DNA of 64,000 nucleotides from NCBI RefSeq assembly GCF_023516715.1, contig NZ_JAMGSI010000002.1, positions 682,001 to 746,000 on the forward strand, read 5' to 3'. How positions within the stretch are numbered: the stretch's first letter is position 1; each line of letters starts with the position of its first letter. Under the pieces are notes generated by a model. The model was not told the origin of the DNA. It ran no database searches and worked only from the letters and a program-made list of their open reading frames with translations. The position numbers and the translations under genes were made by a program. Below are positions 1-64,000 of this stretch, one piece after another. The stretch is from Akkermansia massiliensis. GTDB lineage: Bacteria; Verrucomicrobiota; Verrucomicrobiia; Verrucomicrobiales; Akkermansiaceae.

Positions 1-39
1 ATGACGGAACGCCCCTTCCGTTTCGCAAAAGCCCCGTGA
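1..39 (+). CDS. 3' end of an upstream gene (partial)
   Basis: Frame 1 is open from the first base and ends at a TGA at 37-39. It encodes only a short tail ending in RFAKAP. The next gene starts at a GTG at 36, so stop and start share the bases GTGA, which is typical of translationally coupled genes in one operon. Too little is visible to name a product. The A of the ATG at position 1 is probably an internal codon, but a tiny ORF cannot be excluded. Confidence 0.4.
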   Translation: MTERPFRFAKAP

Positions 40-935
40 GGCCGCGCCCGTCTCTATCCATAGCCGCCGCCCCTCCGGCGGAGCCCTCCCGCTTCGTCTC
101 CGCACCGGATGAAGCCGAACTCGACGCCTGCCGGGAAAGGTTGCAAAAAGATGAACGCCTTGCTGGAGAACTGGCTTGCGAACTGGGCATTCATCCCCTG
201 ATGATGCTGATCCATACGGCGCGGGAACTGGGCCGGGGCCTTTTGGGGGTGACGCCGGACAACCGGCTTTTATACCTGTACACGGCGGAAGATGAAGAAG
301 GGAATACCCGCTACACCGGAGCCAAATTGCGCCGGAGGGACCACCATGCCAACCCCTGCTTGAAGCTTGAAAACGGGCAATGGAAACCCCGTGGAACCAT
401 GAACCCCACGAAAGGCAACTCGCGCGGATTGCGCTTTTTGTGGCCCATAGGGAACGCAGCGGCCCCCTGGGGACTTGATTCCACTCACGGCAAGCGGTTC
501 GTCATCGTCACGGAAGGTGAAAGCGACTGTTTAGCCGTAGGTCAGGCTCTTGAATGCTTCCGGGAAGCCTACCAGCAGGACGTTGACCCCTACACGGGCC
601 GCCCCTACGAAGACGGGCGCGGAAGCCTGGAAGCCACCATTCCCGCCGTAATAGCCATTCCCGGGGCGTCAGGCTTCAAAACCGGATGGGAAACCCCGCT
701 TGCCGGTAAAAACATCATTCTTGCCCTGGACCCGGACAAGGCAGGACGCGAGGCCGCCGCCAAACTTCGGGAACGGCTGACCGCCGCCGGCTGCGTCATC
801 CGCGACTGGACTCCCCCCTACAAAGACGCGCGGAACATGCTTCTATGCGCCGGTGAACATGCGCTTTATGAAAGCTTGTTTTCATCCATGCGTTCCATGA
901 AAACTTCTAACGTGCCCACTCTCGCACAAGGATGA
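36..935 (+). CDS. Toprim-domain protein, primase-like, of a mobile element
   Basis: The 299-residue protein carries a Toprim fold in its C-terminal half. The conserved acidic residue lies in VIVTEGESD (E160), followed by a glycine-rich turn IPGASGF (about 208-214) and the metal-binding DPD of LALDPDKAGREAA (D231, D233). Proteins of this type in phages and integrative elements act in primer synthesis or DNA unwinding at replication start. The frame stays open upstream of the GTG at 36 to the window edge, but that GTG overlaps the preceding stop and is the likely start. It overlaps the next gene by 4 bases (ATGA at 932). The role with the neighbouring ATPase as a two-gene primase/helicase unit is inferred. 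Confidence 0.7.
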   Translation: MRPRPSLSIAAAPPAEPSRFVSAPDEAELDACRERLQKDERLAGELACELGIHPLMMLIHTARELGRGLLGVTPDNRLLYLYTAEDEEGNTRYTGAKLRRRDHHANPCLKLENGQWKPRGTMNPTKGNSRGLRFLWPIGNAAAPWGLDSTHGKRFVIVTEGESDCLAVGQALECFREAYQQDVDPYTGRPYEDGRGSLEATIPAVIAIPGASGFKTGWETPLAGKNIILALDPDKAGREAAAKLRERLTAAGCVIRDWTPPYKDARNMLLCAGEHALYESLFSSMRSMKTSNVPTLAQG

Positions 936-2638
936 ACACGCCCTTAGCCCCGACGCCCCTGACCCCCGGCGCGCGCTCCATGGACGAAGAAGCCGCCGCC
1001 CTGCAGAAAGAGCGGGAAGAGGCCATGAAGCCCCCCTTTCTGGCCCTGGGAACACAGGGGGCGCAATTCGTTTACTACGCGCGCCGCTCGGAAATTCTCT
1101 TCCATTGGAACACCAAGGAACATACGCCGGTGAACATGCGCTTTCTGGCCCCTGTGGAATGGTGGCAGAAGACGCTTGATCCGGACGGTAAGCTAACGCC
1201 CCGCCAGGTCATGGACAGGGCCATCGACTACTGCATCGAAACAACCAGCAACCGCAAATTTGACCCTGACTCCATCCGGAAATGCGGCGTATGGGACGAA
1301 GACGGGGCCGCCGTGTACCATGCGGGAAATGCCGTCTATCTATTCTCCCCGGAAAACGAACAGAAACTCCCCTTCCTGCCCGTGGACCATGCCCGGACGG
1401 GAAAGCCCCTCTACCTGCCCGGCAAGCCTCTTCTGGCCCCGTCAGATGACATTCTGACGGACGAAGAAGGAAAAGTCGTTGCCGAGTTCATCGAGGCGCA
1501 CTCATGGAAACGCGAGGAAGACGCCTTCCTTTGCCTGGGCCTCGTCACGCAGGCCATTCTTTCCGGGTATCTCCACTTCCGCGCCCATGGCTGGATCAAC
1601 GCCCCGGCGGGAACCGGCAAAACCACCTTGAGGAAAAGCATTGAACTTCTCATTGGGGGCGTTGCTCGGTACTTCAAAGGGCTGGAAACTACGGACGCCG
1701 GATTAAGGCAAAAGCTTGAAAGCGATTCCTGCCCGGTCATCTTTGATGAAGCGGACTCCGACAACCCCGCCAAGACGGCCAACATGGTCAGAATCCTTGC
1801 CCTATTGAGAACCGCCACGGACGGGGATGTTGGAATCACCAAGGGAGGCGCGGACGGCAAAAGCGTCACCTACCTCATGAGAAACGCCTTCCTTCTGTTC
1901 TCCGTGCGCTCCATGATTGAAAAAGCCAGCGAGCAATCACGCATTTTTGAACTGGAACTGGAAAAGAAGGAACCTTCCGAAGCCGCACCCGTTTTCCGAA
2001 GGCATGATGAACTGGCCGCCGTCATCCGGTCCGGGGACTTGGGGCGCAAATACGTGACCCGAATCATGCACCATGCGCCAGCCATCCGCCGCAACATTGA
2101 AACCCTGAGGCAATACCTTTCCGACCAGGGAGAAGAAGGGCGCCGCGCGGAAATGTTCTCCACCGTGTACGCCGCCGCGCACTTTGTCACCAGCGGGGAA
2201 GACCTGACGCCCCGGGACATGCAGGAATGCGCCGCCATGGCCTCCGGGAGTGATTACGCCCGCGTGCTGGACGACGACGGGGAACGCTGCCTGGAATGGC
2301 TCCTGGGGTATTCCCCGCCCATGATGGGGAACCGCACCCTCCGGGAGTTCATCAAGGAAGCGGCCAGCGCGGAAGTATCGGAAGATTCCACCGTCCTTGA
2401 ACGCTACGGCCTGTACGTCCGAAAAGCGGCGGACGGGAAGAAATACGTCTACCTTGCCGCCACCAGGAAGAACCGGAAGATAGGGGAAATATTCAAGGGT
2501 TCGGAATGGGAGGGGGTGAACGTGAAAAAGGTTCTCCTGAACGTGAAGGGAATGGAAGAGCAGCTTTTCCGGCCGAACAGCAGGGTAAACACCACGGCGA
2601 GAGGCGTAAAAATACCGCTGGATTTTATAACGCATTGA
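932..2638 (+). CDS. P-loop ATPase, helicase-like replication protein of a mobile element
   Basis: The 568-residue protein has a Walker A motif, APAGTGKTT (about 224-232), and a Walker B motif, CPVIFDEAD (267-275). Spacing and context fit the DUF927/superfamily 3 helicase-like ATPases found next to Toprim proteins in phage and integrative elements. The first 200 residues match no motif I can name. The ATG overlaps the stop of the Toprim gene, so the two are probably co-translated. An iteron-like repeat cluster begins 17 bases after its stop, which suggests a replication module. The exact family is uncertain; the ATPase assignment is firm. Confidence 0.65.
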   Translation: MNTPLAPTPLTPGARSMDEEAAALQKEREEAMKPPFLALGTQGAQFVYYARRSEILFHWNTKEHTPVNMRFLAPVEWWQKTLDPDGKLTPRQVMDRAIDYCIETTSNRKFDPDSIRKCGVWDEDGAAVYHAGNAVYLFSPENEQKLPFLPVDHARTGKPLYLPGKPLLAPSDDILTDEEGKVVAEFIEAHSWKREEDAFLCLGLVTQAILSGYLHFRAHGWINAPAGTGKTTLRKSIELLIGGVARYFKGLETTDAGLRQKLESDSCPVIFDEADSDNPAKTANMVRILALLRTATDGDVGITKGGADGKSVTYLMRNAFLLFSVRSMIEKASEQSRIFELELEKKEPSEAAPVFRRHDELAAVIRSGDLGRKYVTRIMHHAPAIRRNIETLRQYLSDQGEEGRRAEMFSTVYAAAHFVTSGEDLTPRDMQECAAMASGSDYARVLDDDGERCLEWLLGYSPPMMGNRTLREFIKEAASAEVSEDSTVLERYGLYVRKAADGKKYVYLAATRKNRKIGEIFKGSEWEGVNVKKVLLNVKGMEEQLFRPNSRVNTTARGVKIPLDFITH

Positions 2639-2654
2639 CTATCAAATGGGAAAA

Positions 2655-2803
2655 GGTTTACAAATTGCGGTTTACAAATTGTTACACAAATAATGTATTG
2701 ATAATTAAGATTTAATGAAAATCCTTCTGGATTGGTTTACAAACGTTTGTACACAAATTCAGATTGATAAATCAATAAGTTACTACGCCGTTTACAATTT
2801 TTG
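2655..2803. repeat. Iteron-like repeat cluster with 14-bp palindrome
   Basis: The 207-base gap between the ATPase and ERCC4 genes is AT-rich and holds repeated GTTTACAA words. Two perfect copies of GGTTTACAAATTG sit at 2655-2667 and 2669-2681 with a 14-base period. Related copies are GGTTTACAAACG (2734-2745) and CGTTTACAATTTTTG (2789-2803), with ACACAAAT words at 2685 and 2751. A perfect 14-bp palindrome, TACAAACGTTTGTA, lies at 2738-2751. The layout fits initiator-binding iterons of a replication origin or an operator array for an element-encoded repressor. The function is inferred. Confidence 0.55.
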
Positions 2804-2845
2804 CGAAAAAACACACCTATACACACGCGCGAGAGAGAGACAACA

Positions 2846-3328
2846 ATGACCCCGGAAACGCCCCTTATCATCATCGACAACAGAGAGCAAACGCCCCTCA
2901 CCTTTCAGCATTTCTCCTCCCGGCGCGGAACGCTGCAAAGCGGGGATTATTCCCTGGACAGATTTGAAACCCGGTTCACGGTGGAGAGGAAGAGCATTGT
3001 TGACCTGATCGGAAGCCTGACGGCGGGGCGTGACAGGTTCGAGCGGGAATGCCACCGCCTCCGGGGATATGACTTTGCCCGGCTGCTGATTGTGGGGCAT
3101 CCTGACGAACTGCCCTTTCACCTGTCCAGAAGGAAGACGACCAGCAAGGCCATTCTGGGGAGCCTGGGAACTTTCGAGGTAAGATACCGCTTGCCTATCG
3201 TGTGGGAGCCATCAGAAGCGCGGGCGGCAGCCCTGATAGAAAAATGGGCCTGGTACTTCTACCGGGAAGCATGGAGGCCCTTCAAGATTTTGCCTGCTCC
3301 TTTCGGGGCGGCAGAAATAACACAATAA
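2846..3328 (+). CDS. ERCC4-type DNA nuclease
   Basis: The 160-residue protein is a stand-alone ERCC4/XPF nuclease domain. The motifs are IIIDNREQTP (D11, R13), SGDYS (D34) and the catalytic ERKSIVD (E47, R48, K49, D53), followed by the helix DRFERE. Such nucleases cut branched DNA and occur in phages and mobile elements, probably for recombination or replication intermediates. I chose the ATG at 2846 because a purine-rich stretch, GAGAGAGAGA, lies just ahead of it. A TTG at 2801 would add 15 poorly conserved residues. The gene follows the repeat cluster and is likely expressed from within it. Confidence 0.8.
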   Translation: MTPETPLIIIDNREQTPLTFQHFSSRRGTLQSGDYSLDRFETRFTVERKSIVDLIGSLTAGRDRFERECHRLRGYDFARLLIVGHPDELPFHLSRRKTTSKAILGSLGTFEVRYRLPIVWEPSEARAAALIEKWAWYFYREAWRPFKILPAPFGAAEITQ

Positions 3329-3343
3329 CCCAATATCAATAAT

Positions 3344-3766
3344 ATGATTGAGAACAAACCCGATAATAAAGAAAATAAAATAAATAGTGAGAATACAGAA
3401 TCCGTCTTGGCGGAACTTCAAGTACGTTACCTTGAATCCATGCGCGAGTTCTGGTATGAATGCCCACTTGCGTTGAAAGAGATCCATCAGCTTTTGCCCG
3501 ACATTCTGAAAACATCAGAACAGGCGGGGATTTGTCAACCTGTTGTTCTCGCTGGCTTCATCTCGGATATTAATCAATATTACTATAATCAGAAAATGAC
3601 TCAACTTTCAAAGAAAGCATACAAGCTTCATAAGAGGAAAAACCGGATGTTAAAAGAGAGGCTCGAATTTAACAAGCTCGCCCTCTCCAGAGGGGAAATT
3701 CCTGACCATATTTTTCAGCAAGTACAGGAGTGCCAGAAACTCGAAAAACAGGAAGCTTCCCTCTAA
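3344..3766 (+). CDS. Hypothetical helical protein of the mobile element
   Basis: The 140-residue product is charged and probably all helical. Its N-terminus is rich in Asn, Lys and Glu, and its C-terminal third (from about residue 90) is rich in Lys and Arg, so nucleic-acid binding is possible. I recognise no domain. It begins 15 bases after the ERCC4 nuclease and is lower in G+C than its neighbours. It is likely an accessory gene of the element. Confidence 0.5.
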   Translation: MIENKPDNKENKINSENTESVLAELQVRYLESMREFWYECPLALKEIHQLLPDILKTSEQAGICQPVVLAGFISDINQYYYNQKMTQLSKKAYKLHKRKNRMLKERLEFNKLALSRGEIPDHIFQQVQECQKLEKQEASL

Positions 3767-4031
3767 CCGTTGAAAGAACCAAGCCCCCCTCTCCCTGCCC
3801 GGAACTGGACGGGGGGAGGGGAAAAGAAGAAACACCTAAAGACCATCAAGCACCAGGACAATCAAGAAAGAAATCGAAGTAGGGCTTAAGTACTCCGTTG
3901 ACGCCAAGGGCATCGAAGAGGCAAAGCAGCAGATTGAAGAACTCGGCAGGATAGAGGCCGGAGGCGACCTTTCCGCCTATGACAAGGCCCTTGAAAACGC
4001 CAATGAGAAGCTGGGGGAATTCGCCGATAAG

Positions 4032-6119
4032 ATGACAGATGCCGGCTCTCGCATGCGGGCGGCGTTCCAGGACAACCCCGGACTGGAAGCGTTTATCGAT
4101 GACGCGACCGGAGCCGTATTGACGGCGGAAGAACTCAAGAAGAAATTTGAACAGATTGATGACGTCGCGGAAGTCCTCAATAACAAAATGTCAGATTTGG
4201 ACCTGGGGGCGAAGTGGGGCGAAAACCTTGATGAAAACCTTCAAAAGATCCTCGACGGCTACAATAAGGAAATGGACGCCGCCGACAAGGCCGCGGAAAA
4301 AGCGGCTGCTGCGGAGGCCCGGAAGCAACAGCAGGCAGCGGCAACCGTGGAACGGCTGGAAGCCGGGAACCGCCGCGCCGCCGCGTCCTATGAGGAATTG
4401 CGGGCGGAACTGGAAATCTATATTGCCAAGCTTGAAGAAGCCCGGAAGGCCGGCGACAACGTAGCCCAGGCGGACGCCCTGAAGAATATCCAGGACTTGG
4501 AAAAACGTATCACCGCTGCCGGAAAGGCCGGAGAACTTACCCGGCGCCAGGTCCGGGGCTTATCCGCGCAAGTGACGGAAGCGGCCGCCCGCATCCTGGG
4601 AATGTCCTCTTCCCTCCGTGGGGCAATTCCGTTCATTCGTCTGTTCGGAACGTCCATCAAGGCGGCTATGGGGCCGCTTGGCTGGGCCTTGCTGCTGTTT
4701 CAGGGGCTTACCGCCGGCATTACTGCCTTGGTGAATCATTTTAAGTCGAAAAGTGATGAACTTGAAAGGCAAGCGGAGGAAAAAAAGAAAAATATGGATA
4801 AGCTCATTAAAGAAGCAAATGAGCTAAAGGCGAAACTGAATAATGAATCTATTTTACAAAAAGAAAATGATCTTACGGCCAGAATTGCCGATAATAGGAA
4901 AATTGAAGTTGAAGCTTTACGGGAAGCCGTACGGGAACAAAGGCGTTTGATTGACTTGCAATCAAAAATTCTTGATGAACAAGACCGCGCCCGCCTGCTA
5001 GATGTTGAAACTGATTTTTATAATGGAAAATACGGAGACCCTAACAGCCCGGAAGCAAGACGGAAGCTGGACCGCGTTCAAGAAGGAATAAGAATGGATG
5101 CAAATGCCAGACATCGAACGGAAGCAGAGGAAGCGGCGCAAGGTAGCGTTACAAATGCGGGAAAGGAATTGAGCAAGGCCGTTGAATCATTAAATCAAAT
5201 AAAAGACCGTCTGGCAGTCTTAGAAAATACGCCTATTCTCTCTTTGGATGAATTGAAACAAATTGAGGGAGAAATTTCTAAAATAGAAAGCGGAAAAATT
5301 ACATTCCCTGATTGGGAAAAATTGTATGCGGCAAGAAAACAAAGAGATAATTCCGATCAAGCTTTAAAAGAAGCTGGTTATGATATTACTACAGAAACGG
5401 CCAGGGAAAATGCCTATAAAGCCAATGATGAAGCTTTAAGGAAAGCCAGGGAAGAACAGACAAAAGCTTTAGAAGCACAATACAAAGCGGAAGATACTCT
5501 TGAACAGGCCACAAAAGAATTGGCCGAACGCCGTGCGCTTAATGCAGCCCAAAGTGCCAGAGATACAGCACAACAAAGGAATACAGAAGCAAAGCAGAAA
5601 AACGCTCAACGACAGGAAGAAGAAAAAGCTATACAGGATGCCCGGAAAAAAGAAGAGGCCCGACAGAAAGTCAGGGATGCCGCCATGAAAGAAGCAACTC
5701 GTGATGCAGTCAAACAGCAAGAGAAGCTGATCAAGAACGCCCCCTTTGAAGGGATTCCCCAGCATCCAACGCCCCAACAGCAGAAAAGGGTGGAAGCTGT
5801 TCAAGAAGCATGGGAGGCCGGCAAAAAGCGGCTTCTGGAAGGTATAGGCGGAGACGACAACACGCTTGATGCTTCCGAGATCAACGCCGCCATCAATGAA
5901 GCGTTGCAGACCCTCCGCAGGCAAGGGGAATCAACAGATCGCTTCATGGCTGCTGTGGTAAATAACTTTAGCAACTTAGCTACAACGATAAATGCAAACA
6001 TTCAAAGAGCGCAAGACATGACCAACAAGAGAATTGATGAATTAGAACGCACTCAAAAAAGAATAAATAGACAAGTAGAATATAATATTCAGGGCATCCG
6101 AAGAGTAGCAATGCACTAA
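4032..6119 (+). CDS. Phage tape-measure-like coiled-coil protein, 5' end apparently damaged
   Basis: The 695-residue frame is dominated by charged coiled coil rich in Ala, Glu, Lys and Gln. Two short hydrophobic segments at about residues 195-245 (AIPFIRLFG and PLGWALLLFQGLTAGITAL) interrupt it. This pattern is usual for phage tail tape-measure proteins, which set tail length and help DNA entry. The reading frame stays open upstream to 3840 and encodes plausible protein (for example KKEIEVGLKYSVDAKG), but no ATG, GTG or TTG lies in it before 4032. An AGG at 3855, where ATG would be expected, may be a lost start. No other virion gene is near, so this may be a remnant. Confidence 0.55.
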   Translation: MTDAGSRMRAAFQDNPGLEAFIDDATGAVLTAEELKKKFEQIDDVAEVLNNKMSDLDLGAKWGENLDENLQKILDGYNKEMDAADKAAEKAAAAEARKQQQAAATVERLEAGNRRAAASYEELRAELEIYIAKLEEARKAGDNVAQADALKNIQDLEKRITAAGKAGELTRRQVRGLSAQVTEAAARILGMSSSLRGAIPFIRLFGTSIKAAMGPLGWALLLFQGLTAGITALVNHFKSKSDELERQAEEKKKNMDKLIKEANELKAKLNNESILQKENDLTARIADNRKIEVEALREAVREQRRLIDLQSKILDEQDRARLLDVETDFYNGKYGDPNSPEARRKLDRVQEGIRMDANARHRTEAEEAAQGSVTNAGKELSKAVESLNQIKDRLAVLENTPILSLDELKQIEGEISKIESGKITFPDWEKLYAARKQRDNSDQALKEAGYDITTETARENAYKANDEALRKAREEQTKALEAQYKAEDTLEQATKELAERRALNAAQSARDTAQQRNTEAKQKNAQRQEEEKAIQDARKKEEARQKVRDAAMKEATRDAVKQQEKLIKNAPFEGIPQHPTPQQQKRVEAVQEAWEAGKKRLLEGIGGDDNTLDASEINAAINEALQTLRRQGESTDRFMAAVVNNFSNLATTINANIQRAQDMTNKRIDELERTQKRINRQVEYNIQGIRRVAMH

Positions 6120-6151
6120 TATTCTGAAGGAACTTCAACCTCATGGAGTGT

Positions 6152-6182
6152 CGCCCCCGACCAAATAGGCGGGGGCGTTTTT
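6152..6182 (+). terminator. Rho-independent terminator after the tape-measure-like gene
   Basis: Perfect 8-bp arms CGCCCCCG (6152-6159) and CGGGGGCG (6170-6177) are followed by a run of T. It lies 33 bases after the stop at 6119 and ends the element's last visible transcript. Confidence 0.85.
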
Positions 6183-6272
6183 CATCTTCTGGACATCGGA
6201 AAGATAAGAATATATGTTTCATGGGCTATCACAGGCCATCACAGATAGCGAGATTATGGAAAAATGACGCTC

Positions 6273-6294
6273 AAGTGTACATAAAAGTGTACAT
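6273..6294. repeat. Tandem AAGTGTACAT repeat
   Basis: Two perfect copies of the decamer AAGTGTACAT lie at 6273-6282 and 6285-6294 with a 12-base period. Each contains the palindrome TGTACA. The site is near the presumed element end, so it may be an integrase arm-type or repressor site. The GTACA word recurs at 2749-2753 in the element's repeat cluster. Confidence 0.4.
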
Positions 6295-6358
6295 ATAGAA
6301 CTAAAGTTATTGAATACCAATATTTGGAATGGTTCTCTACCACCACTTTTACTTTCAT

Positions 6359-6387
6359 AACGCGTTCTCCGGAAGAACGCGTTTTTT
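6359..6387 (+). terminator. Rho-independent terminator at the element/chromosome boundary
   Basis: Arms AACGCGTTCT (6359-6368) and AGAACGCGTT (6374-6383) form a perfect 10-bp stem, followed by six T. No gene ends just before it, so it may belong to whatever preceded the integrated element originally, or to the element. Confidence 0.75.
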
Positions 6388-6576
6388 ATTGTTTCCGCGG
6401 TTGCGGGTTCGTGATGTTCAACGGGAAAAGGGAATCGCCGCCCTGTAGGAGAAGCAGGAAACGAGCATGCGCGCGGAGGATGGGGAGGCGGATGACTTGT
6501 TCAGCCTATCGACAAGGCGCGCAGGACATGTTAGATATTCTCTCTTGCCGATTTTTCATCTCTGCCGTTTATTGAC

Positions 6577-8442
6577 ATGTTGACCACGCTGCTCATTCTG
6601 GGAGTATCCGCCGTTTTGTTCGTCCAGGGGAGAATCCGTTCAGATATTGTCGCGCTGTGTTCCCTGCTGTGCCTGATCGTGTTCGGGATTTTAAGCCCGG
6701 AGCAGGCGCTTTCCGGCTTTTCCAACTCCATCGTAGTCATGATGGTGGGGCTTTTCGTGGTGGGGGGAGCCATTTTCCGGACGGGACTGGCCAAGATGCT
6801 GGGCGGCAGGATCATGAAGCTGGCCGGCAAGAGCGAGCTGCGCCTGCTGGTGCTGACCATGCTCGTTACGGCCGGAATCGGAGCGTTTGTCAGCAATACG
6901 GGAACGGTGGCGCTGATGCTGCCCATTCTGGTGAGCCTGGCCGCGGACGGCGGCATCCAGACGAGCCGCCTGCTTATGCCCATGGCGTTTGCCAGCAGCA
7001 TGGGCGGCATGCTGACGCTGATCGGCACGCCCCCCAACCTGGTCATCAACAACCAGCTTCAGGAGGCGGGAATGGAGGGGCTGGGCTTTTTCTCGTTCAC
7101 CCCCATCGGCCTCATCTGCATCGTGACGGGCGTCCTGCTGCTGATTCCCCTGAGCAGGAAGTTCCTGGGCCGTCATGACGACAAGACGGAACACGAGGCC
7201 AAGGGCAAGTCCCTCAGCCAGTTGATAGACGAGTACCAGATCATCAGCAATCTTTACCGTCTCCGGGTGCTGGAGGATTCCGCCCTGACGGAGAACCCCC
7301 TGCACGACCTCCAGATACCGGACCGCTACCACGTGAACATCGTGGAAGTGCGCCGCAGGCATTCCAGCCGGCATTCCTTCCTGCAAACGGTCAGCCAGAC
7401 CATGGCGGGCTCGGACACCCGCGTGGCGCGGGGAGACGTCATTTACGTGATGGGGGAGTTTGAGGACGTGGACCGTTTCGCCCGGGAATACGGGGCGGTG
7501 ATGATTAACCGGAAGACGTCGGAAGATACGGATTCCCTGCTGAAGAGCAAATTGAAGTTTGACGAGATAGGCATTGCGGAGATGCTGCTCATGCGCAACT
7601 CGGACCTCATCAACATGCCCGTGAAGTCTTCCGGGCTCCGCGCCAAGTACGGGGTCAACATTCTGGCCATCCAGCGGGACAACCATTACATTTTCCACAA
7701 TTTGAAGGATGTGAAGCTCCAGTACGGGGATACGCTGCTGATTCAGGGAACCTGGGCGGATATTGCGCGCCTGAGTGAGAAAACCTTTGAATGGGTCGTG
7801 GTGGGCCAGCCGCTGGCGGAGGCGTCCAAGGTGACCCTGACGCACAAGGCTCCGCTGGCCGCTGGCATCATGCTGCTGATGATTGCGGCCATGGTGTTCA
7901 ACTGGGTGCCCGCGGTGGCCGCGGTGCTGATCGCCGCCGTCCTGATGGTGCTGTGCGGATGCCTGCGCAACGTGGAGGAGGCGTACCGGACGATCAACTG
8001 GGAGAGCATCGTGCTGATTGCCGCCATGCTGCCGATGTCCGTGGCGCTGGAGAAGACCGGCACCTCGGAGGCCATCTCCCACGGCCTGGTGGCCGGCCTG
8101 GGGGGATTCGGGCCGTTCGCCCTGATGGCGGGCGTTTATTTCACGGCCTCCCTGCTGACCATGTTCATCAGCAATACGGCCACGGCGGTGCTGCTGGCTC
8201 CCATCGCCCTGCAATCCGCGGTGAGCATGGGCATCAGCCCCTATCCGCTGCTGCTGGCGGTTTCCGTGGGCACCAGCATGTGTTTTGCCTCTCCCTTTTC
8301 CACGCCGCCCAATGCCCTGGTCATGCCGGCGGGCAAGTACACGTTCATGGATTACGTGAAGGTAGGGGTTCCCCTCCAGGTGATCATGGGGCTGGTCATG
8401 GTGGTGGTGATCCCTCTGTTTTTCCCGTTCGTGAAAGCCTAG
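6577..8442 (+). CDS. SLC13/DASS-family permease with two RCK_C (TrkA-C) domains
   Basis: The 621-residue inner-membrane protein has two hydrophobic halves (about 1-200 and 415-621). Each carries the family's SNT signature: SNTGTVALMLPI in the first half, SNTATAVLLAPI in the second. Between them sit two soluble RCK_C modules, at about 225-305 and 320-405. This is the layout of SLC13-type anion permeases (sulfate, dicarboxylate or similar) with regulatory RCK_C inserts. The substrate cannot be read from sequence. The gene stands alone after the mobile-element boundary. TTGACA overlaps the start region, but no clear -10 box is placed suitably. Confidence 0.85.
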   Translation: MLTTLLILGVSAVLFVQGRIRSDIVALCSLLCLIVFGILSPEQALSGFSNSIVVMMVGLFVVGGAIFRTGLAKMLGGRIMKLAGKSELRLLVLTMLVTAGIGAFVSNTGTVALMLPILVSLAADGGIQTSRLLMPMAFASSMGGMLTLIGTPPNLVINNQLQEAGMEGLGFFSFTPIGLICIVTGVLLLIPLSRKFLGRHDDKTEHEAKGKSLSQLIDEYQIISNLYRLRVLEDSALTENPLHDLQIPDRYHVNIVEVRRRHSSRHSFLQTVSQTMAGSDTRVARGDVIYVMGEFEDVDRFAREYGAVMINRKTSEDTDSLLKSKLKFDEIGIAEMLLMRNSDLINMPVKSSGLRAKYGVNILAIQRDNHYIFHNLKDVKLQYGDTLLIQGTWADIARLSEKTFEWVVVGQPLAEASKVTLTHKAPLAAGIMLLMIAAMVFNWVPAVAAVLIAAVLMVLCGCLRNVEEAYRTINWESIVLIAAMLPMSVALEKTGTSEAISHGLVAGLGGFGPFALMAGVYFTASLLTMFISNTATAVLLAPIALQSAVSMGISPYPLLLAVSVGTSMCFASPFSTPPNALVMPAGKYTFMDYVKVGVPLQVIMGLVMVVVIPLFFPFVKA

Positions 8443-8565
8443 GCCGGAGAGCCGTTCACGAGGAGGAAAGGGCGCATGGCAGTGTAATTTACATGCATTA
8501 CTAAAAAAAGAGAGACAAGGGAAGCGCGTGGGAGTAGAAGAGGATTGTTTAAGAACCCCCATTTA

Positions 8566-8802
8566 ATGATGAAGTACTTGCTTATTATTATGGCCGCCGC
8601 GTTCGCCATGCCCTCCATGGCGGAGGAAGACGCTCCCAAGAGAATGACTTCCGCGGAAAAGAAGGCCGCCCTCCTTGAAAAGTATGATACCAATAAGGAC
8701 GGCAAGCTGGATTCCGAGGAGAAGACCAAGATGAAGGAGGACCTGAAGAAGCAGAAGGAGGAGGAACGGGCCAGGAAGCACGCCTCCCGCAAATCCGATT
8801 AA
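8566..8802 (+). CDS. Small secreted EF-hand protein
   Basis: A 78-residue protein starts at ATG 8566 (or 8569). A signal peptide (KYLLIIMAAAFAMPSMA) precedes a mature chain with one canonical EF-hand loop, DTNKDGKLDSEE, which has the Asp/Asn/Asp/Gly/Glu pattern of a calcium ligand set. The C-terminus is a Lys/Glu helix ending in basic residues. It is likely exported to the periplasm and may bind calcium. A TTG at 8545 would break the signal peptide and was not chosen. The target is unknown. Confidence 0.7.
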   Translation: MMKYLLIIMAAAFAMPSMAEEDAPKRMTSAEKKAALLEKYDTNKDGKLDSEEKTKMKEDLKKQKEEERARKHASRKSD

Positions 8803-8872
8803 GGTTTTACGGCTTCGTTGACAATCTGTTTTTCAGACGGCTTGAACCGGGTTCAGGCTGAAGGGAGAACGT

Positions 8873-9400
8873 ATGCCTGTTAAAGCGATGAGATACGGAA
8901 TTTGGACCAGATGGGCCGCTGCGGCCGTGTTTGCCTCCCTGGCTGCATGTACGGCGGAAGAATGGGCGCAGTTTAACAAGGAGATGGAGCAGAATCAGCG
9001 GGCCGCCGCCGAACGCCGGGTCAAATACCGCAAGATCAGGGTCCAGTGCTCCGACTGGGAGATGGCGGATACGGCTGCCGCCTCCCTCTCGTCCAAGGGT
9101 TTCCGGGTCATGTACCCCGGAGAAGACGGCTACGGAGCCGTGGCGACCGTCAGCAAGACGGCGCAGGAGCATGTGCTGATTCGCAACGGGAATTATTTCA
9201 CCACGCTGCCCGGTCCCAATACGCGGCCCGGCTACAGGACGAAGGTTACCGTGACCGTGCATAATCTGGCGGGCAGGAAGCTGGCTGAATACCAGGGGGA
9301 AAGCGTTCCTTCCGAATCCTTCCACCGCATGGAGGCGGCCCGGTCCGCCTGCCGCAAGGCCATCGGCAAAATGCCGTCCAGCACTTCCATTTACTGGTAG
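8873..9400 (+). CDS. Lipoprotein of unknown function
   Basis: The 175-residue product has an N-terminal signal with a lipobox, SLAAC (Cys at about residue 26), so it should be lipid-anchored after export. The mature part begins with a charged helix, then a mixed alpha/beta region (about 55-175) with no recognised domain. TTGACA at 8818-8823 lies about 50 bases upstream and may be its -35 box, but the -10 box is unclear. It is convergent with the GT10 gene at 9441. Confidence 0.65.
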   Translation: MPVKAMRYGIWTRWAAAAVFASLAACTAEEWAQFNKEMEQNQRAAAERRVKYRKIRVQCSDWEMADTAAASLSSKGFRVMYPGEDGYGAVATVSKTAQEHVLIRNGNYFTTLPGPNTRPGYRTKVTVTVHNLAGRKLAEYQGESVPSESFHRMEAARSACRKAIGKMPSSTSIYW

Positions 9401-9440
9401 GGGGGGAGTTTTGGCCCTTATCCTGGGGACGGCAGCCGGG

Positions 9441-10472
9441 CTACACTCCGGCTCCGGTCCCGCGCCTGCCGCGTGACCTGATTTTATAGGCCAGCGTATC
9501 CGCCAGCTCCCGGAGGGCGTTGAGCGGGTTTTTCCGCAGGACGTGGCGCCCTTTCAGCGTGGCGCCGGGCCGGACGGTTCCCGTTCCCCGGTGGTTGTGG
9601 ATGACGGCGGCTGTCTGGGCGAACATGTTGTACTTTTCCAGCACCAGGCGTCTAGCCTCGCGAATGGCGGGAAGCCGCTTTTCGTATTCCCCGCCGTCCA
9701 TGGCCTTGCGGATAATTTCAAAGGCTTTTTGCGGATCGTCCAGGGGGATGGGGATGAAGCTTTCCTGCGGGAAGCATTCCGTCGCCAGCGGGTCCCCGGC
9801 GTAAAAGGGAAGGGTCATGGCGACGAAGGCGTCGGACAGTTTTTCCGTCCAGTGATGGGGTTCCAGATGGTTTTCCACGCACAGATGGTACTTGTAGCCG
9901 TCCATGGCGACGGTTTTGTTTTCTATTTCCTGAATGCCATGCCCGAACCAGTCCAGCTCCGGCAGGCGGTCCGCCAGGTAGCGCGTGAGGTCATAACGCA
10001 TTTTATGCATGGTATGCGTGTGCTGCTTGGCGGAACAGATGGTGGAAAGCATCTTGGTTTTCGGAAATTCCGTCTGGTCCAGAATCTCCTGCATGGGCTT
10101 GATGTACAGCCATTCCAGGCATCCGCGGCCCAGGGTATGGTTGGGGTGCGGGAGGTCCCGGACGGAGTGGGTAGTCAGCACGGTGCCGAACTGGCCGGTG
10201 TATGCCCGGCTGTAGATTTTAATGGAAGGGGGTTCCACCGTGATCAGGATGGTCTGGTCCGGGGGACAGAGCAGGGGTTCCGTTTCATCCTTGATGGTGC
10301 CTATGGAGTTCCTGGGGAATTCATCGTATACTAGTACCCAGTCATAGTCCGTCATGGCGGCGTCCGTGCAGAACAGGCAGTCGCCCCACAGCAGGGATTC
10401 CGTTTTATCCGGGGAGGCCTTGGTGGATTTTCTGATGACCTTGATGCGTATGGGGCGGGAGGAATCCGTCAT
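9441..10472 (-). CDS. Glycosyltransferase family 10 (fucosyltransferase-like)
   Basis: The 343-residue protein has the C-terminal GT10 block: YKYHLCVENH (about 191-200), then WTEKLSDAFVAMTLPFYAGDP. This matches the alpha-1,3/1,4-fucosyltransferase pattern of an FEN-type motif followed by TEKL and PVVxG. GT10 enzymes move fucose from GDP-fucose onto GlcNAc or glucose in surface glycans. Here the FEN motif reads VEN. The C-terminus is basic and may contact the membrane. It has its own promoter (10565-10592) and a leader of about 85 bases, so it is not simply co-transcribed with the acyltransferase. The sugar donor is inferred from the family. Confidence 0.75.
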   Translation of the reverse strand: MTDSSRPIRIKVIRKSTKASPDKTESLLWGDCLFCTDAAMTDYDWVLVYDEFPRNSIGTIKDETEPLLCPPDQTILITVEPPSIKIYSRAYTGQFGTVLTTHSVRDLPHPNHTLGRGCLEWLYIKPMQEILDQTEFPKTKMLSTICSAKQHTHTMHKMRYDLTRYLADRLPELDWFGHGIQEIENKTVAMDGYKYHLCVENHLEPHHWTEKLSDAFVAMTLPFYAGDPLATECFPQESFIPIPLDDPQKAFEIIRKAMDGGEYEKRLPAIREARRLVLEKYNMFAQTAAVIHNHRGTGTVRPGATLKGRHVLRKNPLNALRELADTLAYKIRSRGRRGTGAGV

Positions 10473-10564
10473 GGGAATGGAGGCGTTGAAGCGGCGCGCG
10501 GGCTTTCCGCCGTACGTCGGGCAACCCGTCCGGAAGCATCGCGGCGGCGGCGCTGCATGACGTC

Positions 10565-10592
10565 AGTGTAGGGGGCCTTCCTTCCTTGTCAA
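10565..10592 (-). promoter_or_regulatory. Sigma-70-type promoter of the GT10 gene at 9441
   Basis: On the minus strand TTGACA (10592-10587) and TACACT (10570-10565) are separated by 16 bases. The flank upstream of the -35 box is nearly identical to that of the other GT10 promoter at 13825-13852 (CTTTGnCATTGACAAG), which supports both as real elements. Confidence 0.6.
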
Positions 10593-10630
10593 TGTCAAAG
10601 GATTGGGCGTTTTTCCGTGCGGAGCTTCCG

Positions 10631-12706
10631 TCAGTTGGACACCGTGCTTTCCATCCCCGGAAAAAGCTGGTCGAGGATGCCGGAAACCATTTTCCTGGAA
10701 CCGTAGGGGGAAAGGTGGTTGTCGTCACAGTACATCAGGTGCCCCTCGTCTTCTTCCAGCCACCGCCCGTTTTTATGGAAGGCGCCGTGCAGCGGGATAA
10801 AGCGGCACAGGCCCGTGGATTCCATGTGCTCCAGCAGGGCGAATACGGGGCGTTGCCGCGTGATGAAGTCTCCGCCCAGCAGGCGGTCCGCGCGGTTGGC
10901 GTTCAGCAGCGCATTGCGCCGCATGAGTTTGCGCGGGCCGAAGGTCCATTCAGGCACGGGACCCAGCAGCACGATTTGCTTGCCGGCCTTGCGAAGGCGT
11001 GCGCAGGTGTGGAGCAGGCCGTCCGCAACCAGTTGTTTCAGGCGCATGTCCCGGTGGCTGTTGACCAGTTCAATCCAGCGGTTGTGGATGAATACGGTGT
11101 GTATCTGGGGAGTGTTTTCCAGCCAGTCCAGAATCAGGTCCATGTTGTGCTCCCAGTGCGGGTACATCATGCGCAGCAGCGTGAGGGAATCCGCGTCTCC
11201 GGACTCGGAAATGCCGCTCAGGGGGCATAGCCGCGCCCGGTAGAACAGGCCTGACCGGTTGAGGAGCCGGGCGGCGTCGTCAAAGCCCGGAGAGCTGGCC
11301 ATGGCATGGCTGTCTCCCATAAGCAGGAAGGAAGGGGGCTGCCCGGTTTTACCCAGCAGTACAAAGGGGTAGTCCGTCACGTCTCCCAGCTCCGGATGAT
11401 GGGGCTGGATGGCGTTTCCCTTTTCCACCACCGCACGGTCAGGGGGCGTGATGCCGAAGGAGGGCGGGAAGGCCGGCCCCTTCCAGTATTCCGGGAATGA
11501 TATGTTGTTGGCGGCCACGTGCCAGTAGTCCCGTGCGCCGTCCGTCCATTTGAGCCATTCTCCGGCAAAATCCAGCGTGAGGCACCCTGCCGCCGTGAGC
11601 AGGAACGCTTTTGCGGGCTTCCGCCATGCGGCGGCTGTCCTGAAGGGGGTTTCCACGAATTTCCAGGAAAGGAAACCGAGAAGAAGGGAGAGAAGGAACA
11701 TGCCCGCATAGTCCCGCGGACCGCATTCATTGAAGCAGAAGTAGGTCCAGTACACGATGACGGGCCAGTGCCACAGGTACAGGGAGTAGGAGATTTTGCC
11801 GATGCCCGTGCTGAGCGGATGCCTGAGGATGCGCCCGGACCAGCCGTGGCTTCCGTAGCGGATCAGAAGGGCCGCCCCCGCGACGGAAGGAATGGCCGTA
11901 TAACCCGGAAAGGGCGTGGAGGAGGAATAACAGGCAAAGGGGAGCAGAATGCCGGCCCACCCCGCCAGCCGCAGCCAGCGTATTCCCCGGCCCTGTTCCG
12001 CAGCGACGGGAGCCAGGGCCAGGAGACAGCCTGCCAGGAGTTCCCAGGCGCGGCAGTGAAGCAGGTAAAAGGCCTTGTTATGCTCCAGATTCCCCATGTG
12101 GTAGACGGCGGCGAACAGGGAGAGCGCCAGGGCTCCGCAGAGAACGGGCTTGACGGCGTTTTTCCTGAATTTCCAGAGCAGCCACAGGGCGAGCGGAATC
12201 GTCAGGTAGAATTGCTCCTCCACGCTCAGGGACCACAGGTTCAGCAGCGGGTTTTCTTCTGCGGCCGGGCTGAAATAGTTTCCTGCGGTCCTGCTGAAAT
12301 AAATGTTGGTGATGAAGAGGGCGCTTGACCTCACGGTGCGCCCCAGGGTCCGCAGGTCGTCGCAGGCCAGCACCACGCACCCGAAGGCCAGCACGACCGC
12401 AATCAGGCAGAAATAGGCGGGCATGATGCGCCTGATTCTCCGGTAGTAAAAGGAGGACAGGGAGAAGTTCCCTTCCTTCAGGCTGCGGACAAGGCCGCTG
12501 CCGATCAGGTAGCCGGAGATGACGAAGAAGATGTCCACGCCCGTGTACCCTCCCGGGCAGATCCATTCCTGCAAATGGTACAGGACGACGGCCAGCACGG
12601 CAAAGGTGCGCAGGCCGTCGATGTGCGGAAAGTAGGTTCCGTGGGCGGCATTTCCGGCCTGATGGAGGGAAGGTGAACAAAAGTTTTCAGAAAGGCATTT
12701 GTTCAT
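10631..12706 (-). CDS. OafA-like acyltransferase 3 with C-terminal SGNH domain
   Basis: The 691-residue membrane protein starts, in my choice, at ATG 12706; an upstream in-frame extension overlaps the next gene and looks non-coding. The acyltransferase 3 domain opens with HIDGLRTFAVLAVVLYH and GVDIFFVISGYLI, and spans about ten membrane helices to about residue 390. The C-terminal SGNH hydrolase-like domain has GDSHA (block I) and DDNHLS (block V with the catalytic Asp/His). Such proteins acetylate surface polysaccharides (O-antigen, capsule) from the periplasmic side. It lies among glycosyltransferases, so surface-glycan O-acetylation is the likely role. Confidence 0.85.
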   Translation of the reverse strand: MNKCLSENFCSPSLHQAGNAAHGTYFPHIDGLRTFAVLAVVLYHLQEWICPGGYTGVDIFFVISGYLIGSGLVRSLKEGNFSLSSFYYRRIRRIMPAYFCLIAVVLAFGCVVLACDDLRTLGRTVRSSALFITNIYFSRTAGNYFSPAAEENPLLNLWSLSVEEQFYLTIPLALWLLWKFRKNAVKPVLCGALALSLFAAVYHMGNLEHNKAFYLLHCRAWELLAGCLLALAPVAAEQGRGIRWLRLAGWAGILLPFACYSSSTPFPGYTAIPSVAGAALLIRYGSHGWSGRILRHPLSTGIGKISYSLYLWHWPVIVYWTYFCFNECGPRDYAGMFLLSLLLGFLSWKFVETPFRTAAAWRKPAKAFLLTAAGCLTLDFAGEWLKWTDGARDYWHVAANNISFPEYWKGPAFPPSFGITPPDRAVVEKGNAIQPHHPELGDVTDYPFVLLGKTGQPPSFLLMGDSHAMASSPGFDDAARLLNRSGLFYRARLCPLSGISESGDADSLTLLRMMYPHWEHNMDLILDWLENTPQIHTVFIHNRWIELVNSHRDMRLKQLVADGLLHTCARLRKAGKQIVLLGPVPEWTFGPRKLMRRNALLNANRADRLLGGDFITRQRPVFALLEHMESTGLCRFIPLHGAFHKNGRWLEEDEGHLMYCDDNHLSPYGSRKMVSGILDQLFPGMESTVSN

Positions 12707-12798
12707 GAGGCGGAAAGGAGGAAAATACAGGGATGGGGGAGAAAGTGAAGAGGAAGCGAGAGAAGCCGGGATGGAGTTGAACTGTCCGGGAGCCTGGA

Positions 12799-13797
12799 TC
12801 AGTGGCGCAGGCGGTTCTTCAGCCGCCGCCATGCCAGGCGCAGCCTGTGGCCGCGTTTTAAAAAGCGCTGGTAGTAGGCAATCCATGTGCCGTCCCCCTT
12901 GCGGCGCGCTTCTTCCGGAGACTGGTCGAATATCCGGTAGAGTTTGGCTGTTTCACGTTCCGTTTCTTCCAGGAAGAGGGCTTCCTGTTCCGGGGTTTTC
13001 CAGGGGCGGGACATGATTTCACACCACAGGCCGTCGTCTTCGTCCACTTTCTTCACGTAGGCCGCGGCGTCGTCCAAGGTGGGGAAGTCGTGGCAGTTGA
13101 TGAACGCGGCGGAGTTGAATTCCCTTCCGATGTCCGGATTGCCCCAGTAAATGGGGATGGTGCCCGCAAGCATGCTGGTGACGATTTTCTCGCTGGTGTA
13201 GCCGGGGTACCAAGCGTTTTCAAAGGCAATGGAGAATTTGTACGGCTTTTTCATCCGGATGGAGGAGGCGTACCAGTCTTCCGACCGGTGGCCGTCGCCC
13301 GGCGTGTTGTTGAGGTGGGGCCCCAGGGAGTTGACGAACCGGACGGAGGAGAGCTTGTGAAAAATGGCGTCCCGGTTGGGATGGGATTTGCGGTTGGCGT
13401 AAATGAAGTTGCAGAAGCCCGTTTTGGAGGCCAGGAGGGCGCGGACGTCCAGGCCTGCCTTGCCGCCGTGCACTTCCTGCAAATGGTGGCGCAGGAAGGG
13501 GAGTTTGACGGTGCGGTCGCTTCCGGGCACCGCATCCAGCCCGATGTAGTAGTCAAACAGCATGAAGTCCGGGGCGATGGCTTCATGGCAGCCGTACATG
13601 ACGGTGATATGGCCGGGGGCCCGTTCCAGAAAATCGTAAAACGCTTCCCGGTTGACGTAAAACCAGGGGGTGGCGATCAGGTAGTCGAAGTCGGAATCGT
13701 CTTCCACCACGCGGTAACGGTCTTTCAGGAGCTGGTAAATGCCTTCCCTGCCGAAATCCGGAGTGGACTGTAAAAAGGAGATTTTAAGCGTTTTCAT
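12799..13797 (-). CDS. Glycosyltransferase family 10, alpha-1,3-fucosyltransferase-like
   Basis: The 332-residue protein carries a very clear GT10 signature: YKFSIAFEN (about 185-193), YTSEKIVTSMLAGTIPIYWG, and then EFNSAAFIN. This is close to the bacterial alpha-1,3-fucosyltransferases that build Lewis-type structures in Helicobacter. It should transfer L-fucose from GDP-fucose in the cytoplasm. The basic C-terminus (about 310-332, rich in Arg and Lys) could anchor it to the membrane. No GDP-fucose biosynthesis gene is in the window. Its own promoter sits about 28 bases upstream of the start. Confidence 0.85.
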   Translation of the reverse strand: MKTLKISFLQSTPDFGREGIYQLLKDRYRVVEDDSDFDYLIATPWFYVNREAFYDFLERAPGHITVMYGCHEAIAPDFMLFDYYIGLDAVPGSDRTVKLPFLRHHLQEVHGGKAGLDVRALLASKTGFCNFIYANRKSHPNRDAIFHKLSSVRFVNSLGPHLNNTPGDGHRSEDWYASSIRMKKPYKFSIAFENAWYPGYTSEKIVTSMLAGTIPIYWGNPDIGREFNSAAFINCHDFPTLDDAAAYVKKVDEDDGLWCEIMSRPWKTPEQEALFLEETERETAKLYRIFDQSPEEARRKGDGTWIAYYQRFLKRGHRLRLAWRRLKNRLRH

Positions 13798-13824
13798 GGG
13801 AGAAGGCGGGTCGGAGTGGTTGAG

Positions 13825-13852
13825 AGTGTATGGGGCGGCTCTTTCTTGTCAA
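13825..13852 (-). promoter_or_regulatory. Sigma-70-type promoter of the GT10 gene at 12799
   Basis: On the minus strand TTGACA (13852-13847), a 16-base spacer and TACACT (13830-13825) lie just upstream of the start at 13797, giving a leader of about 20 bases. A near-palindrome, TTGTCAATGACAA, overlaps the -35 box. It closely resembles the promoter at 10565-10592. Confidence 0.65.
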
Positions 13853-13919
13853 TGACAAAGGCAGGGGCCGGCCGGGCGTGTTGGGGGAAGGTTGCCCGGC
13901 GGTTAAACATCAGCCTTTT

Positions 13920-15194
13920 TCACCCTTCGCGACGGTATTCCCGGAGCGTTTCTTCATACAGGGCGGCGTGCCGCGCGGCAATGACGGGGTAGGAAAACGT
14001 TTGTTCGGCGTGTTGGCGGCCTTCCTCCGCCAGGGCCAGCAGGAGCTTTCCGTCCCGGATGAGCCGTTCGCAGTGGCCTGCCATTTGATTCAGGTCTCCC
14101 TGGGGAGCCACCAGCCCCGTCCTGCCGTCCAGGACCACTTCCGGAACTCCGCCCGTCCGGAAGGTGACGGAGGGGGTCTTGCAGGCCATGGATTCCAGAG
14201 CTACGTTGGAAAGGACGTCCTGAAGCGTGGGATTCAGGAAGATGTCCGCTGCGCTGTAAAGCCCGGCCAGCTTGTTCATGTCCGTAATGAAGCCGGCATT
14301 TGTGCTGGGGAAGGGGAATTCCACGTTCTTTTCCTGGTTGCCGAAGAGCAGCAGATGAAGGTTCCTGTGCCCGCGCCGGTACAGTTCCTCCAGCACCAGG
14401 GGGATGAAATGGCCTCCCTTGACCGGATTGAACAGGCCGGTTGCGCCGCAGGCAATGACAAAGGCTCCGGACGGGATGCCCAGGGCCGCACGGATGGCCT
14501 CCCGGTCTTCCGCCGGGCGGAAGAGGTCCGTATCCACGGGGTTGTAAATCTGGACAATCCTTCTTCCGGGGAACATGCAGCCTTTTTCCACTTCCCTTTT
14601 CAGCCAGAGGGAGGGCGTCACCAGCGTCAGGGACGGTATGCGGGCGAAGGAGCGGCGCTTGCGGGAGAACAGCCACGCCGGAAGGCCGCGGAAGAGGCGG
14701 GGAGTGCCGAGCTGGGGGCAACTGCCGCGGCATTCGTCCCGGAATCGGTCGCAGTCCATGGTGCAGTGGCACCCCGCGGTGCAGGCAAACATGTCGTGCA
14801 GCGTATAGACCAGCGGGCGGCGGATGTGGCTCAGCCGCGTGAAATCCACCGTTCGGCCGCCTATCCAGTGCAGGTGCACCAGGTCGGCTTTCTCCATCTG
14901 GGCGGTGTCGAACCCCATGCCCAGCACGTTCAGGGAGAAGGGCAGGTCCCTCCTTTTTTCCGGCAGCAGGGCGTCAAATCCATGCGCCAGATGGCGGCGC
15001 AGCGCGTCCGTAGCTCTTCTGGCGGCGGATCTGCTGATTTCCAGGCCGTCTATTCCCTTGCGCCTCCTGAGCAGAAGGACGGATTCCATATCGGAAATAT
15101 TCCGGTTCAGGGCATCATTCAACCGGTAGGGAGCGGAGCTGGCCGATACGCTGTGGGAGACTTGGAATACTGTCCTGCGTTGAGGAGAAGTCAC
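13920..15194 (-). CDS. Glycosyltransferase family 4
   Basis: A GT-B fold enzyme of about 424 residues. The N-terminal Rossmann half begins VFQVSHSVSASSAPYRL and contains DLVHLHWIGG and YTLHDMFA. The C-terminal half has IYNPVDTDLFRP, GHRNLHLLLFG, DIFLNPTLQDVLSNVALESMACKTP and TGGVPEVV, with the ESMA glutamate that contacts the sugar nucleotide. A Cys-rich stretch (CTAGCHCTMDC) resembles colanic-acid-type GT4 enzymes. I prefer the GTG at 15194, which puts the first beta strand close to the N-terminus. The frame stays open to a TTG at 15335. It probably adds a sugar to the surface glycan made by this cluster. Confidence 0.8.
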   Translation of the reverse strand: MTSPQRRTVFQVSHSVSASSAPYRLNDALNRNISDMESVLLLRRRKGIDGLEISRSAARRATDALRRHLAHGFDALLPEKRRDLPFSLNVLGMGFDTAQMEKADLVHLHWIGGRTVDFTRLSHIRRPLVYTLHDMFACTAGCHCTMDCDRFRDECRGSCPQLGTPRLFRGLPAWLFSRKRRSFARIPSLTLVTPSLWLKREVEKGCMFPGRRIVQIYNPVDTDLFRPAEDREAIRAALGIPSGAFVIACGATGLFNPVKGGHFIPLVLEELYRRGHRNLHLLLFGNQEKNVEFPFPSTNAGFITDMNKLAGLYSAADIFLNPTLQDVLSNVALESMACKTPSVTFRTGGVPEVVLDGRTGLVAPQGDLNQMAGHCERLIRDGKLLLALAEEGRQHAEQTFSYPVIAARHAALYEETLREYRREG

Positions 15195-15646
15195 ATAGGG
15201 GAGTATGAGGATTAGGAATCCGGCGTCAAGCCTGCAAATCTGAAAGAAAAACGTTTTGGGAAGATTTCGCTTGCCGTTATTCCGTGAACCGGCAGACGCT
15301 GGCCCTGATGTCAGGGAGGCTTCTTCTTTCAACAAGAAGCAGGGGAAGCTGGCTCACGGAGGGGCCGCGGCTGTGAAAGGATATTTTGATTGACGGTGTT
15401 TTGCGGCTTCGGCGCCTGGGAGCGGAAGATTTCTGGCTATAATAGATATAACTCATTGTATATAATAGTATAAATAATATTAAATAGCCGTTGCTGCGTT
15501 CCGGAGGCGATAGGTATCAGGGCCGGGAGGCCGTGGCTCCCGGGAGGTACGCGACCATGAAAGGGAGATGGGGAGAATGTTGATGGAGCGGCAATTGGAC
15601 CATCCCGGAGGGGGGAAAAGGAGAGCTTTTCCGAGCTGTGGCATCC
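15195..15646. other. Long AT-rich leader/promoter region ahead of the GT4 gene
   Basis: No gene is supported here. Positions 15437-15486 are strongly AT-rich with repeated TATAATAG words (such as TATATAATAG), a plausible minus-strand promoter core. Nearer the GT4 gene, two inverted repeats lie side by side: CCCTGA/TCAGGG (15303-15316) and GCTTCTT/AAGAAGC (15319-15340). If transcription starts near 15440, these would lie in a leader of about 240 bases. Confidence 0.4.
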
Positions 15647-16453
15647 TTACCGGATTCCTAATCCGCCCTTTTTGGCGGGAAGAAGAAGCTGCCTGCATTT
15701 TTGCAGCCAGCCTTTTTTTGCGGTCCGCGGGATTCCCATGTCGCGCCTGTCCTGGAATGGAAAGGAGGAAAGCTGTTCCCAGTCCTCCGCATAGGTTTCC
15801 GTACCGTCCAGGGCGGTGATGCCCTGCAGCTTGCACAGGATGGAGAAGATGCTCTGGTCATACCGGTTTTCCACAAAGCCCGGCAGGTTGGGAGAGGCGG
15901 AGGGAGAATTGTCCGCCAGGTGCAGATGGTCGTAAAAGACATGGAGCCAGTCCCGGATCAGGCTTTCCGTGACCGGGTTCTTTTTCAGAAAGACGTGGCC
16001 CCCTGCAATTTGCTGGGTGTGCGTGACATGGACATCTTCCCCGGAAACGCCGAAGTGGCGCAGGATGTCCCCCTTGGTCCATTTGTATTCCGGCTGCCCG
16101 TTGGTGAAAACCAGCATGCCGCGGCTGTCCCGGTCCAGCATGTCCACATATTCCCGGAAACGCTTCGCTCCGTTAATGTTGATATGGCAGCCTGCATCCA
16201 GGTACAGGAGGCGGTCGCCTTCCTGCATGTCCTGCAGGACGTGGTGGATGGCCCAGGGTTTCCAGGACCAGTACCCGAATCCCCGGCAGGACGGCGTCAG
16301 GTATTTGCCCATGCGGCCGGTGAATTCCGCGGAAAGGTCATGTTCCGTGAACAGCGTGATCTCATCGAAAAATTCCAGCGCTTCCGCCTGCCTGCCCAGC
16401 CGTTCCAGGGCGGCCGCCATGCGGGAGTCTGCGAATGAGAGAAAGCGGTTCAT
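15647..16453 (-). CDS. Putative glycosyltransferase-like protein of the surface-glycan cluster
   Basis: The 268-residue protein has no signature I can assign with certainty. It has features of a GT-A-like fold: GFGYWSWKPWAI, then DRLLYLDAGCHININ, where a DxG replaces the usual DxD, then a region HTQQIAGGHVFLKK and the aromatic-rich block WLHVFYDHLHLADN. The C-terminus is basic. It lies 26 bases downstream of the GT2 gene at 16480 on the same strand, so the two are probably one operon. A transferase role in the same glycan is inferred from this context. Confidence 0.5.
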   Translation of the reverse strand: MNRFLSFADSRMAAALERLGRQAEALEFFDEITLFTEHDLSAEFTGRMGKYLTPSCRGFGYWSWKPWAIHHVLQDMQEGDRLLYLDAGCHININGAKRFREYVDMLDRDSRGMLVFTNGQPEYKWTKGDILRHFGVSGEDVHVTHTQQIAGGHVFLKKNPVTESLIRDWLHVFYDHLHLADNSPSASPNLPGFVENRYDQSIFSILCKLQGITALDGTETYAEDWEQLSSFPFQDRRDMGIPRTAKKGWLQKCRQLLLPAKKGGLGIR

Positions 16454-16479
16454 TGTCCGGAAGGTAGGGATAAGGCAAT

Positions 16480-17634
16480 TTACAGGGAAGGCGGCGATGT
16501 GTCAAACGGCTCTTCCGGCGAGGCGTTTTTCCCTTGGAAACCGTTGGAATGCGCTTGGGAAAAATGTTCCGCGAGCATTCTTTTGCAGGAGTAATAGCGT
16601 CCCTTCTGTCCGGGAAGCAGGGAACAGGCCGCCAGCAGGATGCGGCCCCAGCCGTTGGATGGCGGCTGCGCCGAGTTCAGCAGGTCCACCAATTGCCTGT
16701 CCCGGCCCGGCAGGACGGAGAGGAACCGAGCCCCTTCCGCGTTCCGGTAGAACAGGTGCCACCAGTCCAGCAGGGACTGTTGCTGAACGGCGGTCATCTG
16801 GTGGAAAAGAGGATGCTTGGAAACGAAGAAAGGCCTGATTTTCCGCACGCCATAGGCGAACAGGCCTTCATTCTGCCATCCGTGTTCCTTCCAGTAGTCC
16901 ACGATGTACAGCAGACGCTGGAATTCCTGCACGCATTTGAAGTAGGTGGGGTCATTGCAGCGGCGGGAAAGGGAACCGCTCCGCATGAGGCGGTAGTAAT
17001 ACAGGCAGTCCGGAATGAACAGGAGGCGGGAGGCGTGGGGGACGGCCATCAGCCGGAAGGTTTCATCCTCCGCGCCGGATTTCAGGTTCACATTGAAGCG
17101 GAGGCGGTGGGCGTCCAGCATGCTTTTCCGGAACAGCTTGCTCCATACGCAGATGTCCATTTTACCCCAGATGGAGTCCCGGAAGAAGCTGGCCGGGGAG
17201 GCGTCCTTTTCAAAATGCCAGGAGGGCGACCTCCTTCTGGCCTCAATGAGCCGGTCCGACGAGTCCTCGAAGACATGGTTGCCGCACTCCACGATGTCCG
17301 CATCATGTTCCAGGGCCGCGGAAAAAAGGCGGGAGTACATTTCCGGGTCCACGTAGTCGTCCGGGTCCGCAAAGCCGACGTAAAGGCCCCGCGCCGCATC
17401 CAGCCCCGCGTTCCTTGCGGCGGAAACGCCCGCGTTCTGCTGGTTCAGGAGGATGATTCTGCCGTCCTTTTCCTTCCAGCGGAGCAGGTGCGCCCAGGTA
17501 TCGTCCATGGAGCCGTCATTGATGCAGATGATTTCAATGTTCCGGAGGGTCTGCCGAACCAGGCTGTCCAGACAGTCGTCCACATAAGCGGCTACATTGT
17601 AGCAGGGAACGATGATGGAAACGTCGGGACGCAT
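16480..17634 (-). CDS. Glycosyltransferase family 2
   Basis: The 384-residue cytoplasmic GT-A enzyme begins VSIIVPCYNVAAYVDDCLDS and has ICINDGSMDDT and the metal-binding FADPDDYVD motif (DPDD, about residue 92). These are hallmarks of GT2 sugar transferases that build O-antigen or capsule. The C-terminal 180 residues form a helical extension common in LPS-type GT2 enzymes. It is the first gene of a minus-strand unit with the putative transferase at 15647, and it reads divergently from hldD. Its promoter contains an unusual dyad (17647-17675). The sugar is unknown. Confidence 0.85.
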   Translation of the reverse strand: MRPDVSIIVPCYNVAAYVDDCLDSLVRQTLRNIEIICINDGSMDDTWAHLLRWKEKDGRIILLNQQNAGVSAARNAGLDAARGLYVGFADPDDYVDPEMYSRLFSAALEHDADIVECGNHVFEDSSDRLIEARRRSPSWHFEKDASPASFFRDSIWGKMDICVWSKLFRKSMLDAHRLRFNVNLKSGAEDETFRLMAVPHASRLLFIPDCLYYYRLMRSGSLSRRCNDPTYFKCVQEFQRLLYIVDYWKEHGWQNEGLFAYGVRKIRPFFVSKHPLFHQMTAVQQQSLLDWWHLFYRNAEGARFLSVLPGRDRQLVDLLNSAQPPSNGWGRILLAACSLLPGQKGRYYSCKRMLAEHFSQAHSNGFQGKNASPEEPFDTSPPSL

Positions 17635-17646
17635 AAGCTTATAATG

Positions 17647-17675
17647 TATGTAACGGATTTACAATCCGTGGTCAA
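17647..17675 (-). promoter_or_regulatory. Promoter with a perfect dyad filling the spacer (GT2 gene)
   Basis: On the minus strand TTGACC (17675-17670) and TACATA (17652-17647) are separated by exactly 17 bases. Those 17 bases (17653-17669) form a perfect inverted repeat, ACGGATT-gta-AATCCGT. This is where a repressor dimer would block polymerase. It lies 13 bases from the GT2 start codon, in the 301-base divergent region shared with hldD (17635-17935). Nothing else is clear in that region. Confidence 0.5.
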
Positions 17676-17935
17676 TGATAATTTTTGCAAGATAAATATT
17701 ACCGAAGGTTTTTAACGTTGTCAGCATGAAAAGAGGGGATGAAGGCCGGGGATTCCGCGGGATGCGCAGGGATTGCGTTCCAACGGTTTTCCGCGTGGAC
17801 CGGCCAGGGGTTGGAGTATCCGGATTGTAAATTCGTTGAGAATTTGGAGTTCGGGAACGCCTCAAATGGCAGTTGCCTAGGGCCGGGTGGATGTGGTACA
17901 AAAGGCCGTACAACTTCTTCATTTATTCTTCTCTT

Positions 17936-18922
17936 ATGATTATTGTCACGGGTGGGGCCGGCTTCATCGGCTCAAACATTGTCGCCGCTCTGGAAAAGGC
18001 CGGTAAAAAGGATCTTGTGGTGGTGGATGAGCTGGGCTCTTCCGACAAGTGGAAAAACATCGCCAAGAGAGAGCTGTGCGCCGTGATTCCTCCGGAGGAC
18101 ATGCTTGACTACATGGAGGCGCATGCGGAGGAGATTGAGGCCGTCATTCACATGGGGGCCATTTCCGCCACCACGGAGACGGACGCTGATCTGATCATCC
18201 GGACGAATTTCACGCTGAGCTGGCGCCTGTGGGAGTTCTGCGCCCTGTACGGCAAGCAGTTTATTTACGCCTCTTCTGCGGCCACGTACGGGGACGGCTC
18301 CATGGGGTTTGACGATGACTCCTCCCTGGAGCACGTCAATGCCCTGCGCCCCCTGAACGCGTATGGCTGGAGCAAGGCCCTGTTTGACCGCAAGGTGGCC
18401 CGGGAGGTGAAGGAAGGGCGGCCGGTTCCTCCCCAGTACGCCGGGCTCAAGTTTTTCAACGTGTACGGCCCCAATGAATACCACAAGGGGGGGCAGAAGA
18501 GCGTGGTGGCCCACATTTTCCCCCAGGTGAAGGTGAATGAAACGGTGAAGCTGTTCAAGTCCTACCATCCCGACTACCGGGACGGCTGGCAGCTCCGGGA
18601 CTTCGTGTGGGTGGGTGACTGCGTGAACGTGGTGCTCTGGCTGCTGGACCATCCGGAGGTGAGCGGATTGTTCAATGTGGGGTCCGGGGAGGCGCGCTCC
18701 TTCTACGATCTGGCGAAGGCGGCGTTCAATGCGCTGGGGCTCCAGGAAAAGATCGCCTACCGGGAGATGCCTGAAGAACTCAAGGGCAAGTACCAGTATT
18801 ATACGCAGGCGGACCTTTCCAGGCTGCGCGCCGCCGGCTATGCAGCTCCCATGACTTCCCTGGAGGACGGCGTGCGCCAGTACGTGCAGAAGTATCTGGA
18901 CAGGGAGGACAGCTACGTTTAA
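17936..18922 (+). CDS. hldD: ADP-L-glycero-D-manno-heptose 6-epimerase
   Basis: A 328-residue short-chain dehydrogenase/reductase. The NAD(P)-binding motif TGGAGFIGSNIV is at the N-terminus, and the catalytic Ser/Tyr/Lys set is in SSAATYGDG and YGWSKALFD. FFNVYGPNEYHKG, HPDYRDGWQLRDFVWVGD and FNVGSGEARSFYDL are typical of HldD (RfaD), which converts ADP-D,D-heptose to ADP-L,D-heptose for the LPS inner core. The ATG at 17936 puts the Rossmann motif at residue 6; the upstream in-frame extension from 17873 is not needed. It is followed by a heptosyltransferase-like gene 21 bases later. Confidence 0.9.
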   Translation: MIIVTGGAGFIGSNIVAALEKAGKKDLVVVDELGSSDKWKNIAKRELCAVIPPEDMLDYMEAHAEEIEAVIHMGAISATTETDADLIIRTNFTLSWRLWEFCALYGKQFIYASSAATYGDGSMGFDDDSSLEHVNALRPLNAYGWSKALFDRKVAREVKEGRPVPPQYAGLKFFNVYGPNEYHKGGQKSVVAHIFPQVKVNETVKLFKSYHPDYRDGWQLRDFVWVGDCVNVVLWLLDHPEVSGLFNVGSGEARSFYDLAKAAFNALGLQEKIAYREMPEELKGKYQYYTQADLSRLRAAGYAAPMTSLEDGVRQYVQKYLDREDSYV

Positions 18923-18943
18923 CCCGCATTCCTTTTTCCGCCC

Positions 18944-19918
18944 ATGCCCGCACAGCGCATTCTGATGATCAAGCACGGCGCCCTTGGCGACGTGGTGCTT
19001 GCCATGGGGACGATGAAGCGGCTCCGGGAGCTCCATCCGGAGGCGCATATCACCCTGATGACCATGGGGATGTTTGTTCCCATGGCGGAACAGCTCGGGG
19101 TGTTTGACGATTTCATTGTGGACAACCGCCTGCCCTACCGGAAGCTGGGCGCCACGTGGGGGGCCATCCGTTCCATCGTGAAAGGGAATTTTGACGTGGT
19201 GTACGACCTCCAGGAATCTTCCCGCACCAGGAAGCGTTATTATCCCGCCGTGCGCTTCCTGCTGGACCATGACATGGACTGGGTGGCCTGCAATTCCGGG
19301 GAACGGCGCAGGCTGCTGAAAAAAGGCGGCTTCCGGTTTGGCAGGGTGGTGAAGGAACCGTTCCACCTGGAACGCGTCCTGACGGACCTCTCTTTCATGC
19401 ACGGGGAAGGGCTGCATTTTGACGAGCTTCCGGAACGCTACGTGATGATGATTCCGGGCTGTTCCCCCAGCCATCCCTACAAGCGCTGGCCCGTGGAGAA
19501 TTTCTGCGCCCTGGCCCGGCGCTTGGCGGAAAGGGGCATTTCCTCCGTCGTGATCGGCACCCGGGCGGAGGCCGCGGAGGTGGAGGCCATTGCCGCCAGC
19601 TCCCCCCTGGCCGTCAGTTTTCTGGGCAAGTCCACCCTGATGGATATTCCCCAGATGGCGCTCCGTTCTCTGGCCTGTGTGGGCAATGATACTGGGCCTA
19701 CGCACATGTGCGCCTATGCCGGGGTCCCGGTGACCGCTATTTTCTGCCACCGGACGCGCAAGTCCGCCATTACGGCCCGGTGCATTTCCAACCTGATTTC
19801 CCCCGGCTCCATTGAGGAAATTACGGTGGACCAGGCGTGGTCCACGCTGGAGCCCTTCCTGCCCCCGCAGGAAGAGCTTGAACCTGCAAAAATGGCGGCC
19901 ACTCCGCAGGCGTCATGA
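18944..19918 (+). CDS. Glycosyltransferase family 9 (heptosyltransferase-like)
   Basis: The 324-residue protein begins ILMIKHGALGDVVLAMG, the GT9 nucleotide-site pattern, and has IPGCSPSHPYKRWP and CVGNDTGPTHMCAYAGVP, the ADP-heptose block of WaaC/WaaF-type enzymes. It would add L,D-heptose to the lipid A-Kdo acceptor or to another heptose. Its place directly after hldD, which makes the donor, supports this. Which heptosyltransferase (I, II or other) cannot be decided. It overlaps the next GT2 gene by 4 bases. Confidence 0.85.
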   Translation: MPAQRILMIKHGALGDVVLAMGTMKRLRELHPEAHITLMTMGMFVPMAEQLGVFDDFIVDNRLPYRKLGATWGAIRSIVKGNFDVVYDLQESSRTRKRYYPAVRFLLDHDMDWVACNSGERRRLLKKGGFRFGRVVKEPFHLERVLTDLSFMHGEGLHFDELPERYVMMIPGCSPSHPYKRWPVENFCALARRLAERGISSVVIGTRAEAAEVEAIAASSPLAVSFLGKSTLMDIPQMALRSLACVGNDTGPTHMCAYAGVPVTAIFCHRTRKSAITARCISNLISPGSIEEITVDQAWSTLEPFLPPQEELEPAKMAATPQAS

Positions 19919-20940
19919 TGGCTCCCGTGAACATTTCCGTGCTGGTTCCGGTTTACAATGTGGAACCGTATCTGGCCCAGTGCCTGGAAAGCATCTGCGC
20001 ACAGACGCTCCGGGAGCTGGAAGTGGTTTGCGTGGACGACGCTTCCACGGACGGGTCCCTGTCCATCCTGCGGGAGTTTGCGGAGCGGGACCAGCGGGTG
20101 AAAGTGGTGCAGGCCCCGGAAAACGGCGGCCTTTCCCGCACCCGGAACCTGGCGATGAGCCATGCGCAGGGAGAATACCTGGTGCTGGTGGATTCAGACG
20201 ACTGGCTGGAAACGGATTTGCTGGAGGAGATGTACAGCCGTGCGAAGGCGCTGGACGCCGACAAGCTGGTGTGCGGGTTCCGGTATTATTATGAGTCCGA
20301 CCCCGGAAGGGAGGACCGGTTCCTGCCGGAGGACATCGCGCCCCCCGGAAAGGGATGGATTCCCTGTACGCCGGAAACCATCGGTAAAATACACCATGGA
20401 GCGGGCGGCATGATGATACGGCGTTCCGTTGTGGAGGAGCACGGCATCCGGTTCCCCGAGGGCGTTGCCTGCGAGGACCTGTATTTCCACTATGCCGCCT
20501 TTCCGCGGTGCAGAAGGGCCTGTGTGGTCAGCAGGGCGGCGTACGTTTACCGCAAGCGCGCCGGGTCCATCACCAGCGGCTTTGCGTCCGGCAGTTCCCT
20601 TCAGTCGCTGGATTACCTGACGGTGGCGCAACTGGTGCTGGAAGAGTGGAAACGAGCCGGAATCCTGGAGGAATACAGGGCGGCTTTTCTGAAAATGCTG
20701 GTGATGGGCGTGCGGAATATCCGCAAGTACGCCCCCCATGCCGTCCAGAAAGAGGTCACCCGGAAAGTGTCCCGAATGCTCCGTGAAGAAAACCTGTACC
20801 GTCCCGGAGAGGAGGATTCCCGCCTGTCCCGCCGGGAAGAAAAACTGCTGAAAACCTGGCTGGCCGGAAAATCCGGCTTGGACTTTTCCTATTACTGGAA
20901 GAGAATGCGCAAAGCGGGCGCCCGGCTGCTGCGCCGCTGA
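19915..20940 (+). CDS. Glycosyltransferase family 2
   Basis: The 341-residue GT-A enzyme has ISVLVPVYNVEPYLAQCL, VVCVDDASTDGS, GGLSRTRNLAMSHA and VLVDSDDWLETD, with the SDD metal site at about residue 94. The C-terminal region is helical and basic (RMRKAGARLLRR), fitting membrane association. The start ATG overlaps the stop of the heptosyltransferase gene, so it is translationally coupled and probably extends the LPS core or O-antigen. Confidence 0.85.
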   Translation: MMAPVNISVLVPVYNVEPYLAQCLESICAQTLRELEVVCVDDASTDGSLSILREFAERDQRVKVVQAPENGGLSRTRNLAMSHAQGEYLVLVDSDDWLETDLLEEMYSRAKALDADKLVCGFRYYYESDPGREDRFLPEDIAPPGKGWIPCTPETIGKIHHGAGGMMIRRSVVEEHGIRFPEGVACEDLYFHYAAFPRCRRACVVSRAAYVYRKRAGSITSGFASGSSLQSLDYLTVAQLVLEEWKRAGILEEYRAAFLKMLVMGVRNIRKYAPHAVQKEVTRKVSRMLREENLYRPGEEDSRLSRREEKLLKTWLAGKSGLDFSYYWKRMRKAGARLLRR

Positions 20941-20961
20941 CACCACCCGAACGATCGACCG

Positions 20962-21945
20962 ATGAAGAAGAATGAATTTGCCGTCGTCCTGGCCAGTGAC
21001 AACCGGGGCATCCTGCCTTTGAGCGTTACCGTCTTTTCCCTGCTGAGCACCGCTGCTCCGGAAACCTTTTACAAGATTTACATCCTTTCCGACGGCATTG
21101 ACGGGGAGAACCGGAACAGCGTTGAGCGCCTGGCGGCCCCGTTTGAGTGCCGGTTGGAGTTCATAGACGTTTCCGGCATTCTGGAAAAGCACGACTTTCC
21201 CCATACGGAACAGTGGCCCGTGCCCGCCTGGGGCCGCGTGTTCATCCCGGAGTTATTGAAGGAGGAGCGGGGCAACATCCTGTATCTGGACATTGACGTT
21301 CTGGTTTGCCGGGATTTGACGGAGCTGTTCCGGACGGATATGTCCGGCAACGCGGTGGGAGTGGTGTTTGAGAATTTTTCCAGGCCCGGCTCCCATTTCA
21401 ACGAGCGCCTGGAGATGCCGCTGACCTGCACGGGGTATTTCAATTCCGGCGTGCTGCTGATGAATGTGGACGTTTTCCGGGAAAAGAACCTGGTCAGGGC
21501 CGTGCTGGATTATGCCGTCAGTCACCGGGACAGGCTGACCTGTCCGGACCAGGACGCGCTGAACGGCGCCCTGTGCGAGCTGACCGTGCCGCTGCATCCG
21601 CGCTGGAACTGGCATGACGGCCTGACGCGCCGCATCCTGAAGAACGACCCCAGGGAACGGTTCTGGCGAGGAGTGACGCCGCGCCAGGCGGTGGAAGCGG
21701 CGCTGGAACCGGGCATTCTGCATTACCAGGGGGTGCACAAGCCCTGGCGGTATAATTGGCGCTATGAAGGGGAACGTTACGAACGCGCCATGCGTGAAGC
21801 CGGGCTGCTGCATGGCCCGCTGCCCGGAAGAACCCTCCCGGCCATCCTGAAAAAGCACCTTTACCGGCCTGTTTACCGGATGACCAGGAATAAAATTCTC
21901 AGGCTGCAAAAGCAGTTTGAGAAGGAGGATGGCACATGCTCCTGA
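20962..21945 (+). CDS. Glycosyltransferase family 8
   Basis: The 327-residue protein has the GT8 plan: VVLASDNRGILPLSVTVFSLL at the N-terminus, YLDIDVLV (the DxD metal site, about residue 112), CTGYFNSGVLLMNVDVFRE, CPDQDALN and HYQGVHKPWR, where the His is a manganese ligand. The family includes LPS galactosyl- and glucosyltransferases (LgtC, WaaJ-type). A basic C-terminal tail probably binds the inner membrane. It is the last gene of the hldD operon, 21 bases after the GT2 gene. Confidence 0.88.
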   Translation: MKKNEFAVVLASDNRGILPLSVTVFSLLSTAAPETFYKIYILSDGIDGENRNSVERLAAPFECRLEFIDVSGILEKHDFPHTEQWPVPAWGRVFIPELLKEERGNILYLDIDVLVCRDLTELFRTDMSGNAVGVVFENFSRPGSHFNERLEMPLTCTGYFNSGVLLMNVDVFREKNLVRAVLDYAVSHRDRLTCPDQDALNGALCELTVPLHPRWNWHDGLTRRILKNDPRERFWRGVTPRQAVEAALEPGILHYQGVHKPWRYNWRYEGERYERAMREAGLLHGPLPGRTLPAILKKHLYRPVYRMTRNKILRLQKQFEKEDGTCS

Positions 21946-21958
21946 AGCCGGATGCGGG

Positions 21959-22990
21959 TTAATGTGCCTGTTTTATTCTGTACTGGATATCACGTAAAAC
22001 CGCCCGGTAATACTTCTCGTAATCCGTACCTTTCGCGTTTTTTCCGGGAGGCGTGGGCGAAGAAGAGCAAACCTCCACATCAAATTCTTCCAGAAGGGCT
22101 TTCATGGCTTTGGCGGGCTGGCCGTAGAAAACGATGCGGTTTTGGATGCAGCGCGCCTTTTTTGAATCGCGCAGCCATCGTGACCGGAGGTTCAGGATGT
22201 ACAGCAGGTCTATTTCTTCCGAAGAAAGATTCAGCCCCATGATGTAAACGTTGGAAAAGAAAAACAGGTCAATCCATGATTCCTCCAGTTGAAGCTGCGG
22301 CTTGCGCAGCTTTTCCGGGATGCCCGCTATTTCTTTTTTCTGTTTTTGGACCCAGTAAGTGTAGGTTCCCTTTAAATAGCTGTCAATTTTACCGATGCAG
22401 CCGCAATAGTGCTCATACCCGTATTGAATCGTGAAGGAGGAGGGTTTTTCATTATAGGTGCCGTGAATGTTCCAGATGCGGAGGGAGCGGCGTTCCTTCT
22501 CCATGCAGACATGGCGGCGGATGCTGTATTTGGTTTCCGAATTCCGGCGCTGGCTTGTCTTGTAATGCTGTGATTCCAGGATCTGCACCAGGAACGTGTC
22601 GTAATTGGTGGTCAGATAGTCGTCTATTGGAAGGGCGGCAAGCTGGTGTAAAACGGAGCCGGGATATTTCTGCGGGGTGAACTCTTCCAGTTTCTTCTTG
22701 AGCCGGTCACGCACATCGGAGGATACTTTGCCCATGTCGGCTTCCGGATGCCGTTTTTGTTTTTTCAGGATCAAATACTCGTAAATCAGGGGAAAAGGCA
22801 GATAGTCCCCCTGGTCTCTGAACGGGCAATAGATGTCTTGCTTGCAGCCTTCACCGCCGTTGCAGGGAGGGCAGACGGTTTCCTTGAGCAGGTCAATGCT
22901 GCTTGGGCTTCCCAGTGTGCGGATCAAACCGTTGCCAAACAGGACGGCGTTCTTTCTGAGGGTGGATTTGGTATTGGTGGAAGTAGTCAT
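21959..22990 (-). CDS. SIR2-like domain protein, possible NAD-consuming effector
   Basis: The 343-residue protein has the pattern of bacterial SIR2-like enzymes: a nucleotide loop LFGNGLIRTL (G19-N20-G21), LTTNYD with the likely catalytic Asn129, IWNIHGT with His176, and NVYIMGLNLSSEEIDL. Many such proteins deplete NAD+ during phage infection. A cluster of four Cys (C40, C43, C49, C55) after the loop may bind zinc, which is unusual in this position. I chose ATG 22990; the frame extends to 23044. It is lower in G+C than its neighbours and lies convergent to the LPS operon. No partner defence gene is adjacent. A defence role is inferred. Confidence 0.65.
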   Translation of the reverse strand: MTTSTNTKSTLRKNAVLFGNGLIRTLGSPSSIDLLKETVCPPCNGGEGCKQDIYCPFRDQGDYLPFPLIYEYLILKKQKRHPEADMGKVSSDVRDRLKKKLEEFTPQKYPGSVLHQLAALPIDDYLTTNYDTFLVQILESQHYKTSQRRNSETKYSIRRHVCMEKERRSLRIWNIHGTYNEKPSSFTIQYGYEHYCGCIGKIDSYLKGTYTYWVQKQKKEIAGIPEKLRKPQLQLEESWIDLFFFSNVYIMGLNLSSEEIDLLYILNLRSRWLRDSKKARCIQNRIVFYGQPAKAMKALLEEFDVEVCSSSPTPPGKNAKGTDYEKYYRAVLRDIQYRIKQAH

Positions 22991-23105
22991 CATGGAAAAC
23001 AGCGGAACCATTCTCCATGCTGGTCCATGGCCGCGAAAAATCAAGAAACAAAGAAAAATCCTTTTCCCGCCGCCGTCTAGTCCGGCATGAAAAGGGCTGC
23101 CGGCG

Positions 23106-23957
23106 TCAGTGCAGTTCCAGCAGATAGATCTCCGGAGGGCAGTTGAAGCGGAGGGGGAGCGTGCTGGTTCCCAGCCCCTTGGTAATCAGATAGGTGTTGC
23201 CGCCGGAAATATGCCAGGGGTAGGTGTAGGGCTGGGCGTGTTCCGGGCTGGCTTCAAACCACAGGAGATTGAAGGGAAGGCGTATCTGGCCGCCGTGGGT
23301 ATGGCCGCTGATGACGATGTCCGCGTCCCCATGGGAAAGCATGTGATCCGCTTCCGGACGGTGGGAAAGCAGGAAATGGGGTATATCCGGGGACTGGCGC
23401 TTGGGGAGCCGTTTTTTGGAATTGCGCGAGGTGTCCAGCATTCCGGATAGCTGGAGCTGCCTGCCGTCCTTGAACGTGACAAGCGCGCTTTGGTCTTCCA
23501 GCACCGTGATGCCGGCCCGGGTCAGTTCCTTGCGCCAGTTGTCCCAGCCGAAGGTGAAGTCATGGTTCCCCTGGATGGCGAAGACGCCGCAGGGCGCTGC
23601 CAGCCCCCGCAGCAGCCGGGCGGCCGCGGCGGGGCTCATGCTGGCGTTTCTGCTGGCGCCGCGGGCATAATCCCCTACCAGCAGGATCAAGTCCGGCTGA
23701 AGCTGCATGATTCTCCGGACGTAGCGCAGCGCCCTCACTTCATCAAAGGCCGTGGGCATCAGGTGAAGGTCTCCGGCAATGACGACTTTAACGGGTTTTC
23801 CGCGGCCGTTCCACTGGGGGACGCGGTAGTCCACCTTCCGGACGAACAGAAGATTGGGTTCTATCAGGTACGCCCAGGTAATGCCGGCTACGCCGAGCGC
23901 GCAGACGCCCAGCAGCAGGGTGCCGAAAAGCCGGAGTATTCTGACGGAGAAGGGCAT
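23106..23957 (-). CDS. Membrane-anchored metallophosphoesterase
   Basis: The 283-residue protein has an N-terminal membrane segment (about 8-30), then the calcineurin-like motifs in order: VIAGDLHL, LLVGDYA, GNHDF, LLSHRP and ISGHTHGGQ. These place two metal ions. The closest pattern is the YkuE/LpxG-type membrane phosphoesterase. In LpxG-type enzymes the substrate is UDP-2,3-diacylglucosamine of lipid A synthesis, which would suit the LPS genes next door. The substrate cannot be fixed from sequence. Confidence 0.8.
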   Translation of the reverse strand: MPFSVRILRLFGTLLLGVCALGVAGITWAYLIEPNLLFVRKVDYRVPQWNGRGKPVKVVIAGDLHLMPTAFDEVRALRYVRRIMQLQPDLILLVGDYARGASRNASMSPAAAARLLRGLAAPCGVFAIQGNHDFTFGWDNWRKELTRAGITVLEDQSALVTFKDGRQLQLSGMLDTSRNSKKRLPKRQSPDIPHFLLSHRPEADHMLSHGDADIVISGHTHGGQIRLPFNLLWFEASPEHAQPYTYPWHISGGNTYLITKGLGTSTLPLRFNCPPEIYLLELH

Positions 23958-24177
23958 GGAAGGGAAGCGGCTTGGCAGAGACTATAATTCCTGAGGACCG
24001 CAGGCGAGCGATTTATGCGTCTTGCCATTTGAGAAAGGCCCGATTGCGGGGAGAAGCAGGCGGAAAGGCGCCCCCTTGGGAGATTTTAGCAAATTTGATT
24101 GACGGGCGCCCGCATGGTATGCTTTTATGCTCCAAGATATTTCCATATCCTTTATCACCCATCATTTAACCACGCAT

Positions 24178-24345
24178 ATGAAGAAGATTACCGTTATGGC
24201 TCTTGCCGCTTTTGCGGCGAGCATCATGGCTTCCTGCTGCTGTCAGGATCAGGGTGCTCCCCCCCTGACCCCCCTTCCCAAGTTCAATGACCTGAACCAG
24301 CCCGCCGTGGATGTGGCTCCGGTGGTCATGAAGTCCAAGAAGTAA
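24178..24345 (+). CDS. Small lipoprotein
   Basis: A 55-residue product starts at ATG 24178. The signal ends in a lipobox, IMASC (Cys20), followed by two more Cys and a short Pro/Lys-rich mature chain. It is likely anchored in a membrane; the function is unknown. An in-frame ATG at 24127 would add residues without signal character. A strong terminator follows 30 bases after the stop. Confidence 0.65.
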   Translation: MKKITVMALAAFAASIMASCCCQDQGAPPLTPLPKFNDLNQPAVDVAPVVMKSKK

Positions 24346-24374
24346 TCCTCTTCCGGGATTAGGTACGACTTTTC

Positions 24375-24411
24375 AAGCCGCACTTGGTGATTGTCCAAGT
24401 GCGGCTTTTTC
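24375..24411 (+). terminator. Rho-independent terminator after the small lipoprotein
   Basis: Perfect 13-bp arms AAGCCGCACTTGG (24375-24387) and CCAAGTGCGGCTT (24395-24407) are followed by a T run. It separates the lipoprotein from the nrnA-truB-ribF unit, which starts only 22 bases further on. Confidence 0.9.
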
Positions 24412-24432
24412 TATAAAAATGCGGCAGAACAT

Positions 24433-25446
24433 ATGGAAGATTGGAAACATTGTCCCGAATTTGCGCCTTTGGCGGACCTGTTCCGCAGACATGACAGCTT
24501 TGCGGTAATTGCGCACGTGCATCCGGACGGTGACGCCATCGGTTCCACGCTGGCGCTGGGGGAAGCCCTGAAGCAGATGGGCAAGAAGGTGGTGATGATG
24601 AACGAGGACGGCGTGCCTTCCAATCTGGCCTTTATGCCGGGCGTGGAAAATATCATCCCCACGCCCGATGAGCCGGTGGACGTGGAAGTGGCCGTTTCCG
24701 TGGACAACGGCGCGTTCAAGAGGCTGGGCGAACGCAGTCTGAAGGCCCTGGCGGGAGTGAAGGTGTGGGCGAACATCGACCACCACCAGACTAATGAATT
24801 GTTCGGGGACGTGCAATGCGTTCTGCCGGACGAGTGCGCCACGGGTGCGGTGCTGTATTATTTTTTCAAGTATCTGGGCGTTCCCGTTACCCCGATAATG
24901 CGTGACGCCCTATACGTGGCCGTCAGCACGGATACGGGTTCCTTCCAGTACCAGATGACGACGGCGGCCGTGATGGAGCTGGCCGCGGATTTGATCCGGA
25001 TGGGCGTTGACGTCCAGGACATCAACCGCCAGCTTTACCAGGAAAAGCCCTGGGTGAAGATGCAGCTGATGCGCGAGGCTCTGAACGGCATGAGGCTGAC
25101 GCCGGACGGCAGGATTTGCACGTTCTGCCTGACGAATGAGGCGAAGGCACGGATCGGCAGCCGTCCGGAGGACACGGAAGGCCTGATCGACCTTTTGCGT
25201 TCCGTGCAGGGAGTCTGGCTGGCCGCTTATCTGGAGGAGGCGGAGGACGATCCCCGTATCCGCATTTCCCTGAGGTCCAAGACCCCTGAAATATCCGTGG
25301 CGGAGCTTGCCTCCCGTTTTGGAGGCGGCGGACATGCCATGGCCGCCGGAGTGCGCATCAGGGGACCCATTGAAGAAGTGCGCCTCACCATCCTGAAGGC
25401 CATGCAGGAGGAAGTGGAACGCGTGCTCCAACAGCAGATTTCATGA
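24433..25446 (+). CDS. nrnA: DHH/DHHA1 phosphoesterase, NrnA-like oligoribonuclease
   Basis: The 337-residue protein has VIAHVHPDGDAIGSTLALG (motif I), SVDNGAFKR, NIDHHQTNE (the DHH motif), STDTGSFQY and the C-terminal DHHA1 glycine loop FGGGGHAMAAG. NrnA degrades 2-5 nt RNAs, and often 3'-phosphoadenosine 5'-phosphate. ATG 24433 was chosen because the longer frame from 24391 runs into the terminator. It overlaps truB by 4 bases, and the nrnA-truB-ribF order is widely conserved. Confidence 0.88.
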   Translation: MEDWKHCPEFAPLADLFRRHDSFAVIAHVHPDGDAIGSTLALGEALKQMGKKVVMMNEDGVPSNLAFMPGVENIIPTPDEPVDVEVAVSVDNGAFKRLGERSLKALAGVKVWANIDHHQTNELFGDVQCVLPDECATGAVLYYFFKYLGVPVTPIMRDALYVAVSTDTGSFQYQMTTAAVMELAADLIRMGVDVQDINRQLYQEKPWVKMQLMREALNGMRLTPDGRICTFCLTNEAKARIGSRPEDTEGLIDLLRSVQGVWLAAYLEEAEDDPRIRISLRSKTPEISVAELASRFGGGGHAMAAGVRIRGPIEEVRLTILKAMQEEVERVLQQQIS

Positions 25447-26177
25447 ACGCTTCAGATTCCATGCAAGCTCCCTCGGGCGTCCTGTTGATTGACAAGGCGC
25501 AGGACATGACCTCCCACGACGTGGTGGCGATTGCGCGCCGCTCCCTGGGGATTAAGAAGATCGGCCACTGCGGCACGCTGGACCCCATGGCTACGGGGCT
25601 GCTGATGCTGGTGGTGGGAAAGGCGACCAAGCTTCAGGACAAGCTGATGTGCGAACACAAGGAATACGCCGGAACCCTGACGCTGGGAGTGGAGACCTCT
25701 TCCCAGGACGCCATGGGGGAAGTGGTGGCGGAGTATTCCGTGGACGGCGTGACGGAACAGGCCGTGCGCGAGGCGTTTGACCGGTTTGACGGCGCTTTTG
25801 AGCAGATTCCCCCGATGGTTTCCGCCATTAAAAAGGACGGCGTCCCGCTGTACAAGCTGGCCCGCAAGGGGCAGGAAGTTGTGCGGGAGCCGCGGCCCGT
25901 GGAGGTGTTCGGCCATCAAATTTCCCGCGTGGCCGTTCCGGAAGTGGACTTTACCGTTCAATGCTCCAAGGGTTTTTACGTGCGTTCCTATGCGTATGAC
26001 ATCGGGAAGGCGCTGGGCTGCGGAGCGCATTTGAGCGCCCTCCGGCGCATCAGGTCCGGTTCTTTTACGCTGGAGCGCGCCGTTACGGTGGATACCCTGA
26101 AAACCGCCCCCAGGGAAGAGCTGTTCCGGGCCATGCTTTCCCTGGAGGAGCTGGCGGACATTCTGATTGCCAGGTAG
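25443..26177 (+). CDS. truB: tRNA pseudouridine(55) synthase
   Basis: The 244-residue protein has GVLLIDKAQDMTSHDVV and IGHCGTLDPMATGLL, which carries the catalytic Asp of TruB. It then has YAGTLTLGVETSSQD, IPPMVSAIKKDGVPLYKLAR and GFYVRSYAYDIG. It isomerises U55 in the T loop of tRNAs. Length is somewhat short because the C-terminal PUA-like domain is absent. Its ATG overlaps the nrnA stop. Confidence 0.93.
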   Translation: MNASDSMQAPSGVLLIDKAQDMTSHDVVAIARRSLGIKKIGHCGTLDPMATGLLMLVVGKATKLQDKLMCEHKEYAGTLTLGVETSSQDAMGEVVAEYSVDGVTEQAVREAFDRFDGAFEQIPPMVSAIKKDGVPLYKLARKGQEVVREPRPVEVFGHQISRVAVPEVDFTVQCSKGFYVRSYAYDIGKALGCGAHLSALRRIRSGSFTLERAVTVDTLKTAPREELFRAMLSLEELADILIAR

Positions 26178-26181
26178 CAGC

Positions 26182-27117
26182 ATGGTCATTTACCGGGAGT
26201 TTAAGGAACTGAAGGGTGTTTCTTCCCCCGTGCACTGGGCCATGGGGATGTTTGACGGGCTGCACCTGGGGCATGCCGGAGTGATTGCCGCAGCGGTGGA
26301 AGGCGCGGCCCGTGACGGAGGCATTGCCGCCGTGCTGACGTTCCGCACTCATCCGCTGGCCCGTGTCCGCCCGGAAAGCGTGCCGCCTGCCATTATGGCG
26401 GTGGATGCGGAAAAGTTCGCCCTGATGGAAGAGCTGGGGGTGAAGATGGTGCTGACGCTGGAATTTTCCTCCCGGCTGGCTTCCATGAGCCCGGAGGAAT
26501 TCATCAGGGAGCTCTGCGCCTCCTGCCGCGTGGCGGAGATTGCCGTGGGGGAAGACTGGCACTTTGGCCGAGGCCGCGCGGGCGATGTGGAAACCCTGCG
26601 CCTTTTGTCCGGCCGCTACGGGTTCCGGGTGACGGCCGTTCCGCCCATCCTGCGGGACGGGGAGCGCGTGAGCAGCACCCGGATTCGCGAAGCCGTGCGT
26701 GCGGCGGATTTTTTACAGGCGGCCGGCATGCTGGGCCGTCCCTACCGCTGGAGGGGCCCGGTGATTCATGGACGCCAATTGGGACGCCTGCTGGACTACC
26801 CCACGGCCAATATGAAGCCCGGCTGCGGGTTGCAGCCTCCTCATGGCGTTTACGCCGTACGCGCCCGGGTGAACGGCGCGGAATATGGGGGCGTCGCCAA
26901 CCTGGGGGTGCGTCCCACGGTGGAAGGGGAGGGGGGGGAACTGTTGCTGGAAACGCATTTGTTCGGCCAGCCGGGGGACATTTACGGGCAGGAAATGGAA
27001 GTGGTGCCGGTCCGGTTCCTGAGGGCGGAAACCAAATTCCCCTCCCTGGAAGAACTGAAAAGCCAGCTTGCGCTGGACGCCGCCCAGGCCGCTGAGGTGT
27101 TGAGACGGGATAAGTAA
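26182..27117 (+). CDS. ribF: Bifunctional riboflavin kinase/FAD synthetase
   Basis: The 311-residue protein has an N-terminal FAD synthetase (nucleotidyltransferase) domain with GMFDGLHLGHAGVI and RVSSTRIREAV. Its C-terminal riboflavin kinase domain has GRPYRWRGPVIHG, YPTANM, GVYAV and GVANLGVRPTV. It makes FMN, then FAD. I start at ATG 26182, 4 bases after truB, instead of 26167, which would overlap truB. Confidence 0.93.
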   Translation: MVIYREFKELKGVSSPVHWAMGMFDGLHLGHAGVIAAAVEGAARDGGIAAVLTFRTHPLARVRPESVPPAIMAVDAEKFALMEELGVKMVLTLEFSSRLASMSPEEFIRELCASCRVAEIAVGEDWHFGRGRAGDVETLRLLSGRYGFRVTAVPPILRDGERVSSTRIREAVRAADFLQAAGMLGRPYRWRGPVIHGRQLGRLLDYPTANMKPGCGLQPPHGVYAVRARVNGAEYGGVANLGVRPTVEGEGGELLLETHLFGQPGDIYGQEMEVVPVRFLRAETKFPSLEELKSQLALDAAQAAEVLRRDK

Positions 27118-27190
27118 GACACAGAAAACCGTAAAATGGAGGATGACGGCTTGACCGAAAGAGCGATCGGGGGTTTGTTGTTCGGACGTC

Positions 27191-27529
27191 ATGTTGGTTG
27201 AGCAGTTAAAATCAAAAATCCATCGCGCCATGATTACCCGTGGCGATGTTCAATATGAAGGCAGTATTGAAATTCCTGCCGATTTGATGGCCGCTGTGGA
27301 CCTGTGGCCCGGAGAAAAGGTCCTCGTGGCGTCCGTCACGTCCGGAAACCGTCTGGAAACGTATGCCCTGCAGGGGCCTGCCGGTACGGGGAACATCATC
27401 ATGAACGGCGGCGCGGCCCATTTGATCAAGACGGGCGAACGGGTGGTTATCATGAGCTTTGCCCTGTCGGACAAGCCCATCGTTCCCAAGAAAATCGTTT
27501 GCAACGAGCATAACGAAATCATTTCCTAG
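27191..27529 (+). CDS. panD: Aspartate 1-decarboxylase
   Basis: The 112-residue protein has the family plan: KIHRAMITRGDVQYEGSIEI, with the Gly24-Ser25 self-cleavage site that yields the pyruvoyl group, then NGGAAHLIKTGERVVIMSF. It makes beta-alanine for pantothenate and coenzyme A. Length is close to the usual size. It starts 73 bases after ribF and may have its own promoter. Confidence 0.9.
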   Translation: MLVEQLKSKIHRAMITRGDVQYEGSIEIPADLMAAVDLWPGEKVLVASVTSGNRLETYALQGPAGTGNIIMNGGAAHLIKTGERVVIMSFALSDKPIVPKKIVCNEHNEIIS

Positions 27530-27570
27530 ACTTTACAAACCATCTGAATTCACACATACTCCCCGCGTTC

Positions 27571-28050
27571 ATGAACCTTTTTTTAGCAAATTCACTTAAT
27601 ATCAGCATTCAGTTACTCTTTGCCGTTCTGGTGATTGTGTCACTTCTCCTCCTGGGCGTGGTGCTTATGCAGAGACCCAAGCAGGAAGGGCTGGGAGCCG
27701 CTTTCGGCGCCGCCATCACGGACCAGGCCTTCGGCGCGCGGACTACGGATGTGCTGAAAAAAGCTACGGTGTACTTCGGCTCCGCCTTCATGATTCTTTG
27801 CCTGGTGCTGGGCATGCTGATCAACCGCCAGCACGTCAAGAGCTCGGAAAGCCTGCTGAGCCCGGAAATGATGAAGGCCGCCGCCAAGCAGGAAGCCTCC
27901 GTTCCCGCCAAGACGCCGGAAGAACTCCAGCAGGAGGAGCTGCGCAGGCGCGCCGCTGAGGCGGAAGCCGCTTCTTCACAGGCTCCGGCTCCCGCTGTGC
28001 CGGAAGCTCCCGCTCCTGTCTCTCCGGAAGCTCCCGCTCCCGCTAATTAA
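27571..28050 (+). CDS. secG: Preprotein translocase subunit SecG
   Basis: The 159-residue protein has two membrane helices (about 8-33 and 62-84) flanking the conserved cytoplasmic loop VVLMQRPKQEGLGAAFG and the segment DQAFGARTTDVLKKAT. These are signatures of SecG, which stimulates protein export through SecYE. The C-terminus is longer than usual and ends in a Pro/Ala-rich repeat (EAPAPVSPEAPAPAN). A terminator follows the stop. Confidence 0.9.
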   Translation: MNLFLANSLNISIQLLFAVLVIVSLLLLGVVLMQRPKQEGLGAAFGAAITDQAFGARTTDVLKKATVYFGSAFMILCLVLGMLINRQHVKSSESLLSPEMMKAAAKQEASVPAKTPEELQQEELRRRAAEAEAASSQAPAPAVPEAPAPVSPEAPAPAN

Positions 28051-28065
28051 AAGAATGTTCTTTTT

Positions 28066-28101
28066 AAACGCCCCGGCCGTCCTCCGACAGCCGGGGCGTT
28101 T
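28066..28101 (+). terminator. Terminator hairpin after secG
   Basis: Perfect 12-bp arms AAACGCCCCGGC (28066-28077) and GCCGGGGCGTTT (28090-28101) lie just after the secG stop. The T tract is short. Confidence 0.75.
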
Positions 28102-28215
28102 GCATGCCGGGGCCATGCGCCGCATGTTTGCCGCTCCGGAAACGCGCTTTGAAATTGGCGGTTCCGGTTGTTTTCCGCTTGCCCTGAACCGTAATTGCGC
28201 TACTCTTGGCAAAGT

Positions 28216-28857
28216 ATGAAGGCACCTTTTTTGAACCGTAAATCCAAGGGATTCACGTTGATTGAATTGCTTGTGGTGATCGCCATTATCCTGACGCTGG
28301 CCGGCATTGCCATGACGGTGGTGAACGGCGTGATGGAAAAATCACGGGTTACCACGGCGCGGAGCGATTGCAACGGTTTGCAGACAGCCGTTGAGAACTA
28401 CATGCTGGACAACGGCCGCGTTCCCGTAGCCTGGAGCGGACGGGAAATGGCCAAGCAGGCCCGCAAGGACGGACAGTATTACATGACGACCGCCGTGGAC
28501 GACGACAGCCGCATCATGAGCATCCTGACCAACTACATGGACCGCGGGGATGAAGACAGGAAGCTGAATCCCAAGAAAACGGCCTATTTCAACACCACGA
28601 CCACGGATGTGGAAGGTTCTCCCGGCCTGTTCTTTGAAAGCCGTGGCCGCGTGGGCCTGATGGACCCGTGGGAATCCCCCTACCACATCATTTTGAATGC
28701 CAATCCCGACGACCGCACCCCCCGCGTCCAGGTCGGTTCCCGCATGGTGACCAAGAACGTGGCCGTTTACAGCGTCGGCAAGGACAAGCAGGGCAGCACG
28801 GAGGATGGCCACATCAACAATCCGGAAATGACGGAAGACAACGTGACTTCCTGGTAA
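28216..28857 (+). CDS. Type II secretion/type IV pilus-like pseudopilin
   Basis: The 213-residue protein begins with a short basic leader and a prepilin peptidase site, KSKGFTLIELLVVIAII, with cleavage after Gly and Glu at position 5 of the mature chain. The hydrophobic helix continues to about residue 40. The C-terminal part is a GspG-like globular domain with LDNGRVPVAW and LMDPWESPYHI, a calcium-binding-type region in major pseudopilins. It stands alone here, without other secretion genes, as is common in Verrucomicrobiota and Planctomycetota. Confidence 0.85.
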   Translation: MKAPFLNRKSKGFTLIELLVVIAIILTLAGIAMTVVNGVMEKSRVTTARSDCNGLQTAVENYMLDNGRVPVAWSGREMAKQARKDGQYYMTTAVDDDSRIMSILTNYMDRGDEDRKLNPKKTAYFNTTTTDVEGSPGLFFESRGRVGLMDPWESPYHIILNANPDDRTPRVQVGSRMVTKNVAVYSVGKDKQGSTEDGHINNPEMTEDNVTSW

Positions 28858-28869
28858 CGCATTCCGGAA

Positions 28870-28935
28870 CCGCCTGTTGAGAGGCGGGACCGATTTATTT
28901 TGCGGGGCTTCCGGCTTATGGCCGCGAGGCCCCGC
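28870..28935 (+). terminator. Two hairpins after the pseudopilin gene
   Basis: CCGCCT/AGGCGG (28870-28887) is followed by T-rich sequence. A larger hairpin, GCGGGGC/GCCCCGC (28902-28935), follows. Neither has a long T run directly after the stem, so termination is likely but not certain. Confidence 0.4.
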
Positions 28936-29015
28936 GATATATTCAGGCATATTGCCTCCAAACCGTATTTTTTTCTTTTCAACCACTCTCAAAAACCCCT
29001 CAATAAGTCCCAGAC

Positions 29016-30083
29016 ATGAACTGGTTCAAAACAGACGACGTACGCATTCAAGACATCGAGCCCCTGATTTCCCCCGCCATCCTGATCAAGGATTATCCGG
29101 CGACCACGGAAATCGCCAAAATGGTGGCTACGACCCGCAAGAATGCGGAGAACATCATTTCCGGCCACGACGACCGCCTGCTGGTGGTGGTGGGGCCGTG
29201 CTCCATCCATGATCCCCAGGCCGCAGTGGACTATGCCTCCCGCCTGAAGGAGCAGATGGCGCGCTTTGAAAAGGATCTGGTGATCATCATGCGCGTGTAT
29301 TTTGAAAAACCCCGCACCACGGTGGGCTGGAAGGGCCTCATCAATGACCCGTTCATGAACCATACCTTTGACATCAACCGCGGCCTCCACATGGCCCGCG
29401 GGCTGTTGCTGCGCCTGGGTGACATGGGGATTCCCGCCGCCACGGAGTTCCTGGACACCATCACCCCGCAATATATCGCGGACCTGATTACGTGGGGAGC
29501 CATTGGCGCGCGCACCACGGAAAGCCAGGTGCACCGTGAACTGGCCTCCGGGCTTTCCATGCCCGTGGGATTCAAGAACGGCACCAGCGGCAGTCTCCAG
29601 ATTGCCGTGGACGCCATCATTTCCTCCTCCTGCCCGCACTGCTTCCTTTCCGTGACCAAGCAGGGCGTTTCCGCCATCGTTTCCACCACGGGCAACAAAT
29701 CCTGCCACCTGATTCTGCGCGGTTCCTCCCTGGGCCCGAATTTCGATGACGAACATGTGAAGGAAGCAGCGGAAGCCTTGCAGAAGGCCGGCATCAACAA
29801 CCGCATTATGGTGGACTGCTCCCACGGCAACAGCTGCAAGGATTACCGCAAACAGCCGGCGGTGGCCGCCAGCATCGCGGAACAGATTTCCGACGGTTCC
29901 GACCAGGTGGTGGCTGTGATGATTGAGAGCAACATCGTGGAAGGGGCCCAGCCGCTGAGCTCCGACCTGGTGTACGGCAAGAGCATCACGGACCAGTGCA
30001 TCGGCTGGGACAGTACGGTGGAAGTGCTGGAAAACCTTGCCGCCGCCGTCCGCAAGCGCCGTGCCAAACGGCAGGAAGCGTAA
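29016..30083 (+). CDS. aroG: 3-deoxy-7-phosphoheptulonate synthase, class I
   Basis: The 355-residue protein has VVVGPCSIHDPQAA, FEKPRTTVGWKGL, GARTTESQVHRELASG, GFKNGTSGSLQ and MVDCSHGNSCKDYR, all conserved in the AroF/G/H type. It joins phosphoenolpyruvate and erythrose 4-phosphate in the first step of the shikimate pathway. Length is typical for the E. coli-like type. Which amino acid inhibits it cannot be told. Confidence 0.92.
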   Translation: MNWFKTDDVRIQDIEPLISPAILIKDYPATTEIAKMVATTRKNAENIISGHDDRLLVVVGPCSIHDPQAAVDYASRLKEQMARFEKDLVIIMRVYFEKPRTTVGWKGLINDPFMNHTFDINRGLHMARGLLLRLGDMGIPAATEFLDTITPQYIADLITWGAIGARTTESQVHRELASGLSMPVGFKNGTSGSLQIAVDAIISSSCPHCFLSVTKQGVSAIVSTTGNKSCHLILRGSSLGPNFDDEHVKEAAEALQKAGINNRIMVDCSHGNSCKDYRKQPAVAASIAEQISDGSDQVVAVMIESNIVEGAQPLSSDLVYGKSITDQCIGWDSTVEVLENLAAAVRKRRAKRQEA

Positions 30084-30223
30084 GTCTTCCGGTGTTGGCG
30101 GAAGACATTCCTAGGGATTAAGGACCAGGGGGTACGCCTTGGGTGATTGTACCCGGAAGCCGTAGTTCCAATCCTTTATATCCGGTTACTTTTCATTGGC
30201 CCTTCGGCGTTTTTGCCGGAGGG

Positions 30224-30706
30224 TCAATGGTCGTCTCCCCACAGGTAGGAATGGCGTTCGGAGATTGTTTTGCCGTGGTTGTCCTTCAGGACGAGCTTCC
30301 ATGCGAGAATCTCCCCTTTTGTTTTGGCTTCATCCCCGATGAATTCAAAAACGGAATTTTGCGTGCCTCCCTTTCTCCCGGCAGGGTAGGAAATGGATTT
30401 TGTCAGGACGGCTGAACCTGTTTTTCCCTGTCGGTACATCATGACCAGGGTGGCCGCCTGTTCCGGGTTCGCATCATTCCAGGTGACGAAGTAGTATTGG
30501 CCCAGACGCTGGAGGCGTTGTTGCTGGGAGACGGCGCCGTGCAGCAGGTAAGTAGCCTGGGAGCGGTGCATGCCTACATCTTCTGCAGGAACCACCGTGG
30601 TTTTCAAGGGAACCTCCCGCACATGTTCAATCCGGGAAACTTGCTCCGCACAGGAAAACAGGACCGGCAGTACGGCGGCAGTGCAAAGGGGAGCAGGAAA
30701 CTTCAT
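30224..30706 (-). CDS. Lipoprotein of unknown function
   Basis: The 160-residue product has a signal with a lipobox, LFSC (Cys at about 19), from the ATG at 30706. The mature part is a small alpha/beta domain containing YYFVTWNDANPEQAATLVMMY and ending in SYLWGDDH. No family recognised. It is convergent with aroG. An imperfect 14-bp stem (30195-30228) lies across its stop codon and may serve both genes as a weak terminator. Confidence 0.6.
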   Translation of the reverse strand: MKFPAPLCTAAVLPVLFSCAEQVSRIEHVREVPLKTTVVPAEDVGMHRSQATYLLHGAVSQQQRLQRLGQYYFVTWNDANPEQAATLVMMYRQGKTGSAVLTKSISYPAGRKGGTQNSVFEFIGDEAKTKGEILAWKLVLKDNHGKTISERHSYLWGDDH

Positions 30707-30928
30707 GGAGCCCATTCAATACACATCCGCCGGGGGAGTCAACACAAAGGTGGGAAAGCTTCAGCATGGAAATGTGGTGGGGCCCAGAAAGAATAAAGGC
30801 GTTCCAGGACTGGAATGGTTCTGCTGATGGAGTATCCAACAAGGGAACCGCATCCATGAACGGGAAAGGTTCCGGAAGCACGGAGCTGGCCCGTGTCCCA
30901 GCCGGGCGATGACGCTGCCGCGCCGCCT

Positions 30929-31915
30929 TTAATACAACGGTACGACCAGTGAGGAACCCAGAGCCAGCCAGCAGGGCAGCGTAAGGAAGGAAGCCACGGT
31001 AGTGGTCAGCAGGATTTGGGTGCCCAGGTCGGGATGGCCGCCGAAGCGTTTGGCCAGAATGACCGGGATGACGGCGGAGGGAATCGCCGCCTGGATGATG
31101 ATGACGCGCTTGATATAGTCGTCCACCGGCAGGAAATAGGCCATCAGGAGCAGCAGCGCCGGAGCCAGTCCCAGGCGCGTCAGCAGACCGCAGATGATGG
31201 GTTTGGGCTCCCACTTCATGTTGTGCCACAGGTCTCTCATGGAACAGCCGAACAGGATCAGGCACAGGGGCGTGGCGCAGTTGCCGATCATTTCAAAGGT
31301 TTTCATGAGAGGCGGCTGGGCTACATAGGTTCCCAGGCCGGACCAGGCGAGTGCCAGGCCCACGATGACCGCCAGCAGGGGGCCGCGGAAGAAGACGCCC
31401 ATGTTCAGGTTGCCCGGACCGCCTGCGATGATGATGACGCCGATGCTCCATACGACCAGTTCACACCCCACGTTGTGGACGAAAAGGACGCCCAGCGTGG
31501 GGTCATTGCTGGCCGTGAACAGCATCTGGATAATGGGAATGACGAAAAAGGCGTAGTTCTGCACCCCCGCCGTCAGGGTGAAGGTGCGCAGGCCCGTGCC
31601 GATGCGCATGCGCAGCATTTTGGCGACCAGCCATGCGGACGCGATGCCCAGCAGAAGTTCCAGCGCTCCGGCTGCAATAGCCTGGAGGGAAAAGGAAACG
31701 CTGCTGAGCGTTTCATTCCCGGAGAGCACCATGTACTTCATGATGCTGTGGAAGACGAGGCAGGGATAGGCCACATCCATCGCGATGCGCATGATGGGCG
31801 CGTCATGGTCCGCCTGGATGACCTGCTTGTGGCGCAGATAGAAACCCGTGGCGAAGAAAAGATAAACGGGAATGGTGGAGAGGAAGGAAGTGAGGATGAT
31901 GGAACCGGTGTCCAT
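30929..31915 (-). CDS. AEC-family transporter (auxin efflux carrier type)
   Basis: The 328-residue inner-membrane protein has about ten helices in two inverted halves. Family features are YPCLVFHSIMKYM near helix 2, NYAFFVIPI in the middle, and IIIQAAIPSAVIPVILAKRFGG, which carries the broken-helix proline near the C-terminus. Members move organic anions or amino acids. The substrate is unknown. It stands alone. Confidence 0.83.
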   Translation of the reverse strand: MDTGSIILTSFLSTIPVYLFFATGFYLRHKQVIQADHDAPIMRIAMDVAYPCLVFHSIMKYMVLSGNETLSSVSFSLQAIAAGALELLLGIASAWLVAKMLRMRIGTGLRTFTLTAGVQNYAFFVIPIIQMLFTASNDPTLGVLFVHNVGCELVVWSIGVIIIAGGPGNLNMGVFFRGPLLAVIVGLALAWSGLGTYVAQPPLMKTFEMIGNCATPLCLILFGCSMRDLWHNMKWEPKPIICGLLTRLGLAPALLLLMAYFLPVDDYIKRVIIIQAAIPSAVIPVILAKRFGGHPDLGTQILLTTTVASFLTLPCWLALGSSLVVPLY

Positions 31916-31969
31916 GGCGGCAGGATTGCAGGGCGCGATTGATTAAGGCAAATAAAAAAACGGAACAGG

Positions 31970-32617
31970 TTATGTGTTTTCCCGCGTCCGGAGCAGGAAA
32001 TGCGACAGGTCCCTGATGCTGAAAAATACTTTTGAAGGGTTGGCTTCTTCCAGGCCGCGGATGTCCGCGGTAGTTCCCCAGGCGGCGGACAGGCAGGTCA
32101 CGCCCGCTTTCCTGCAGGCGGTTACATCCGATACCGCATCCCCGACGTAATAAAATTCATCCTTTGCCAGGTGGCAGTCATGCAGCAGTTCCCCAATGGC
32201 TTCCGCCTTGTTCGGCCTGTCTTCCGCGCCGGTCTTGACAGAGCAGAACAGATCCTGCATGCCGAATTGTTCAAGCGTAATGCGGCAGCTCTTTTCTCCT
32301 TTTCCGGTAATCAGGGCAATCAATATTCCCTCCTTTTTCAAGGTGTTGATCAATTCGCGAATGCCTTCATACGGTTCCGGGCATTCCTCATGCATCTTTT
32401 CATAAACCGGGTAAAAATCATGAAGGGCTTCCTGCCATTTTTCCCCGGCGACCATTTTAATCATTCCTACTTCATTCAGGCCGAAGGTCTGCGTAATTTC
32501 CCGTTCGCTCAGTGTACGGCCCGCGTAGGGGGAAACTGCTTTTTCAAACGCCCGGATGCACATGGGGACCGTCTCCCCTATCGTCCCGTCCAGGTCAAAA
32601 GCGATCAGTTTAATCAT
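31970..32617 (-). CDS. HAD-family hydrolase, phosphoglycolate phosphatase-like
   Basis: The 215-residue protein has the HAD motifs: FDLDGTIGET (D8 nucleophile, D10), ALITGKGEKS (motif II) and YYVGDAVSDVTACRKAG (motif IV). A helical cap lies between motifs I and II. It should be a small-molecule phosphatase. Its start overlaps the stop of the O-acetyltransferase gene by 4 bases, so the two are co-translated. Confidence 0.83.
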   Translation of the reverse strand: MIKLIAFDLDGTIGETVPMCIRAFEKAVSPYAGRTLSEREITQTFGLNEVGMIKMVAGEKWQEALHDFYPVYEKMHEECPEPYEGIRELINTLKKEGILIALITGKGEKSCRITLEQFGMQDLFCSVKTGAEDRPNKAEAIGELLHDCHLAKDEFYYVGDAVSDVTACRKAGVTCLSAAWGTTADIRGLEEANPSKVFFSIRDLSHFLLRTRENT

Positions 32618-33216
32618 TGTTCGCGATTCCCGTTGATTTTACGGATAACCCTGCAGGGGTTTCCCGCCGCCAGGCTGTCGGGGGGAATGTTTTTGGTGAC
32701 CACGCTTCCGGCGCCGATGACGCTGCCTTTTCCGATCGTGATTCCCGGCAGGATGATGACGCCGCCGCCAATCCAGCAGCCGTCTTCTATCGTCACCGGA
32801 AGGGCGAAGGTATGGCGAATGTATTCCATGCCCTCCGCCGTTTCCACGGGAGTGAGGCGCTCATTCAGCTCAATGGGGTGCGTAGCGGTGTAAATCTGCA
32901 CATTGGGAGCGATGAGCACATTGCTGCCGATGGTGATCCTGTTGCAGTCCACGAACGTGCAGCCCGTATTGACGGTGACGTTGTTCCCGATGTGGATGTT
33001 GCGCCCGTAGTCGCAGGTGAAGGAATGACCGATGGATACTTTGGCGCCGATGCTGCCCAGCATTTCCTTCAACACCTGGCGCTTTTCCTCCTTATGGTCG
33101 TAAGGCAGGGAATTGTACTTCATCAGGAGCCGGTGGGTCTTGCTCTTGAATTCCAGAAATACCGGGTCATGGCAGTCATACCATTCGCCCGCCATGCATT
33201 TTTCCAGTTCAGTCAT
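32614..33216 (-). CDS. Maltose/galactoside O-acetyltransferase-like protein
   Basis: The 200-residue protein belongs to the left-handed beta-helix (hexapeptide repeat) acetyltransferases. An N-terminal Mac domain (MTELEKCMAGEWYDCHDP) precedes hexapeptide repeats including IHIGNNVTVNTGC and ITIGSNVLIAPNVQ. It also has TATHPIELNER, whose His is catalytic, and CWIGGGVIILPGITIGKGSVIGAGSVVTK. It transfers acetyl from acetyl-CoA to a sugar hydroxyl, possibly for detoxification or surface-glycan editing. Confidence 0.88.
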   Translation of the reverse strand: MTELEKCMAGEWYDCHDPVFLEFKSKTHRLLMKYNSLPYDHKEEKRQVLKEMLGSIGAKVSIGHSFTCDYGRNIHIGNNVTVNTGCTFVDCNRITIGSNVLIAPNVQIYTATHPIELNERLTPVETAEGMEYIRHTFALPVTIEDGCWIGGGVIILPGITIGKGSVIGAGSVVTKNIPPDSLAAGNPCRVIRKINGNREQ

Positions 33217-33285
33217 TGTCTTTTTCCCTTTGTTGTTGATTATGGACTGTGGCAGCCATTCTGCCGAGCGATCGTGAATGAATGC

Positions 33286-34092
33286 TCATTTTGCAGGGTA
33301 TGCAGATGCTTTCAAGCTAAATGACATGGGATACTTGTCCCTGTTGCAGCTATACGCATATAGCCCTTTCTTTGAAGAAGAAGCCTGCATATTTCCAGAA
33401 TCATAAAAGTTTTCAGCATGTTCATTAAAATATTCAATGTGCAGACCGGCCCTCGTCAATGAATTAATAATATCCGAAACCGTATGCATCCAGAAATAGG
33501 ATTTTACGCCATCTTTCGGTTCACAGGCGTATCCGCCGATGGAACTATCCACAGAGGGAATTTTACTGAAATAGGGATATTTAATCTCGAAAACTTCCTT
33601 GTCCAGTTTGCTCTCATCAAAGGAAAGAAAAAATGGGTGTGAATCAAATACATACAAATAGCCGTTATCCTTTAAAAGACTGCGAATGGTATTCGCCCAT
33701 ACATTCAAATCGGGAAGCCATCCCAATACTCCCTCCGAGGTAAAGACAATATCGTATTTTTCACCATGAACTTTTGATAAAGTCATGATGTCGGCTTCAA
33801 TGAATTTTACGTTTTTAAAATTAAGATCGCCGGCAAGTTTATTTGCAAAAAATATGTTGTCAGGAACTAAATCTACCCCGACCACGCTTTTAGCTGTTTT
33901 GGCAAGTATCAATGTATCTGCACCGGTATTACACTGTAAATGGATTATTTCCTTGCCTGATATGTCACCCAGTTCTTCCTGTATATAATAGTTCAAGTGA
34001 AGATTATCATCACTTAGTAAAGCTTTAAAGTGATGATAATGCTCTTCTGATATTTTACCCCAAGCCTGCTTGTTAGATTCAATTTCAATCAT
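33286..34092 (-). CDS. SAM-dependent methyltransferase, low-G+C
   Basis: The 268-residue class I methyltransferase has the motif I variant IIHLQCNTGADTLILA, VVGVDLVPDNI after strand 2, and YDIVFTSEGVLGWLPD after strand 4. QCNTGAD in place of the usual glycine-rich ExGxGxG is typical of the Rv1377-type subgroup. The substrate is unknown. G+C is clearly below the neighbours over 33250-34340, suggesting recent gain. I use ATG 34092; the frame extends to 34302 through structured non-coding DNA. Confidence 0.75.
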   Translation of the reverse strand: MIEIESNKQAWGKISEEHYHHFKALLSDDNLHLNYYIQEELGDISGKEIIHLQCNTGADTLILAKTAKSVVGVDLVPDNIFFANKLAGDLNFKNVKFIEADIMTLSKVHGEKYDIVFTSEGVLGWLPDLNVWANTIRSLLKDNGYLYVFDSHPFFLSFDESKLDKEVFEIKYPYFSKIPSVDSSIGGYACEPKDGVKSYFWMHTVSDIINSLTRAGLHIEYFNEHAENFYDSGNMQASSSKKGLYAYSCNRDKYPMSFSLKASAYPAK

Positions 34093-34193
34093 GCAATATT
34101 GCCTTCTTGTTATTATAAATACCTTTTTTACTCCTCCATCGCAGGAAGTGATATACGATGCTATTCTGCAAATTACCAGCAGGGAGCAGCGGT

Positions 34194-34226
34194 GCACCGC
34201 CCCTTGCCATTGGCAAGGAACGGTGC
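34194..34226. repeat. Long inverted repeat upstream of the methyltransferase
   Basis: Arms 34194-34209 and 34211-34226 pair over 14 of 16 positions (GCACCG and CCTTGCCA on one side, TGGCAAGG and CGGTGC on the other) with almost no loop. It lies about 100 bases upstream of the methyltransferase start, between guaA and the low-G+C gene. It may be a remnant end of a mobile element or a leader hairpin. Confidence 0.45.
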
Positions 34227-34247
34227 CTGCGCTTTGTGGCAAACAAA

Positions 34248-34290
34248 AGGTTAAGGATAAACTAAACTTTAACCTCGCTGGGTTTATCCT
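34248..34290 (-). promoter_or_regulatory. Interleaved inverted repeats, possible pseudoknot or guaA terminator
   Basis: Two inverted repeats cross each other. AGGTTAA (34248-34254) pairs with TTAACCT (34269-34275), and GGATAAAC (34255-34262) pairs with GTTTATCC (34282-34289). As RNA this could form an H-type pseudoknot or two exclusive hairpins. On the minus strand the second hairpin is followed by TTTTGTTT, so termination after guaA is possible. Confidence 0.35.
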
Positions 34291-34364
34291 CTCGCCATGC
34301 AATAGAGATCGAAAGACCTGTATTCATGGGACTTTACAGCCTCCCTTTTAGGGGCGGTATAGTA

Positions 34365-35888
34365 TTACTCCCACTCAATGGAGGCCGGGGGCTTGGTGGA
34401 AATATCGTAAAGGACGCGGTTGATGCCCTTCACTTCATTGAGGATGCGGTTGCTGGTTTCACGCAGCAGGGCCGGAGGCAGTTCTACCCAGTCCGCCGTC
34501 ATGGCGTCTTCCGACACGATGGCGCGCAGGTTGGTGGCCCATTCATAGGAACGTTCATCTCCCTTCACGCCCACCGTTTTCACCGGGATGAGGCCGGCGT
34601 AGGCCTGCCAGACCTTTTCATACCAGCCGTATTTCTTCAGGTTGCCGATGAAGATGGCGTCACACTCCCGGATGATGTCCAGGCGGTCCCTGGTGACTAC
34701 GCCGGGGCAGCGCACGGCCAGGCCGGGGCCGGGGAAGGGGTGGCGCCACAGGATGTCGTGAGGGATGCCCATGGAGGCGCCCAGTTCGCGCACCTCGTCC
34801 TTGAACAATTCCGCCAGGGGTTCCAGCACCTTCCCCTGCGCCTGGAGTTCCAGCACGCGCTCCACGCGGTTGTGGTGTGTCTTGATGACGGAGGCCTTGG
34901 ACTTGGCGTTGGAGGCGCTTTCAATCACGTCCGGATAAAGGGTGCCCTGGGCGAGCATTTCCGCGTCTCCCACAGCGTCCCAGAATACGTCGATGAACAG
35001 GCCGCCGATGATGCGGCGCTTCTTTTCCGGGTCGCCTTCCCCGGCCAGGGCCGTCAGGAAGCGTTCGGAAGCGTCCACCGTTTCAATTTCCACGTTCATG
35101 CGGGCGAAATTGGCGCGTACCTCATCGGCCTCATTCTTGCGAAGCAGACCGTTGTCCACGAAAATGGCGCGCATGTTCACGCCTGCCTCATGCAGCAGGA
35201 CGGCCAGCACGGTGCTGTCCACGCCGCCGGAGACGCCGCAGACCACCTGCTTGCTGCCCACGCGTTCCCGGATTTCCCGGATGAGCTGCCTCTTGAAGTC
35301 GCCGATATCGAATTTCTTGAGGTTGGCGGCGCAGGAGAGGAAGTTGCGCAGGATGGTGCGCCCTTCATGGGAATGGGTCACTTCCGGATGGAACTGGATG
35401 CCGAAAGTTGCTTCTCCCCACTGGAGGGAGACGGGGACGCCTTCCGCGTTGCGGGCGATCACCTGGCAGCCTTCCGCCAGGTGGTCCACCGTATCCGAAT
35501 GGCTCATCCATACCTGGGAGGAGGGGGACATGTCCCGGTACAGGCCTGTGCAGGCTTCCGGAAGCAGGGCGGCGGGGCCGTATTCCCGCTTGTTGCTGGC
35601 CTTCACGGAACCGCCGTGCTTGATGTTCAGCAGCTGCATGCCGTAGCACACGCCCAGGACGGGGACGTTCAGGCTCTTGAGCCATTCAAAGTCAATGTCC
35701 GGAGCGTCTGCGTCCGTGGTGCTTTTGGGGCCTCCGGAAAGGATGACGGCGCCGGGTTCGTGAATCTGGTCCAGGTCTTCCAGCGCGTACAGTTTGGCCA
35801 TGTAGCCCAGTTCGCGCACGCGGCGCACAATGAGCTGGGTGTATTGGGAGCCGAAGTCAATGACGGCTACGAGGTGCTTGTCGTCCAT
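34365..35888 (-). CDS. guaA: GMP synthase (glutamine-hydrolysing)
   Basis: The 507-residue protein has an N-terminal class I glutamine amidotransferase (LSGGPKSTTD, GVCYGMQLL with the catalytic Cys, FQFHPEVTHS with His and Glu). A PP-loop ATP pyrophosphatase follows (GVSGGVDSTVLAVLL), and then the C-terminal dimer domain ending KPPASIEWE. It converts XMP to GMP with ATP and glutamine. It follows guaB after 12 bases, forming a guaBA operon. Confidence 0.97.
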   Translation of the reverse strand: MDDKHLVAVIDFGSQYTQLIVRRVRELGYMAKLYALEDLDQIHEPGAVILSGGPKSTTDADAPDIDFEWLKSLNVPVLGVCYGMQLLNIKHGGSVKASNKREYGPAALLPEACTGLYRDMSPSSQVWMSHSDTVDHLAEGCQVIARNAEGVPVSLQWGEATFGIQFHPEVTHSHEGRTILRNFLSCAANLKKFDIGDFKRQLIREIRERVGSKQVVCGVSGGVDSTVLAVLLHEAGVNMRAIFVDNGLLRKNEADEVRANFARMNVEIETVDASERFLTALAGEGDPEKKRRIIGGLFIDVFWDAVGDAEMLAQGTLYPDVIESASNAKSKASVIKTHHNRVERVLELQAQGKVLEPLAELFKDEVRELGASMGIPHDILWRHPFPGPGLAVRCPGVVTRDRLDIIRECDAIFIGNLKKYGWYEKVWQAYAGLIPVKTVGVKGDERSYEWATNLRAIVSEDAMTADWVELPPALLRETSNRILNEVKGINRVLYDISTKPPASIEWE

Positions 35889-35900
35889 GGGAGAGAGGGT

Positions 35901-37352
35901 TTAACAGGAATAGTTGATGGGTTCTTCCGTGATGGTGATGTCGTGGGGATGGCTTTCCTTCAGGCCGCCGGAGGTGATTTGGACGAACCGGGCCTTGTCC
36001 CGGAGTTCCGTCAGGCTGTGTGCGCCCAGGTAGCCCATGCCGGAACGCAGGCCGCCCATGAGCTGGAAAACCACGTCCGCCAGCATGCCCTTGTATGGAA
36101 CGCGCGCTTCCACGCCTTCCGCAACGAGCTTGCCGGAACTGTTCTGCCCGTAGCGGTCGCCGGAGCCGCGGCGCATGGCGCCCAGGGAGCCCATGCCGCG
36201 GTATTGCTTGAAGTGGCGGCCCTGATAGTGGACCACCTTGCCGGGGCTTTCTTCCGTGCCGGCCAGCAGGCCGCCCAGCATCACCAGGTCAGCGCCGGCG
36301 GCCAGGGCTTTCACGATGTCCCCGGAATAGCGGATGCCGCCGTCTGCAATGACGGTGACGCCCGCGGGACGCGCTACGGAGGCTACCTCCTGAATGGCGG
36401 TGAACTGGGGCATCCCCACGCCGGAAATAACGCGGGTGGTGCAGATGGAGCCGGGGCCCACGCCCACCTTGATGGCCTGCACGCCCGCCTTGATGAGGTC
36501 GGAGGCTCCTTCCGCCGTCACCACGTTGCCGGCCACGATGGGGCGGTCCGTCAGCTTGCGGAGGTTGGAAACCACGTCCATGACGCGGGTGGTGTGGCCG
36601 GTGGCGGCGTCAATGAACAGGGCGTCCGCTCCGGCGGAAACCAGCGCCTTGGCGCGGTCCAGGTAATCAGGGCCCACGCCCACGGCGGCGCCGCAGCGCA
36701 GGTGGCCGTGCTCGTCCTTGGAAGCGTCTGCAAACATGGCGCGCTTCTGGATGTCCGTTTCCGTGATGAGGCCGGCCAGCACGCCGTTTTCATCCACCAG
36801 GGGAAGCTTTTCAATGCGGTGGGTGTAAAGAATGTGGCGCGCTTCCTCAATGGTGGTGGTGGGAGCCGCCGTAATCAGGCGGGAAAGGGGGGTCATCACG
36901 TCCTTGACCCGGATGTTCTGGTAATCGTCCACGCCGCGCATGTCGCGTCCGGTGACGATGCCTTCCAGCCTGCGGCTGGCGTCCACCACGGGGAAGCCGG
37001 AGTAACCCTGGTCCATCATGATCTGATGGACTTCTTCCAGCGTCATGTCCTTGTTCACCGTGACGGGGTTCGGGATGACCGCGTTTTCAAAACGCTTCAC
37101 GCGGGAAACCATGGCCGCCTGGATGTCGATGGGATTATTGCGGTGAATGACGGCCAGGCCGCCTTCCCGTGCCAGGGCAATCGCCAGTTCTGATTCGGAA
37201 ACGGTATCCATGGCTGCGGACAGCACGGGAATTTTCATGTCAAAACCGGGAACAAGCTGGGAACTGATGTCCGCATCACCGGGAAGAATCGCGCTCAGGC
37301 GGGGCAGCAGGAGCACGTCATCAAAACTTAATCCAAGAGGGAGATCTGCCAT
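35901..37352 (-). CDS. guaB: IMP dehydrogenase
   Basis: The 483-residue protein has the (beta/alpha)8 barrel ([12 protein letters not shown] at the N-terminus) with two inserted CBS domains (about 93-205). It has the catalytic loop [34 protein letters not shown], and the flap [10 protein letters not shown]. It oxidises IMP to XMP with NAD+, the committed step to guanine nucleotides. First gene of the guaBA pair. Confidence 0.97.
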
Positions 37353-37495
37353 GCGATAATCTACAGCCAGACACCCTCTGACGCAAGCCGAAACACAGGG
37401 GAATCTTATTTTGGGACGGCACGGCGGCGTTCTGCGCTTTGCTCCCTGCGTTGTCCCGGCGTGTGTCTGTTTTCCGTACAGGAAACTCTTCCCTC

Positions 37496-37524
37496 TTGAT
37501 CCGGGGAAACGTCTTGCCTATCCT
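37496..37524 (+). promoter_or_regulatory. Sigma-70-type promoter of the tyrosine phosphatase gene
   Basis: TTGATC (37496-37501), a 17-base spacer and TATCCT (37519-37524) lie 20 bases upstream of the ATG at 37545, giving a short leader. Confidence 0.5.
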
Positions 37525-37544
37525 GAAAAAAAGAATTGTCCCTC

Positions 37545-38036
37545 ATGAATGCTTCCGAACCCTACCGAGTCCTGTTTGTCTGCCTGGGCAACATCTGCCG
37601 TTCTCCTGCGGCGGAAATCATTTTTAAGAAGATGGTGAAGGAACAAGGTTTGGAAAGCCTGATTGAAAGCGATTCCGCCGGCATGATCGGCTATCATCGC
37701 GGCTGTCCTCCGGATGCCAGGATGGTCCAGGCCCTGGAAAAATACGGTTATCAGAATCCGGGAGTCAAATCACGCCCCGTGCGGAAGGATGATCTGGAAC
37801 AGTTCGACCTGGTTGTGGGAATGGACCGGGAGAATCTGCGGGATTTGAAACGGCTGGACAAAAGAGGGCAATGGGAAGGAAAGATTGTTCCCATGTGCTT
37901 TTTCACCACCCGTTTTCTGGATGAGGAAGTGCCGGATCCCTACTATGGAGGGCAGGAAGGCTTTGACCATGTGGTGGAATTACTCCAGGACGGCTGCGCC
38001 AACCTTTTAGAGAACTTGAAGGAGCAGCTCTCCTGA
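37545..38036 (+). CDS. Low-molecular-weight protein-tyrosine phosphatase
   Basis: The 163-residue protein begins VLFVCLGNICRSPAAEIIF, the C(X)5R active-site loop (C13, R19) of the family. VPDPYYGG provides the general-acid Asp near the C-terminus. Length is typical. Related enzymes (Wzb, Etp) dephosphorylate tyrosine kinases that control polysaccharide export, but no such kinase is in the window. ATG 37545 puts the loop at the usual distance from the N-terminus. Confidence 0.92.
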   Translation: MNASEPYRVLFVCLGNICRSPAAEIIFKKMVKEQGLESLIESDSAGMIGYHRGCPPDARMVQALEKYGYQNPGVKSRPVRKDDLEQFDLVVGMDRENLRDLKRLDKRGQWEGKIVPMCFFTTRFLDEEVPDPYYGGQEGFDHVVELLQDGCANLLENLKEQLS

Positions 38037-38053
38037 ATGATAAAAATGTATCG

Positions 38054-38075
38054 AGGGAAGGTTATTCTTCCCTTT
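38054..38075 (+). terminator. Short terminator after the tyrosine phosphatase gene
   Basis: AGGGAAG (38054-38060) pairs with CTTCCCT (38067-38073), followed by a short T run. Confidence 0.5.
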
Positions 38076-38382
38076 CGTCTCAAGCGATTCCCGTGCTGTG
38101 TTCTGCTGGGAAAGGACCGGTTTATGCCCGGAATGAGGATTGGTCATTATTCCGGGCGATGGGAAGTCAGCCGGTATTCAATGAAGCTTCCTCAGTAGTG
38201 GGGAAAATCCCCTCTTTCTCATGGGAAAGAAGTAGTTTGGCTGCCAGAGTGAATGAAATGGCAGATATTCTTATGGCCCCTGGATAGCGTCTATTCCGTT
38301 TTGGGCGTGTTGAAGAGTAAAAATTAGTTGGCATAGGTAATGAATTGATAAAGTTATTGCTGGCATTCCCGTGTTGGAATCA

Positions 38383-38406
38383 ATCAATGATTGATAATCA
38401 ATGATT
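38383..38406. repeat. Tandem ATCAATGATT repeat ahead of rhs
   Basis: Two perfect copies of ATCAATGATT (38383-38392 and 38397-38406) with a 14-base period sit 15 bases upstream of the ATG at 38421. They are built from ATCA/TGAT half-sites and could be regulator binding sites. Confidence 0.4.
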
Positions 38407-38551
38407 AATCTATTTCAACCATGAAAGAACAATTTAACGACGATATCAATTCCCTACAGGGGCGCGCAGTTCCGACAGCGGAGGAAAACCGACGCCCATC
38501 GATGAAAGCGCTCCGGATGCTTTTGACCGGAATTGGAATTGGGAATTTGAG

Positions 38552-41500
38552 GTGCGCCCGCTGGGGCCTTCTGAAACGGCCAAATGCTTTGTCACCATGG
38601 GCGCCGATGATTTGGCGACGCTGACGGTGGATCAAAAGGAGATCATGAACCTCGGTCCGCGCGGGCCGGAAGGAGGCGGTACCTATGATCCGAAGGAAAC
38701 CTCATTTGACATCGAGGGAGGGAAGCATGAGGCTCATTTGGAATATCAAAACATTACCCTCAAAGACCATAAGAAGAATGTTGCCAAGCTTACCTTTGAT
38801 ATGAACGTGGTCGTCACTGACCATCAGACTGGTTCTTCCTCTTCCTATGTCCCTCCGGATACGCAAACGGAACCGGTGGACAATGACGACGAAGGCGAAG
38901 ACGATCCATGCGGTTCCAGCAGCGGAGGGAGCAGCAGTTCTCCCAACAGCAGCTCCAGCAATCCATGTCCGGACGGCAACAATGGGGGAGATGAAGACGG
39001 TGATGAGCCGGTGGGCAATCCTTCCTCTTCAGACGGATGCATGGATAACACGGGAGGAGCGGAACCCCCTCCCACAGCTCGCAACAGGTTTTCTTCCGCC
39101 TCCCTGTACGGCAGCATTTCTTCCGCCGGTAAGCGCGTAACCACTCAGACCAGGAAAACCAGCATGGTGTGGCGCACCAATTTCGGAGCTTTCCGGGGGA
39201 TGGAAGGAATGCCTTATGGCATGCTGGAAATTGTAGCTTACAACTTTTCTTCCAAATTATGGACGCCCGCCGCTCTTCAATACCTGCACCCGATGGCAAG
39301 CAGTATCCAGCCGCCTCCCGGAGGCAGCTTGAGAGCGGACACGGCTTTTCAGATCAGGAATGGGGGTACCAATGTCAATTATTACTGCTATGCTGGCGCG
39401 GCCAGTGGCGGGTCCAAGAAACGGGGTGGCTCCGTTTCCATGACTTACGCCCAAGAGAGCAGCCGTACTGCCAATGCAGCTTCTCTTTTTTCTACGGAAA
39501 TGCGCGTGAGCAATAACAGGGGAAATTCCGTTCTGTACGGAGGGGCTTCACTCTCTTCCCTAAAGAACGCTACCGGGTATGTTTCCAAGCTTGGTTCTTC
39601 CTATACGGCGCAGGATTTTTCCCAATATCTGGACATCGTGCGGGGGAGTGACGGAAACATCCGCCAGATATGGAACCTGTGGGATGGCCTTGCCAGTATA
39701 GAAAATGTGACGGCTGACGGCTATGTGATTGCCTTTTATCTGCCGGAGCAGGCGGGGGAAAAAGCGAATGGCGTTTATCCCGTCACGGGTATTCCGTTTA
39801 AGACTTTCTCCATTTCCGGAGATACGGCAACCAGCAAACTCACGGTCACGGAACAGGCTGAAGGCCGTTCCCCCTATGTCACCCGTTATTGGCAGGGAAC
39901 GGGAGGCGCCTGGTGCATGTCCCAGGGTGAAGAAGAAGACGCCATTTACACCCTGCGGGAAAAACAGACTGTCACTTCCACCACATGGAAATTGATCACT
40001 ACCGTTCAGCGCGGAGAAACAGGAACACCCATTTCTCGCGTGTGTGAAACTTATGAACAGACCTCCAAGGGGAACCTTTGCACCAGCCGAATTGAAGCCT
40101 ACGGCACTGATTATGCCCGGGAAACCACTTACGATTATAACAGCATAGGAAAACTGTCACGGGAAACTGCTCCCGACGGGAGTGTCAAGACGTGGGCCTA
40201 CGACGCTTTTGGTCGTGAAACAGTTCGCATGGAACCCTGGTCCGGAGGGGAAAGAAAAGGCACCTACACCTATTACCGGTACTCGGACCGTCCGGATCCG
40301 GATATCATCCACCAATATGTCGTTCTTACCATCAAAGCTGTACGGTTAAGGGACACGCACTACACCTATGAGGAAGCCAATGATGTGCGCCGTGTGACCA
40401 AGCGGACGGCTGCCCTGGGTGCGGAAGGAGAGCAAGTGGAAATAACGGAAACATGGATGCCCTCAGCTTCCAATGTCCATGCAAGGGGCCGGTTGAAGAT
40501 GCGGCAGGCCGTCAATGGGGTACAGACCTCTTACGAGTATGAAGCAGACAGTCAATACGGCGCCCTGTACAGGATTACGGCGGAAACCCGGGTTGGGGGA
40601 GAAGCTGTGCCGGGGCAGAGCAAGCGCAAATTGACTTACGTGTCCGCACAGGGCACCAACACCCGGATAGAAAAATACGCTTTTCTGATGGATGGAACCT
40701 GGGCATTGACAGATACGGCGGACTACGAATATGACAAGGAGAGGCGATGGATCAAGCGCACGCGCGGCAACGGACGCGTGACGGAACGTGAAATGATGTG
40801 TTGCGGCCCCTTGTGGGAAAAGGATGAAGACGGAGTGATGACTACGTATGCCTATAACACGGCCCGCCAGCTTGTGGAAACCATTCGTTCGGCTACGGAA
40901 ACTACTCCGGAAACCATTGTCAGCTACACGCGGGACGCTTTTGGCAGAACCCTGGCGATACGGCGGGACGTTGGTCCCATGGCCGCCAGTGAAGGGCGGG
41001 AATACAACCTGCTGGGGCAGCTTGTTCGTGAAACGGACGTGCTTGGGAGAGACCATACTTATGCCTATAGTGAGAATGGATTGACGAAAACCGCTACCAC
41101 GCCGGCAGGAGCTACGCTTGTCACCCGCCGCCATGCGGATGGAACCATTTTGGAACAAAGCGGAACGGGACAGAGGCATTTGCTTTATCAAACGGAATGC
41201 ATGGAAGAAGGGATTCTCCATTCCACCCTTATACCGCAGGAAGGCGGGGAACCGGTCCTCATGGAACAATCTGTAACGGATGGCTGGGGCAACGTGGTCC
41301 GTCTTTCCCGGGCCAGTGCCAGCGGCGGCCTCATCCATGAACGGTACAGTTTTGATACAAAGAACAGGCTGTTGCGGAAAGGGACGGACGGCATGGCCCC
41401 GATGCTTTACGACTATGACTCCTTCGGCAACGTAGTGAAAGAGACATGGAAGTTGGCGGAAGAACCTGCCCCGGCTAACTCCCGTATAACAGAATACTCC

Positions 41501-44257
41501 TATGCCTGTGAACGGAGGGAAGACGGCATATACCGTGTGAAGACCGTAATTAACTACAATAGTTACGGGCTGCCTTACTCGAAAAGCACGTCTACGCTGG
41601 TCTCTTTCCTGTCCCCAGTCGTTGCTGAAAAGATCATCTCTTCGGATACGAGAGGCAATGAGATTCCGGAATGGATGGAATATACGGCTCCCGGCAAACG
41701 TACAATCAGGAAACAGGTTCCTGATTCCATAGTCATTGCAGAAGCACTTGTCATTGACGGGTATGAAGTCTCCAAAAAGGATTTCGCAAACATGACTACG
41801 ACCGCGGCGCGTTCCTACACGGCCACGGGGAAAAAGGAAATCCTGACGGACACACGCGGCAATGAAACCACGATCATGTTTGATCTTGCCGGACGCGAAA
41901 CCGGGAGAACAGACGCTGCCGGCAATACGGTTACGACTGCCTATGATCCGGCGACGGCATTGCCCTCCTGCATCACGGACGCACTGGGGAAAACGGCTTG
42001 CTATGCTTACGATTTGCGCGGACGCAAGACTGCTGAATATGGTACGGCAGCGCAGCCCTCTGTTTTTGCTTACGACGATGCAGACAGGCTGATAGAACTC
42101 AAAACTTTCCGGGCTCCGGAAGAAACCATTGCAGGTGATCCGCGTGAACGGACGGATGGCGATACCACCGTGTGGAGCTATGATGAAGTCTCCGGCCTCA
42201 TGACGGCAAAAACCTATGCTGACGGGCATGGGGAAACCTATTCCTATGACGGGTGGAACAGGCTGGTGACCAAATCACAAGCCCGGACGGTTGATGAGCA
42301 GGGAACTCATCTTATGACGACTTACGGCTATGATGAGTTGACGGGGAATTTGCTCTCTGTCACCCACAATGATGCCACGCCGGCCATAGGTTACACGTAT
42401 AACCATCTCAATCTCCTTACGCAGGTAACGGATGATTCCGGTACGCGCACGTTTTCCTATAACCAATACAATGAAGCGGTACAGGAAAATACGGCAGGTT
42501 TGGTGGCCAGTCGGCTTGACTATCAAAGGGACAGTCTGGGTCGATTTCCTGGCTATAGTTTGCAATACAAAGGTGATGTTGTTTTTCAAACCATTTGGAA
42601 TTATGATATGTACAAACGCCTTGGCACTGTTTCCCTCAGGCATGCAGGCGACCGGTTTACCTACGGCTATCATGCAGTTCATGGACTGTTGGAAACGCTC
42701 ACCTATCCCAACGCCCTCAAGAGATGGTATACCCGGGAGGAAAAGCGTGACTTGCTGACTAAAATAGCCTACCAGCGTCCCGGGAGCGCCGACTATTTAG
42801 CTAAAGTCGACTATACTTATGATGCACTGGGGCGCCCCCTGGAAAAGAAGGATTACTTTAATACTCCCAATCCCGATCTTACTCATGTTTACACGTATAA
42901 TGACCGGGACGAACTGGTTGCCGACGTGATGAACCGGGGCGGAACGTACAGCTACTCCTATGACAATATCGGTAACCGGTTGACCTCACAGGAAGGAGCG
43001 GAAGCGGCTCCCACCGTTTATTTGTCAAATAATCTCAACCAGTACATTTCCGGTGATCGGGAACCCTCACAGGAAGAAACGGGAGAAATTACAATCGTCT
43101 ATGAGACGAATAGCCTCAACCAGTACACTTCCATTACGGATGGAGAAGAAAGGCCTTTGATACGGGAGTACGACGAAGACGGCAACCAGATTAAGGTAAA
43201 AACCTCTACAGGCGAGTGGGAGGTAAAGTATAACGCCCTGAACCAGGCGGTCAGATTCACGCAGGATACCAAGCGGGTGGAATGCCGTTACGACTACCTG
43301 AACAGGAGAGTGGAAAAAACAGTCTATGAAGGAGAAATGCTGGTGTCCCGGAAACGGTTTATTTACTGTGGTTTTCTCCAACTTGCGGAACTGGATGCAG
43401 CCAATGCAACGGAAACGGTGCAACCCGTTCTTCGGAAAACCTATCTATGGGATCCTATGGAGTCCACGGCAACACGAATCCTGGCAATGACCACATTCGA
43501 CGAAACGGGAACCTATGTAGAAAACCTTTTTTATACGCATGACCTGCTGAAAAATACTACAGGCCTATTCGATACCCAGGGAGAATGCCGCGCCCTGTAT
43601 GAATATGGTCCATACGGCAATGTTCTCAGGATGGAAGGCAATATGGCGAAGGATAATCCCTTCCGTTTCTCCAGTGAATATGCGGATGATGAATTAGGTC
43701 TGGTATATTATAATTACAGATATTATAATATTTTAAACGGTAGATGGTTGAATAGGGAGCCCATTGGAGAGGATGGTAATTTCAATTTATATAGAATGGT
43801 TTATAATAATCTTTTCACGTTTATCGATTATACTGGGAGTATCCCAGTGAAAACACCGGATGCTGCGATGACCAACTCTCCTTCTTATCTCGCGGATATA
43901 GCAAGAGCGACTCGAGGCATTACATCATCATCTAATATATCTCGAAGAGCTGCAAGAGTTGCGGCTGCGGCTGCGGCTGTTGTCATCGCTACCCGGAAAG
44001 GCTGTAAACCCTGTAAGCCCCCGGCTGGATCGAAACGGCATGACATTGCCAAACCAGGATCCAGAGAAAGAGGAGCTCACAAGTGTGATACTGTAGGTCA
44101 CGTTAAAGTATGGACGATGAATCAGGCTCCATTTCCATCATGCATATGCAATTGGAATGGTCCTGTTACTTTGGAAAACACACAAACTCCACCAGAAGGA
44201 AGTGCCCCGGATGGCCCTCCCCCTCCTAATCCCGCTGGTGGCGGAGGCCCTTTATAA
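38552..44257 (+). CDS. RHS-repeat polymorphic toxin with variable C-terminal tip; 5' end frameshifted
   Basis: At 1,901 residues this is the largest gene. Order of parts: an N-terminal region; a Ser/Asp/Cys-rich low-complexity linker (about 95-170); a long set of YD/RHS repeats (about 520-1650); and the RHS core with YYNYRYYNILNGRWLNREPIGE and NLYRMVYNNLFTFIDYTG, ending near residue 1762. A 139-residue tip follows, with five Cys (GCKPCK, HKCDTVGHVK, SCICNWNG) and a Pro/Gly tail. RHS proteins form a shell that carries a C-terminal toxin, often against neighbouring cells. The coordinates start at GTG 38552, the first start codon in this frame. Protein-like sequence extends upstream to 38438, and an ATG at 38421 lies in a different frame. 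Confidence 0.85.
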   Translation: MRPLGPSETAKCFVTMGADDLATLTVDQKEIMNLGPRGPEGGGTYDPKETSFDIEGGKHEAHLEYQNITLKDHKKNVAKLTFDMNVVVTDHQTGSSSSYVPPDTQTEPVDNDDEGEDDPCGSSSGGSSSSPNSSSSNPCPDGNNGGDEDGDEPVGNPSSSDGCMDNTGGAEPPPTARNRFSSASLYGSISSAGKRVTTQTRKTSMVWRTNFGAFRGMEGMPYGMLEIVAYNFSSKLWTPAALQYLHPMASSIQPPPGGSLRADTAFQIRNGGTNVNYYCYAGAASGGSKKRGGSVSMTYAQESSRTANAASLFSTEMRVSNNRGNSVLYGGASLSSLKNATGYVSKLGSSYTAQDFSQYLDIVRGSDGNIRQIWNLWDGLASIENVTADGYVIAFYLPEQAGEKANGVYPVTGIPFKTFSISGDTATSKLTVTEQAEGRSPYVTRYWQGTGGAWCMSQGEEEDAIYTLREKQTVTSTTWKLITTVQRGETGTPISRVCETYEQTSKGNLCTSRIEAYGTDYARETTYDYNSIGKLSRETAPDGSVKTWAYDAFGRETVRMEPWSGGERKGTYTYYRYSDRPDPDIIHQYVVLTIKAVRLRDTHYTYEEANDVRRVTKRTAALGAEGEQVEITETWMPSASNVHARGRLKMRQAVNGVQTSYEYEADSQYGALYRITAETRVGGEAVPGQSKRKLTYVSAQGTNTRIEKYAFLMDGTWALTDTADYEYDKERRWIKRTRGNGRVTEREMMCCGPLWEKDEDGVMTTYAYNTARQLVETIRSATETTPETIVSYTRDAFGRTLAIRRDVGPMAASEGREYNLLGQLVRETDVLGRDHTYAYSENGLTKTATTPAGATLVTRRHADGTILEQSGTGQRHLLYQTECMEEGILHSTLIPQEGGEPVLMEQSVTDGWGNVVRLSRASASGGLIHERYSFDTKNRLLRKGTDGMAPMLYDYDSFGNVVKETWKLAEEPAPANSRITEYSYACERREDGIYRVKTVINYNSYGLPYSKSTSTLVSFLSPVVAEKIISSDTRGNEIPEWMEYTAPGKRTIRKQVPDSIVIAEALVIDGYEVSKKDFANMTTTAARSYTATGKKEILTDTRGNETTIMFDLAGRETGRTDAAGNTVTTAYDPATALPSCITDALGKTACYAYDLRGRKTAEYGTAAQPSVFAYDDADRLIELKTFRAPEETIAGDPRERTDGDTTVWSYDEVSGLMTAKTYADGHGETYSYDGWNRLVTKSQARTVDEQGTHLMTTYGYDELTGNLLSVTHNDATPAIGYTYNHLNLLTQVTDDSGTRTFSYNQYNEAVQENTAGLVASRLDYQRDSLGRFPGYSLQYKGDVVFQTIWNYDMYKRLGTVSLRHAGDRFTYGYHAVHGLLETLTYPNALKRWYTREEKRDLLTKIAYQRPGSADYLAKVDYTYDALGRPLEKKDYFNTPNPDLTHVYTYNDRDELVADVMNRGGTYSYSYDNIGNRLTSQEGAEAAPTVYLSNNLNQYISGDREPSQEETGEITIVYETNSLNQYTSITDGEERPLIREYDEDGNQIKVKTSTGEWEVKYNALNQAVRFTQDTKRVECRYDYLNRRVEKTVYEGEMLVSRKRFIYCGFLQLAELDAANATETVQPVLRKTYLWDPMESTATRILAMTTFDETGTYVENLFYTHDLLKNTTGLFDTQGECRALYEYGPYGNVLRMEGNMAKDNPFRFSSEYADDELGLVYYNYRYYNILNGRWLNREPIGEDGNFNLYRMVYNNLFTFIDYTGSIPVKTPDAAMTNSPSYLADIARATRGITSSSNISRRAARVAAAAAAVVIATRKGCKPCKPPAGSKRHDIAKPGSRERGAHKCDTVGHVKVWTMNQAPFPSCICNWNGPVTLENTQTPPEGSAPDGPPPPNPAGGGGPL
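43832..43848. repeat. Inverted repeat at the RHS core/tip junction
   Basis: ACTGGGA (43832-43838) and TCCCAGT (43842-43848) form a perfect 7-bp inverted repeat with a 3-base centre. It falls at the codons for DYTG-SIPV, the boundary between the conserved RHS core and the variable tip. Confidence 0.45.
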
Positions 44258-44277
44258 TATAGAACAAAAATAATTCT

Positions 44278-44808
44278 ATGCAAAAAACTATTTATTATCC
44301 CGAAGGCTTGCCAGTTAGAACAGGCGATATAGTGTGGAATAATGAGGGTGTGAATGTACGCAAAGTGATAAGTATTGTCACGGAAGAAGAGGCTAAACAG
44401 GTGTTTGTTGCAGATGGCGTGACAGATGGGGCCGGATTTTTCTGGTCGCGTTCTATCGGTGAATCGGATTTAGGTATCCTTGGATTTGAATCGAAAGAAT
44501 CTTTTGAAGAAGAAGGCGTAGGAAAACTCTCTCGACCAGAATTATTATGCGTGAAATTTTTATTTCATTTGCTGGGAAAGCAGATCGGTTTGAACATATG
44601 GAATAATAAAGATTATCTGTATTATCCTGTTCTGTGGCCAGAGGAAAGGGAAGACGGAAAATATGAATGGATATGGTATTTGTTTTTCCAACCGTATCGC
44701 CCACCAGTCACATCGTTTGATGAAGAACAGTGCTTTCGGTTTGATGAATATCGATGGCATTTTGAAAAAGTGGATCGGAAAAAGCAGGATTTGGTTCGAG
44801 GTCTGTAA
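44278..44808 (+). CDS. Candidate immunity protein for the RHS tip
   Basis: The 176-residue protein is acidic and soluble, rich in Trp, Tyr and Phe (for example EWIWYLFFQPYRPP), with no signal peptide. No domain recognised. It starts 20 bases after the rhs stop on the same strand and is AT-rich like the tip-coding DNA. Small acidic proteins directly after a toxin tip are usually the cognate immunity protein. That role is inferred from position alone. Confidence 0.55.
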   Translation: MQKTIYYPEGLPVRTGDIVWNNEGVNVRKVISIVTEEEAKQVFVADGVTDGAGFFWSRSIGESDLGILGFESKESFEEEGVGKLSRPELLCVKFLFHLLGKQIGLNIWNNKDYLYYPVLWPEEREDGKYEWIWYLFFQPYRPPVTSFDEEQCFRFDEYRWHFEKVDRKKQDLVRGL

Positions 44809-45119
44809 CAAGTATTATGTTTTAAGTACTAAACATAAATATAATTTCTATCTTCTATCCTTTAAAGTAGAATGGAAGCAGCCTTTATAGAATACAGTTC
44901 ATAAGCTTGTTACATGTTTGATTAAAGTTTAATTCAATCAATGCTAGACCTGTTCTTTTATTTTCCCCTAGGCAGAGATATGATGATATTAAGTACATTT
45001 GCCTGCAAAATATGGATCCAATAGTTAGGCAGGAAGTCTGCACTGTGGGCAGGAAACTGGCCCTAGCATGAATCGGAGAGTTATTATTGCATGAGAATAA
45101 AGAAAAAGCGTAAATTAAC
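44809..45119. other. AT-rich gap in the immunity array
   Basis: No gene or clear signal is visible in these 311 bases. The low G+C and position fit debris from earlier tip/immunity exchanges, but no rhs-like fragment was recognised. Confidence 0.35.
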
Positions 45120-45662
45120 ATGGCTATGATTTATCCTTCCGAGATTCTCAATAATATGATCCACGAAGTGGAAAAAGCATTTCCGTTGGAAACTCCTGTT
45201 TTTCCAACAAGTAGTATTCGCGATCTCATTGAAAACCCCGACCATCCGGATGATGAAGGGCGAGAATGCGGCGAACCGTTTTTGAACCAACGCTGGATTG
45301 ATGTTCCTGCTATACAATGGTACTATAACGCCGAGTTTGTGAGTTTTGCTGCAAGTAGTGCTCTTGCCTATTTTCTCCCGTCAATCATAAGGCTTTCTTA
45401 TCTTGAGGAAATAGCAAATGAAAAAAGGTACATGAGTGACACGAGGGAATGGATGATGAATGTACTAACTGGAATTAATTTTTGGGGAGAAGAAGTGCAT
45501 TGGCGGATAAAAACTACAAATGATATCTATCATTCGTATACAAAAAAACAACTTGACTTAGTCAGAAATTGGATTTTATTCGAAAATAGAAAGCACAACG
45601 ATGAATCCGGTTGTACTCATGCTCTTGACTTGGTAGATAGGGCAGCAAAAAAATTAATATAA
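45120..45662 (+). CDS. Immunity-like protein, first of two tandem paralogues
   Basis: The 180-residue acidic protein contains IRDLIENPDHPDDE, RWIDVPAIQWYYNAEF and ALAYFLPSIIRLSYLE. The conserved W-x(n)-YFLP pattern resembles small families often found beside polymorphic toxins (possibly DUF6714-like; not verified). Its neighbour at 45665 is a clear paralogue. It lies downstream of rhs in an AT-rich island and may be an orphan immunity gene kept after toxin-tip replacement. Confidence 0.55.
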   Translation: MAMIYPSEILNNMIHEVEKAFPLETPVFPTSSIRDLIENPDHPDDEGRECGEPFLNQRWIDVPAIQWYYNAEFVSFAASSALAYFLPSIIRLSYLEEIANEKRYMSDTREWMMNVLTGINFWGEEVHWRIKTTNDIYHSYTKKQLDLVRNWILFENRKHNDESGCTHALDLVDRAAKKLI

Positions 45663-45664
45663 AT

Positions 45665-46215
45665 ATGGCTTATTATTCCCATGAGAGTCTGAATAATATG
45701 ATTCAGGAAGTGGAAAAAGAGTTTCCTCTTGGAAATTCTTTTTTTCCGACAACCAACATTCGGGAGCTCATTGGAAATCCGGATTATCCTGATGATGAAG
45801 CAACAGAATGTGTCAAACCATTTTTAAATAAACGTTGGATTGATGTTCCTGCCATTCAATGGTATCACAATGCAGAGTTTATCAATTTTTCATCGACCTG
45901 TGCCCTTTCATATTTTTTCCCTTCTATTATCAGGAATTCCTAATGGAGGAAATATCAGGAGCAAATAATTATATGATAGACACTGAGGAATGGATGATGA
46001 ATAAACTTATTATAATTTGTTTTTCAGAAAGAATACGGGACTACGTACAAAAAGAAGTAGATTATATATATCATTCCTATACAAAAGATCAACTCAGCAT
46101 CGTTAGGAAATGGATATTATTTCAAAATAAGGATAATTATTTTACTGATGGATGTGATAATGCCTTAAAAATATTAGACATGGCAATAAGTAACAATTCA
46201 TATGTTAATTCTTAG
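45665..46215 (+). pseudogene. Immunity-like paralogue broken by a frameshift
   Basis: The first frame (45665-45943) closely matches the gene at 45120, including RWIDVPAIQWY, and ends at TAA 45941-45943 just after PSIIRNS. The alignment resumes in the next frame at ATG 45943 (MEEISGANNYMIDTEEWMMN) and runs to 46215, covering the rest of the paralogue. Loss of one base in a Tyr codon at 45941-45943 explains both halves. It would be about 183 residues if intact. A sequencing error is the alternative. Confidence 0.7.
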
Positions 46216-46246
46216 GGATATGTCCTCTACAATGGAATAACTAACT

Positions 46247-47302
46247 ATGGACTCTCTCTACATCATCGGGTTTCCGTCCCTCTATGGAGGGGCGGGAGCC
46301 GAGCTTTACCACCAGATTAAGGTTTGGAGGCACATGTGTGTGGATATTCATCTCATTCCCACCCAAAAAAACGTGCACCGTGCCGAGCTCTATCCGGAAA
46401 TGGTTGGGCAGGGCGTCACGGTACATGAGGGGTACGACTGGTCAGCTATTCCGGAAGGCGCGCCCGTTATCAGTTTTTGCAATGAAGAGTTCCTGGCTGC
46501 GCTGCCGGAGATACGGAAACGGACAAGAAAGACAGTGTTTGTCAATTGCATGACCTGGCTTTTCGGACGGGAAAAGGAAGCCATGAAGAGGGGTGATATT
46601 TCCCTGTTTCTTTATCAGAATGACCAGGTGAGGGAGAGCGTGATGCCGCGCCTGAGAGCCTTGAATGCCGATCCGTCCATCCGGTTCATGACGTTCAAGC
46701 CGTATTTTGACACGACTGATTTTCCCTTCATTGTCCAGCGATCCACGGACTGGTTTGGCGCGGGGCACATTTCCCGCCAGGATGAGGACAAATTCAGCAA
46801 GGACACGTGGCACATTTACGAGCATTTTGCTTCACCCGTCCGGAAGAGAGGAACTTTTCTTGGCTTTGATCAGCGGAGTGAGGCGAAGACCGGAAGGCCG
46901 CCCGACTGGGTGGAGACGTTCCATGACCAGAGGTCTCTATCCCAGCAGGAGTTTTACCAAAGATGCCACATCGTTCTGCAACCCACGGATACGACGGAGA
47001 ATTGGCCGCGCGTGGGCTTTGAGGCCATGGCGAGCGGAAGCGTGCTTATTGTGGACAAGCGCGGAGGCTGGGAACAGATGGTGGAACACGGGAAGACCGG
47101 ATGGCTGTGCGAAAGCCCGGGGGATTTCATCACATACGCCACCAAGATGGCGTGGGAACCGCATTACCGGGAGGATATGGCCTCCGCTGCCCGGGAACGC
47201 GGCATGGCTCTGGGAGGGCTGGAAGCGTCCAGGGAAAGCTGGCAGGGAGTGTTTGAAGCAATCAGCCGGATACCGGATGAATCCCTTCCATTTCTGCCAT
47301 GA
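46247..47302 (+). CDS. Glycosyltransferase, GT4-like
   Basis: The 351-residue protein starts YIIGFPSLYGGAGAELYHQ, a GT-B donor-side glycine loop. It ends in a GT4-type C-terminal domain: HIVLQPTDTTENWPRVGFEAMASGSVLIVDKRGGWEQMVEHGKTGWLC, where the EAMA-type Glu binds the nucleotide sugar. The middle is atypical. It lies 31 bases after the immunity array but has normal G+C, so it is probably an older chromosomal gene. Acceptor and sugar are unknown. Convergent with the ATP-grasp gene. Confidence 0.75.
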   Translation: MDSLYIIGFPSLYGGAGAELYHQIKVWRHMCVDIHLIPTQKNVHRAELYPEMVGQGVTVHEGYDWSAIPEGAPVISFCNEEFLAALPEIRKRTRKTVFVNCMTWLFGREKEAMKRGDISLFLYQNDQVRESVMPRLRALNADPSIRFMTFKPYFDTTDFPFIVQRSTDWFGAGHISRQDEDKFSKDTWHIYEHFASPVRKRGTFLGFDQRSEAKTGRPPDWVETFHDQRSLSQQEFYQRCHIVLQPTDTTENWPRVGFEAMASGSVLIVDKRGGWEQMVEHGKTGWLCESPGDFITYATKMAWEPHYREDMASAARERGMALGGLEASRESWQGVFEAISRIPDESLPFLP

Positions 47303-47332
47303 TTGGAGCGTGGCTTGCTGCCTCCATACGGG

Positions 47333-48358
47333 TCAGATGAGCCACGTGCCGTATTGGCAGAGGTTTTTCTGCCTGTTCATGCTGTAGCCGATGATGTATT
47401 TGAGGAGGTCCGCCTGGGAGTAGCCGTGTTCTGCGGCCGCCAGGCAGATGGAGCCGCTTTTGCCCAGGTGGCAGCAGATGTTCATTTCCAGGATGCGCCG
47501 TTCGCCTTTTTCAAAGTCAATCCGGTAGTCGATGCGGAAATAGTCCATCGGCCCCAGGGCGTCCCAGACTTTCTGCACGTCGTTGGCGATGTCCTGTTCC
47601 AGGTCGTGCACGGAGACTATCTGGTAGCCCAGGTGGTCATGCAGTTTCAGGTCTTCCGTGATGATGCTGCCCGGTTTGTCGGATTTCGGCTGCACGTATC
47701 CCAGGATGACGGGTTTTTCACCCCCCAGCACGGGAACCGTGACGTCAATGCCTTCGCAGTATTGTTCCACGAGCACTTCATGCCCTTCCTCCATCAGGCG
47801 CCGGGCGCACGCGGCTACCGCCTCCCAGGAGCCGCAGATGCTGTCTTCCCGGATACCGCCGGAAGCGGCTCCAAACCGTTTTTTGACGAAGTAGGGGCCG
47901 GGAAAGGGCGCTTTGTCCGGAATGCCTTTTTCCCCGGAAAGCCCGATGCCCTCCGGCATGTTCAGGCCCAGGGAGCGGAATACCAGCTTGGTCAGGAGCT
48001 TGTCTTCCGCAATGGCGCGGATGTTGGGCGGGGCGCCCAAATAGGGGATCTGGATGAATTCGCAGTACGAGGAGATGAATATTTCAGGCTTGGACATGCC
48101 GAACCTGTTCATCAGGGAGAATACATAGTCCACGTTTCCTTTGGCGAATTGCACGGAATAGGGCTTGGAGGAGGAGACGACGTCATAGCCGATGTCCTGA
48201 ATGGCCTTGTAAATGTTGTAGTGGTACTGGGGATAGCCTCCGTTGCCCGTGTAGGGTTTTTTGGAGAAATCGGGAGCGTCGGGGGCATACGGGGCCAGAT
48301 ACATGATCCTTGCCGGCTTGCCATATTGATTGAGTTGAATATCCGGTATTTCAAACAT
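47333..48358 (-). CDS. ATP-grasp ligase, D-Ala-D-Ala ligase-like
   Basis: The 341-residue protein has the Ddl-type lid and ATP-grasp pattern: PYLGAPPNIRAIAEDKLLTK, then GPYFVKKRFGAASGG, EVLVEQYCEGIDVTVPV, YFRIDYRIDFEKGERRILEMN with the metal-binding Glu and Asn, and ending in a His/Ser-rich segment. The N-terminal PYAPDAPDFSKKPYTGNGG is unusual. The family couples carboxylates to amines; members outside cell-wall synthesis make dipeptides or modify metabolites. It is not the usual ddl by context. Confidence 0.7.
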   Translation of the reverse strand: MFEIPDIQLNQYGKPARIMYLAPYAPDAPDFSKKPYTGNGGYPQYHYNIYKAIQDIGYDVVSSSKPYSVQFAKGNVDYVFSLMNRFGMSKPEIFISSYCEFIQIPYLGAPPNIRAIAEDKLLTKLVFRSLGLNMPEGIGLSGEKGIPDKAPFPGPYFVKKRFGAASGGIREDSICGSWEAVAACARRLMEEGHEVLVEQYCEGIDVTVPVLGGEKPVILGYVQPKSDKPGSIITEDLKLHDHLGYQIVSVHDLEQDIANDVQKVWDALGPMDYFRIDYRIDFEKGERRILEMNICCHLGKSGSICLAAAEHGYSQADLLKYIIGYSMNRQKNLCQYGTWLI

Positions 48359-48411
48359 GGTCTGTGGCGATTGCGTGGAATGTTTCTTGGATTATGGAAA
48401 TCGCCGCAGTG

Positions 48412-48451
48412 TTCAAATAATATAAATAATAAGGGACGGCATAGCCGTCCC
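48412..48451 (-). terminator. Terminator after the NahK-like gene
   Basis: GGGACGGC (48433-48440) and GCCGTCCC (48444-48451) form a perfect 8-bp stem. On the minus strand it is followed by a T-rich tract (48432-48412). Confidence 0.7.
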
Positions 48452-48487
48452 GGAGAGAATGGAAAAGAAGGAGGGAGAGCTCCCACT

Positions 48488-49645
48488 CTATTTTCTGGAC
48501 ATCCCCTTGGCCACGCGCTTGACATATTGCTCCATGGACGGAAGTTCCTGTTCAATGCATTCCACCAGCTTGAGCTGTGTGCGGCAGCGGATGAGGTTGT
48601 GGTCCGGGCGGGAAACCTTGAAGTATTGGTCTCCTTCCAGGTAGTCCGTCAGGAACCGGATGCCGATTTCCAGCGTGATGAGTTTTCCGGAGAAAGCAAG
48701 CTGGTCTATTTCCGCCTGGGTCAGGAAGCCGTGGGCGGCGGCCAGATACCCTTCCACAATGGATTGGAACATCGGCATGCGCATGCGCACCTTGTCCAGG
48801 TCTTCTTCATCTTCTTCCGTAGGCGGGGTAACGGTGCGCACCATGTCGCCGAAGTCGTACAGCACAAGGCCGGGCATGACCGTATCCAGGTCAATGACGC
48901 AGACGGCGTGGTCCGTATCTTCGTCCAGCATGACGTTGTTGATTTTGGTGTCGTTATGGGTGATGCGGGTGGGAAGCACGCCGCCGGCCTGGAGGTCCAG
49001 CAGACGGTCCACGTCCTGCTCGCGCGCCTTGATGAAGTCCAGTTCCGGAAGGCAGGTGGAAAGGCGTTCCTGCGGATCCTGCGCCGCCACTTCCATCAGG
49101 CGGTTGAAGCGGTTCCGGGTGTGGTGGAATCCGGGAATGGTTTCCACGATGTCGTCCGGATTCATGTCGCTGATCAAGTCCTGGAAGGATCCGAATGCAA
49201 ATCCGGCCTGGTACGCCTGGCGGGTGTTTTCCACCACGTCGTAGGTATGCGTGCCTGCCAGGTAATTGTAGCAGCGCCAGATGCCGTCGCCGGGAATGTC
49301 GATGTAGTTGCGGCCGCCGCGTGCCGGATAGAGGTTGAGGGTCTGCCCGGCGGAGTCCTTCAGGCGGCGCAGGACTTTCCAGTTGATGTGCCGCGTGACT
49401 TTCTCCACATTGCGCATGACGGCTCTGGGGTCCTTGAAGACATAGTCGTTGATGCGCTGGAGGATGTAGGAGTCTTCCGTCCCGTCGCTTTTGCGGTAGG
49501 TGGCCTTGTAAGTGGTGTTGATGTGGCCGCTGGGGATTTCCTTGCCGGTGACGAATTCCCCTTCAATGGCGAAGAGGTCTCCAATTCCGGCGATACGGCA
49601 CAAGAGCTGGTCGGGGTCTGTCGTTGCGGCAAGCGGAGCGGTCAT
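48488..49645 (-). CDS. nahK: N-acetylhexosamine 1-kinase-like (APH-fold)
   Basis: The 385-residue aminoglycoside-phosphotransferase-fold kinase has a nucleotide region GHINTTYKATY, then the catalytic loop RITHNDTKINNVMLD and the metal-binding VIDLDTVMPGLVLYDFGDMVR. The HNDTKxxN and DLDTVMPGL forms are characteristic of NahK, which makes GlcNAc/GalNAc 1-phosphate in the galacto-/lacto-N-biose route of mucin sugar use. No other genes of that route (LNBP, UDP-sugar enzymes) lie beside it. It precedes the ATP-grasp gene on the same strand but is separated from it by a terminator. Confidence 0.75.
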   Translation of the reverse strand: MTAPLAATTDPDQLLCRIAGIGDLFAIEGEFVTGKEIPSGHINTTYKATYRKSDGTEDSYILQRINDYVFKDPRAVMRNVEKVTRHINWKVLRRLKDSAGQTLNLYPARGGRNYIDIPGDGIWRCYNYLAGTHTYDVVENTRQAYQAGFAFGSFQDLISDMNPDDIVETIPGFHHTRNRFNRLMEVAAQDPQERLSTCLPELDFIKAREQDVDRLLDLQAGGVLPTRITHNDTKINNVMLDEDTDHAVCVIDLDTVMPGLVLYDFGDMVRTVTPPTEEDEEDLDKVRMRMPMFQSIVEGYLAAAHGFLTQAEIDQLAFSGKLITLEIGIRFLTDYLEGDQYFKVSRPDHNLIRCRTQLKLVECIEQELPSMEQYVKRVAKGMSRK

Positions 49646-49676
49646 GTGGAAGGGAGAGAGGGTTGAACGGATGGTT

Positions 49677-50729
49677 TTAACGAACGAATTTATAGCCTAC
49701 AAGTTCGTCAAGCTTGCTCTTGAGCCGGGAAATGCCTTCTCCGTTGAGCGCGGAAAGGGGGATGACGTCCACCTTAGGAAAACGCATGCGGAAGTTGGCC
49801 AGGTTTTCTTCCGCCCCTTCCAGGTCCATTTTGTTGGCGACGACGAACCAGGGCTGTTTGGCCAGGTCTTCACTGTACAGCTTGATTTCCGTGCGGAGGT
49901 TTTGAAGGTCTTCAATGGGGTCGCGGCCTTCGCTGCCGGCCATGTCCAGAACGAAGACGAGCACCTTGCAGCGCGTGATGTGGCGCAGGAATTCATGCCC
50001 CAGGCCGCGGTTGTTGTGCGCGCCTTCAATGATGCCGGGAATGTCCGCCACAACGCAGCGGCGGAAGCTGTCGAATTCCACTACGCCGATGATGGGCTGG
50101 AGCGTGGTGAAGGGATAGTTGGCGACTTTGGGCTTGGCTTCCGAGATGTCTCCCAGCAGGGTGCTTTTGCCCGCGTTGGGGTAGCCCACCAGTCCGGCAT
50201 CCGCAATGCGGCGCAGTTCCATGAAGAAGACGCCTTCCTCCCCTTCCGTTCCCATCTCGGCTTCCGTAGGCGCCTGGTTGGTTGCAGAGCGGAAATGCCA
50301 GTTGCCCTTGCCGCCGATGCCGCCCTGGCACAGCGTGAACCGGGTGCCGATTTCCGTCAGGTCCGCAATTTTTTCCAGCTCGATGCCTTCGCCTTCCCGT
50401 TCCAGCCAGGTCGCCTCCGCCATGGAGGAGGCATTGCTGCGGTAGATGATGGTGCCGGGAGGAACTTTCCCGATGACGGATTTGCCGTTTTTGCCATGCT
50501 TTTTGGCGCTTTGTCCGCCTACTCCATCCGTGGCGATCAATTTGGGGTCGTAGAAAAAGGAGCGCAGATCATTCGTGTGCGGGTCCACTTCCAGAATGAC
50601 GCTTCCGCCATCGCCGCCATCTCCTCCGTCCGGACCGCCCTTGGGCACGAATTTGGCCCTGCGGAAGCTGACCAGCCCGTTTCCTCCCTTTCCTGCCCTG
50701 GCAAATATGCGGATGTTGTCAACAAACAT
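49677..50729 (-). CDS. obgE: Obg-family GTPase
   Basis: The 350-residue protein has the glycine-rich Obg fold at the N-terminus (MFVDNIRIFARAGKGGNGL, PKGGPDGGDGGDGG). A GTPase domain follows with G1 GYPNAGKSTLL, G2/G3 YPFTTLQP and VADIPGIIEGA, and G4 VANKMDLEGA. It is an essential ribosome-associated GTPase. I start at the Met at 50729, which opens the conserved Obg fold; an ATG at 50747 adds six residues. Confidence 0.95.
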   Translation of the reverse strand: MFVDNIRIFARAGKGGNGLVSFRRAKFVPKGGPDGGDGGDGGSVILEVDPHTNDLRSFFYDPKLIATDGVGGQSAKKHGKNGKSVIGKVPPGTIIYRSNASSMAEATWLEREGEGIELEKIADLTEIGTRFTLCQGGIGGKGNWHFRSATNQAPTEAEMGTEGEEGVFFMELRRIADAGLVGYPNAGKSTLLGDISEAKPKVANYPFTTLQPIIGVVEFDSFRRCVVADIPGIIEGAHNNRGLGHEFLRHITRCKVLVFVLDMAGSEGRDPIEDLQNLRTEIKLYSEDLAKQPWFVVANKMDLEGAEENLANFRMRFPKVDVIPLSALNGEGISRLKSKLDELVGYKFVR

Positions 50730-50858
50730 GTTCTGAATATGAAGCATTTCCCCCCAAAACGCAAGACAAGTGCAGGACTGTACGGCTTTTCCATGGCATG
50801 TGCCGCTAACTTTTCCAGTGAACCGGAAAGCTGTTTGGCAAAAGGAAATTCCGGAAAA

Positions 50859-51323
50859 TTACGGCAACCCCGGGTATTTTTCCGACGGTCCGTATTGGTT
50901 CGTTCCCCGCTGGCTGTCTTCACAGCAGTAAATGAGAAGAATAATGCTCCCTATCAGCGGAACCAGATAAAGCAGCAGCATAATTCCGCCTTTGTTGGTG
51001 TCATGCAGGCGCCTGCATGTGACGGCCAGCGAAGGAATCACGGTAAATAGACTCCATAGCAGAAGGGGAACGGCACCTGCCATGCCATAGGTAAAAGTTT
51101 CAGTTGATGACATTTGCTGCGGATGATGGCAGGCAAACAGGATGATCATGAAGATGGTGAAGGCCATGTCCAACAGGAGCAGGACGGCAGTCTGCCCCAA
51201 TACCCAGTACCAATATTCCGAACGGGTAGCCCTCCCGGAAAATACAGCGTATTTGGAAATTACCGATTTGGCGGCCGTCAGCAGATTGTATCCCTTGAAA
51301 GCTGATGCTTGCGTGGCGTTCAT
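50859..51323 (-). CDS. DUF805 membrane protein
   Basis: The 154-residue protein has FSGRATRSEYWYW near the N-terminus and TCRRLHDTNKGG before the last hydrophobic pair, both marks of DUF805. About four membrane helices are predicted by eye. The function of the family is not established. It stands between obgE and the FHA gene and reads with obgE. Confidence 0.85.
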   Translation of the reverse strand: MNATQASAFKGYNLLTAAKSVISKYAVFSGRATRSEYWYWVLGQTAVLLLLDMAFTIFMIILFACHHPQQMSSTETFTYGMAGAVPLLLWSLFTVIPSLAVTCRRLHDTNKGGIMLLLYLVPLIGSIILLIYCCEDSQRGTNQYGPSEKYPGLP

Positions 51324-51598
51324 GCCTGATGTTAGCCGCCGCGGGTCCGGGATGTCAATTCCCTATCCGGAGGGACGTTTTATATAGGGGATTTAAAGTG
51401 TGTGAATTATCTATTAAGAATATCTTTTGGGAAACTCCTGCTGGTCAGAAGTCTGGAAAAATGGAGCCGCATGATGGAACTTCATGGAATCCGCCTTCTG
51501 AAGGAGAGGCGCATGCAACCGCTTTTTTCCCGGGCATGCCGGGCAAACGGTCTTTTGGATTGAAAATCAGCGTCGGCATGGCATGATGCCCGTGAATC

Positions 51599-52198
51599 AT
51601 GCCCCGCCTTTCCATCCAATTGCCCGACGGTTCCGAGAAAACCATCGTTCTTCCGAAGAACGGCGAATATTTCGCCCGCATCGGACGCGACGAACATTGT
51701 GAAATAGTGCTGCCTTTTCAGTCCGTGTCCGGAGAACACGCCCTGCTTCAGTTCAAGGAGGGCGCGTATGTTCTGGAAGACCTGGGTTCAACTAATGGAA
51801 TCAAGATCAACGGGCTCACGCCCATGGGCGCCGCCTCTCTTTACGATGGCGACGAAATTGCCCTGGGAGATGCCAGGCTCCGGTTTGCCGAAGAGCCTTC
51901 TCCGGGACTCATTCCCGAGCCGACCGAAGCGGGGGAGGAAGAGGCAGCTCCTTCCGCCGCCATGCGGAATTTGCAGCAATTGGCGGACGAGGCCACCCGT
52001 ACGGCGCGGAAGAATTATTTGTGGATGGCCCTGTATGCCGTCCTGATGTTTTTCCTGGCCGTTTTTGCCGGGTTGACTTACAAGCATTACAAGGTGACGG
52101 GAGAATTGCTGCCCCTTCAGTGGCTCGGCATTGAGTCTCCCAAGGCTGCCTTGAAGTCCATGACGCCTCCGCAGGCGGCGGACGCCGCGCAGCAGTAG
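51599..52198 (+). CDS. FHA-domain protein with C-terminal membrane helix
   Basis: The 199-residue protein has an N-terminal FHA domain (about 5-95) with IGRDEHCEIVL, SVSGEHALL and DLGSTNGIKING, whose Arg, Ser and Asn bind phosphothreonine. An acidic linker leads to a membrane helix (about 145-168, WMALYAVLMFFLAVFAGL) and a short tail. It would sense a phosphoprotein at the membrane. No Ser/Thr kinase is in the window. Confidence 0.85.
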   Translation: MPRLSIQLPDGSEKTIVLPKNGEYFARIGRDEHCEIVLPFQSVSGEHALLQFKEGAYVLEDLGSTNGIKINGLTPMGAASLYDGDEIALGDARLRFAEEPSPGLIPEPTEAGEEEAAPSAAMRNLQQLADEATRTARKNYLWMALYAVLMFFLAVFAGLTYKHYKVTGELLPLQWLGIESPKAALKSMTPPQAADAAQQ

Positions 52199-52223
52199 GC
52201 CAATTCAAGCTTTTCCGCCGTTT

Positions 52224-52772
52224 TCACGAGCTGGCAGGGGTATTCCATCGGGCGCGTTCCGCATCCGGGAACAGCATGAAGGGAGCCACGGCACCCTGTT
52301 CCAGTTCCAGCAGATATTGCTTGATAGTCAGGCCGCCCGCATAACCGGTCAGTTTTCCATTGGCTCCAATGACCCGGTGGCAGGGAATGATGATGCTGAT
52401 GGGGTTCTGGTTGTTGGCATGCCCCACGGCCCGGCCGGCTGATGGCTGTCCAATTTGCCGGGCGATATCGCCGTAGCTTCTGGTTTCCCCATGGGGGATG
52501 GTTTGAAGGGCCTTCCAGACCGTTTGCTCAAATTCCGTTCCCTGCGGAGAAAGGGGCACGTCAAACATGCGGCGGGCACCTTGAAAGTATTCGTCCAGTT
52601 GGCTGGCTGTTTGGCGCAGCAGGGGCGTTTCCTCCCATTCCACATGCTCCGGTTGCACCAAGCGGCTAAAGAAAACGTGCGTGACGGCCGTTCCGTTTTC
52701 CACGATGACGATGGCCCCCACGGGGGTTTGATGAAGAAGGGCCCGGCCACGGGGTGAAGGAGTGGTCTTCAT
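52224..52772 (-). CDS. ogt: Methylated-DNA-protein-cysteine methyltransferase
   Basis: The 182-residue protein ends with the family site SIIIPCHRVIGANGKLTGYAGG, whose Cys accepts the alkyl group from O6-methylguanine. The arginine-finger helix region SYGDIARQIGQPSAGRAVGHANNQNP precedes it. It repairs DNA by suicide transfer. It is convergent with the FHA gene. Confidence 0.93.
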   Translation of the reverse strand: MKTTPSPRGRALLHQTPVGAIVIVENGTAVTHVFFSRLVQPEHVEWEETPLLRQTASQLDEYFQGARRMFDVPLSPQGTEFEQTVWKALQTIPHGETRSYGDIARQIGQPSAGRAVGHANNQNPISIIIPCHRVIGANGKLTGYAGGLTIKQYLLELEQGAVAPFMLFPDAERARWNTPASS

Positions 52773-52918
52773 ACCGTAATCATAGCATGCGGCGGAAGAG
52801 AGTTTCTATCCATTTTACAGGGTATTTCCGCCATCCTGCAAGGGAAGGGAGGGAAAAGGCGCCCGTCCGGACGTATTTTGTTTGAAAGGCTGCGGTTCCA
52901 AGTACAGTATTGGTCCGT

Positions 52919-53836
52919 ATGAAGAAGAGCCTGTTTGCCGTGTTGTTGGCCGCATGCCTGTGCATGTCCGTAAAGGGAGAAGACGCCAAGCCTCCGAAGA
53001 CCCTTCCCGGCGGATGGGTTTATGTTTGGGGTGACGAGTTCAACGGGTCCAAGATAGACGCCAAGAAGTGGAAGCCGGAGCTGGGCGTGATACGCAATCA
53101 GGGGTCCCAGCAGACCTATACAGCACGGCCCAAGAACATGAGGCTGGAAGACGGCTGCCTGGTCCTGGAGACCCACTTTGAGAAGTTCGCCAATATCAAT
53201 TACAAGAAGAGTCCGTCGGACTGGATTAAGAATACCAAATTCATGCCCTACACGTCCGGTTCCGTGACGACGATCAAGACGAAGAATTTCATGTTCGGCA
53301 GACTGGAAGTTCGGGCCAAGGTTCCCAGAACCAAGGGCATCTGGCCTGCCATCTGGCTGCTTGGCAAGAACAAGTGGGGCTGGCCCGTCAATGGAGAGAT
53401 TGATATGCTGGAGAATATTTCCCAGCAGCCGGATGTGGTTTATTCCACCTTCCATTTGAGCCCGGACGGCGTGTCCAAGAAGGATGCTTCCCGCGGAGGC
53501 ACGGTGAAGATTGATAACCTCTCCGATGATTTTCATACGTATGTCATGGAGTGGGACAAGGATTCCATCAAGCTGATGGTGGATGGCAAGCTGGTGAAAT
53601 CCATTGATCTGAATACCACTAATTATGCCAATGAGGCGGGCAATCCGTTCCGTACGCCGTTTTACCTCATTCTCAATTCCGCCGTGGGCGGCAACTGGTG
53701 TGAAAAGGCTCCGAAGGATGGCCAGGGTTATCCCGTGAAGTTCCTGATTGATTACGTCCGTTTCTACCAGACGAAGGAGCACGCCCAGCAGGCCAAGCAG
53801 TTTGATCCGGAAACCGGATTGCCGAAGAAGAAGTAA
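52919..53836 (+). CDS. Secreted glycoside hydrolase family 16
   Basis: The 305-residue protein has a signal peptide (MKKSLFAVLLAACLCMSVKG), then a GH16 domain: VWGDEFNGSKID, FMFGRLEVRAKVP, GIWPAIWLLG, and the catalytic EIDMLEN, with the nucleophile E160 and acid/base E165. The family includes laminarinases and the endo-beta-galactosidases that cut mucin O-glycans in Akkermansia. The latter fits the host habitat, but the substrate cannot be settled from sequence. I use ATG 52919, which opens the signal peptide. Confidence 0.88.
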   Translation: MKKSLFAVLLAACLCMSVKGEDAKPPKTLPGGWVYVWGDEFNGSKIDAKKWKPELGVIRNQGSQQTYTARPKNMRLEDGCLVLETHFEKFANINYKKSPSDWIKNTKFMPYTSGSVTTIKTKNFMFGRLEVRAKVPRTKGIWPAIWLLGKNKWGWPVNGEIDMLENISQQPDVVYSTFHLSPDGVSKKDASRGGTVKIDNLSDDFHTYVMEWDKDSIKLMVDGKLVKSIDLNTTNYANEAGNPFRTPFYLILNSAVGGNWCEKAPKDGQGYPVKFLIDYVRFYQTKEHAQQAKQFDPETGLPKKK

Positions 53837-54245
53837 TCCCGCCTTTTTCCTGGCTGGAACGGTTCCGGTATGGGGGCAGAAGCGGAACGTGTCCGGTTTT
53901 GTCCTTGTGCGTGGGAGATAAGGCGGAGACGGCTTTTTAAAGAATCCTTTCGCTTCGCTCTGGAGTGGAGTATGCCCTAAAGGCCGGGAGGCATTCATTC
54001 CCGGGTGAGCGCATTCCGTTTATGCCGGGGTGATGTGTTCTTTTACCGTGTTTCCTGATGGTCCGTACTGTAAAAACAGGCGTTTGATCCGTTCATGTTC
54101 CGGCTTCACTCCTCCTGTGGATTTCAAGCTGAACATTTCATGGAATGGCGTTGCGCCGCTTTCGGGTTTTGATGCAGTGGCGCAAAAAAACGGCCCCGTC
54201 GGACAGGAGGGGCCGTTTTTGCTATCAAAAAGGAAATGCCAGGCT
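53837..54245. other. Non-coding gap between convergent genes
   Basis: This 409-base stretch between GH16 and the aminotransferase holds one clear terminator (54186-54220). I see no gene or other signal. Confidence 0.4.
54186..54220 (-). terminator. Bidirectional terminator near the aminotransferase
   Basis: AAAAACGGCCCC (54186-54197) and GGGGCCGTTTTT (54209-54220) form a perfect 12-bp inverted repeat with A/T tails on both sides. It serves the minus-strand aminotransferase gene and could also stop the plus strand. Confidence 0.85.
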
Positions 54246-55112
54246 TTAGAAGGCTGTTCCCGTGGTCTGGGTCAGTTCCTGGAAGCGGGCCAGGATGCGG
54301 GCGGTCACCGGACCGATTTTGCCGGAACCCAGCTGGTAGGCGTCCAGTTTGGTGACGGGGACGCATTCCGCTGCCGTGCCGGTCAGGAAGCATTCATCCG
54401 CGCAGGTGATGGTAAAGCGGTTCATGGTTTTTTCTTCTGCCAGGATTTGCAGTTCCCGGCAGATTTCCAGCACCACGCGGCGCGTGATGCCGTCCAGGCA
54501 GCCGTCCGTGACGGGCGGCGTGAAGACGGCTCCGTCTTTTACGATGAAGATGTTGTCTCCCGTGCATTCGGCCACGTTGCCCAGATCGTTCAGCATCAGG
54601 GCTTCCGCTACGCCCTGGCGCACAGCTTCCATCTTGGCCAGGATGTTGTTGAGATAGTTGAGGGATTTGACCTGGGGGCAGAGGGCGTCCGGACGGTTGC
54701 GGCGCACGGAGCTGGTGATCAGGGGCAGCCCGTTTTCATACACGGCGGGATCGTACAGGGAGATTTTATCCGCAATGATGAAGACGCTGGGGCGTTTGCA
54801 GTTGAAGGGATTGAGCCCCAGGTTGCCAATGCCGCGGGTAACTACCAGGCGGATGTAGCCGTCGCTCAGGCCGGAAGCCGCCGCCGTTTCGCATACCGCG
54901 TTGGAGAGTTCCTCCCGGGTATAGGGAATGTCCAGCAGCAGATAATGGGCGCAGTTGTACAGGCGGTCCATGTGGTCTTCCAGGCGGAAGACGCGCTTGT
55001 TGTAAAACCGGATACCTTCAAAAATGCCGTCTCCATAGAGCGTACCATGGTCAAAAACGGAGGTCTTGGCCTCCTCCTGTTCCACCAGCTTTCCATCTAA
55101 CCAAATCTTCAT
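54246..55112 (-). CDS. ilvE: Branched-chain-amino-acid aminotransferase (class IV)
   Basis: The 288-residue class IV PLP enzyme has DHGTLYGDGIFEGIRFY at the N-terminus, KSLNYLNNILAKMEA with the PLP Lys, and NVAECTGDNIFIV and GTAAECVPVTK near the C-terminus. This matches IlvE, which transfers amino groups to the keto acids of Leu, Ile and Val. A D-amino-acid aminotransferase is a less likely alternative. Confidence 0.88.
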   Translation of the reverse strand: MKIWLDGKLVEQEEAKTSVFDHGTLYGDGIFEGIRFYNKRVFRLEDHMDRLYNCAHYLLLDIPYTREELSNAVCETAAASGLSDGYIRLVVTRGIGNLGLNPFNCKRPSVFIIADKISLYDPAVYENGLPLITSSVRRNRPDALCPQVKSLNYLNNILAKMEAVRQGVAEALMLNDLGNVAECTGDNIFIVKDGAVFTPPVTDGCLDGITRRVVLEICRELQILAEEKTMNRFTITCADECFLTGTAAECVPVTKLDAYQLGSGKIGPVTARILARFQELTQTTGTAF

Positions 55113-55232
55113 CGTTGTCTAGAATTTAGAAATTATTTATGCCAGAGCAGGATAGCCCCATTTGAAGAGGGGGGGAAGCTATAAATTCACCGGAGAGAAC
55201 AAAAGTTCCGTCACCTGCAACGGGAGAGGCAC

Positions 55233-55310
55233 GCGCGCGTTAAAAATATATGGAGGTATTCATGGAGCAGGCTTGACATTTATTTTCCAGTGCTTTTAGC
55301 TCTCGCGCGC
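55233..55310 (+). promoter_or_regulatory. Structured leader with a 4-codon ORF before typA
   Basis: GGAGG (55252-55256) sits 5 bases before an ATG at 55262 that opens a 4-codon ORF (Met-Glu-Gln-Ala) ending at 55276. The typA ATG at 55312 has no Shine-Dalgarno. GCGCGCG (55233-55239) can pair with CGCGCGC (55304-55310), a 7-bp all-GC stem touching the typA start. TTGACA is at 55273-55278. Confidence 0.4.
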
Positions 55311-55311
55311 A

Positions 55312-57147
55312 ATGTCAGACCCTTCCAAGTTCCGCAACCTCGCCATTATCGCTCACGTTGACCATGGGAAAACGACCCTGGTCGACCAACTTTTGCAGGC
55401 GGGGGGAGCCTACCGGGCCAACCAGGCCGTGCAGGAACGCGCCATGGATTCCATGGACCTGGAACGTGAAAAGGGCATCACAATCAAGGCCAAGAATACT
55501 TCCATCCTCTGGAACGGCTACACGATCAACATTGTGGATACCCCCGGCCACGCGGACTTCGGCGGGGAAGTGGAGCGCGTGATGAAGATGGTGGACGGCG
55601 TGCTGCTGGTGGTGGACGCTTTTGAAGGTCCGCAGGCCCAGACGCGTTTCGTGCTCCGCAAGGCCCTTCAGGAAGGGCTGATGCCCATTGTGGTCATTAA
55701 CAAGATCGACCGCCCCCATGCCGACCCTGCCGCCGTGCATGACCAGGTGCTGGAGCTTTTCCTGGAACTGGGCGCCACGGACGAACAATTTGAAGCTCCC
55801 TTTGTGTACGGGTCCGCCCGCGACGGCTATTTCATGAATTCCATGGAGGGGGAACCTCCTGTGGACTGCACGCCTCTTCTGTTCAAGATTGTGGAGCACA
55901 TCCCCGCTCCTAAGGATGCCGATCCGGAAGGGGAGTTCAAGATGCTCGTTTCCAATATTGACTGGGACGACTACGTGGGCCGCGTGGCCATTGGCCGCAT
56001 CACCTCCGGCACCGTGAAGAAGGGGGATACCGTATGGCTTCACCAGAGCGACGGCACCTGCATTTCCGGCAAGGTGACCCGCATGTTTGAATATTCCGGC
56101 CTGGGCACCACGGATTCGGCCATCGGCGTGGCGGGCAACATCGTAGGCGTGGCGGGGTTTGAAAACGTGAACATCGGTGAGACCCTGGGCGGTTCCGCGG
56201 ATACGGAGCCCCTCCCGTTTGTGGCGATTGACCCGCCCACCATTTCCATGGAGTTTTCCATCAACAACGGGCCTTTCGGCGGACGCGACGGCAAGAATGT
56301 AACTTCCCGCGTGATTCGCGATCGCCTGATGAGAGAGATGCGGACGAATATTTCCATCCAGGTGGAGGATACGGACAAGGCCGGCGTTTTCTCCGTTTCC
56401 GCCCGCGGGGCCATGCAGATTGCCGTGCTGGTGGAAACCATGCGCCGCGAGAATTACGAACTGTGCGTTTCCCGTCCCACCGTGATCATGAAGAGGGATG
56501 AAGGTGACCGTCTTACGGAGCCGTATGAAACGATTTACGTGGAAGTTCCGGATGAGCACGCCAACGGCGTCATGAAGCTTCTGCACGCCCGCAAGGGACA
56601 GATGGAAGACATGATTTCCAAGGAGGGCACGGGCCACACCTTCATCCAGGCCTATATTCCCACCCGCGGCATCATCGGATTTGAGTTTGAGCTGGTCAAC
56701 CTGACGTCCGGCCACGGCATTTTCTCCCACCTGTTCCGGGATTACGGCCCCTACGCCGGGGATATCACCACGCGTACCACCGGCACCCTGGTTTCCATGG
56801 AAACGGGCGTTTCCACGCCGTTCGCGCTGGTGGCGCTGGAAGAACGCGGACGTCTGTTCGTAGGGCCGCAGGAAGATATTTACGAAGGCCAGATCGTTGG
56901 TGAAAACCCGCGCCAGATGGATATGCCGGTCAATCCGTGCAAGGAAAAGCACCTGAACAACATCCGGTCCGCCACGAAGGGGGACGGCATCCAGCTTTCC
57001 CCTCCCGTCGCCTTTTCCCTGGAACGCGCCATTGAGTACATTGAGCCTGATGAACTGGTGGAAGCCACCCCCCATTTCATCCGCCTGCGCAAGCGCATCC
57101 TGAACGCCAATGACCGCGTGAGGGAGTCCCGCAAAGCTGGCAACTAG
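55312..57147 (+). CDS. typA: Ribosome-dependent GTPase TypA/BipA
   Basis: The 611-residue protein has the translational GTPase domain: [17 protein letters not shown] (G1), ERGITIKAK-type [10 protein letters not shown] (G2), [22 protein letters not shown] (G3) and [11 protein letters not shown] (G4). EF-G-like domains follow, including RNISIQVED-type TNISIQVED, and the BipA C-terminal region with [11 protein letters not shown] and [14 protein letters not shown]. It aids 50S assembly and stress responses. The start is set by the conserved [13 protein letters not shown]. The leader looks regulatory. Confidence 0.95.
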
Positions 57148-57223
57148 AGGTGCCGGAACGCCGGAGAGGCGACCCCGTCCTATGTAGTTGCGTCCTGATG
57201 GCCGGTAAGGTAGAATCAGGGCG

Positions 57224-58327
57224 ATGGATTGTAGCCGGATTTCCTGTTCCCCTGTCCCTGTTCACGCGATGATGGAGCTTCTGCGTGAGCTGGGGCCGTT
57301 CCATTACATGATGAACCAGGGGAATGTGGGGGATGCCCTGATTGCCGCTTCCACGGTCGCCCTGTTTGAAAGGGAAGAGCTGAATTTCAGTTCATGCGGC
57401 CCGGAACTCCCTGCAGGAAAGGAGGAAATAACGCTGGTTTACGGCGGCGGGGGAGGTTTTGTCCCCTATTTTGGCATGCTGCCTCATTATGTACGCCTTT
57501 TTTCGGATCCGCGCCTCCGGAAGTGCGTGATCCTGCCCCAGAGCTTCAGGGATTGTGATGAACTGGTGGATGTGCTGGATGAACGTTTTACCGTGTTTTG
57601 CCGGGAACGGGCTAGTTATGACTACTGCCTGTCAAGGAATGGGAAGGCGCGATTCCTGCTGGCGGATGACATGGCCGTGGCCGCGGAGCCCGAGATGCTG
57701 AAGAAGCGGCCCGTCAGGCTGCCTTTTCTGGAGATGGAGGAACGGGCGTGGGGCAAGCGCATGAAAAGGGATGTCAAGACTTCCTTGGTAGCGTTGCCCG
57801 GCGCCGGAAAGCTTGCCGTTTGCCTGCGAGATGATCCGGAAAGTACCGGCCACGCTCAAGCGTTGAAGGAACTCCCTTTGAATACGGACCTTTCCGTGTA
57901 TTCCGTACGCGTGATTGATGAGGTGGAACACGCTTTTGCCTATACCCGCTGGCTTTTGAAGGCGCTGGACCAGCCTGACGCCATCTTGACGGACAGGCTC
58001 CATCTGGGCATTTCCGGAGCTCTTCTGGGCAAGGAGGTTTTTCTGATGGACAATGTTTACGGCAAAATTTCCGGAATTTATGAGTTGTCCCTGCGGGAGC
58101 GTTTTCCCCGCGTACATCTGTTGAATGAGTTGAGTGAATTTCCCTGGCTGGAGAAGGTTTTGACTGTACCGGACCTCGACCGCTGCCGGGAAAGGAAGGC
58201 GAAGCATGCGCGGCAGATAGGGAAAGCCGCCGCTTTGTCCAAGTACCTTTATTACCGCAAGGAGGAGAACGGAGTGCTCCGTGTCAAGGTCTGCGGCTTG
58301 CGGATTTGCAAGAAGCGGGTGGTTTGA
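57224..58327 (+). CDS. Polysaccharide pyruvyl transferase-family protein
   Basis: The 367-residue protein has FHYMMNQGNVGDALIAAS at the N-terminus, LVYGGGGGFVPYFG in the middle and DAILTDRLHLGISGALLGKEVFLMDNVYGKISGIYE in the C-terminal half. These are the glycine loop and RLH motif of the CsaB/WcaK-type family, which transfers pyruvate from phosphoenolpyruvate to surface sugars. Its last 30 residues end in VLRVKVCGLRICKKR, a tail shared with the PP-loop protein at 58371. ATG 57269 is a possible alternative start. Confidence 0.78.
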   Translation: MDCSRISCSPVPVHAMMELLRELGPFHYMMNQGNVGDALIAASTVALFEREELNFSSCGPELPAGKEEITLVYGGGGGFVPYFGMLPHYVRLFSDPRLRKCVILPQSFRDCDELVDVLDERFTVFCRERASYDYCLSRNGKARFLLADDMAVAAEPEMLKKRPVRLPFLEMEERAWGKRMKRDVKTSLVALPGAGKLAVCLRDDPESTGHAQALKELPLNTDLSVYSVRVIDEVEHAFAYTRWLLKALDQPDAILTDRLHLGISGALLGKEVFLMDNVYGKISGIYELSLRERFPRVHLLNELSEFPWLEKVLTVPDLDRCRERKAKHARQIGKAAALSKYLYYRKEENGVLRVKVCGLRICKKRVV

Positions 58328-58370
58328 GGATATTTATGGCCGCCGCGCGCTTGCATGGCGACAGGCTTTA

Positions 58371-59684
58371 TCATTCGCGGCTTTGATGCAGGGGACCCTC
58401 TTTTTTACGTTTATAGATCCGAAGGCCAAGAATCTTGATGCGGACGCTGGCCGCATCTTCTTTTTTATAGTACAGGAAGTGTTTGATTCTCTTTCCCATC
58501 CGTTGAGGGAAAGTCAATGGCTTGGGCGCCGGGTACACACCCAGGGACAGCCTTTCCTTTAATGCCTGAGCCCACGGTTCCTGAGAAGTTCCCCATTTTT
58601 CGGCATCTTCCAGAATGGTCTGGTATTCGTAAAAGATGTGTTCATTCCATATCTCCTTGTCGCGAATTTCATCCAAAGATATATCGCGTAAATAAAAAGC
58701 TCCGGAGGCCTTGAAATTCAGGATGGTCCGGAAGCATTTTTCGCATACTCCGCAATTGTCCTGATCCGGATTGGAGTGCCAGCATACTCTCAGGTTGCGC
58801 AGTCCTCTTTCCCATTGGCTGACCAATTTTGCCTTCTGGCTCCGGGTGAATCCCCAGCCTTCTTCATACACACGGAATCGCCGGGAAGAAAGGAGGGGGG
58901 CCGTCACAAAGTTGGAGCCAAAATCCACTACGCCGGATGAATAGGGATAGGTGCTCCCCACCAGTACATTGCCATAATCCCTTTGCCAAAAGGATGCCAT
59001 GCCTGTCAAAGCCGCCAGATGAACCAGTTGCCAGTGAAATCCCCAGTTAAGCTGGTTGTTCCAGAATGTATCCAGAGGGAAAATTTCAGGATAATTGCTT
59101 CCGCAGCGCAGAAGGCGCGTGATGCCCAGTTCCTCAATCGTAGAGAGAGCTTTTTCATAACAGCGCAGGAACAGGGGTTCTTCGTAAAGTCCCCGGTCTC
59201 CGCCCTGTACCAGCAGGCAGGCTTTCACATCCAGGGAATCATACCGCGGTTTCCGATGTGGGGATGCATGCCTGTACAAGGCGAAGGTCGCATCCAGCCC
59301 CTGGGAAAAGAGGGCAACCGCAGAATCGTCCACCGGCGCGTTTCTGTCGTCTATAATCCGGTCCGGCTTGATATCTACCACGTTAAGATACTCAGGATGC
59401 ATTTGCGACCAGGCTTCCATGAAATGCTCCAAATTCCGAAGCAGAGTAAGACTGACGGCCCCTTTCACTTCAAAACGGCCTCCGACATGCATCATTTCAA
59501 AAATGAGCATCCTGATCCATGCGTCTGCAAAATTGTTTTCCACTGTGGGGGCCTGGTCGAAGGGTGCGAGGTCTACCCATACCCGGCAGTTATAACCGGG
59601 AGAAATAAAATCGCAATACAGGCGGGAAGTCCCATTGGGTTGAATATCGACCTGTTGTTGTGGAATGAGCTGGGAAGTAGCCAT
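58371..59684 (-). CDS. PP-loop/QueC-like ATPase paralogue 1
   Basis: The 437-residue protein has an N-terminal domain (about 1-125), then VALFSQGLDATFALYRH, a PP-loop in which the first Gly of SGGxDS is Gln, and a Cys motif NCGVCEKCFRTI. The CGxCxKC pattern is the zinc site of QueC-like enzymes. The C-terminus VRIKILGLRIYKRK resembles the tail of the pyruvyl transferase it faces across 43 bases. Best inference: an ATP-dependent amide- or nucleotide-forming enzyme acting on surface glycans or small molecules. The reaction is not known. Confidence 0.6.
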   Translation of the reverse strand: MATSQLIPQQQVDIQPNGTSRLYCDFISPGYNCRVWVDLAPFDQAPTVENNFADAWIRMLIFEMMHVGGRFEVKGAVSLTLLRNLEHFMEAWSQMHPEYLNVVDIKPDRIIDDRNAPVDDSAVALFSQGLDATFALYRHASPHRKPRYDSLDVKACLLVQGGDRGLYEEPLFLRCYEKALSTIEELGITRLLRCGSNYPEIFPLDTFWNNQLNWGFHWQLVHLAALTGMASFWQRDYGNVLVGSTYPYSSGVVDFGSNFVTAPLLSSRRFRVYEEGWGFTRSQKAKLVSQWERGLRNLRVCWHSNPDQDNCGVCEKCFRTILNFKASGAFYLRDISLDEIRDKEIWNEHIFYEYQTILEDAEKWGTSQEPWAQALKERLSLGVYPAPKPLTFPQRMGKRIKHFLYYKKEDAASVRIKILGLRIYKRKKEGPLHQSRE

Positions 59685-59763
59685 GGGAAACCGGAATCGG
59701 AAGGAGGTTGGGTTACTGGGAACTTCGGGACAACAGGGAAGGCTGCTTTCTGATGCAGTGGAA

Positions 59764-60858
59764 CTATACCTGCCGTTTTTCAGATGGGGAAAGGACTGTG
59801 GAATGCTTCAAGAGATAAAGCATTTCCTGCTGGAAGTGGCCTGAATGAACAATCGTTTTTGCGAGGAAGCGCAGCGGCTTGTCTTGAAAAGCCCTCAAGT
59901 TGAAAACCTTGGAAAATTCCTGCAAATGACCAAGCAGATAAAGCTGGGAAATCGTACGGCGGCATTTCAAGCATGTGCCGCAGTTGAAAGCGCGTTCCAG
60001 GCAAACATTGAGGAAGTCGCAGGCAGGAGGATAATTGGCAAGGATGGCTGTTTTTTCATACCTTGCCAAATCCAGGCCATGCAGGTGGAAACGTACCTGT
60101 TCCGTTTCCGCCGCGGATAGAATGTGGGATTGAAGATGGAATTCACAGTAATCCCTCCGGTCCCTGGTGGTGAAATCCGGATGATTGATATGATAGGTGG
60201 CGGAAGTCCAGTATGAATTCATTAATCCATTCAGGACAAGCACACTGCCGGAATCCAAAAAGGGAAACCAGTTCAAATATCCCTCGTTGCCATAAAAATC
60301 GTACAGGGATGAATCCATCCAGACGAATTCCATACCGTTTTTTTCAGCAAAATTCCGGCTGAGCTTTCGTCTGCCTTCAAGCAGTTCCCGGTTTCCCCAA
60401 TGGGAGCCGCAGTTATTGTGGAACAGGTGGGTGACAGGCGTCCCCGCCTTTTCCAGCTCCGCGATAGTGCACAGGGAATCCACCCCCAGGGACCCGCCCG
60501 TACCAATGCGGCAGCCGGGAATGGGGGAAAGAACTTCCGCGTGAACTTCTCCCGCCAGTTCAACGGGTTTCAGGAAAGGCCCTATTCCTGTCAGGATATG
60601 GGAGAGGAGCCGTATGCCGAAGTGGTACAGGTGCGCGGAGATGGCGGGAAGAACGCGAACCTGACCGCCCTGCTGGGAAATCCATGGAAGCAGGGCCACA
60701 AGGGCTCCATCCGCCCTGCCGGGATTCAAAAAGTCACGGAAACGGGAGTCTACCGTAAACGAAAGCGTGCGCGGCGCGTGGCCGTCCTGAAGAATGGGAT
60801 AGGAGATGGTAACCGCATTTCCCTCTGTCTGTACGGATGGATGGTTAATCGTGATCAT
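59764..60858 (-). CDS. PP-loop/QueC-like ATPase paralogue 2 (divergent)
   Basis: The 364-residue protein has GTGGSLGVDSLCT as its PP-loop (S-L-G-V-D-S) and NCGTCLKCRRTISQL as the zinc motif. Its N-terminal domain is shorter and little conserved with the other two. Between the motifs, NCGSHWGNRELLE and LNGLMNSYWTSATYHI differ from both. It overlaps paralogue 3 by 4 bases, so they are translated together. A distinct substrate is likely. Confidence 0.58.
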   Translation of the reverse strand: MITINHPSVQTEGNAVTISYPILQDGHAPRTLSFTVDSRFRDFLNPGRADGALVALLPWISQQGGQVRVLPAISAHLYHFGIRLLSHILTGIGPFLKPVELAGEVHAEVLSPIPGCRIGTGGSLGVDSLCTIAELEKAGTPVTHLFHNNCGSHWGNRELLEGRRKLSRNFAEKNGMEFVWMDSSLYDFYGNEGYLNWFPFLDSGSVLVLNGLMNSYWTSATYHINHPDFTTRDRRDYCEFHLQSHILSAAETEQVRFHLHGLDLARYEKTAILANYPPACDFLNVCLERAFNCGTCLKCRRTISQLYLLGHLQEFSKVFNLRAFQDKPLRFLAKTIVHSGHFQQEMLYLLKHSTVLSPSEKRQV

Positions 60859-62030
60859 GAGTGTTGGAAGAGTTGGCGGATTTTATGTCTCATGCCGGTT
60901 GGCGGAAGATCCCTTTCCGCCAGCCGCCGTTCCAAGGTGACCGCCCAGGGCTCCTGCCCCAGTCCGTTGGCCTTGGCATGCTTGAGTATTTCCTGGGCAT
61001 AGAGGACGCGGAAAGGGCGGTTAAACTGAATTTGGGAGATATCTTCATTCATGGCGTTGCGCGGCATGCACGTTATTTTGTCCCTGGGCACTCCCATGGC
61101 CATGAAGTTCATGATGGTCAGGCGGCATTTGGTGCATACGCCGCAGTTGCCGGACGCGTCTTTACCTTCCCAGCAACATCTCAGCAGGGCCATGGCCTTA
61201 TCCCACTGCGCGATGAGTCCGGCTTTTTCCGTACGATCATGCCCCATGCCGTCCGTGACGGCTTCCTTGCTGTGGGAGCCTAGATAGTGGTCCGTGATGG
61301 GATTGGAGGCCCAGGGGTAGGAGAAGGAGTCATAGGACCCTTCGCTGCCCGCCATGAAGTAACCGAAGCGGGAGGTGAAAACGCGCATTCCTCCCATCAG
61401 CATGGTATGGTAGGTCATTTCGTAATCCATCCCCATGTTCCGGAAATTGGTCCGGATGCGGTAGAATTGGCAGATGCCGATGTCTTCCAGCAATTCTCTG
61501 GCCTTGGAGAAAGCCTTGTCAAAGTGTTCCTGGTTGTTTTCCGCAATGTCCGCTCCCTGGAACATCACGCAGGCCGTCAGATTAAGGGTCTGGGGGCCTG
61601 CCAAGCCTTTCCGGTGGCGGTAGGCGGTGAAGCAGGCGTCCAGACCGCCGGAAAAGCAGGAAATGGCTTCGTCCCGTTGGGGAACAGCGGAGTCGTCTCG
61701 CTCGGCGGCATGGATGGTGACGCGGTGAAAGACGTTGGGCATCCAGCGGTTCCAGGCTTCCGCGTAGCGGTCCAGATTGACCAGCAGGGAACGGGACAGG
61801 CGCCCCGGCCCTGTAACGGAGAATTCGCCGCCCGTTTCCATCATTTTATGGATGAAGAAGATGCACCAGGCGTCCGCCAAGTCGTCTTTGTCAATGTCCA
61901 CGTTTCCGGTGGATTCAATATCCATGTATTGATGGAATTCCCGGCCTGCAGCTGTGGAGAGGACCGCTTTCAGCGTTGTTTTGTGTGGAGAGTGGACCTC
62001 GGGGGGAAAAATGCGGAGTTCGTTGCTCAT
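60855..62030 (-). CDS. PP-loop/QueC-like ATPase paralogue 3
   Basis: The 391-residue protein has AISCFSGGLDACFTAYRH, the most complete PP-loop of the three (SGGLDA), and NCGVCTKCRLTIMNF as the zinc motif. Its N-terminal domain resembles paralogue 1 (DLADAWCIFFIHKMMETGGEF against NFADAWIRMLIFEMMHVGGRF). This is probably the active form. QueC makes the nitrile of preQ0 with ATP, but no other queuosine genes are near, so the product is likely different. First gene of the three-gene unit. Confidence 0.62.
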   Translation of the reverse strand: MSNELRIFPPEVHSPHKTTLKAVLSTAAGREFHQYMDIESTGNVDIDKDDLADAWCIFFIHKMMETGGEFSVTGPGRLSRSLLVNLDRYAEAWNRWMPNVFHRVTIHAAERDDSAVPQRDEAISCFSGGLDACFTAYRHRKGLAGPQTLNLTACVMFQGADIAENNQEHFDKAFSKARELLEDIGICQFYRIRTNFRNMGMDYEMTYHTMLMGGMRVFTSRFGYFMAGSEGSYDSFSYPWASNPITDHYLGSHSKEAVTDGMGHDRTEKAGLIAQWDKAMALLRCCWEGKDASGNCGVCTKCRLTIMNFMAMGVPRDKITCMPRNAMNEDISQIQFNRPFRVLYAQEILKHAKANGLGQEPWAVTLERRLAERDLPPTGMRHKIRQLFQHS

Positions 62031-62325
62031 GTCGAAAAGGAGTCAGTCTTAAAGTCGAACGAACATTAACGAATAAGAAATCCGCAGACAACATGTTTTT
62101 TTGAGGCAGAAAGGGTAGCAGCAGGAGAAAGGAGGATTGCAGAGCGATGGGAAAAGAACGCCCCTGCTTTTTTTTCTTCCAAACCTCCCATTAAATGGAT
62201 GGTTCAAAGAAAATGTTCCGCTGTCGTCCAGTTGGCGGATTTCTTATCCGCAGTCCGAAGAGCGAAAAAAATGCCCGGTTCCTTTGGGGAAACCGGGCAT
62301 TGCATCAAAGCCGTTGAAGGGCTGT
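62031..62325. other. Intergenic region with the aldolase terminator
   Basis: Just under 300 bases lie between the PP-loop unit and the aldolase. Besides the terminator at 62265-62300, nothing clear is seen. The region upstream of 62030 must hold the promoter of the PP-loop unit, but no canonical pair stands out. Confidence 0.35.
62265..62300 (-). terminator. Rho-independent terminator of the aldolase gene
   Basis: ATGCCCGGTT (62271-62280) and AACCGGGCAT (62291-62300) form a perfect 10-bp stem. On the minus strand it is followed by a run of T (A at 62265-62271). Confidence 0.88.
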
Positions 62326-63357
62326 TTATATCTTGCCGAAGAGGGTCTTGCCGGCGGACATGAGGTTGTCTGCGGCTTCCTGGAGACGGGCGGCGACTCC
62401 CTTTTCACCCTTGGCGAGGTAGGAACGGGGATCGTAGTCCTTCTTGTTGCCCACTTCACCGTCAATCTTGAGCACTCCGTTGATGTGTTCGCACATGTGG
62501 GAGACGATCGGGCGGGTGAAGGCGTATTGCGTATCGGTGTCGATGTTCATCTTGACTACGCCGTAGGAAACGGCTTCGCGGATGTCGGAGAGTTCGGAAC
62601 CGGAACCGCCGTGGAAAACGAGGGGCATGCGGGCCGCTTCGCCGTGCTTGGCGACCACGGCTTCCTGGCCGTCGCGCAGGATGCTGGGCTTCAGCTTGAC
62701 GTGGCCGGGCTTGTACACGCCGTGCACGTTGCCGAAGGTGGCGGCCAGCATGAATTTGCCGAGGGGGGCCAGGGCTTCATACGTCATCAGCATGTCTTCC
62801 GGAGAGGTGTAGAGCTTGTCAGCGGGGTGGCCGGAGTTGTCCACGCCGTCTTCTTCGCCGCCCACGACGCCGATTTCAATTTCAAGGACGATGCCCAGTT
62901 CGGCGCATTCCTTCAGCAGTTCACGGGAAAGCTTGAGGTTTTCAGCCATGGGCAGCGTGGAGGCGTCCAGCATGTGGGAGTTGAAGAGGGGGGCTTCACC
63001 GCGTTCCACGCGGCGGCGGGATTCGGCGATCAGGGGACGCAGGAAGGTGTCCACGTGTTCGGGCTGGCAGTGGTCCGTGTGCAGGGCTACAAGCACGTTG
63101 TGCTTTTCAGCCAGGCGGCGCGTGGCTTCCGCCAGAACAATGGCGCCAAGGGCGGAACTGCCGATGGAGGTGCCGGAGGCGAATTTGCCGCCGCCGATGG
63201 AAACCTGGATGATGCCGTCGCTCTTGGCTTCGGAGAAGGCGCGGAGGGCGCCGTTGATCACTTCGATCGTGGTCACGTTGACGGCCGGATAGGCATAGCC
63301 TTCCTTCTTGGCCGTTTCAAGCATGGTAATGTATTGTTCTGGTGTGGCTATTGGCAT
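62326..63357 (-). CDS. fba: Class II fructose-bisphosphate aldolase
   Basis: The 343-residue protein has AYPAVNVTTIEVINGAL near the N-terminus, LVALHTDHCQPEHVD with zinc ligands, EIEIGVVGGEEDGVDN, FHGGSGS and KMNIDTDTQYAF for phosphate binding. It splits fructose 1,6-bisphosphate in glycolysis and gluconeogenesis. A single gene with its own terminator. Confidence 0.93.
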   Translation of the reverse strand: MPIATPEQYITMLETAKKEGYAYPAVNVTTIEVINGALRAFSEAKSDGIIQVSIGGGKFASGTSIGSSALGAIVLAEATRRLAEKHNVLVALHTDHCQPEHVDTFLRPLIAESRRRVERGEAPLFNSHMLDASTLPMAENLKLSRELLKECAELGIVLEIEIGVVGGEEDGVDNSGHPADKLYTSPEDMLMTYEALAPLGKFMLAATFGNVHGVYKPGHVKLKPSILRDGQEAVVAKHGEAARMPLVFHGGSGSELSDIREAVSYGVVKMNIDTDTQYAFTRPIVSHMCEHINGVLKIDGEVGNKKDYDPRSYLAKGEKGVAARLQEAADNLMSAGKTLFGKI

Positions 63358-63444
63358 AACGGGGACATGATAGGTGTTTTTTTTCGGGAGGGCAAGGCTG
63401 AACTCAGGCGCGCGCAGGGGTTGCAGAGCTCTTGCGGGACATGG

Positions 63445-64000
63445 TCATTCGCGGATCATTTTCGCCTCCGGCTGCGCCGGTTCTCCGGAGTCCGTCCGGT
63501 AGTTGACGCGCTGCGCGTCCAGGAAGGGCTTGTGCCTGTCCAGGCGTTCCTTGAAGTCTGTGAAGTCCTTGCGGCCAGGCTGCGTCCAGCCCAGCTCCGC
63601 GATGGCGAACATGCGCGGAAATACCATGTACTGCCATTTGGCCAGTGTGGTCATGTATTCGCTCCAGCAGCTTCCCTGCACGCCCAGGATGTTTTTTTCC
63701 TGTTCCGGGGTGAGCCCCTTCGGAACGGGATTCATGTTATAGACTTTTTGCAGGGGAATGGTGGAGAAAGTCGCCATTTCATATTCGGGGCCTTCCGGAT
63801 GCGGCCCTTCCTGCCGGATCAGGTACGTGCTTTCAAAGGGAGTCATGATCACCTTGTTTCCGTGCTTGATGGCTTCCCGGGCAATGCCGGGATCATGCCA
63901 GACCATCAGGGTGGCCGTCTTGGAAAGGCCGCCTTCCCGGATTTCATCCCAGCCGATGATTTGCTTGCCGCGCGCGTTGACCAGCTTTTCCACGCGGTGG
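63445..64000 (-). CDS. Glycoside hydrolase family 20, C-terminal part (runs off the window)
   Basis: The visible 185 residues contain QIIGWDEIREGG and VMIMTP-type VIMTPFESTYL. They also contain LGVQGSCWSEYMTT and the family-typical end MFAIAELGWTQPGRKDF. GH20 beta-N-acetylhexosaminidases remove terminal GlcNAc/GalNAc from glycans such as mucin. The catalytic Asp-Glu pair and any signal peptide lie beyond 64000. The frame is open at the edge. Confidence 0.85.
   Translation of the reverse strand, partial: HRVEKLVNARGKQIIGWDEIREGGLSKTATLMVWHDPGIAREAIKHGNKVIMTPFESTYLIRQEGPHPEGPEYEMATFSTIPLQKVYNMNPVPKGLTPEQEKNILGVQGSCWSEYMTTLAKWQYMVFPRMFAIAELGWTQPGRKDFTDFKERLDRHKPFLDAQRVNYRTDSGEPAQPEAKMIRE

Follow-up and report, generated by a model that had tools for sequence, protein, structure and literature searches.

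The non-sugar substituents of capsules and O-antigens influence their charge, how the immune system recognises them and how phages bind. The closest described systems to the genes presented here are PP-loop proteins of the QueC type and the polysaccharide pyruvyl transferases. According to the parts of PMC13329287 on which we draw, QueC (PF06508; PDB 3bl5, 2pg3) makes its nitrile by way of an amide and carries the substrate motifs YxQxHxxE, VPxRN and YPDC; Cap9 of type IV CBASS (PDB 9nto) keeps the canonical QueC active site; and the WbpG-type N-sugar amidotransferases, which make up cluster 5 of PF06508 and are PP-loop enzymes encoded at polysaccharide loci, have the cysteine motif CxxC(x)6CxC. 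The cited sections of PMC12424860 describe Cap9 itself as having no N-terminal extension, and the reaction of QatC, from the qatABCD anti-phage defence system (NF041925; PDB 9y01/9y02), as not reconstituted. Polysaccharide pyruvyl transferases such as CsaB, WcfO and Pvg1p are reviewed in PMC6801904, where the sections cited here make no mention of a PP-loop partner; we found no paper in the open-licence literature on a pairing of these enzymes with the family described below.

The window, a stretch of 64,000 nucleotides, holds three intact minus-strand open reading frames that span exactly 58371-62030 and each encode a PP-loop and a CGxCxKCxxT motif, as an earlier note on this DNA had described them. 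The pyruvyl transferase that the note placed beside them is also there: P4 matches PF04230 (E 1.9e-11; 44.8 bits against a cut-off of 25.3) and points at P1. P3 and P2 overlap by 4 bp, and a gap of 79 bp separates P2 from P1. The features are as follows.

57224..58327, plus strand: P4, 367 aa, a member of the polysaccharide pyruvyl transferases (PF04230) that runs convergently to P1
58211..58318, plus strand: C-terminal tail of P4, residues 330-365, YYRKEENGVLRVKVCGLRICKK
58371..59684, minus strand: P1, 437 aa, of a lineage related to P3, with a C-terminal tail common to P4
58404..58505, minus strand: C-terminal tail of P1, residues 394-427, resembling the P4 tail
58734..58784, minus strand: Cys4 site of P1, C301-C311-C314-C317
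59289..59306, minus strand: nucleotide loop of P1, SQGLDA, residues 127-132
59764..60858, minus strand: P2, 364 aa, from a divergent clade of the P1/P3 family
59962..60003, minus strand: Cys4 site of P2, C286-C293-C296-C299, in invariant columns
60475..60492, minus strand: nucleotide loop of P2, SLGVDS, residues 123-128
60855..62030, minus strand: P3, 391 aa, of the same family, with an N-terminal domain followed by a QueC-like PP-loop domain and a Cys4 site
61125..61175, minus strand: putative zinc-type Cys4 site of P3, C286-C296-C299-C302, with NCGxCxKC, each Cys present in 58 of 58 rows
61635..61652, minus strand: nucleotide loop of P3, SGGLDA, residues 127-132

P1, P2 and P3 belong to one widespread family, which none of the curated libraries that we scanned names. 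Between P1 and P3 the alignment covers 353 aa at 31%. In a search of 1616 ORFs, P2 matches at E 1.8e-15 a 13-row profile built without it, across positions 20-330 of the profile's 402; its predicted model, moreover, aligns with QatC starting at residue 1. The N-terminal domain is thus common to all three proteins, where the earlier note had assigned it to two. Our profiles A3 and A4 include P1-P3, whose own matches to them arise by construction and are not counted as evidence. Relatives of P3 occur in 20 of 114 genomes at E 0.001 (the window's own genome counted), and 239 of 244 pattern matches in the species genome collection encode family relatives, so the observation is not due to chance. 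By the labels of our tree the family is found in at least 10 phyla, and P1, P3 and P2 sit in three separate same-genus groups, which rules out a simple recent triplication. Nor is a fixed unit of three genes, as the earlier note had treated them, supported: the two closest relatives (G056 and G036) have P2 and P3 with P1 missing at the equivalent site, and site content differs between close genomes. DUF6395 (PF19932), for which we found no mention in the open-licence literature, is a recurrent sub-threshold match to the family. A sequence search of the PDB returned nothing for P3 and only unrelated weak rows for P1, and the A3 profile gave weak matches only, those to PP-loop proteins lying around the loop (GMP synthase best at E 0.048; QatC 0.4; nitrile synthetase 0.96).

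The nucleotide loops read from the translations, SGGLDA in P3, SQGLDA in P1 and SLGVDS in P2, agree with the earlier reading that two have lost the first Gly of SGGxDS; to this we add the correction that the last Ser is replaced by Ala in P1 and P3. Among 58 aligned family members the loop is SGGVDS in 28, the first Gly is missing in four, including P1 and P2, and in 11 the loop ends in A, G or C instead of Ser. Loop residues G129 and D131, R266, the four cysteines and K301 are invariant in all 58 rows, and K269 is kept in 57. The cysteine motifs are NCGVCEKCFRT in P1, NCGTCLKCRRT in P2 and NCGVCTKCRLT in P3; the pattern C..CGxCxKC is found in 58/58 members, the exact spacing C(x)8CxxCxxC in only 9/58. 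We consider it probable that P1-P3 are ATP-using enzymes.

The QueC-like fold proposed in the earlier note is borne out by the confident AlphaFold models of P3 (pLDDT 92.8, pTM 0.91) and P2 (pLDDT 90.8), which place the family in the two-domain layout of QatC, that is, an N-terminal extension, a QueC-like PP-loop domain and a Cys4 site. QatC is the top structural match of both models over nearly their whole length, with Z scores from VIA-align, which re-ranks Foldseek's own candidates, of 16.6 for P3 (residues 1-366, 295 aligned) and 15.9/15.2 for P2 (residues 1-351, 298/305 aligned), at 10-12% identity. QueC and Cap9 match the two models over the core only (Z 12.6-13.4 over 174-186 aligned residues, and Z 12.7-12.8 over about 170, respectively), as does the nitrile synthetase ArtA among the matches of P2 (Z 10.6). 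Foldseek with the P3 model gave no PDB match at E 0.001, and a search of BFVD returned phage QueC-like proteins (best E 3.3e-5). When single QatC or QueC sequences were compared with A3 by hhalign, the alignments covered the loop or Cys region only, with probabilities of 17-28%. Sequence profiles by themselves do not establish the link to QatC, which therefore rests on structure. The earlier note had named a structure-based match to another characterised PP-loop family as a point against its proposal; the best structural match is indeed to such a protein, the anti-phage QatC, while the genomic context is that of polysaccharide synthesis and not of defence.

With QueC the family shares the SGGxDS-type loop and the four-cysteine site along with the core fold, and it differs in its extra N-terminal domain. 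Membership by Pfam PF06508 was not reached: P3 scores 11.4 bits against a cut-off of 22, no QueC row appeared for P1 or P2, and only 5 of 58 members match Pfam QueC at E 0.01 or better. The earlier observation that no queuosine genes lie nearby holds in a wider search, in which the window genome's own QueC and QueD, used as the only queries, had no homologue at E 1e-5 among 4047 ORFs from the surroundings of the window and its relatives. Since the genome encodes its true QueC and QueD on a separate contig (C1), each of the three QueC substrate motifs is found in 0 of 58 members, and no QueC or QueD homologue was found among those ORFs, we reject a role in queuosine synthesis.

The suggestion of a surface-glycan context was borne out by repeated linkage and fusion to pyruvyl transferases; P4 and the partners and fused domains that we scanned are, like the described enzymes, PF04230 members. 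At 13 of 23 same-genus loci a PF04230 domain is fused to the family unit or lies within about 350 bp, and in 16 of 42 other genomes (the searched genomes outside one ATP-grasp-linked clade) it is no more than about 200 bp away from a family ORF, where 0.12 and 0.04, respectively, would be expected from a calculation that ignores shared ancestry and the clustering of glycan genes. Single ORFs of 1134 and 1128 aa join GT2, PS_pyruv_trans and the family unit, and others of 775 and 731 aa join PS_pyruv_trans and the family unit. Gene order differs among lineages of several phyla: the pyruvyl transferase comes first in L095, L160, Azospirillum, Gloeothece and Priestia, the family gene in L088, L098, L119 and L149, and in L142 the two are on opposite strands. 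Of 69 same-genus genomes, 14 have both a P4-like gene and the family, six the family only, seven a P4-like gene only and 42 neither (Fisher p 1.3e-5, uncorrected for kinship). The linkage is not universal. No PF04230 domain lies within 5 kb at 5 of the 23 same-genus loci (G004, G027, G036 C83, G053 C7 and G047, the last near a contig end) or within 200 bp of a family ORF in 26 of the 42 other genomes; it neighbours the family at only 20 of all 80 collected loci, and is wholly absent from the three searched genomes of the ATP-grasp-linked clade. ATP-grasp neighbours were seen as Pfam ATPgrasp_ST at three same-genus loci and as RimK at one locus of the Desulfobacterota type, the neighbour cluster of which takes in 28 of the 80 loci.

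Taken with the predicted fold, this context suggests that the family probably finishes a bacterial surface sugar by chemistry so far undescribed. Our preferred reading, to which we give a probability of about 0.4, is an ATP-dependent tailoring of surface glycans, most likely by amidating a carboxylate that the partner enzyme has installed. P1-P3 would bind ATP, and in the assembly of a surface polysaccharide the family enzyme would adenylate a carboxylate carried by a sugar intermediate or a lipid-linked glycan, after which ammonia or an amine would displace AMP to give the amide. At this locus that carboxylate would belong to the pyruvate ketal that the adjoining P4 makes, so that the enzyme would act after P4; elsewhere it may be an amino acid or similar group that ATP-grasp ligases have attached. 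To our knowledge, no described enzyme takes a finished pyruvate ketal as its substrate. The altered loops of P1 and P2 count against this reading, as do the loci that have no pyruvyl transferase partner and the failure to notice, by eye, a recurrent glutaminase among the neighbours as a source of the nitrogen. A broader proposal, which we think unlikely, is that these are PP-loop ligases that turn carboxylates of surface glycans (pyruvate ketals or ATP-grasp-attached amino acids) into amides or nitriles across phyla; given the shared build, the defence reaction of QatC would then ligate a carboxylate too, by a chemistry taken over from glycan tailoring or lent to it. Seen in at least 10 phyla and recurrently linked to, or fused with, pyruvyl transferases, the family gives direct access to a glycan modification so far undescribed. 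Its resemblance to QatC connects a setting of glycan genes with an anti-phage protein of unsolved reaction, and it offers assayable relatives with a guessable substrate.

A somewhat unlikely alternative keeps the glycan context and changes the nitrogen chemistry: before the pyruvyl transferase acts, the family would convert an acetamido to an acetamidino group as WbpG-type enzymes do, or dehydrate an amide to a nitrile, on a nucleotide- or lipid-linked sugar. WbpG is assigned to the QueC superfamily and is required for O-antigen synthesis (PMC13329287, in the part cited), and both the route of QueC through an amide and the match of P2 to ArtA are consistent with it. However, the WbpG-type cysteine motif differs from that of P1-P3, no WbpG-type model appeared for P1-P3, nor for the members among the 25 of 28 matching families listed, no recurrent glutaminase neighbour was noticed by eye at the 80 loci, and the link to the pyruvyl transferase would be left unexplained. 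It is doubtful, too, that certain copies, with P1 and P2 as the foremost candidates, have lost catalysis and sit in a hetero-complex with P3 as the sole active member. Such a complex would fit the loss of the first loop Gly, which few family members share, and the recurrence of multi-copy loci (two or more matches at 14 of 80, where the second match is a 127-aa fragment in L107 and has no loop in L088); yet P1 and P2 retain the loop G and D, the R/K pair and all four cysteines, P1 is missing at the equivalent site in the two closest relatives, and P2 relatives with SCGVDS, SCGIDS and SGGVDS loops exist, which argues that this position drifts within the clade.

Least probable in our estimation is a QatC-like role in defence or protein modification. 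The family would then modify the N-terminus of a partner protein, in the way that Cap9 uses 7-deazaguanine, and the genes for glycan synthesis would be bystanders in a variable island. The near-full-length match of P3 and P2 to QatC and the variability of the site between close genomes speak for it, whereas the recurrent pairing and outright fusion with pyruvyl transferases and the missing QueC nucleobase motifs speak against it. By eye, no QatA, QatB or QatD was noticed beside family units, nor any QatB with an N-terminal MGTS among the ORFs beside P1-P3 or in the mapped relatives; such a QatB does adjoin a true QatC in one relative, L172. QatC membership by NCBIfam or PADLOC was not reached: at E 0.001 the NF041925 model finds nothing in the window genome, and its matches to 12 of 58 members are weak, the best at E 0.0035, for a model with a cut-off of 280 bits. 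PADLOC has no match, CBASS included, for P1-P4 at E 1; among the 58 members it reports QatC for 4, at E 0.011 or worse. A search of 50,697 phage records with the Psychrobacter member gave no match.

Returning to P4, it holds DRLH at residues 257-260, which, going by the Pvg1p work, we presume to have a PEP-binding role. In all six genomes with close P4 orthologues (77% identity or more) the cassette also contains a family gene or what remains of one. The distance is below 100 bp in four of them and about 2.5 kb in the other two, and these family genes are of different lineages. Finally, the C-terminal tails of P1 and P4 align with a local score of 75, reached by none of 5000 shuffles (maximum 45), and in phmmer searches P1 weakly matches P4 orthologues.

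The three tandem minus-strand genes of the earlier note are in place, with the loops SGGLDA, SQGLDA and SLGVDS that it had read falling in P3, P1 and P2 respectively. Its cysteine motif recurs in each of the three as NCGxCxKCxxT, and the neighbouring gene it had called a pyruvyl transferase, P4, is one by Pfam.

57224-58327, plus strand: P4, pyruvyl transferase (PF04230, E 1.9e-11)
58211-58318, plus strand: C-terminal tail of P4, resembling the P1 tail
58371-59684, minus strand: P1, loop SQGLDA
58404-58505, minus strand: C-terminal tail of P1, resembling the P4 tail
59764-60858, minus strand: P2, loop SLGVDS
60855-62030, minus strand: P3, loop SGGLDA

P3 and P2 overlap by 4 bp, P2 and P1 are 79 bp apart, and P1 and P4 are convergent. 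Elsewhere in the window, which is positions 682001-746000 of contig C2 in a 3.28 Mb genome (G000), lies a plus-strand ORF of 1901 aa (38552-44257).

None of the libraries scanned (Pfam, NCBIfam, PADLOC, PHROGs) names P1-P3. Pfam gave only sub-threshold matches to DUF6395 and QueC, and the three fall under its cut-off; NCBIfam gave one weak, irrelevant match, PADLOC none, and PHROGs a weak QueC-like match for P1 and P3. Relatives of P3 and P2 are nevertheless found in 20 and 14 of the 114 panel genomes, respectively (E 0.001, window genome counted), and A3, our 58-row family profile that includes P1-P3 themselves, places the family in 25/114 at E 1e-8, 20 of these belonging to the set of 69 genomes from the same genus. 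When the species genome collection was scanned for NCG[HKV]CEKC, 244 stretches carried the pattern, and 239 of them encode relatives. Labels on the records that hold the best 80 loci name Pseudomonadota, Actinomycetota, Cyanobacteriota, Chloroflexota, Nitrospirota, Thermodesulfobacteriota, Planctomycetota, Campylobacterota, a Woesebacterium and others. A Psychrobacter member used as query matched 18 plasmid records out of 72,556 (Azospirillum, Gloeothece, Priestia, haloarchaea and others), every best match being annotated 'hypothetical protein', and none of 50,697 phage records. The Priestia plasmid record (L169) has two matching places. In the stretch of this plasmid that holds a family gene and a pyruvyl transferase, the gene at 17429-18745 is annotated DUF6395; this is the domain to which Pfam repeatedly gives the family a weak match, so DUF6395 and the family may be related.

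The association with pyruvyl transferases extends well beyond the window. Among 23 same-genus family loci, with distances taken from coordinates, PF04230 is fused to the family unit or lies no more than about 350 bp away at 13 (G000, G003, G013, G014, G015, G028, G036 C72, G050, G053 C20, G053 C45, G056, G058 and G066; chance figure 0.12), although tail probabilities for this linkage overstate it, because related genomes are not independent. Five further loci have PF04230 within 5 kb (G001, G020, G046, G048, G064; chance figure at that distance 0.37), and the remaining five have none within 5 kb (G004, G027, the G036 C83 fragment, G047, which is near a contig end, and G053 C7). Across the 69 same-genus genomes, 14 carry both a P4-like and a family gene, 6 the family only, 7 a P4-like gene only and 42 neither (Fisher p 1.3e-5, uncorrected for kinship). 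Pfam also confirmed fusions of PF04230 to a family unit in L072 and L021, and of GT2, PF04230 and a family unit in L061 and L062.

In other genomes, 50 of the best 80 loci were taken up and the search covered 47 of these (all but L108, L115 and L157), in 45 genomes that together make about 200 Mb of sequence, in which PF04230 matched 67 times. Three genomes of an ATP-grasp-linked clade were set apart, and PF04230 was absent from all three; in 16 of the other 42, PF04230 lies no more than about 200 bp from a family ORF, with 0.04 expected and distances measured from longest-ORF starts. Nine of the 16 rest on a Pfam scan of the neighbour itself and the others on converted coordinates; all ten neighbours put straight to Pfam were PF04230. 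Over all of the best 80 loci, 20 are PF04230-linked, five of them close Psychrobacter. Gene order and strand of the pair vary among lineages, and the pairing has therefore probably arisen at least twice. In L088, by eye, an asparagine-synthase-like (PP-loop) gene (835-2619) stands immediately upstream of a family gene and a pyruvyl transferase.

Other neighbours recur as well. With the neighbour clusters identified by eye, GT2 is found at 23/80 loci and GT4 at 17/80, and in Psychrobacter the family gene sits in a Wzx/GT/Wzy-type locus. ATPgrasp_ST was identified by Pfam at L057, L058 and L064. A RimK-like ATP-grasp adjoins the family gene in 28/80 loci (all within L120-L165, one example checked by Pfam), nearly all Desulfobacterota-type records, and those retained in the tree group together as a single 12-member clade; a second ATP-grasp-like cluster was seen by eye in 13 of the 28 loci. 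The actinobacterial loci L096, L100 (Tomitella) and L109 (Rhodococcus) hold two to four family genes with no pyruvyl transferase found near them, and the pairing is thus common but not general. L096 adjoins acyltransferase-like genes by eye.

The order TypA, P4, cassette, aldolase marks one shared place in several genomes. There, G056 and G036 have P4 with P2 and P3 and without P1; in G046 and G048, P4 is accompanied by another member of the family, an aldo-keto reductase and an ATP-grasp (by Pfam for G048); and G053 has P4 with a P2 remnant. Six genomes encode a P4 orthologue that is 77% identical or more, and in each of them the cassette contains a family gene or remnant. Exchangeable cassettes beside a constant P4 (L064 and L065 against window 57224-62030) make this site a variable island, and broken or remnant copies (G053 C45, L073; G036 C83, L085; G028 C11; G001 C28) show that family genes are accessory and subject to loss. 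P1 and P4 also share a tail pattern, YYxKE..xxxRxKxxGLRIxK, absent from P2 and P3: their tails align with a score of 75, matched by 0 of 5000 shuffles, compared with 18 and 21 for those of P2 and P3. Among mapped-locus ORFs, P1 has the pattern, as do six proteins of P4 type and two other ORFs, and it is perhaps a docking or membrane tail.

All 58 rows of A3 keep G129, D131, R266, C286, N295, C296, G297, C299, K301 and C302 (P3 numbering), and 57 keep K269. The first loop Gly is substituted in four rows, P1 and P2 among them, and it is mainly in the loop that these two differ from the rest at conserved positions. Not one of the 58 rows contains YxQxHxxE, VPxRN or YPDC, the motifs for substrate in QueC as defined in PMC13329287, and 39 contain an HPxxD pattern. 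For the AlphaFold models of P3 (mean pLDDT 92.8, pTM 0.91) and P2 (90.8, 0.90), VIA-align re-ranked Foldseek's 1000 best PDB chains, and QatC came top for both (P3: 9y01_B, Z 16.6, rmsd 4.6, 295 aligned, residues 1-366; P2: 9y02_B, Z 15.9, rmsd 4.7, 298 aligned, residues 1-351). QueC (for P3: 3bl5, Z 13.4, 174 aligned; 2pg3, Z 13.2, 186 aligned) and Cap9 (for P3: 9nto, Z 12.7, 169 aligned) follow for both models, over the core only, and LarE, MnmA and ThiI rank lower still (Z about 10). Since Foldseek with the P3 model against the PDB gave no E <= 0.001, and sequence profiles did not convincingly reach QatC, the likeness is a structural one, comprising in the models an N-terminal domain, a QueC-like PP-loop domain and a Cys4 site.

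This fold might suggest that the family modifies proteins in defence, as its resemblance to QatC would allow, but the gene context makes such a role improbable. According to PMC12424860, QatC itself cannot do without either its N- or its C-terminal extension, and its reaction is unsolved. We favour instead, with a probability of about 0.75, a family that tailors surface glycans together with its recurrent partners, pyruvyl transferases or ATP-grasp ligases. PP-loop enzymes of the superfamily have in common nucleotide activation and pyrophosphate release, and ATP-grasp ligases attach amino acids, leaving a free carboxylate. Either partner leaves such a carboxylate on a sugar, and the family enzyme could then amidate it; amidation is the simplest common reading, and we put it forward tentatively, at somewhat less than even odds. 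QueC, according to PMC13329287, takes a carboxylate through an amide to a nitrile with ammonia. The same 2026 survey of PF06508 discusses QueC, QatC, LarE, WbpG-type, GMPS and Cap9 clusters and assigns 98.5% of sequences to its ten largest clusters; in its main text, 'polysaccharide' and 'pyruvyl' appear 0 times, and WbpG and O-antigen are present. Among open-licence papers, we found none joining such a PP-loop family with pyruvyl transferases.

A fresh triplication of P1-P3 was considered and rejected, as the copies lie in different groups of a quick tree of 113 rows. P3 groups with proteins of G056, G036, G066 and G053, and P1 with proteins of G053 and G004, both inside one 14-row same-genus clade (99), and P2 falls apart from them, in a same-genus clade of 5 rows (99). 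The trio brings different lineages together. At least two family matches occur in 14 of the best 80 loci, the second being a 127-aa fragment in L107 and lacking the loop in L088. In the order-level relatives L069 (7834-10332), L078, L080 and L081, two family units stand head to tail in one ORF, followed in L069, L080 and L081 by one more unit. In L069 the loop of the single unit (10290-11666) reads APDVDG, and this unit may for that reason be a dead copy.
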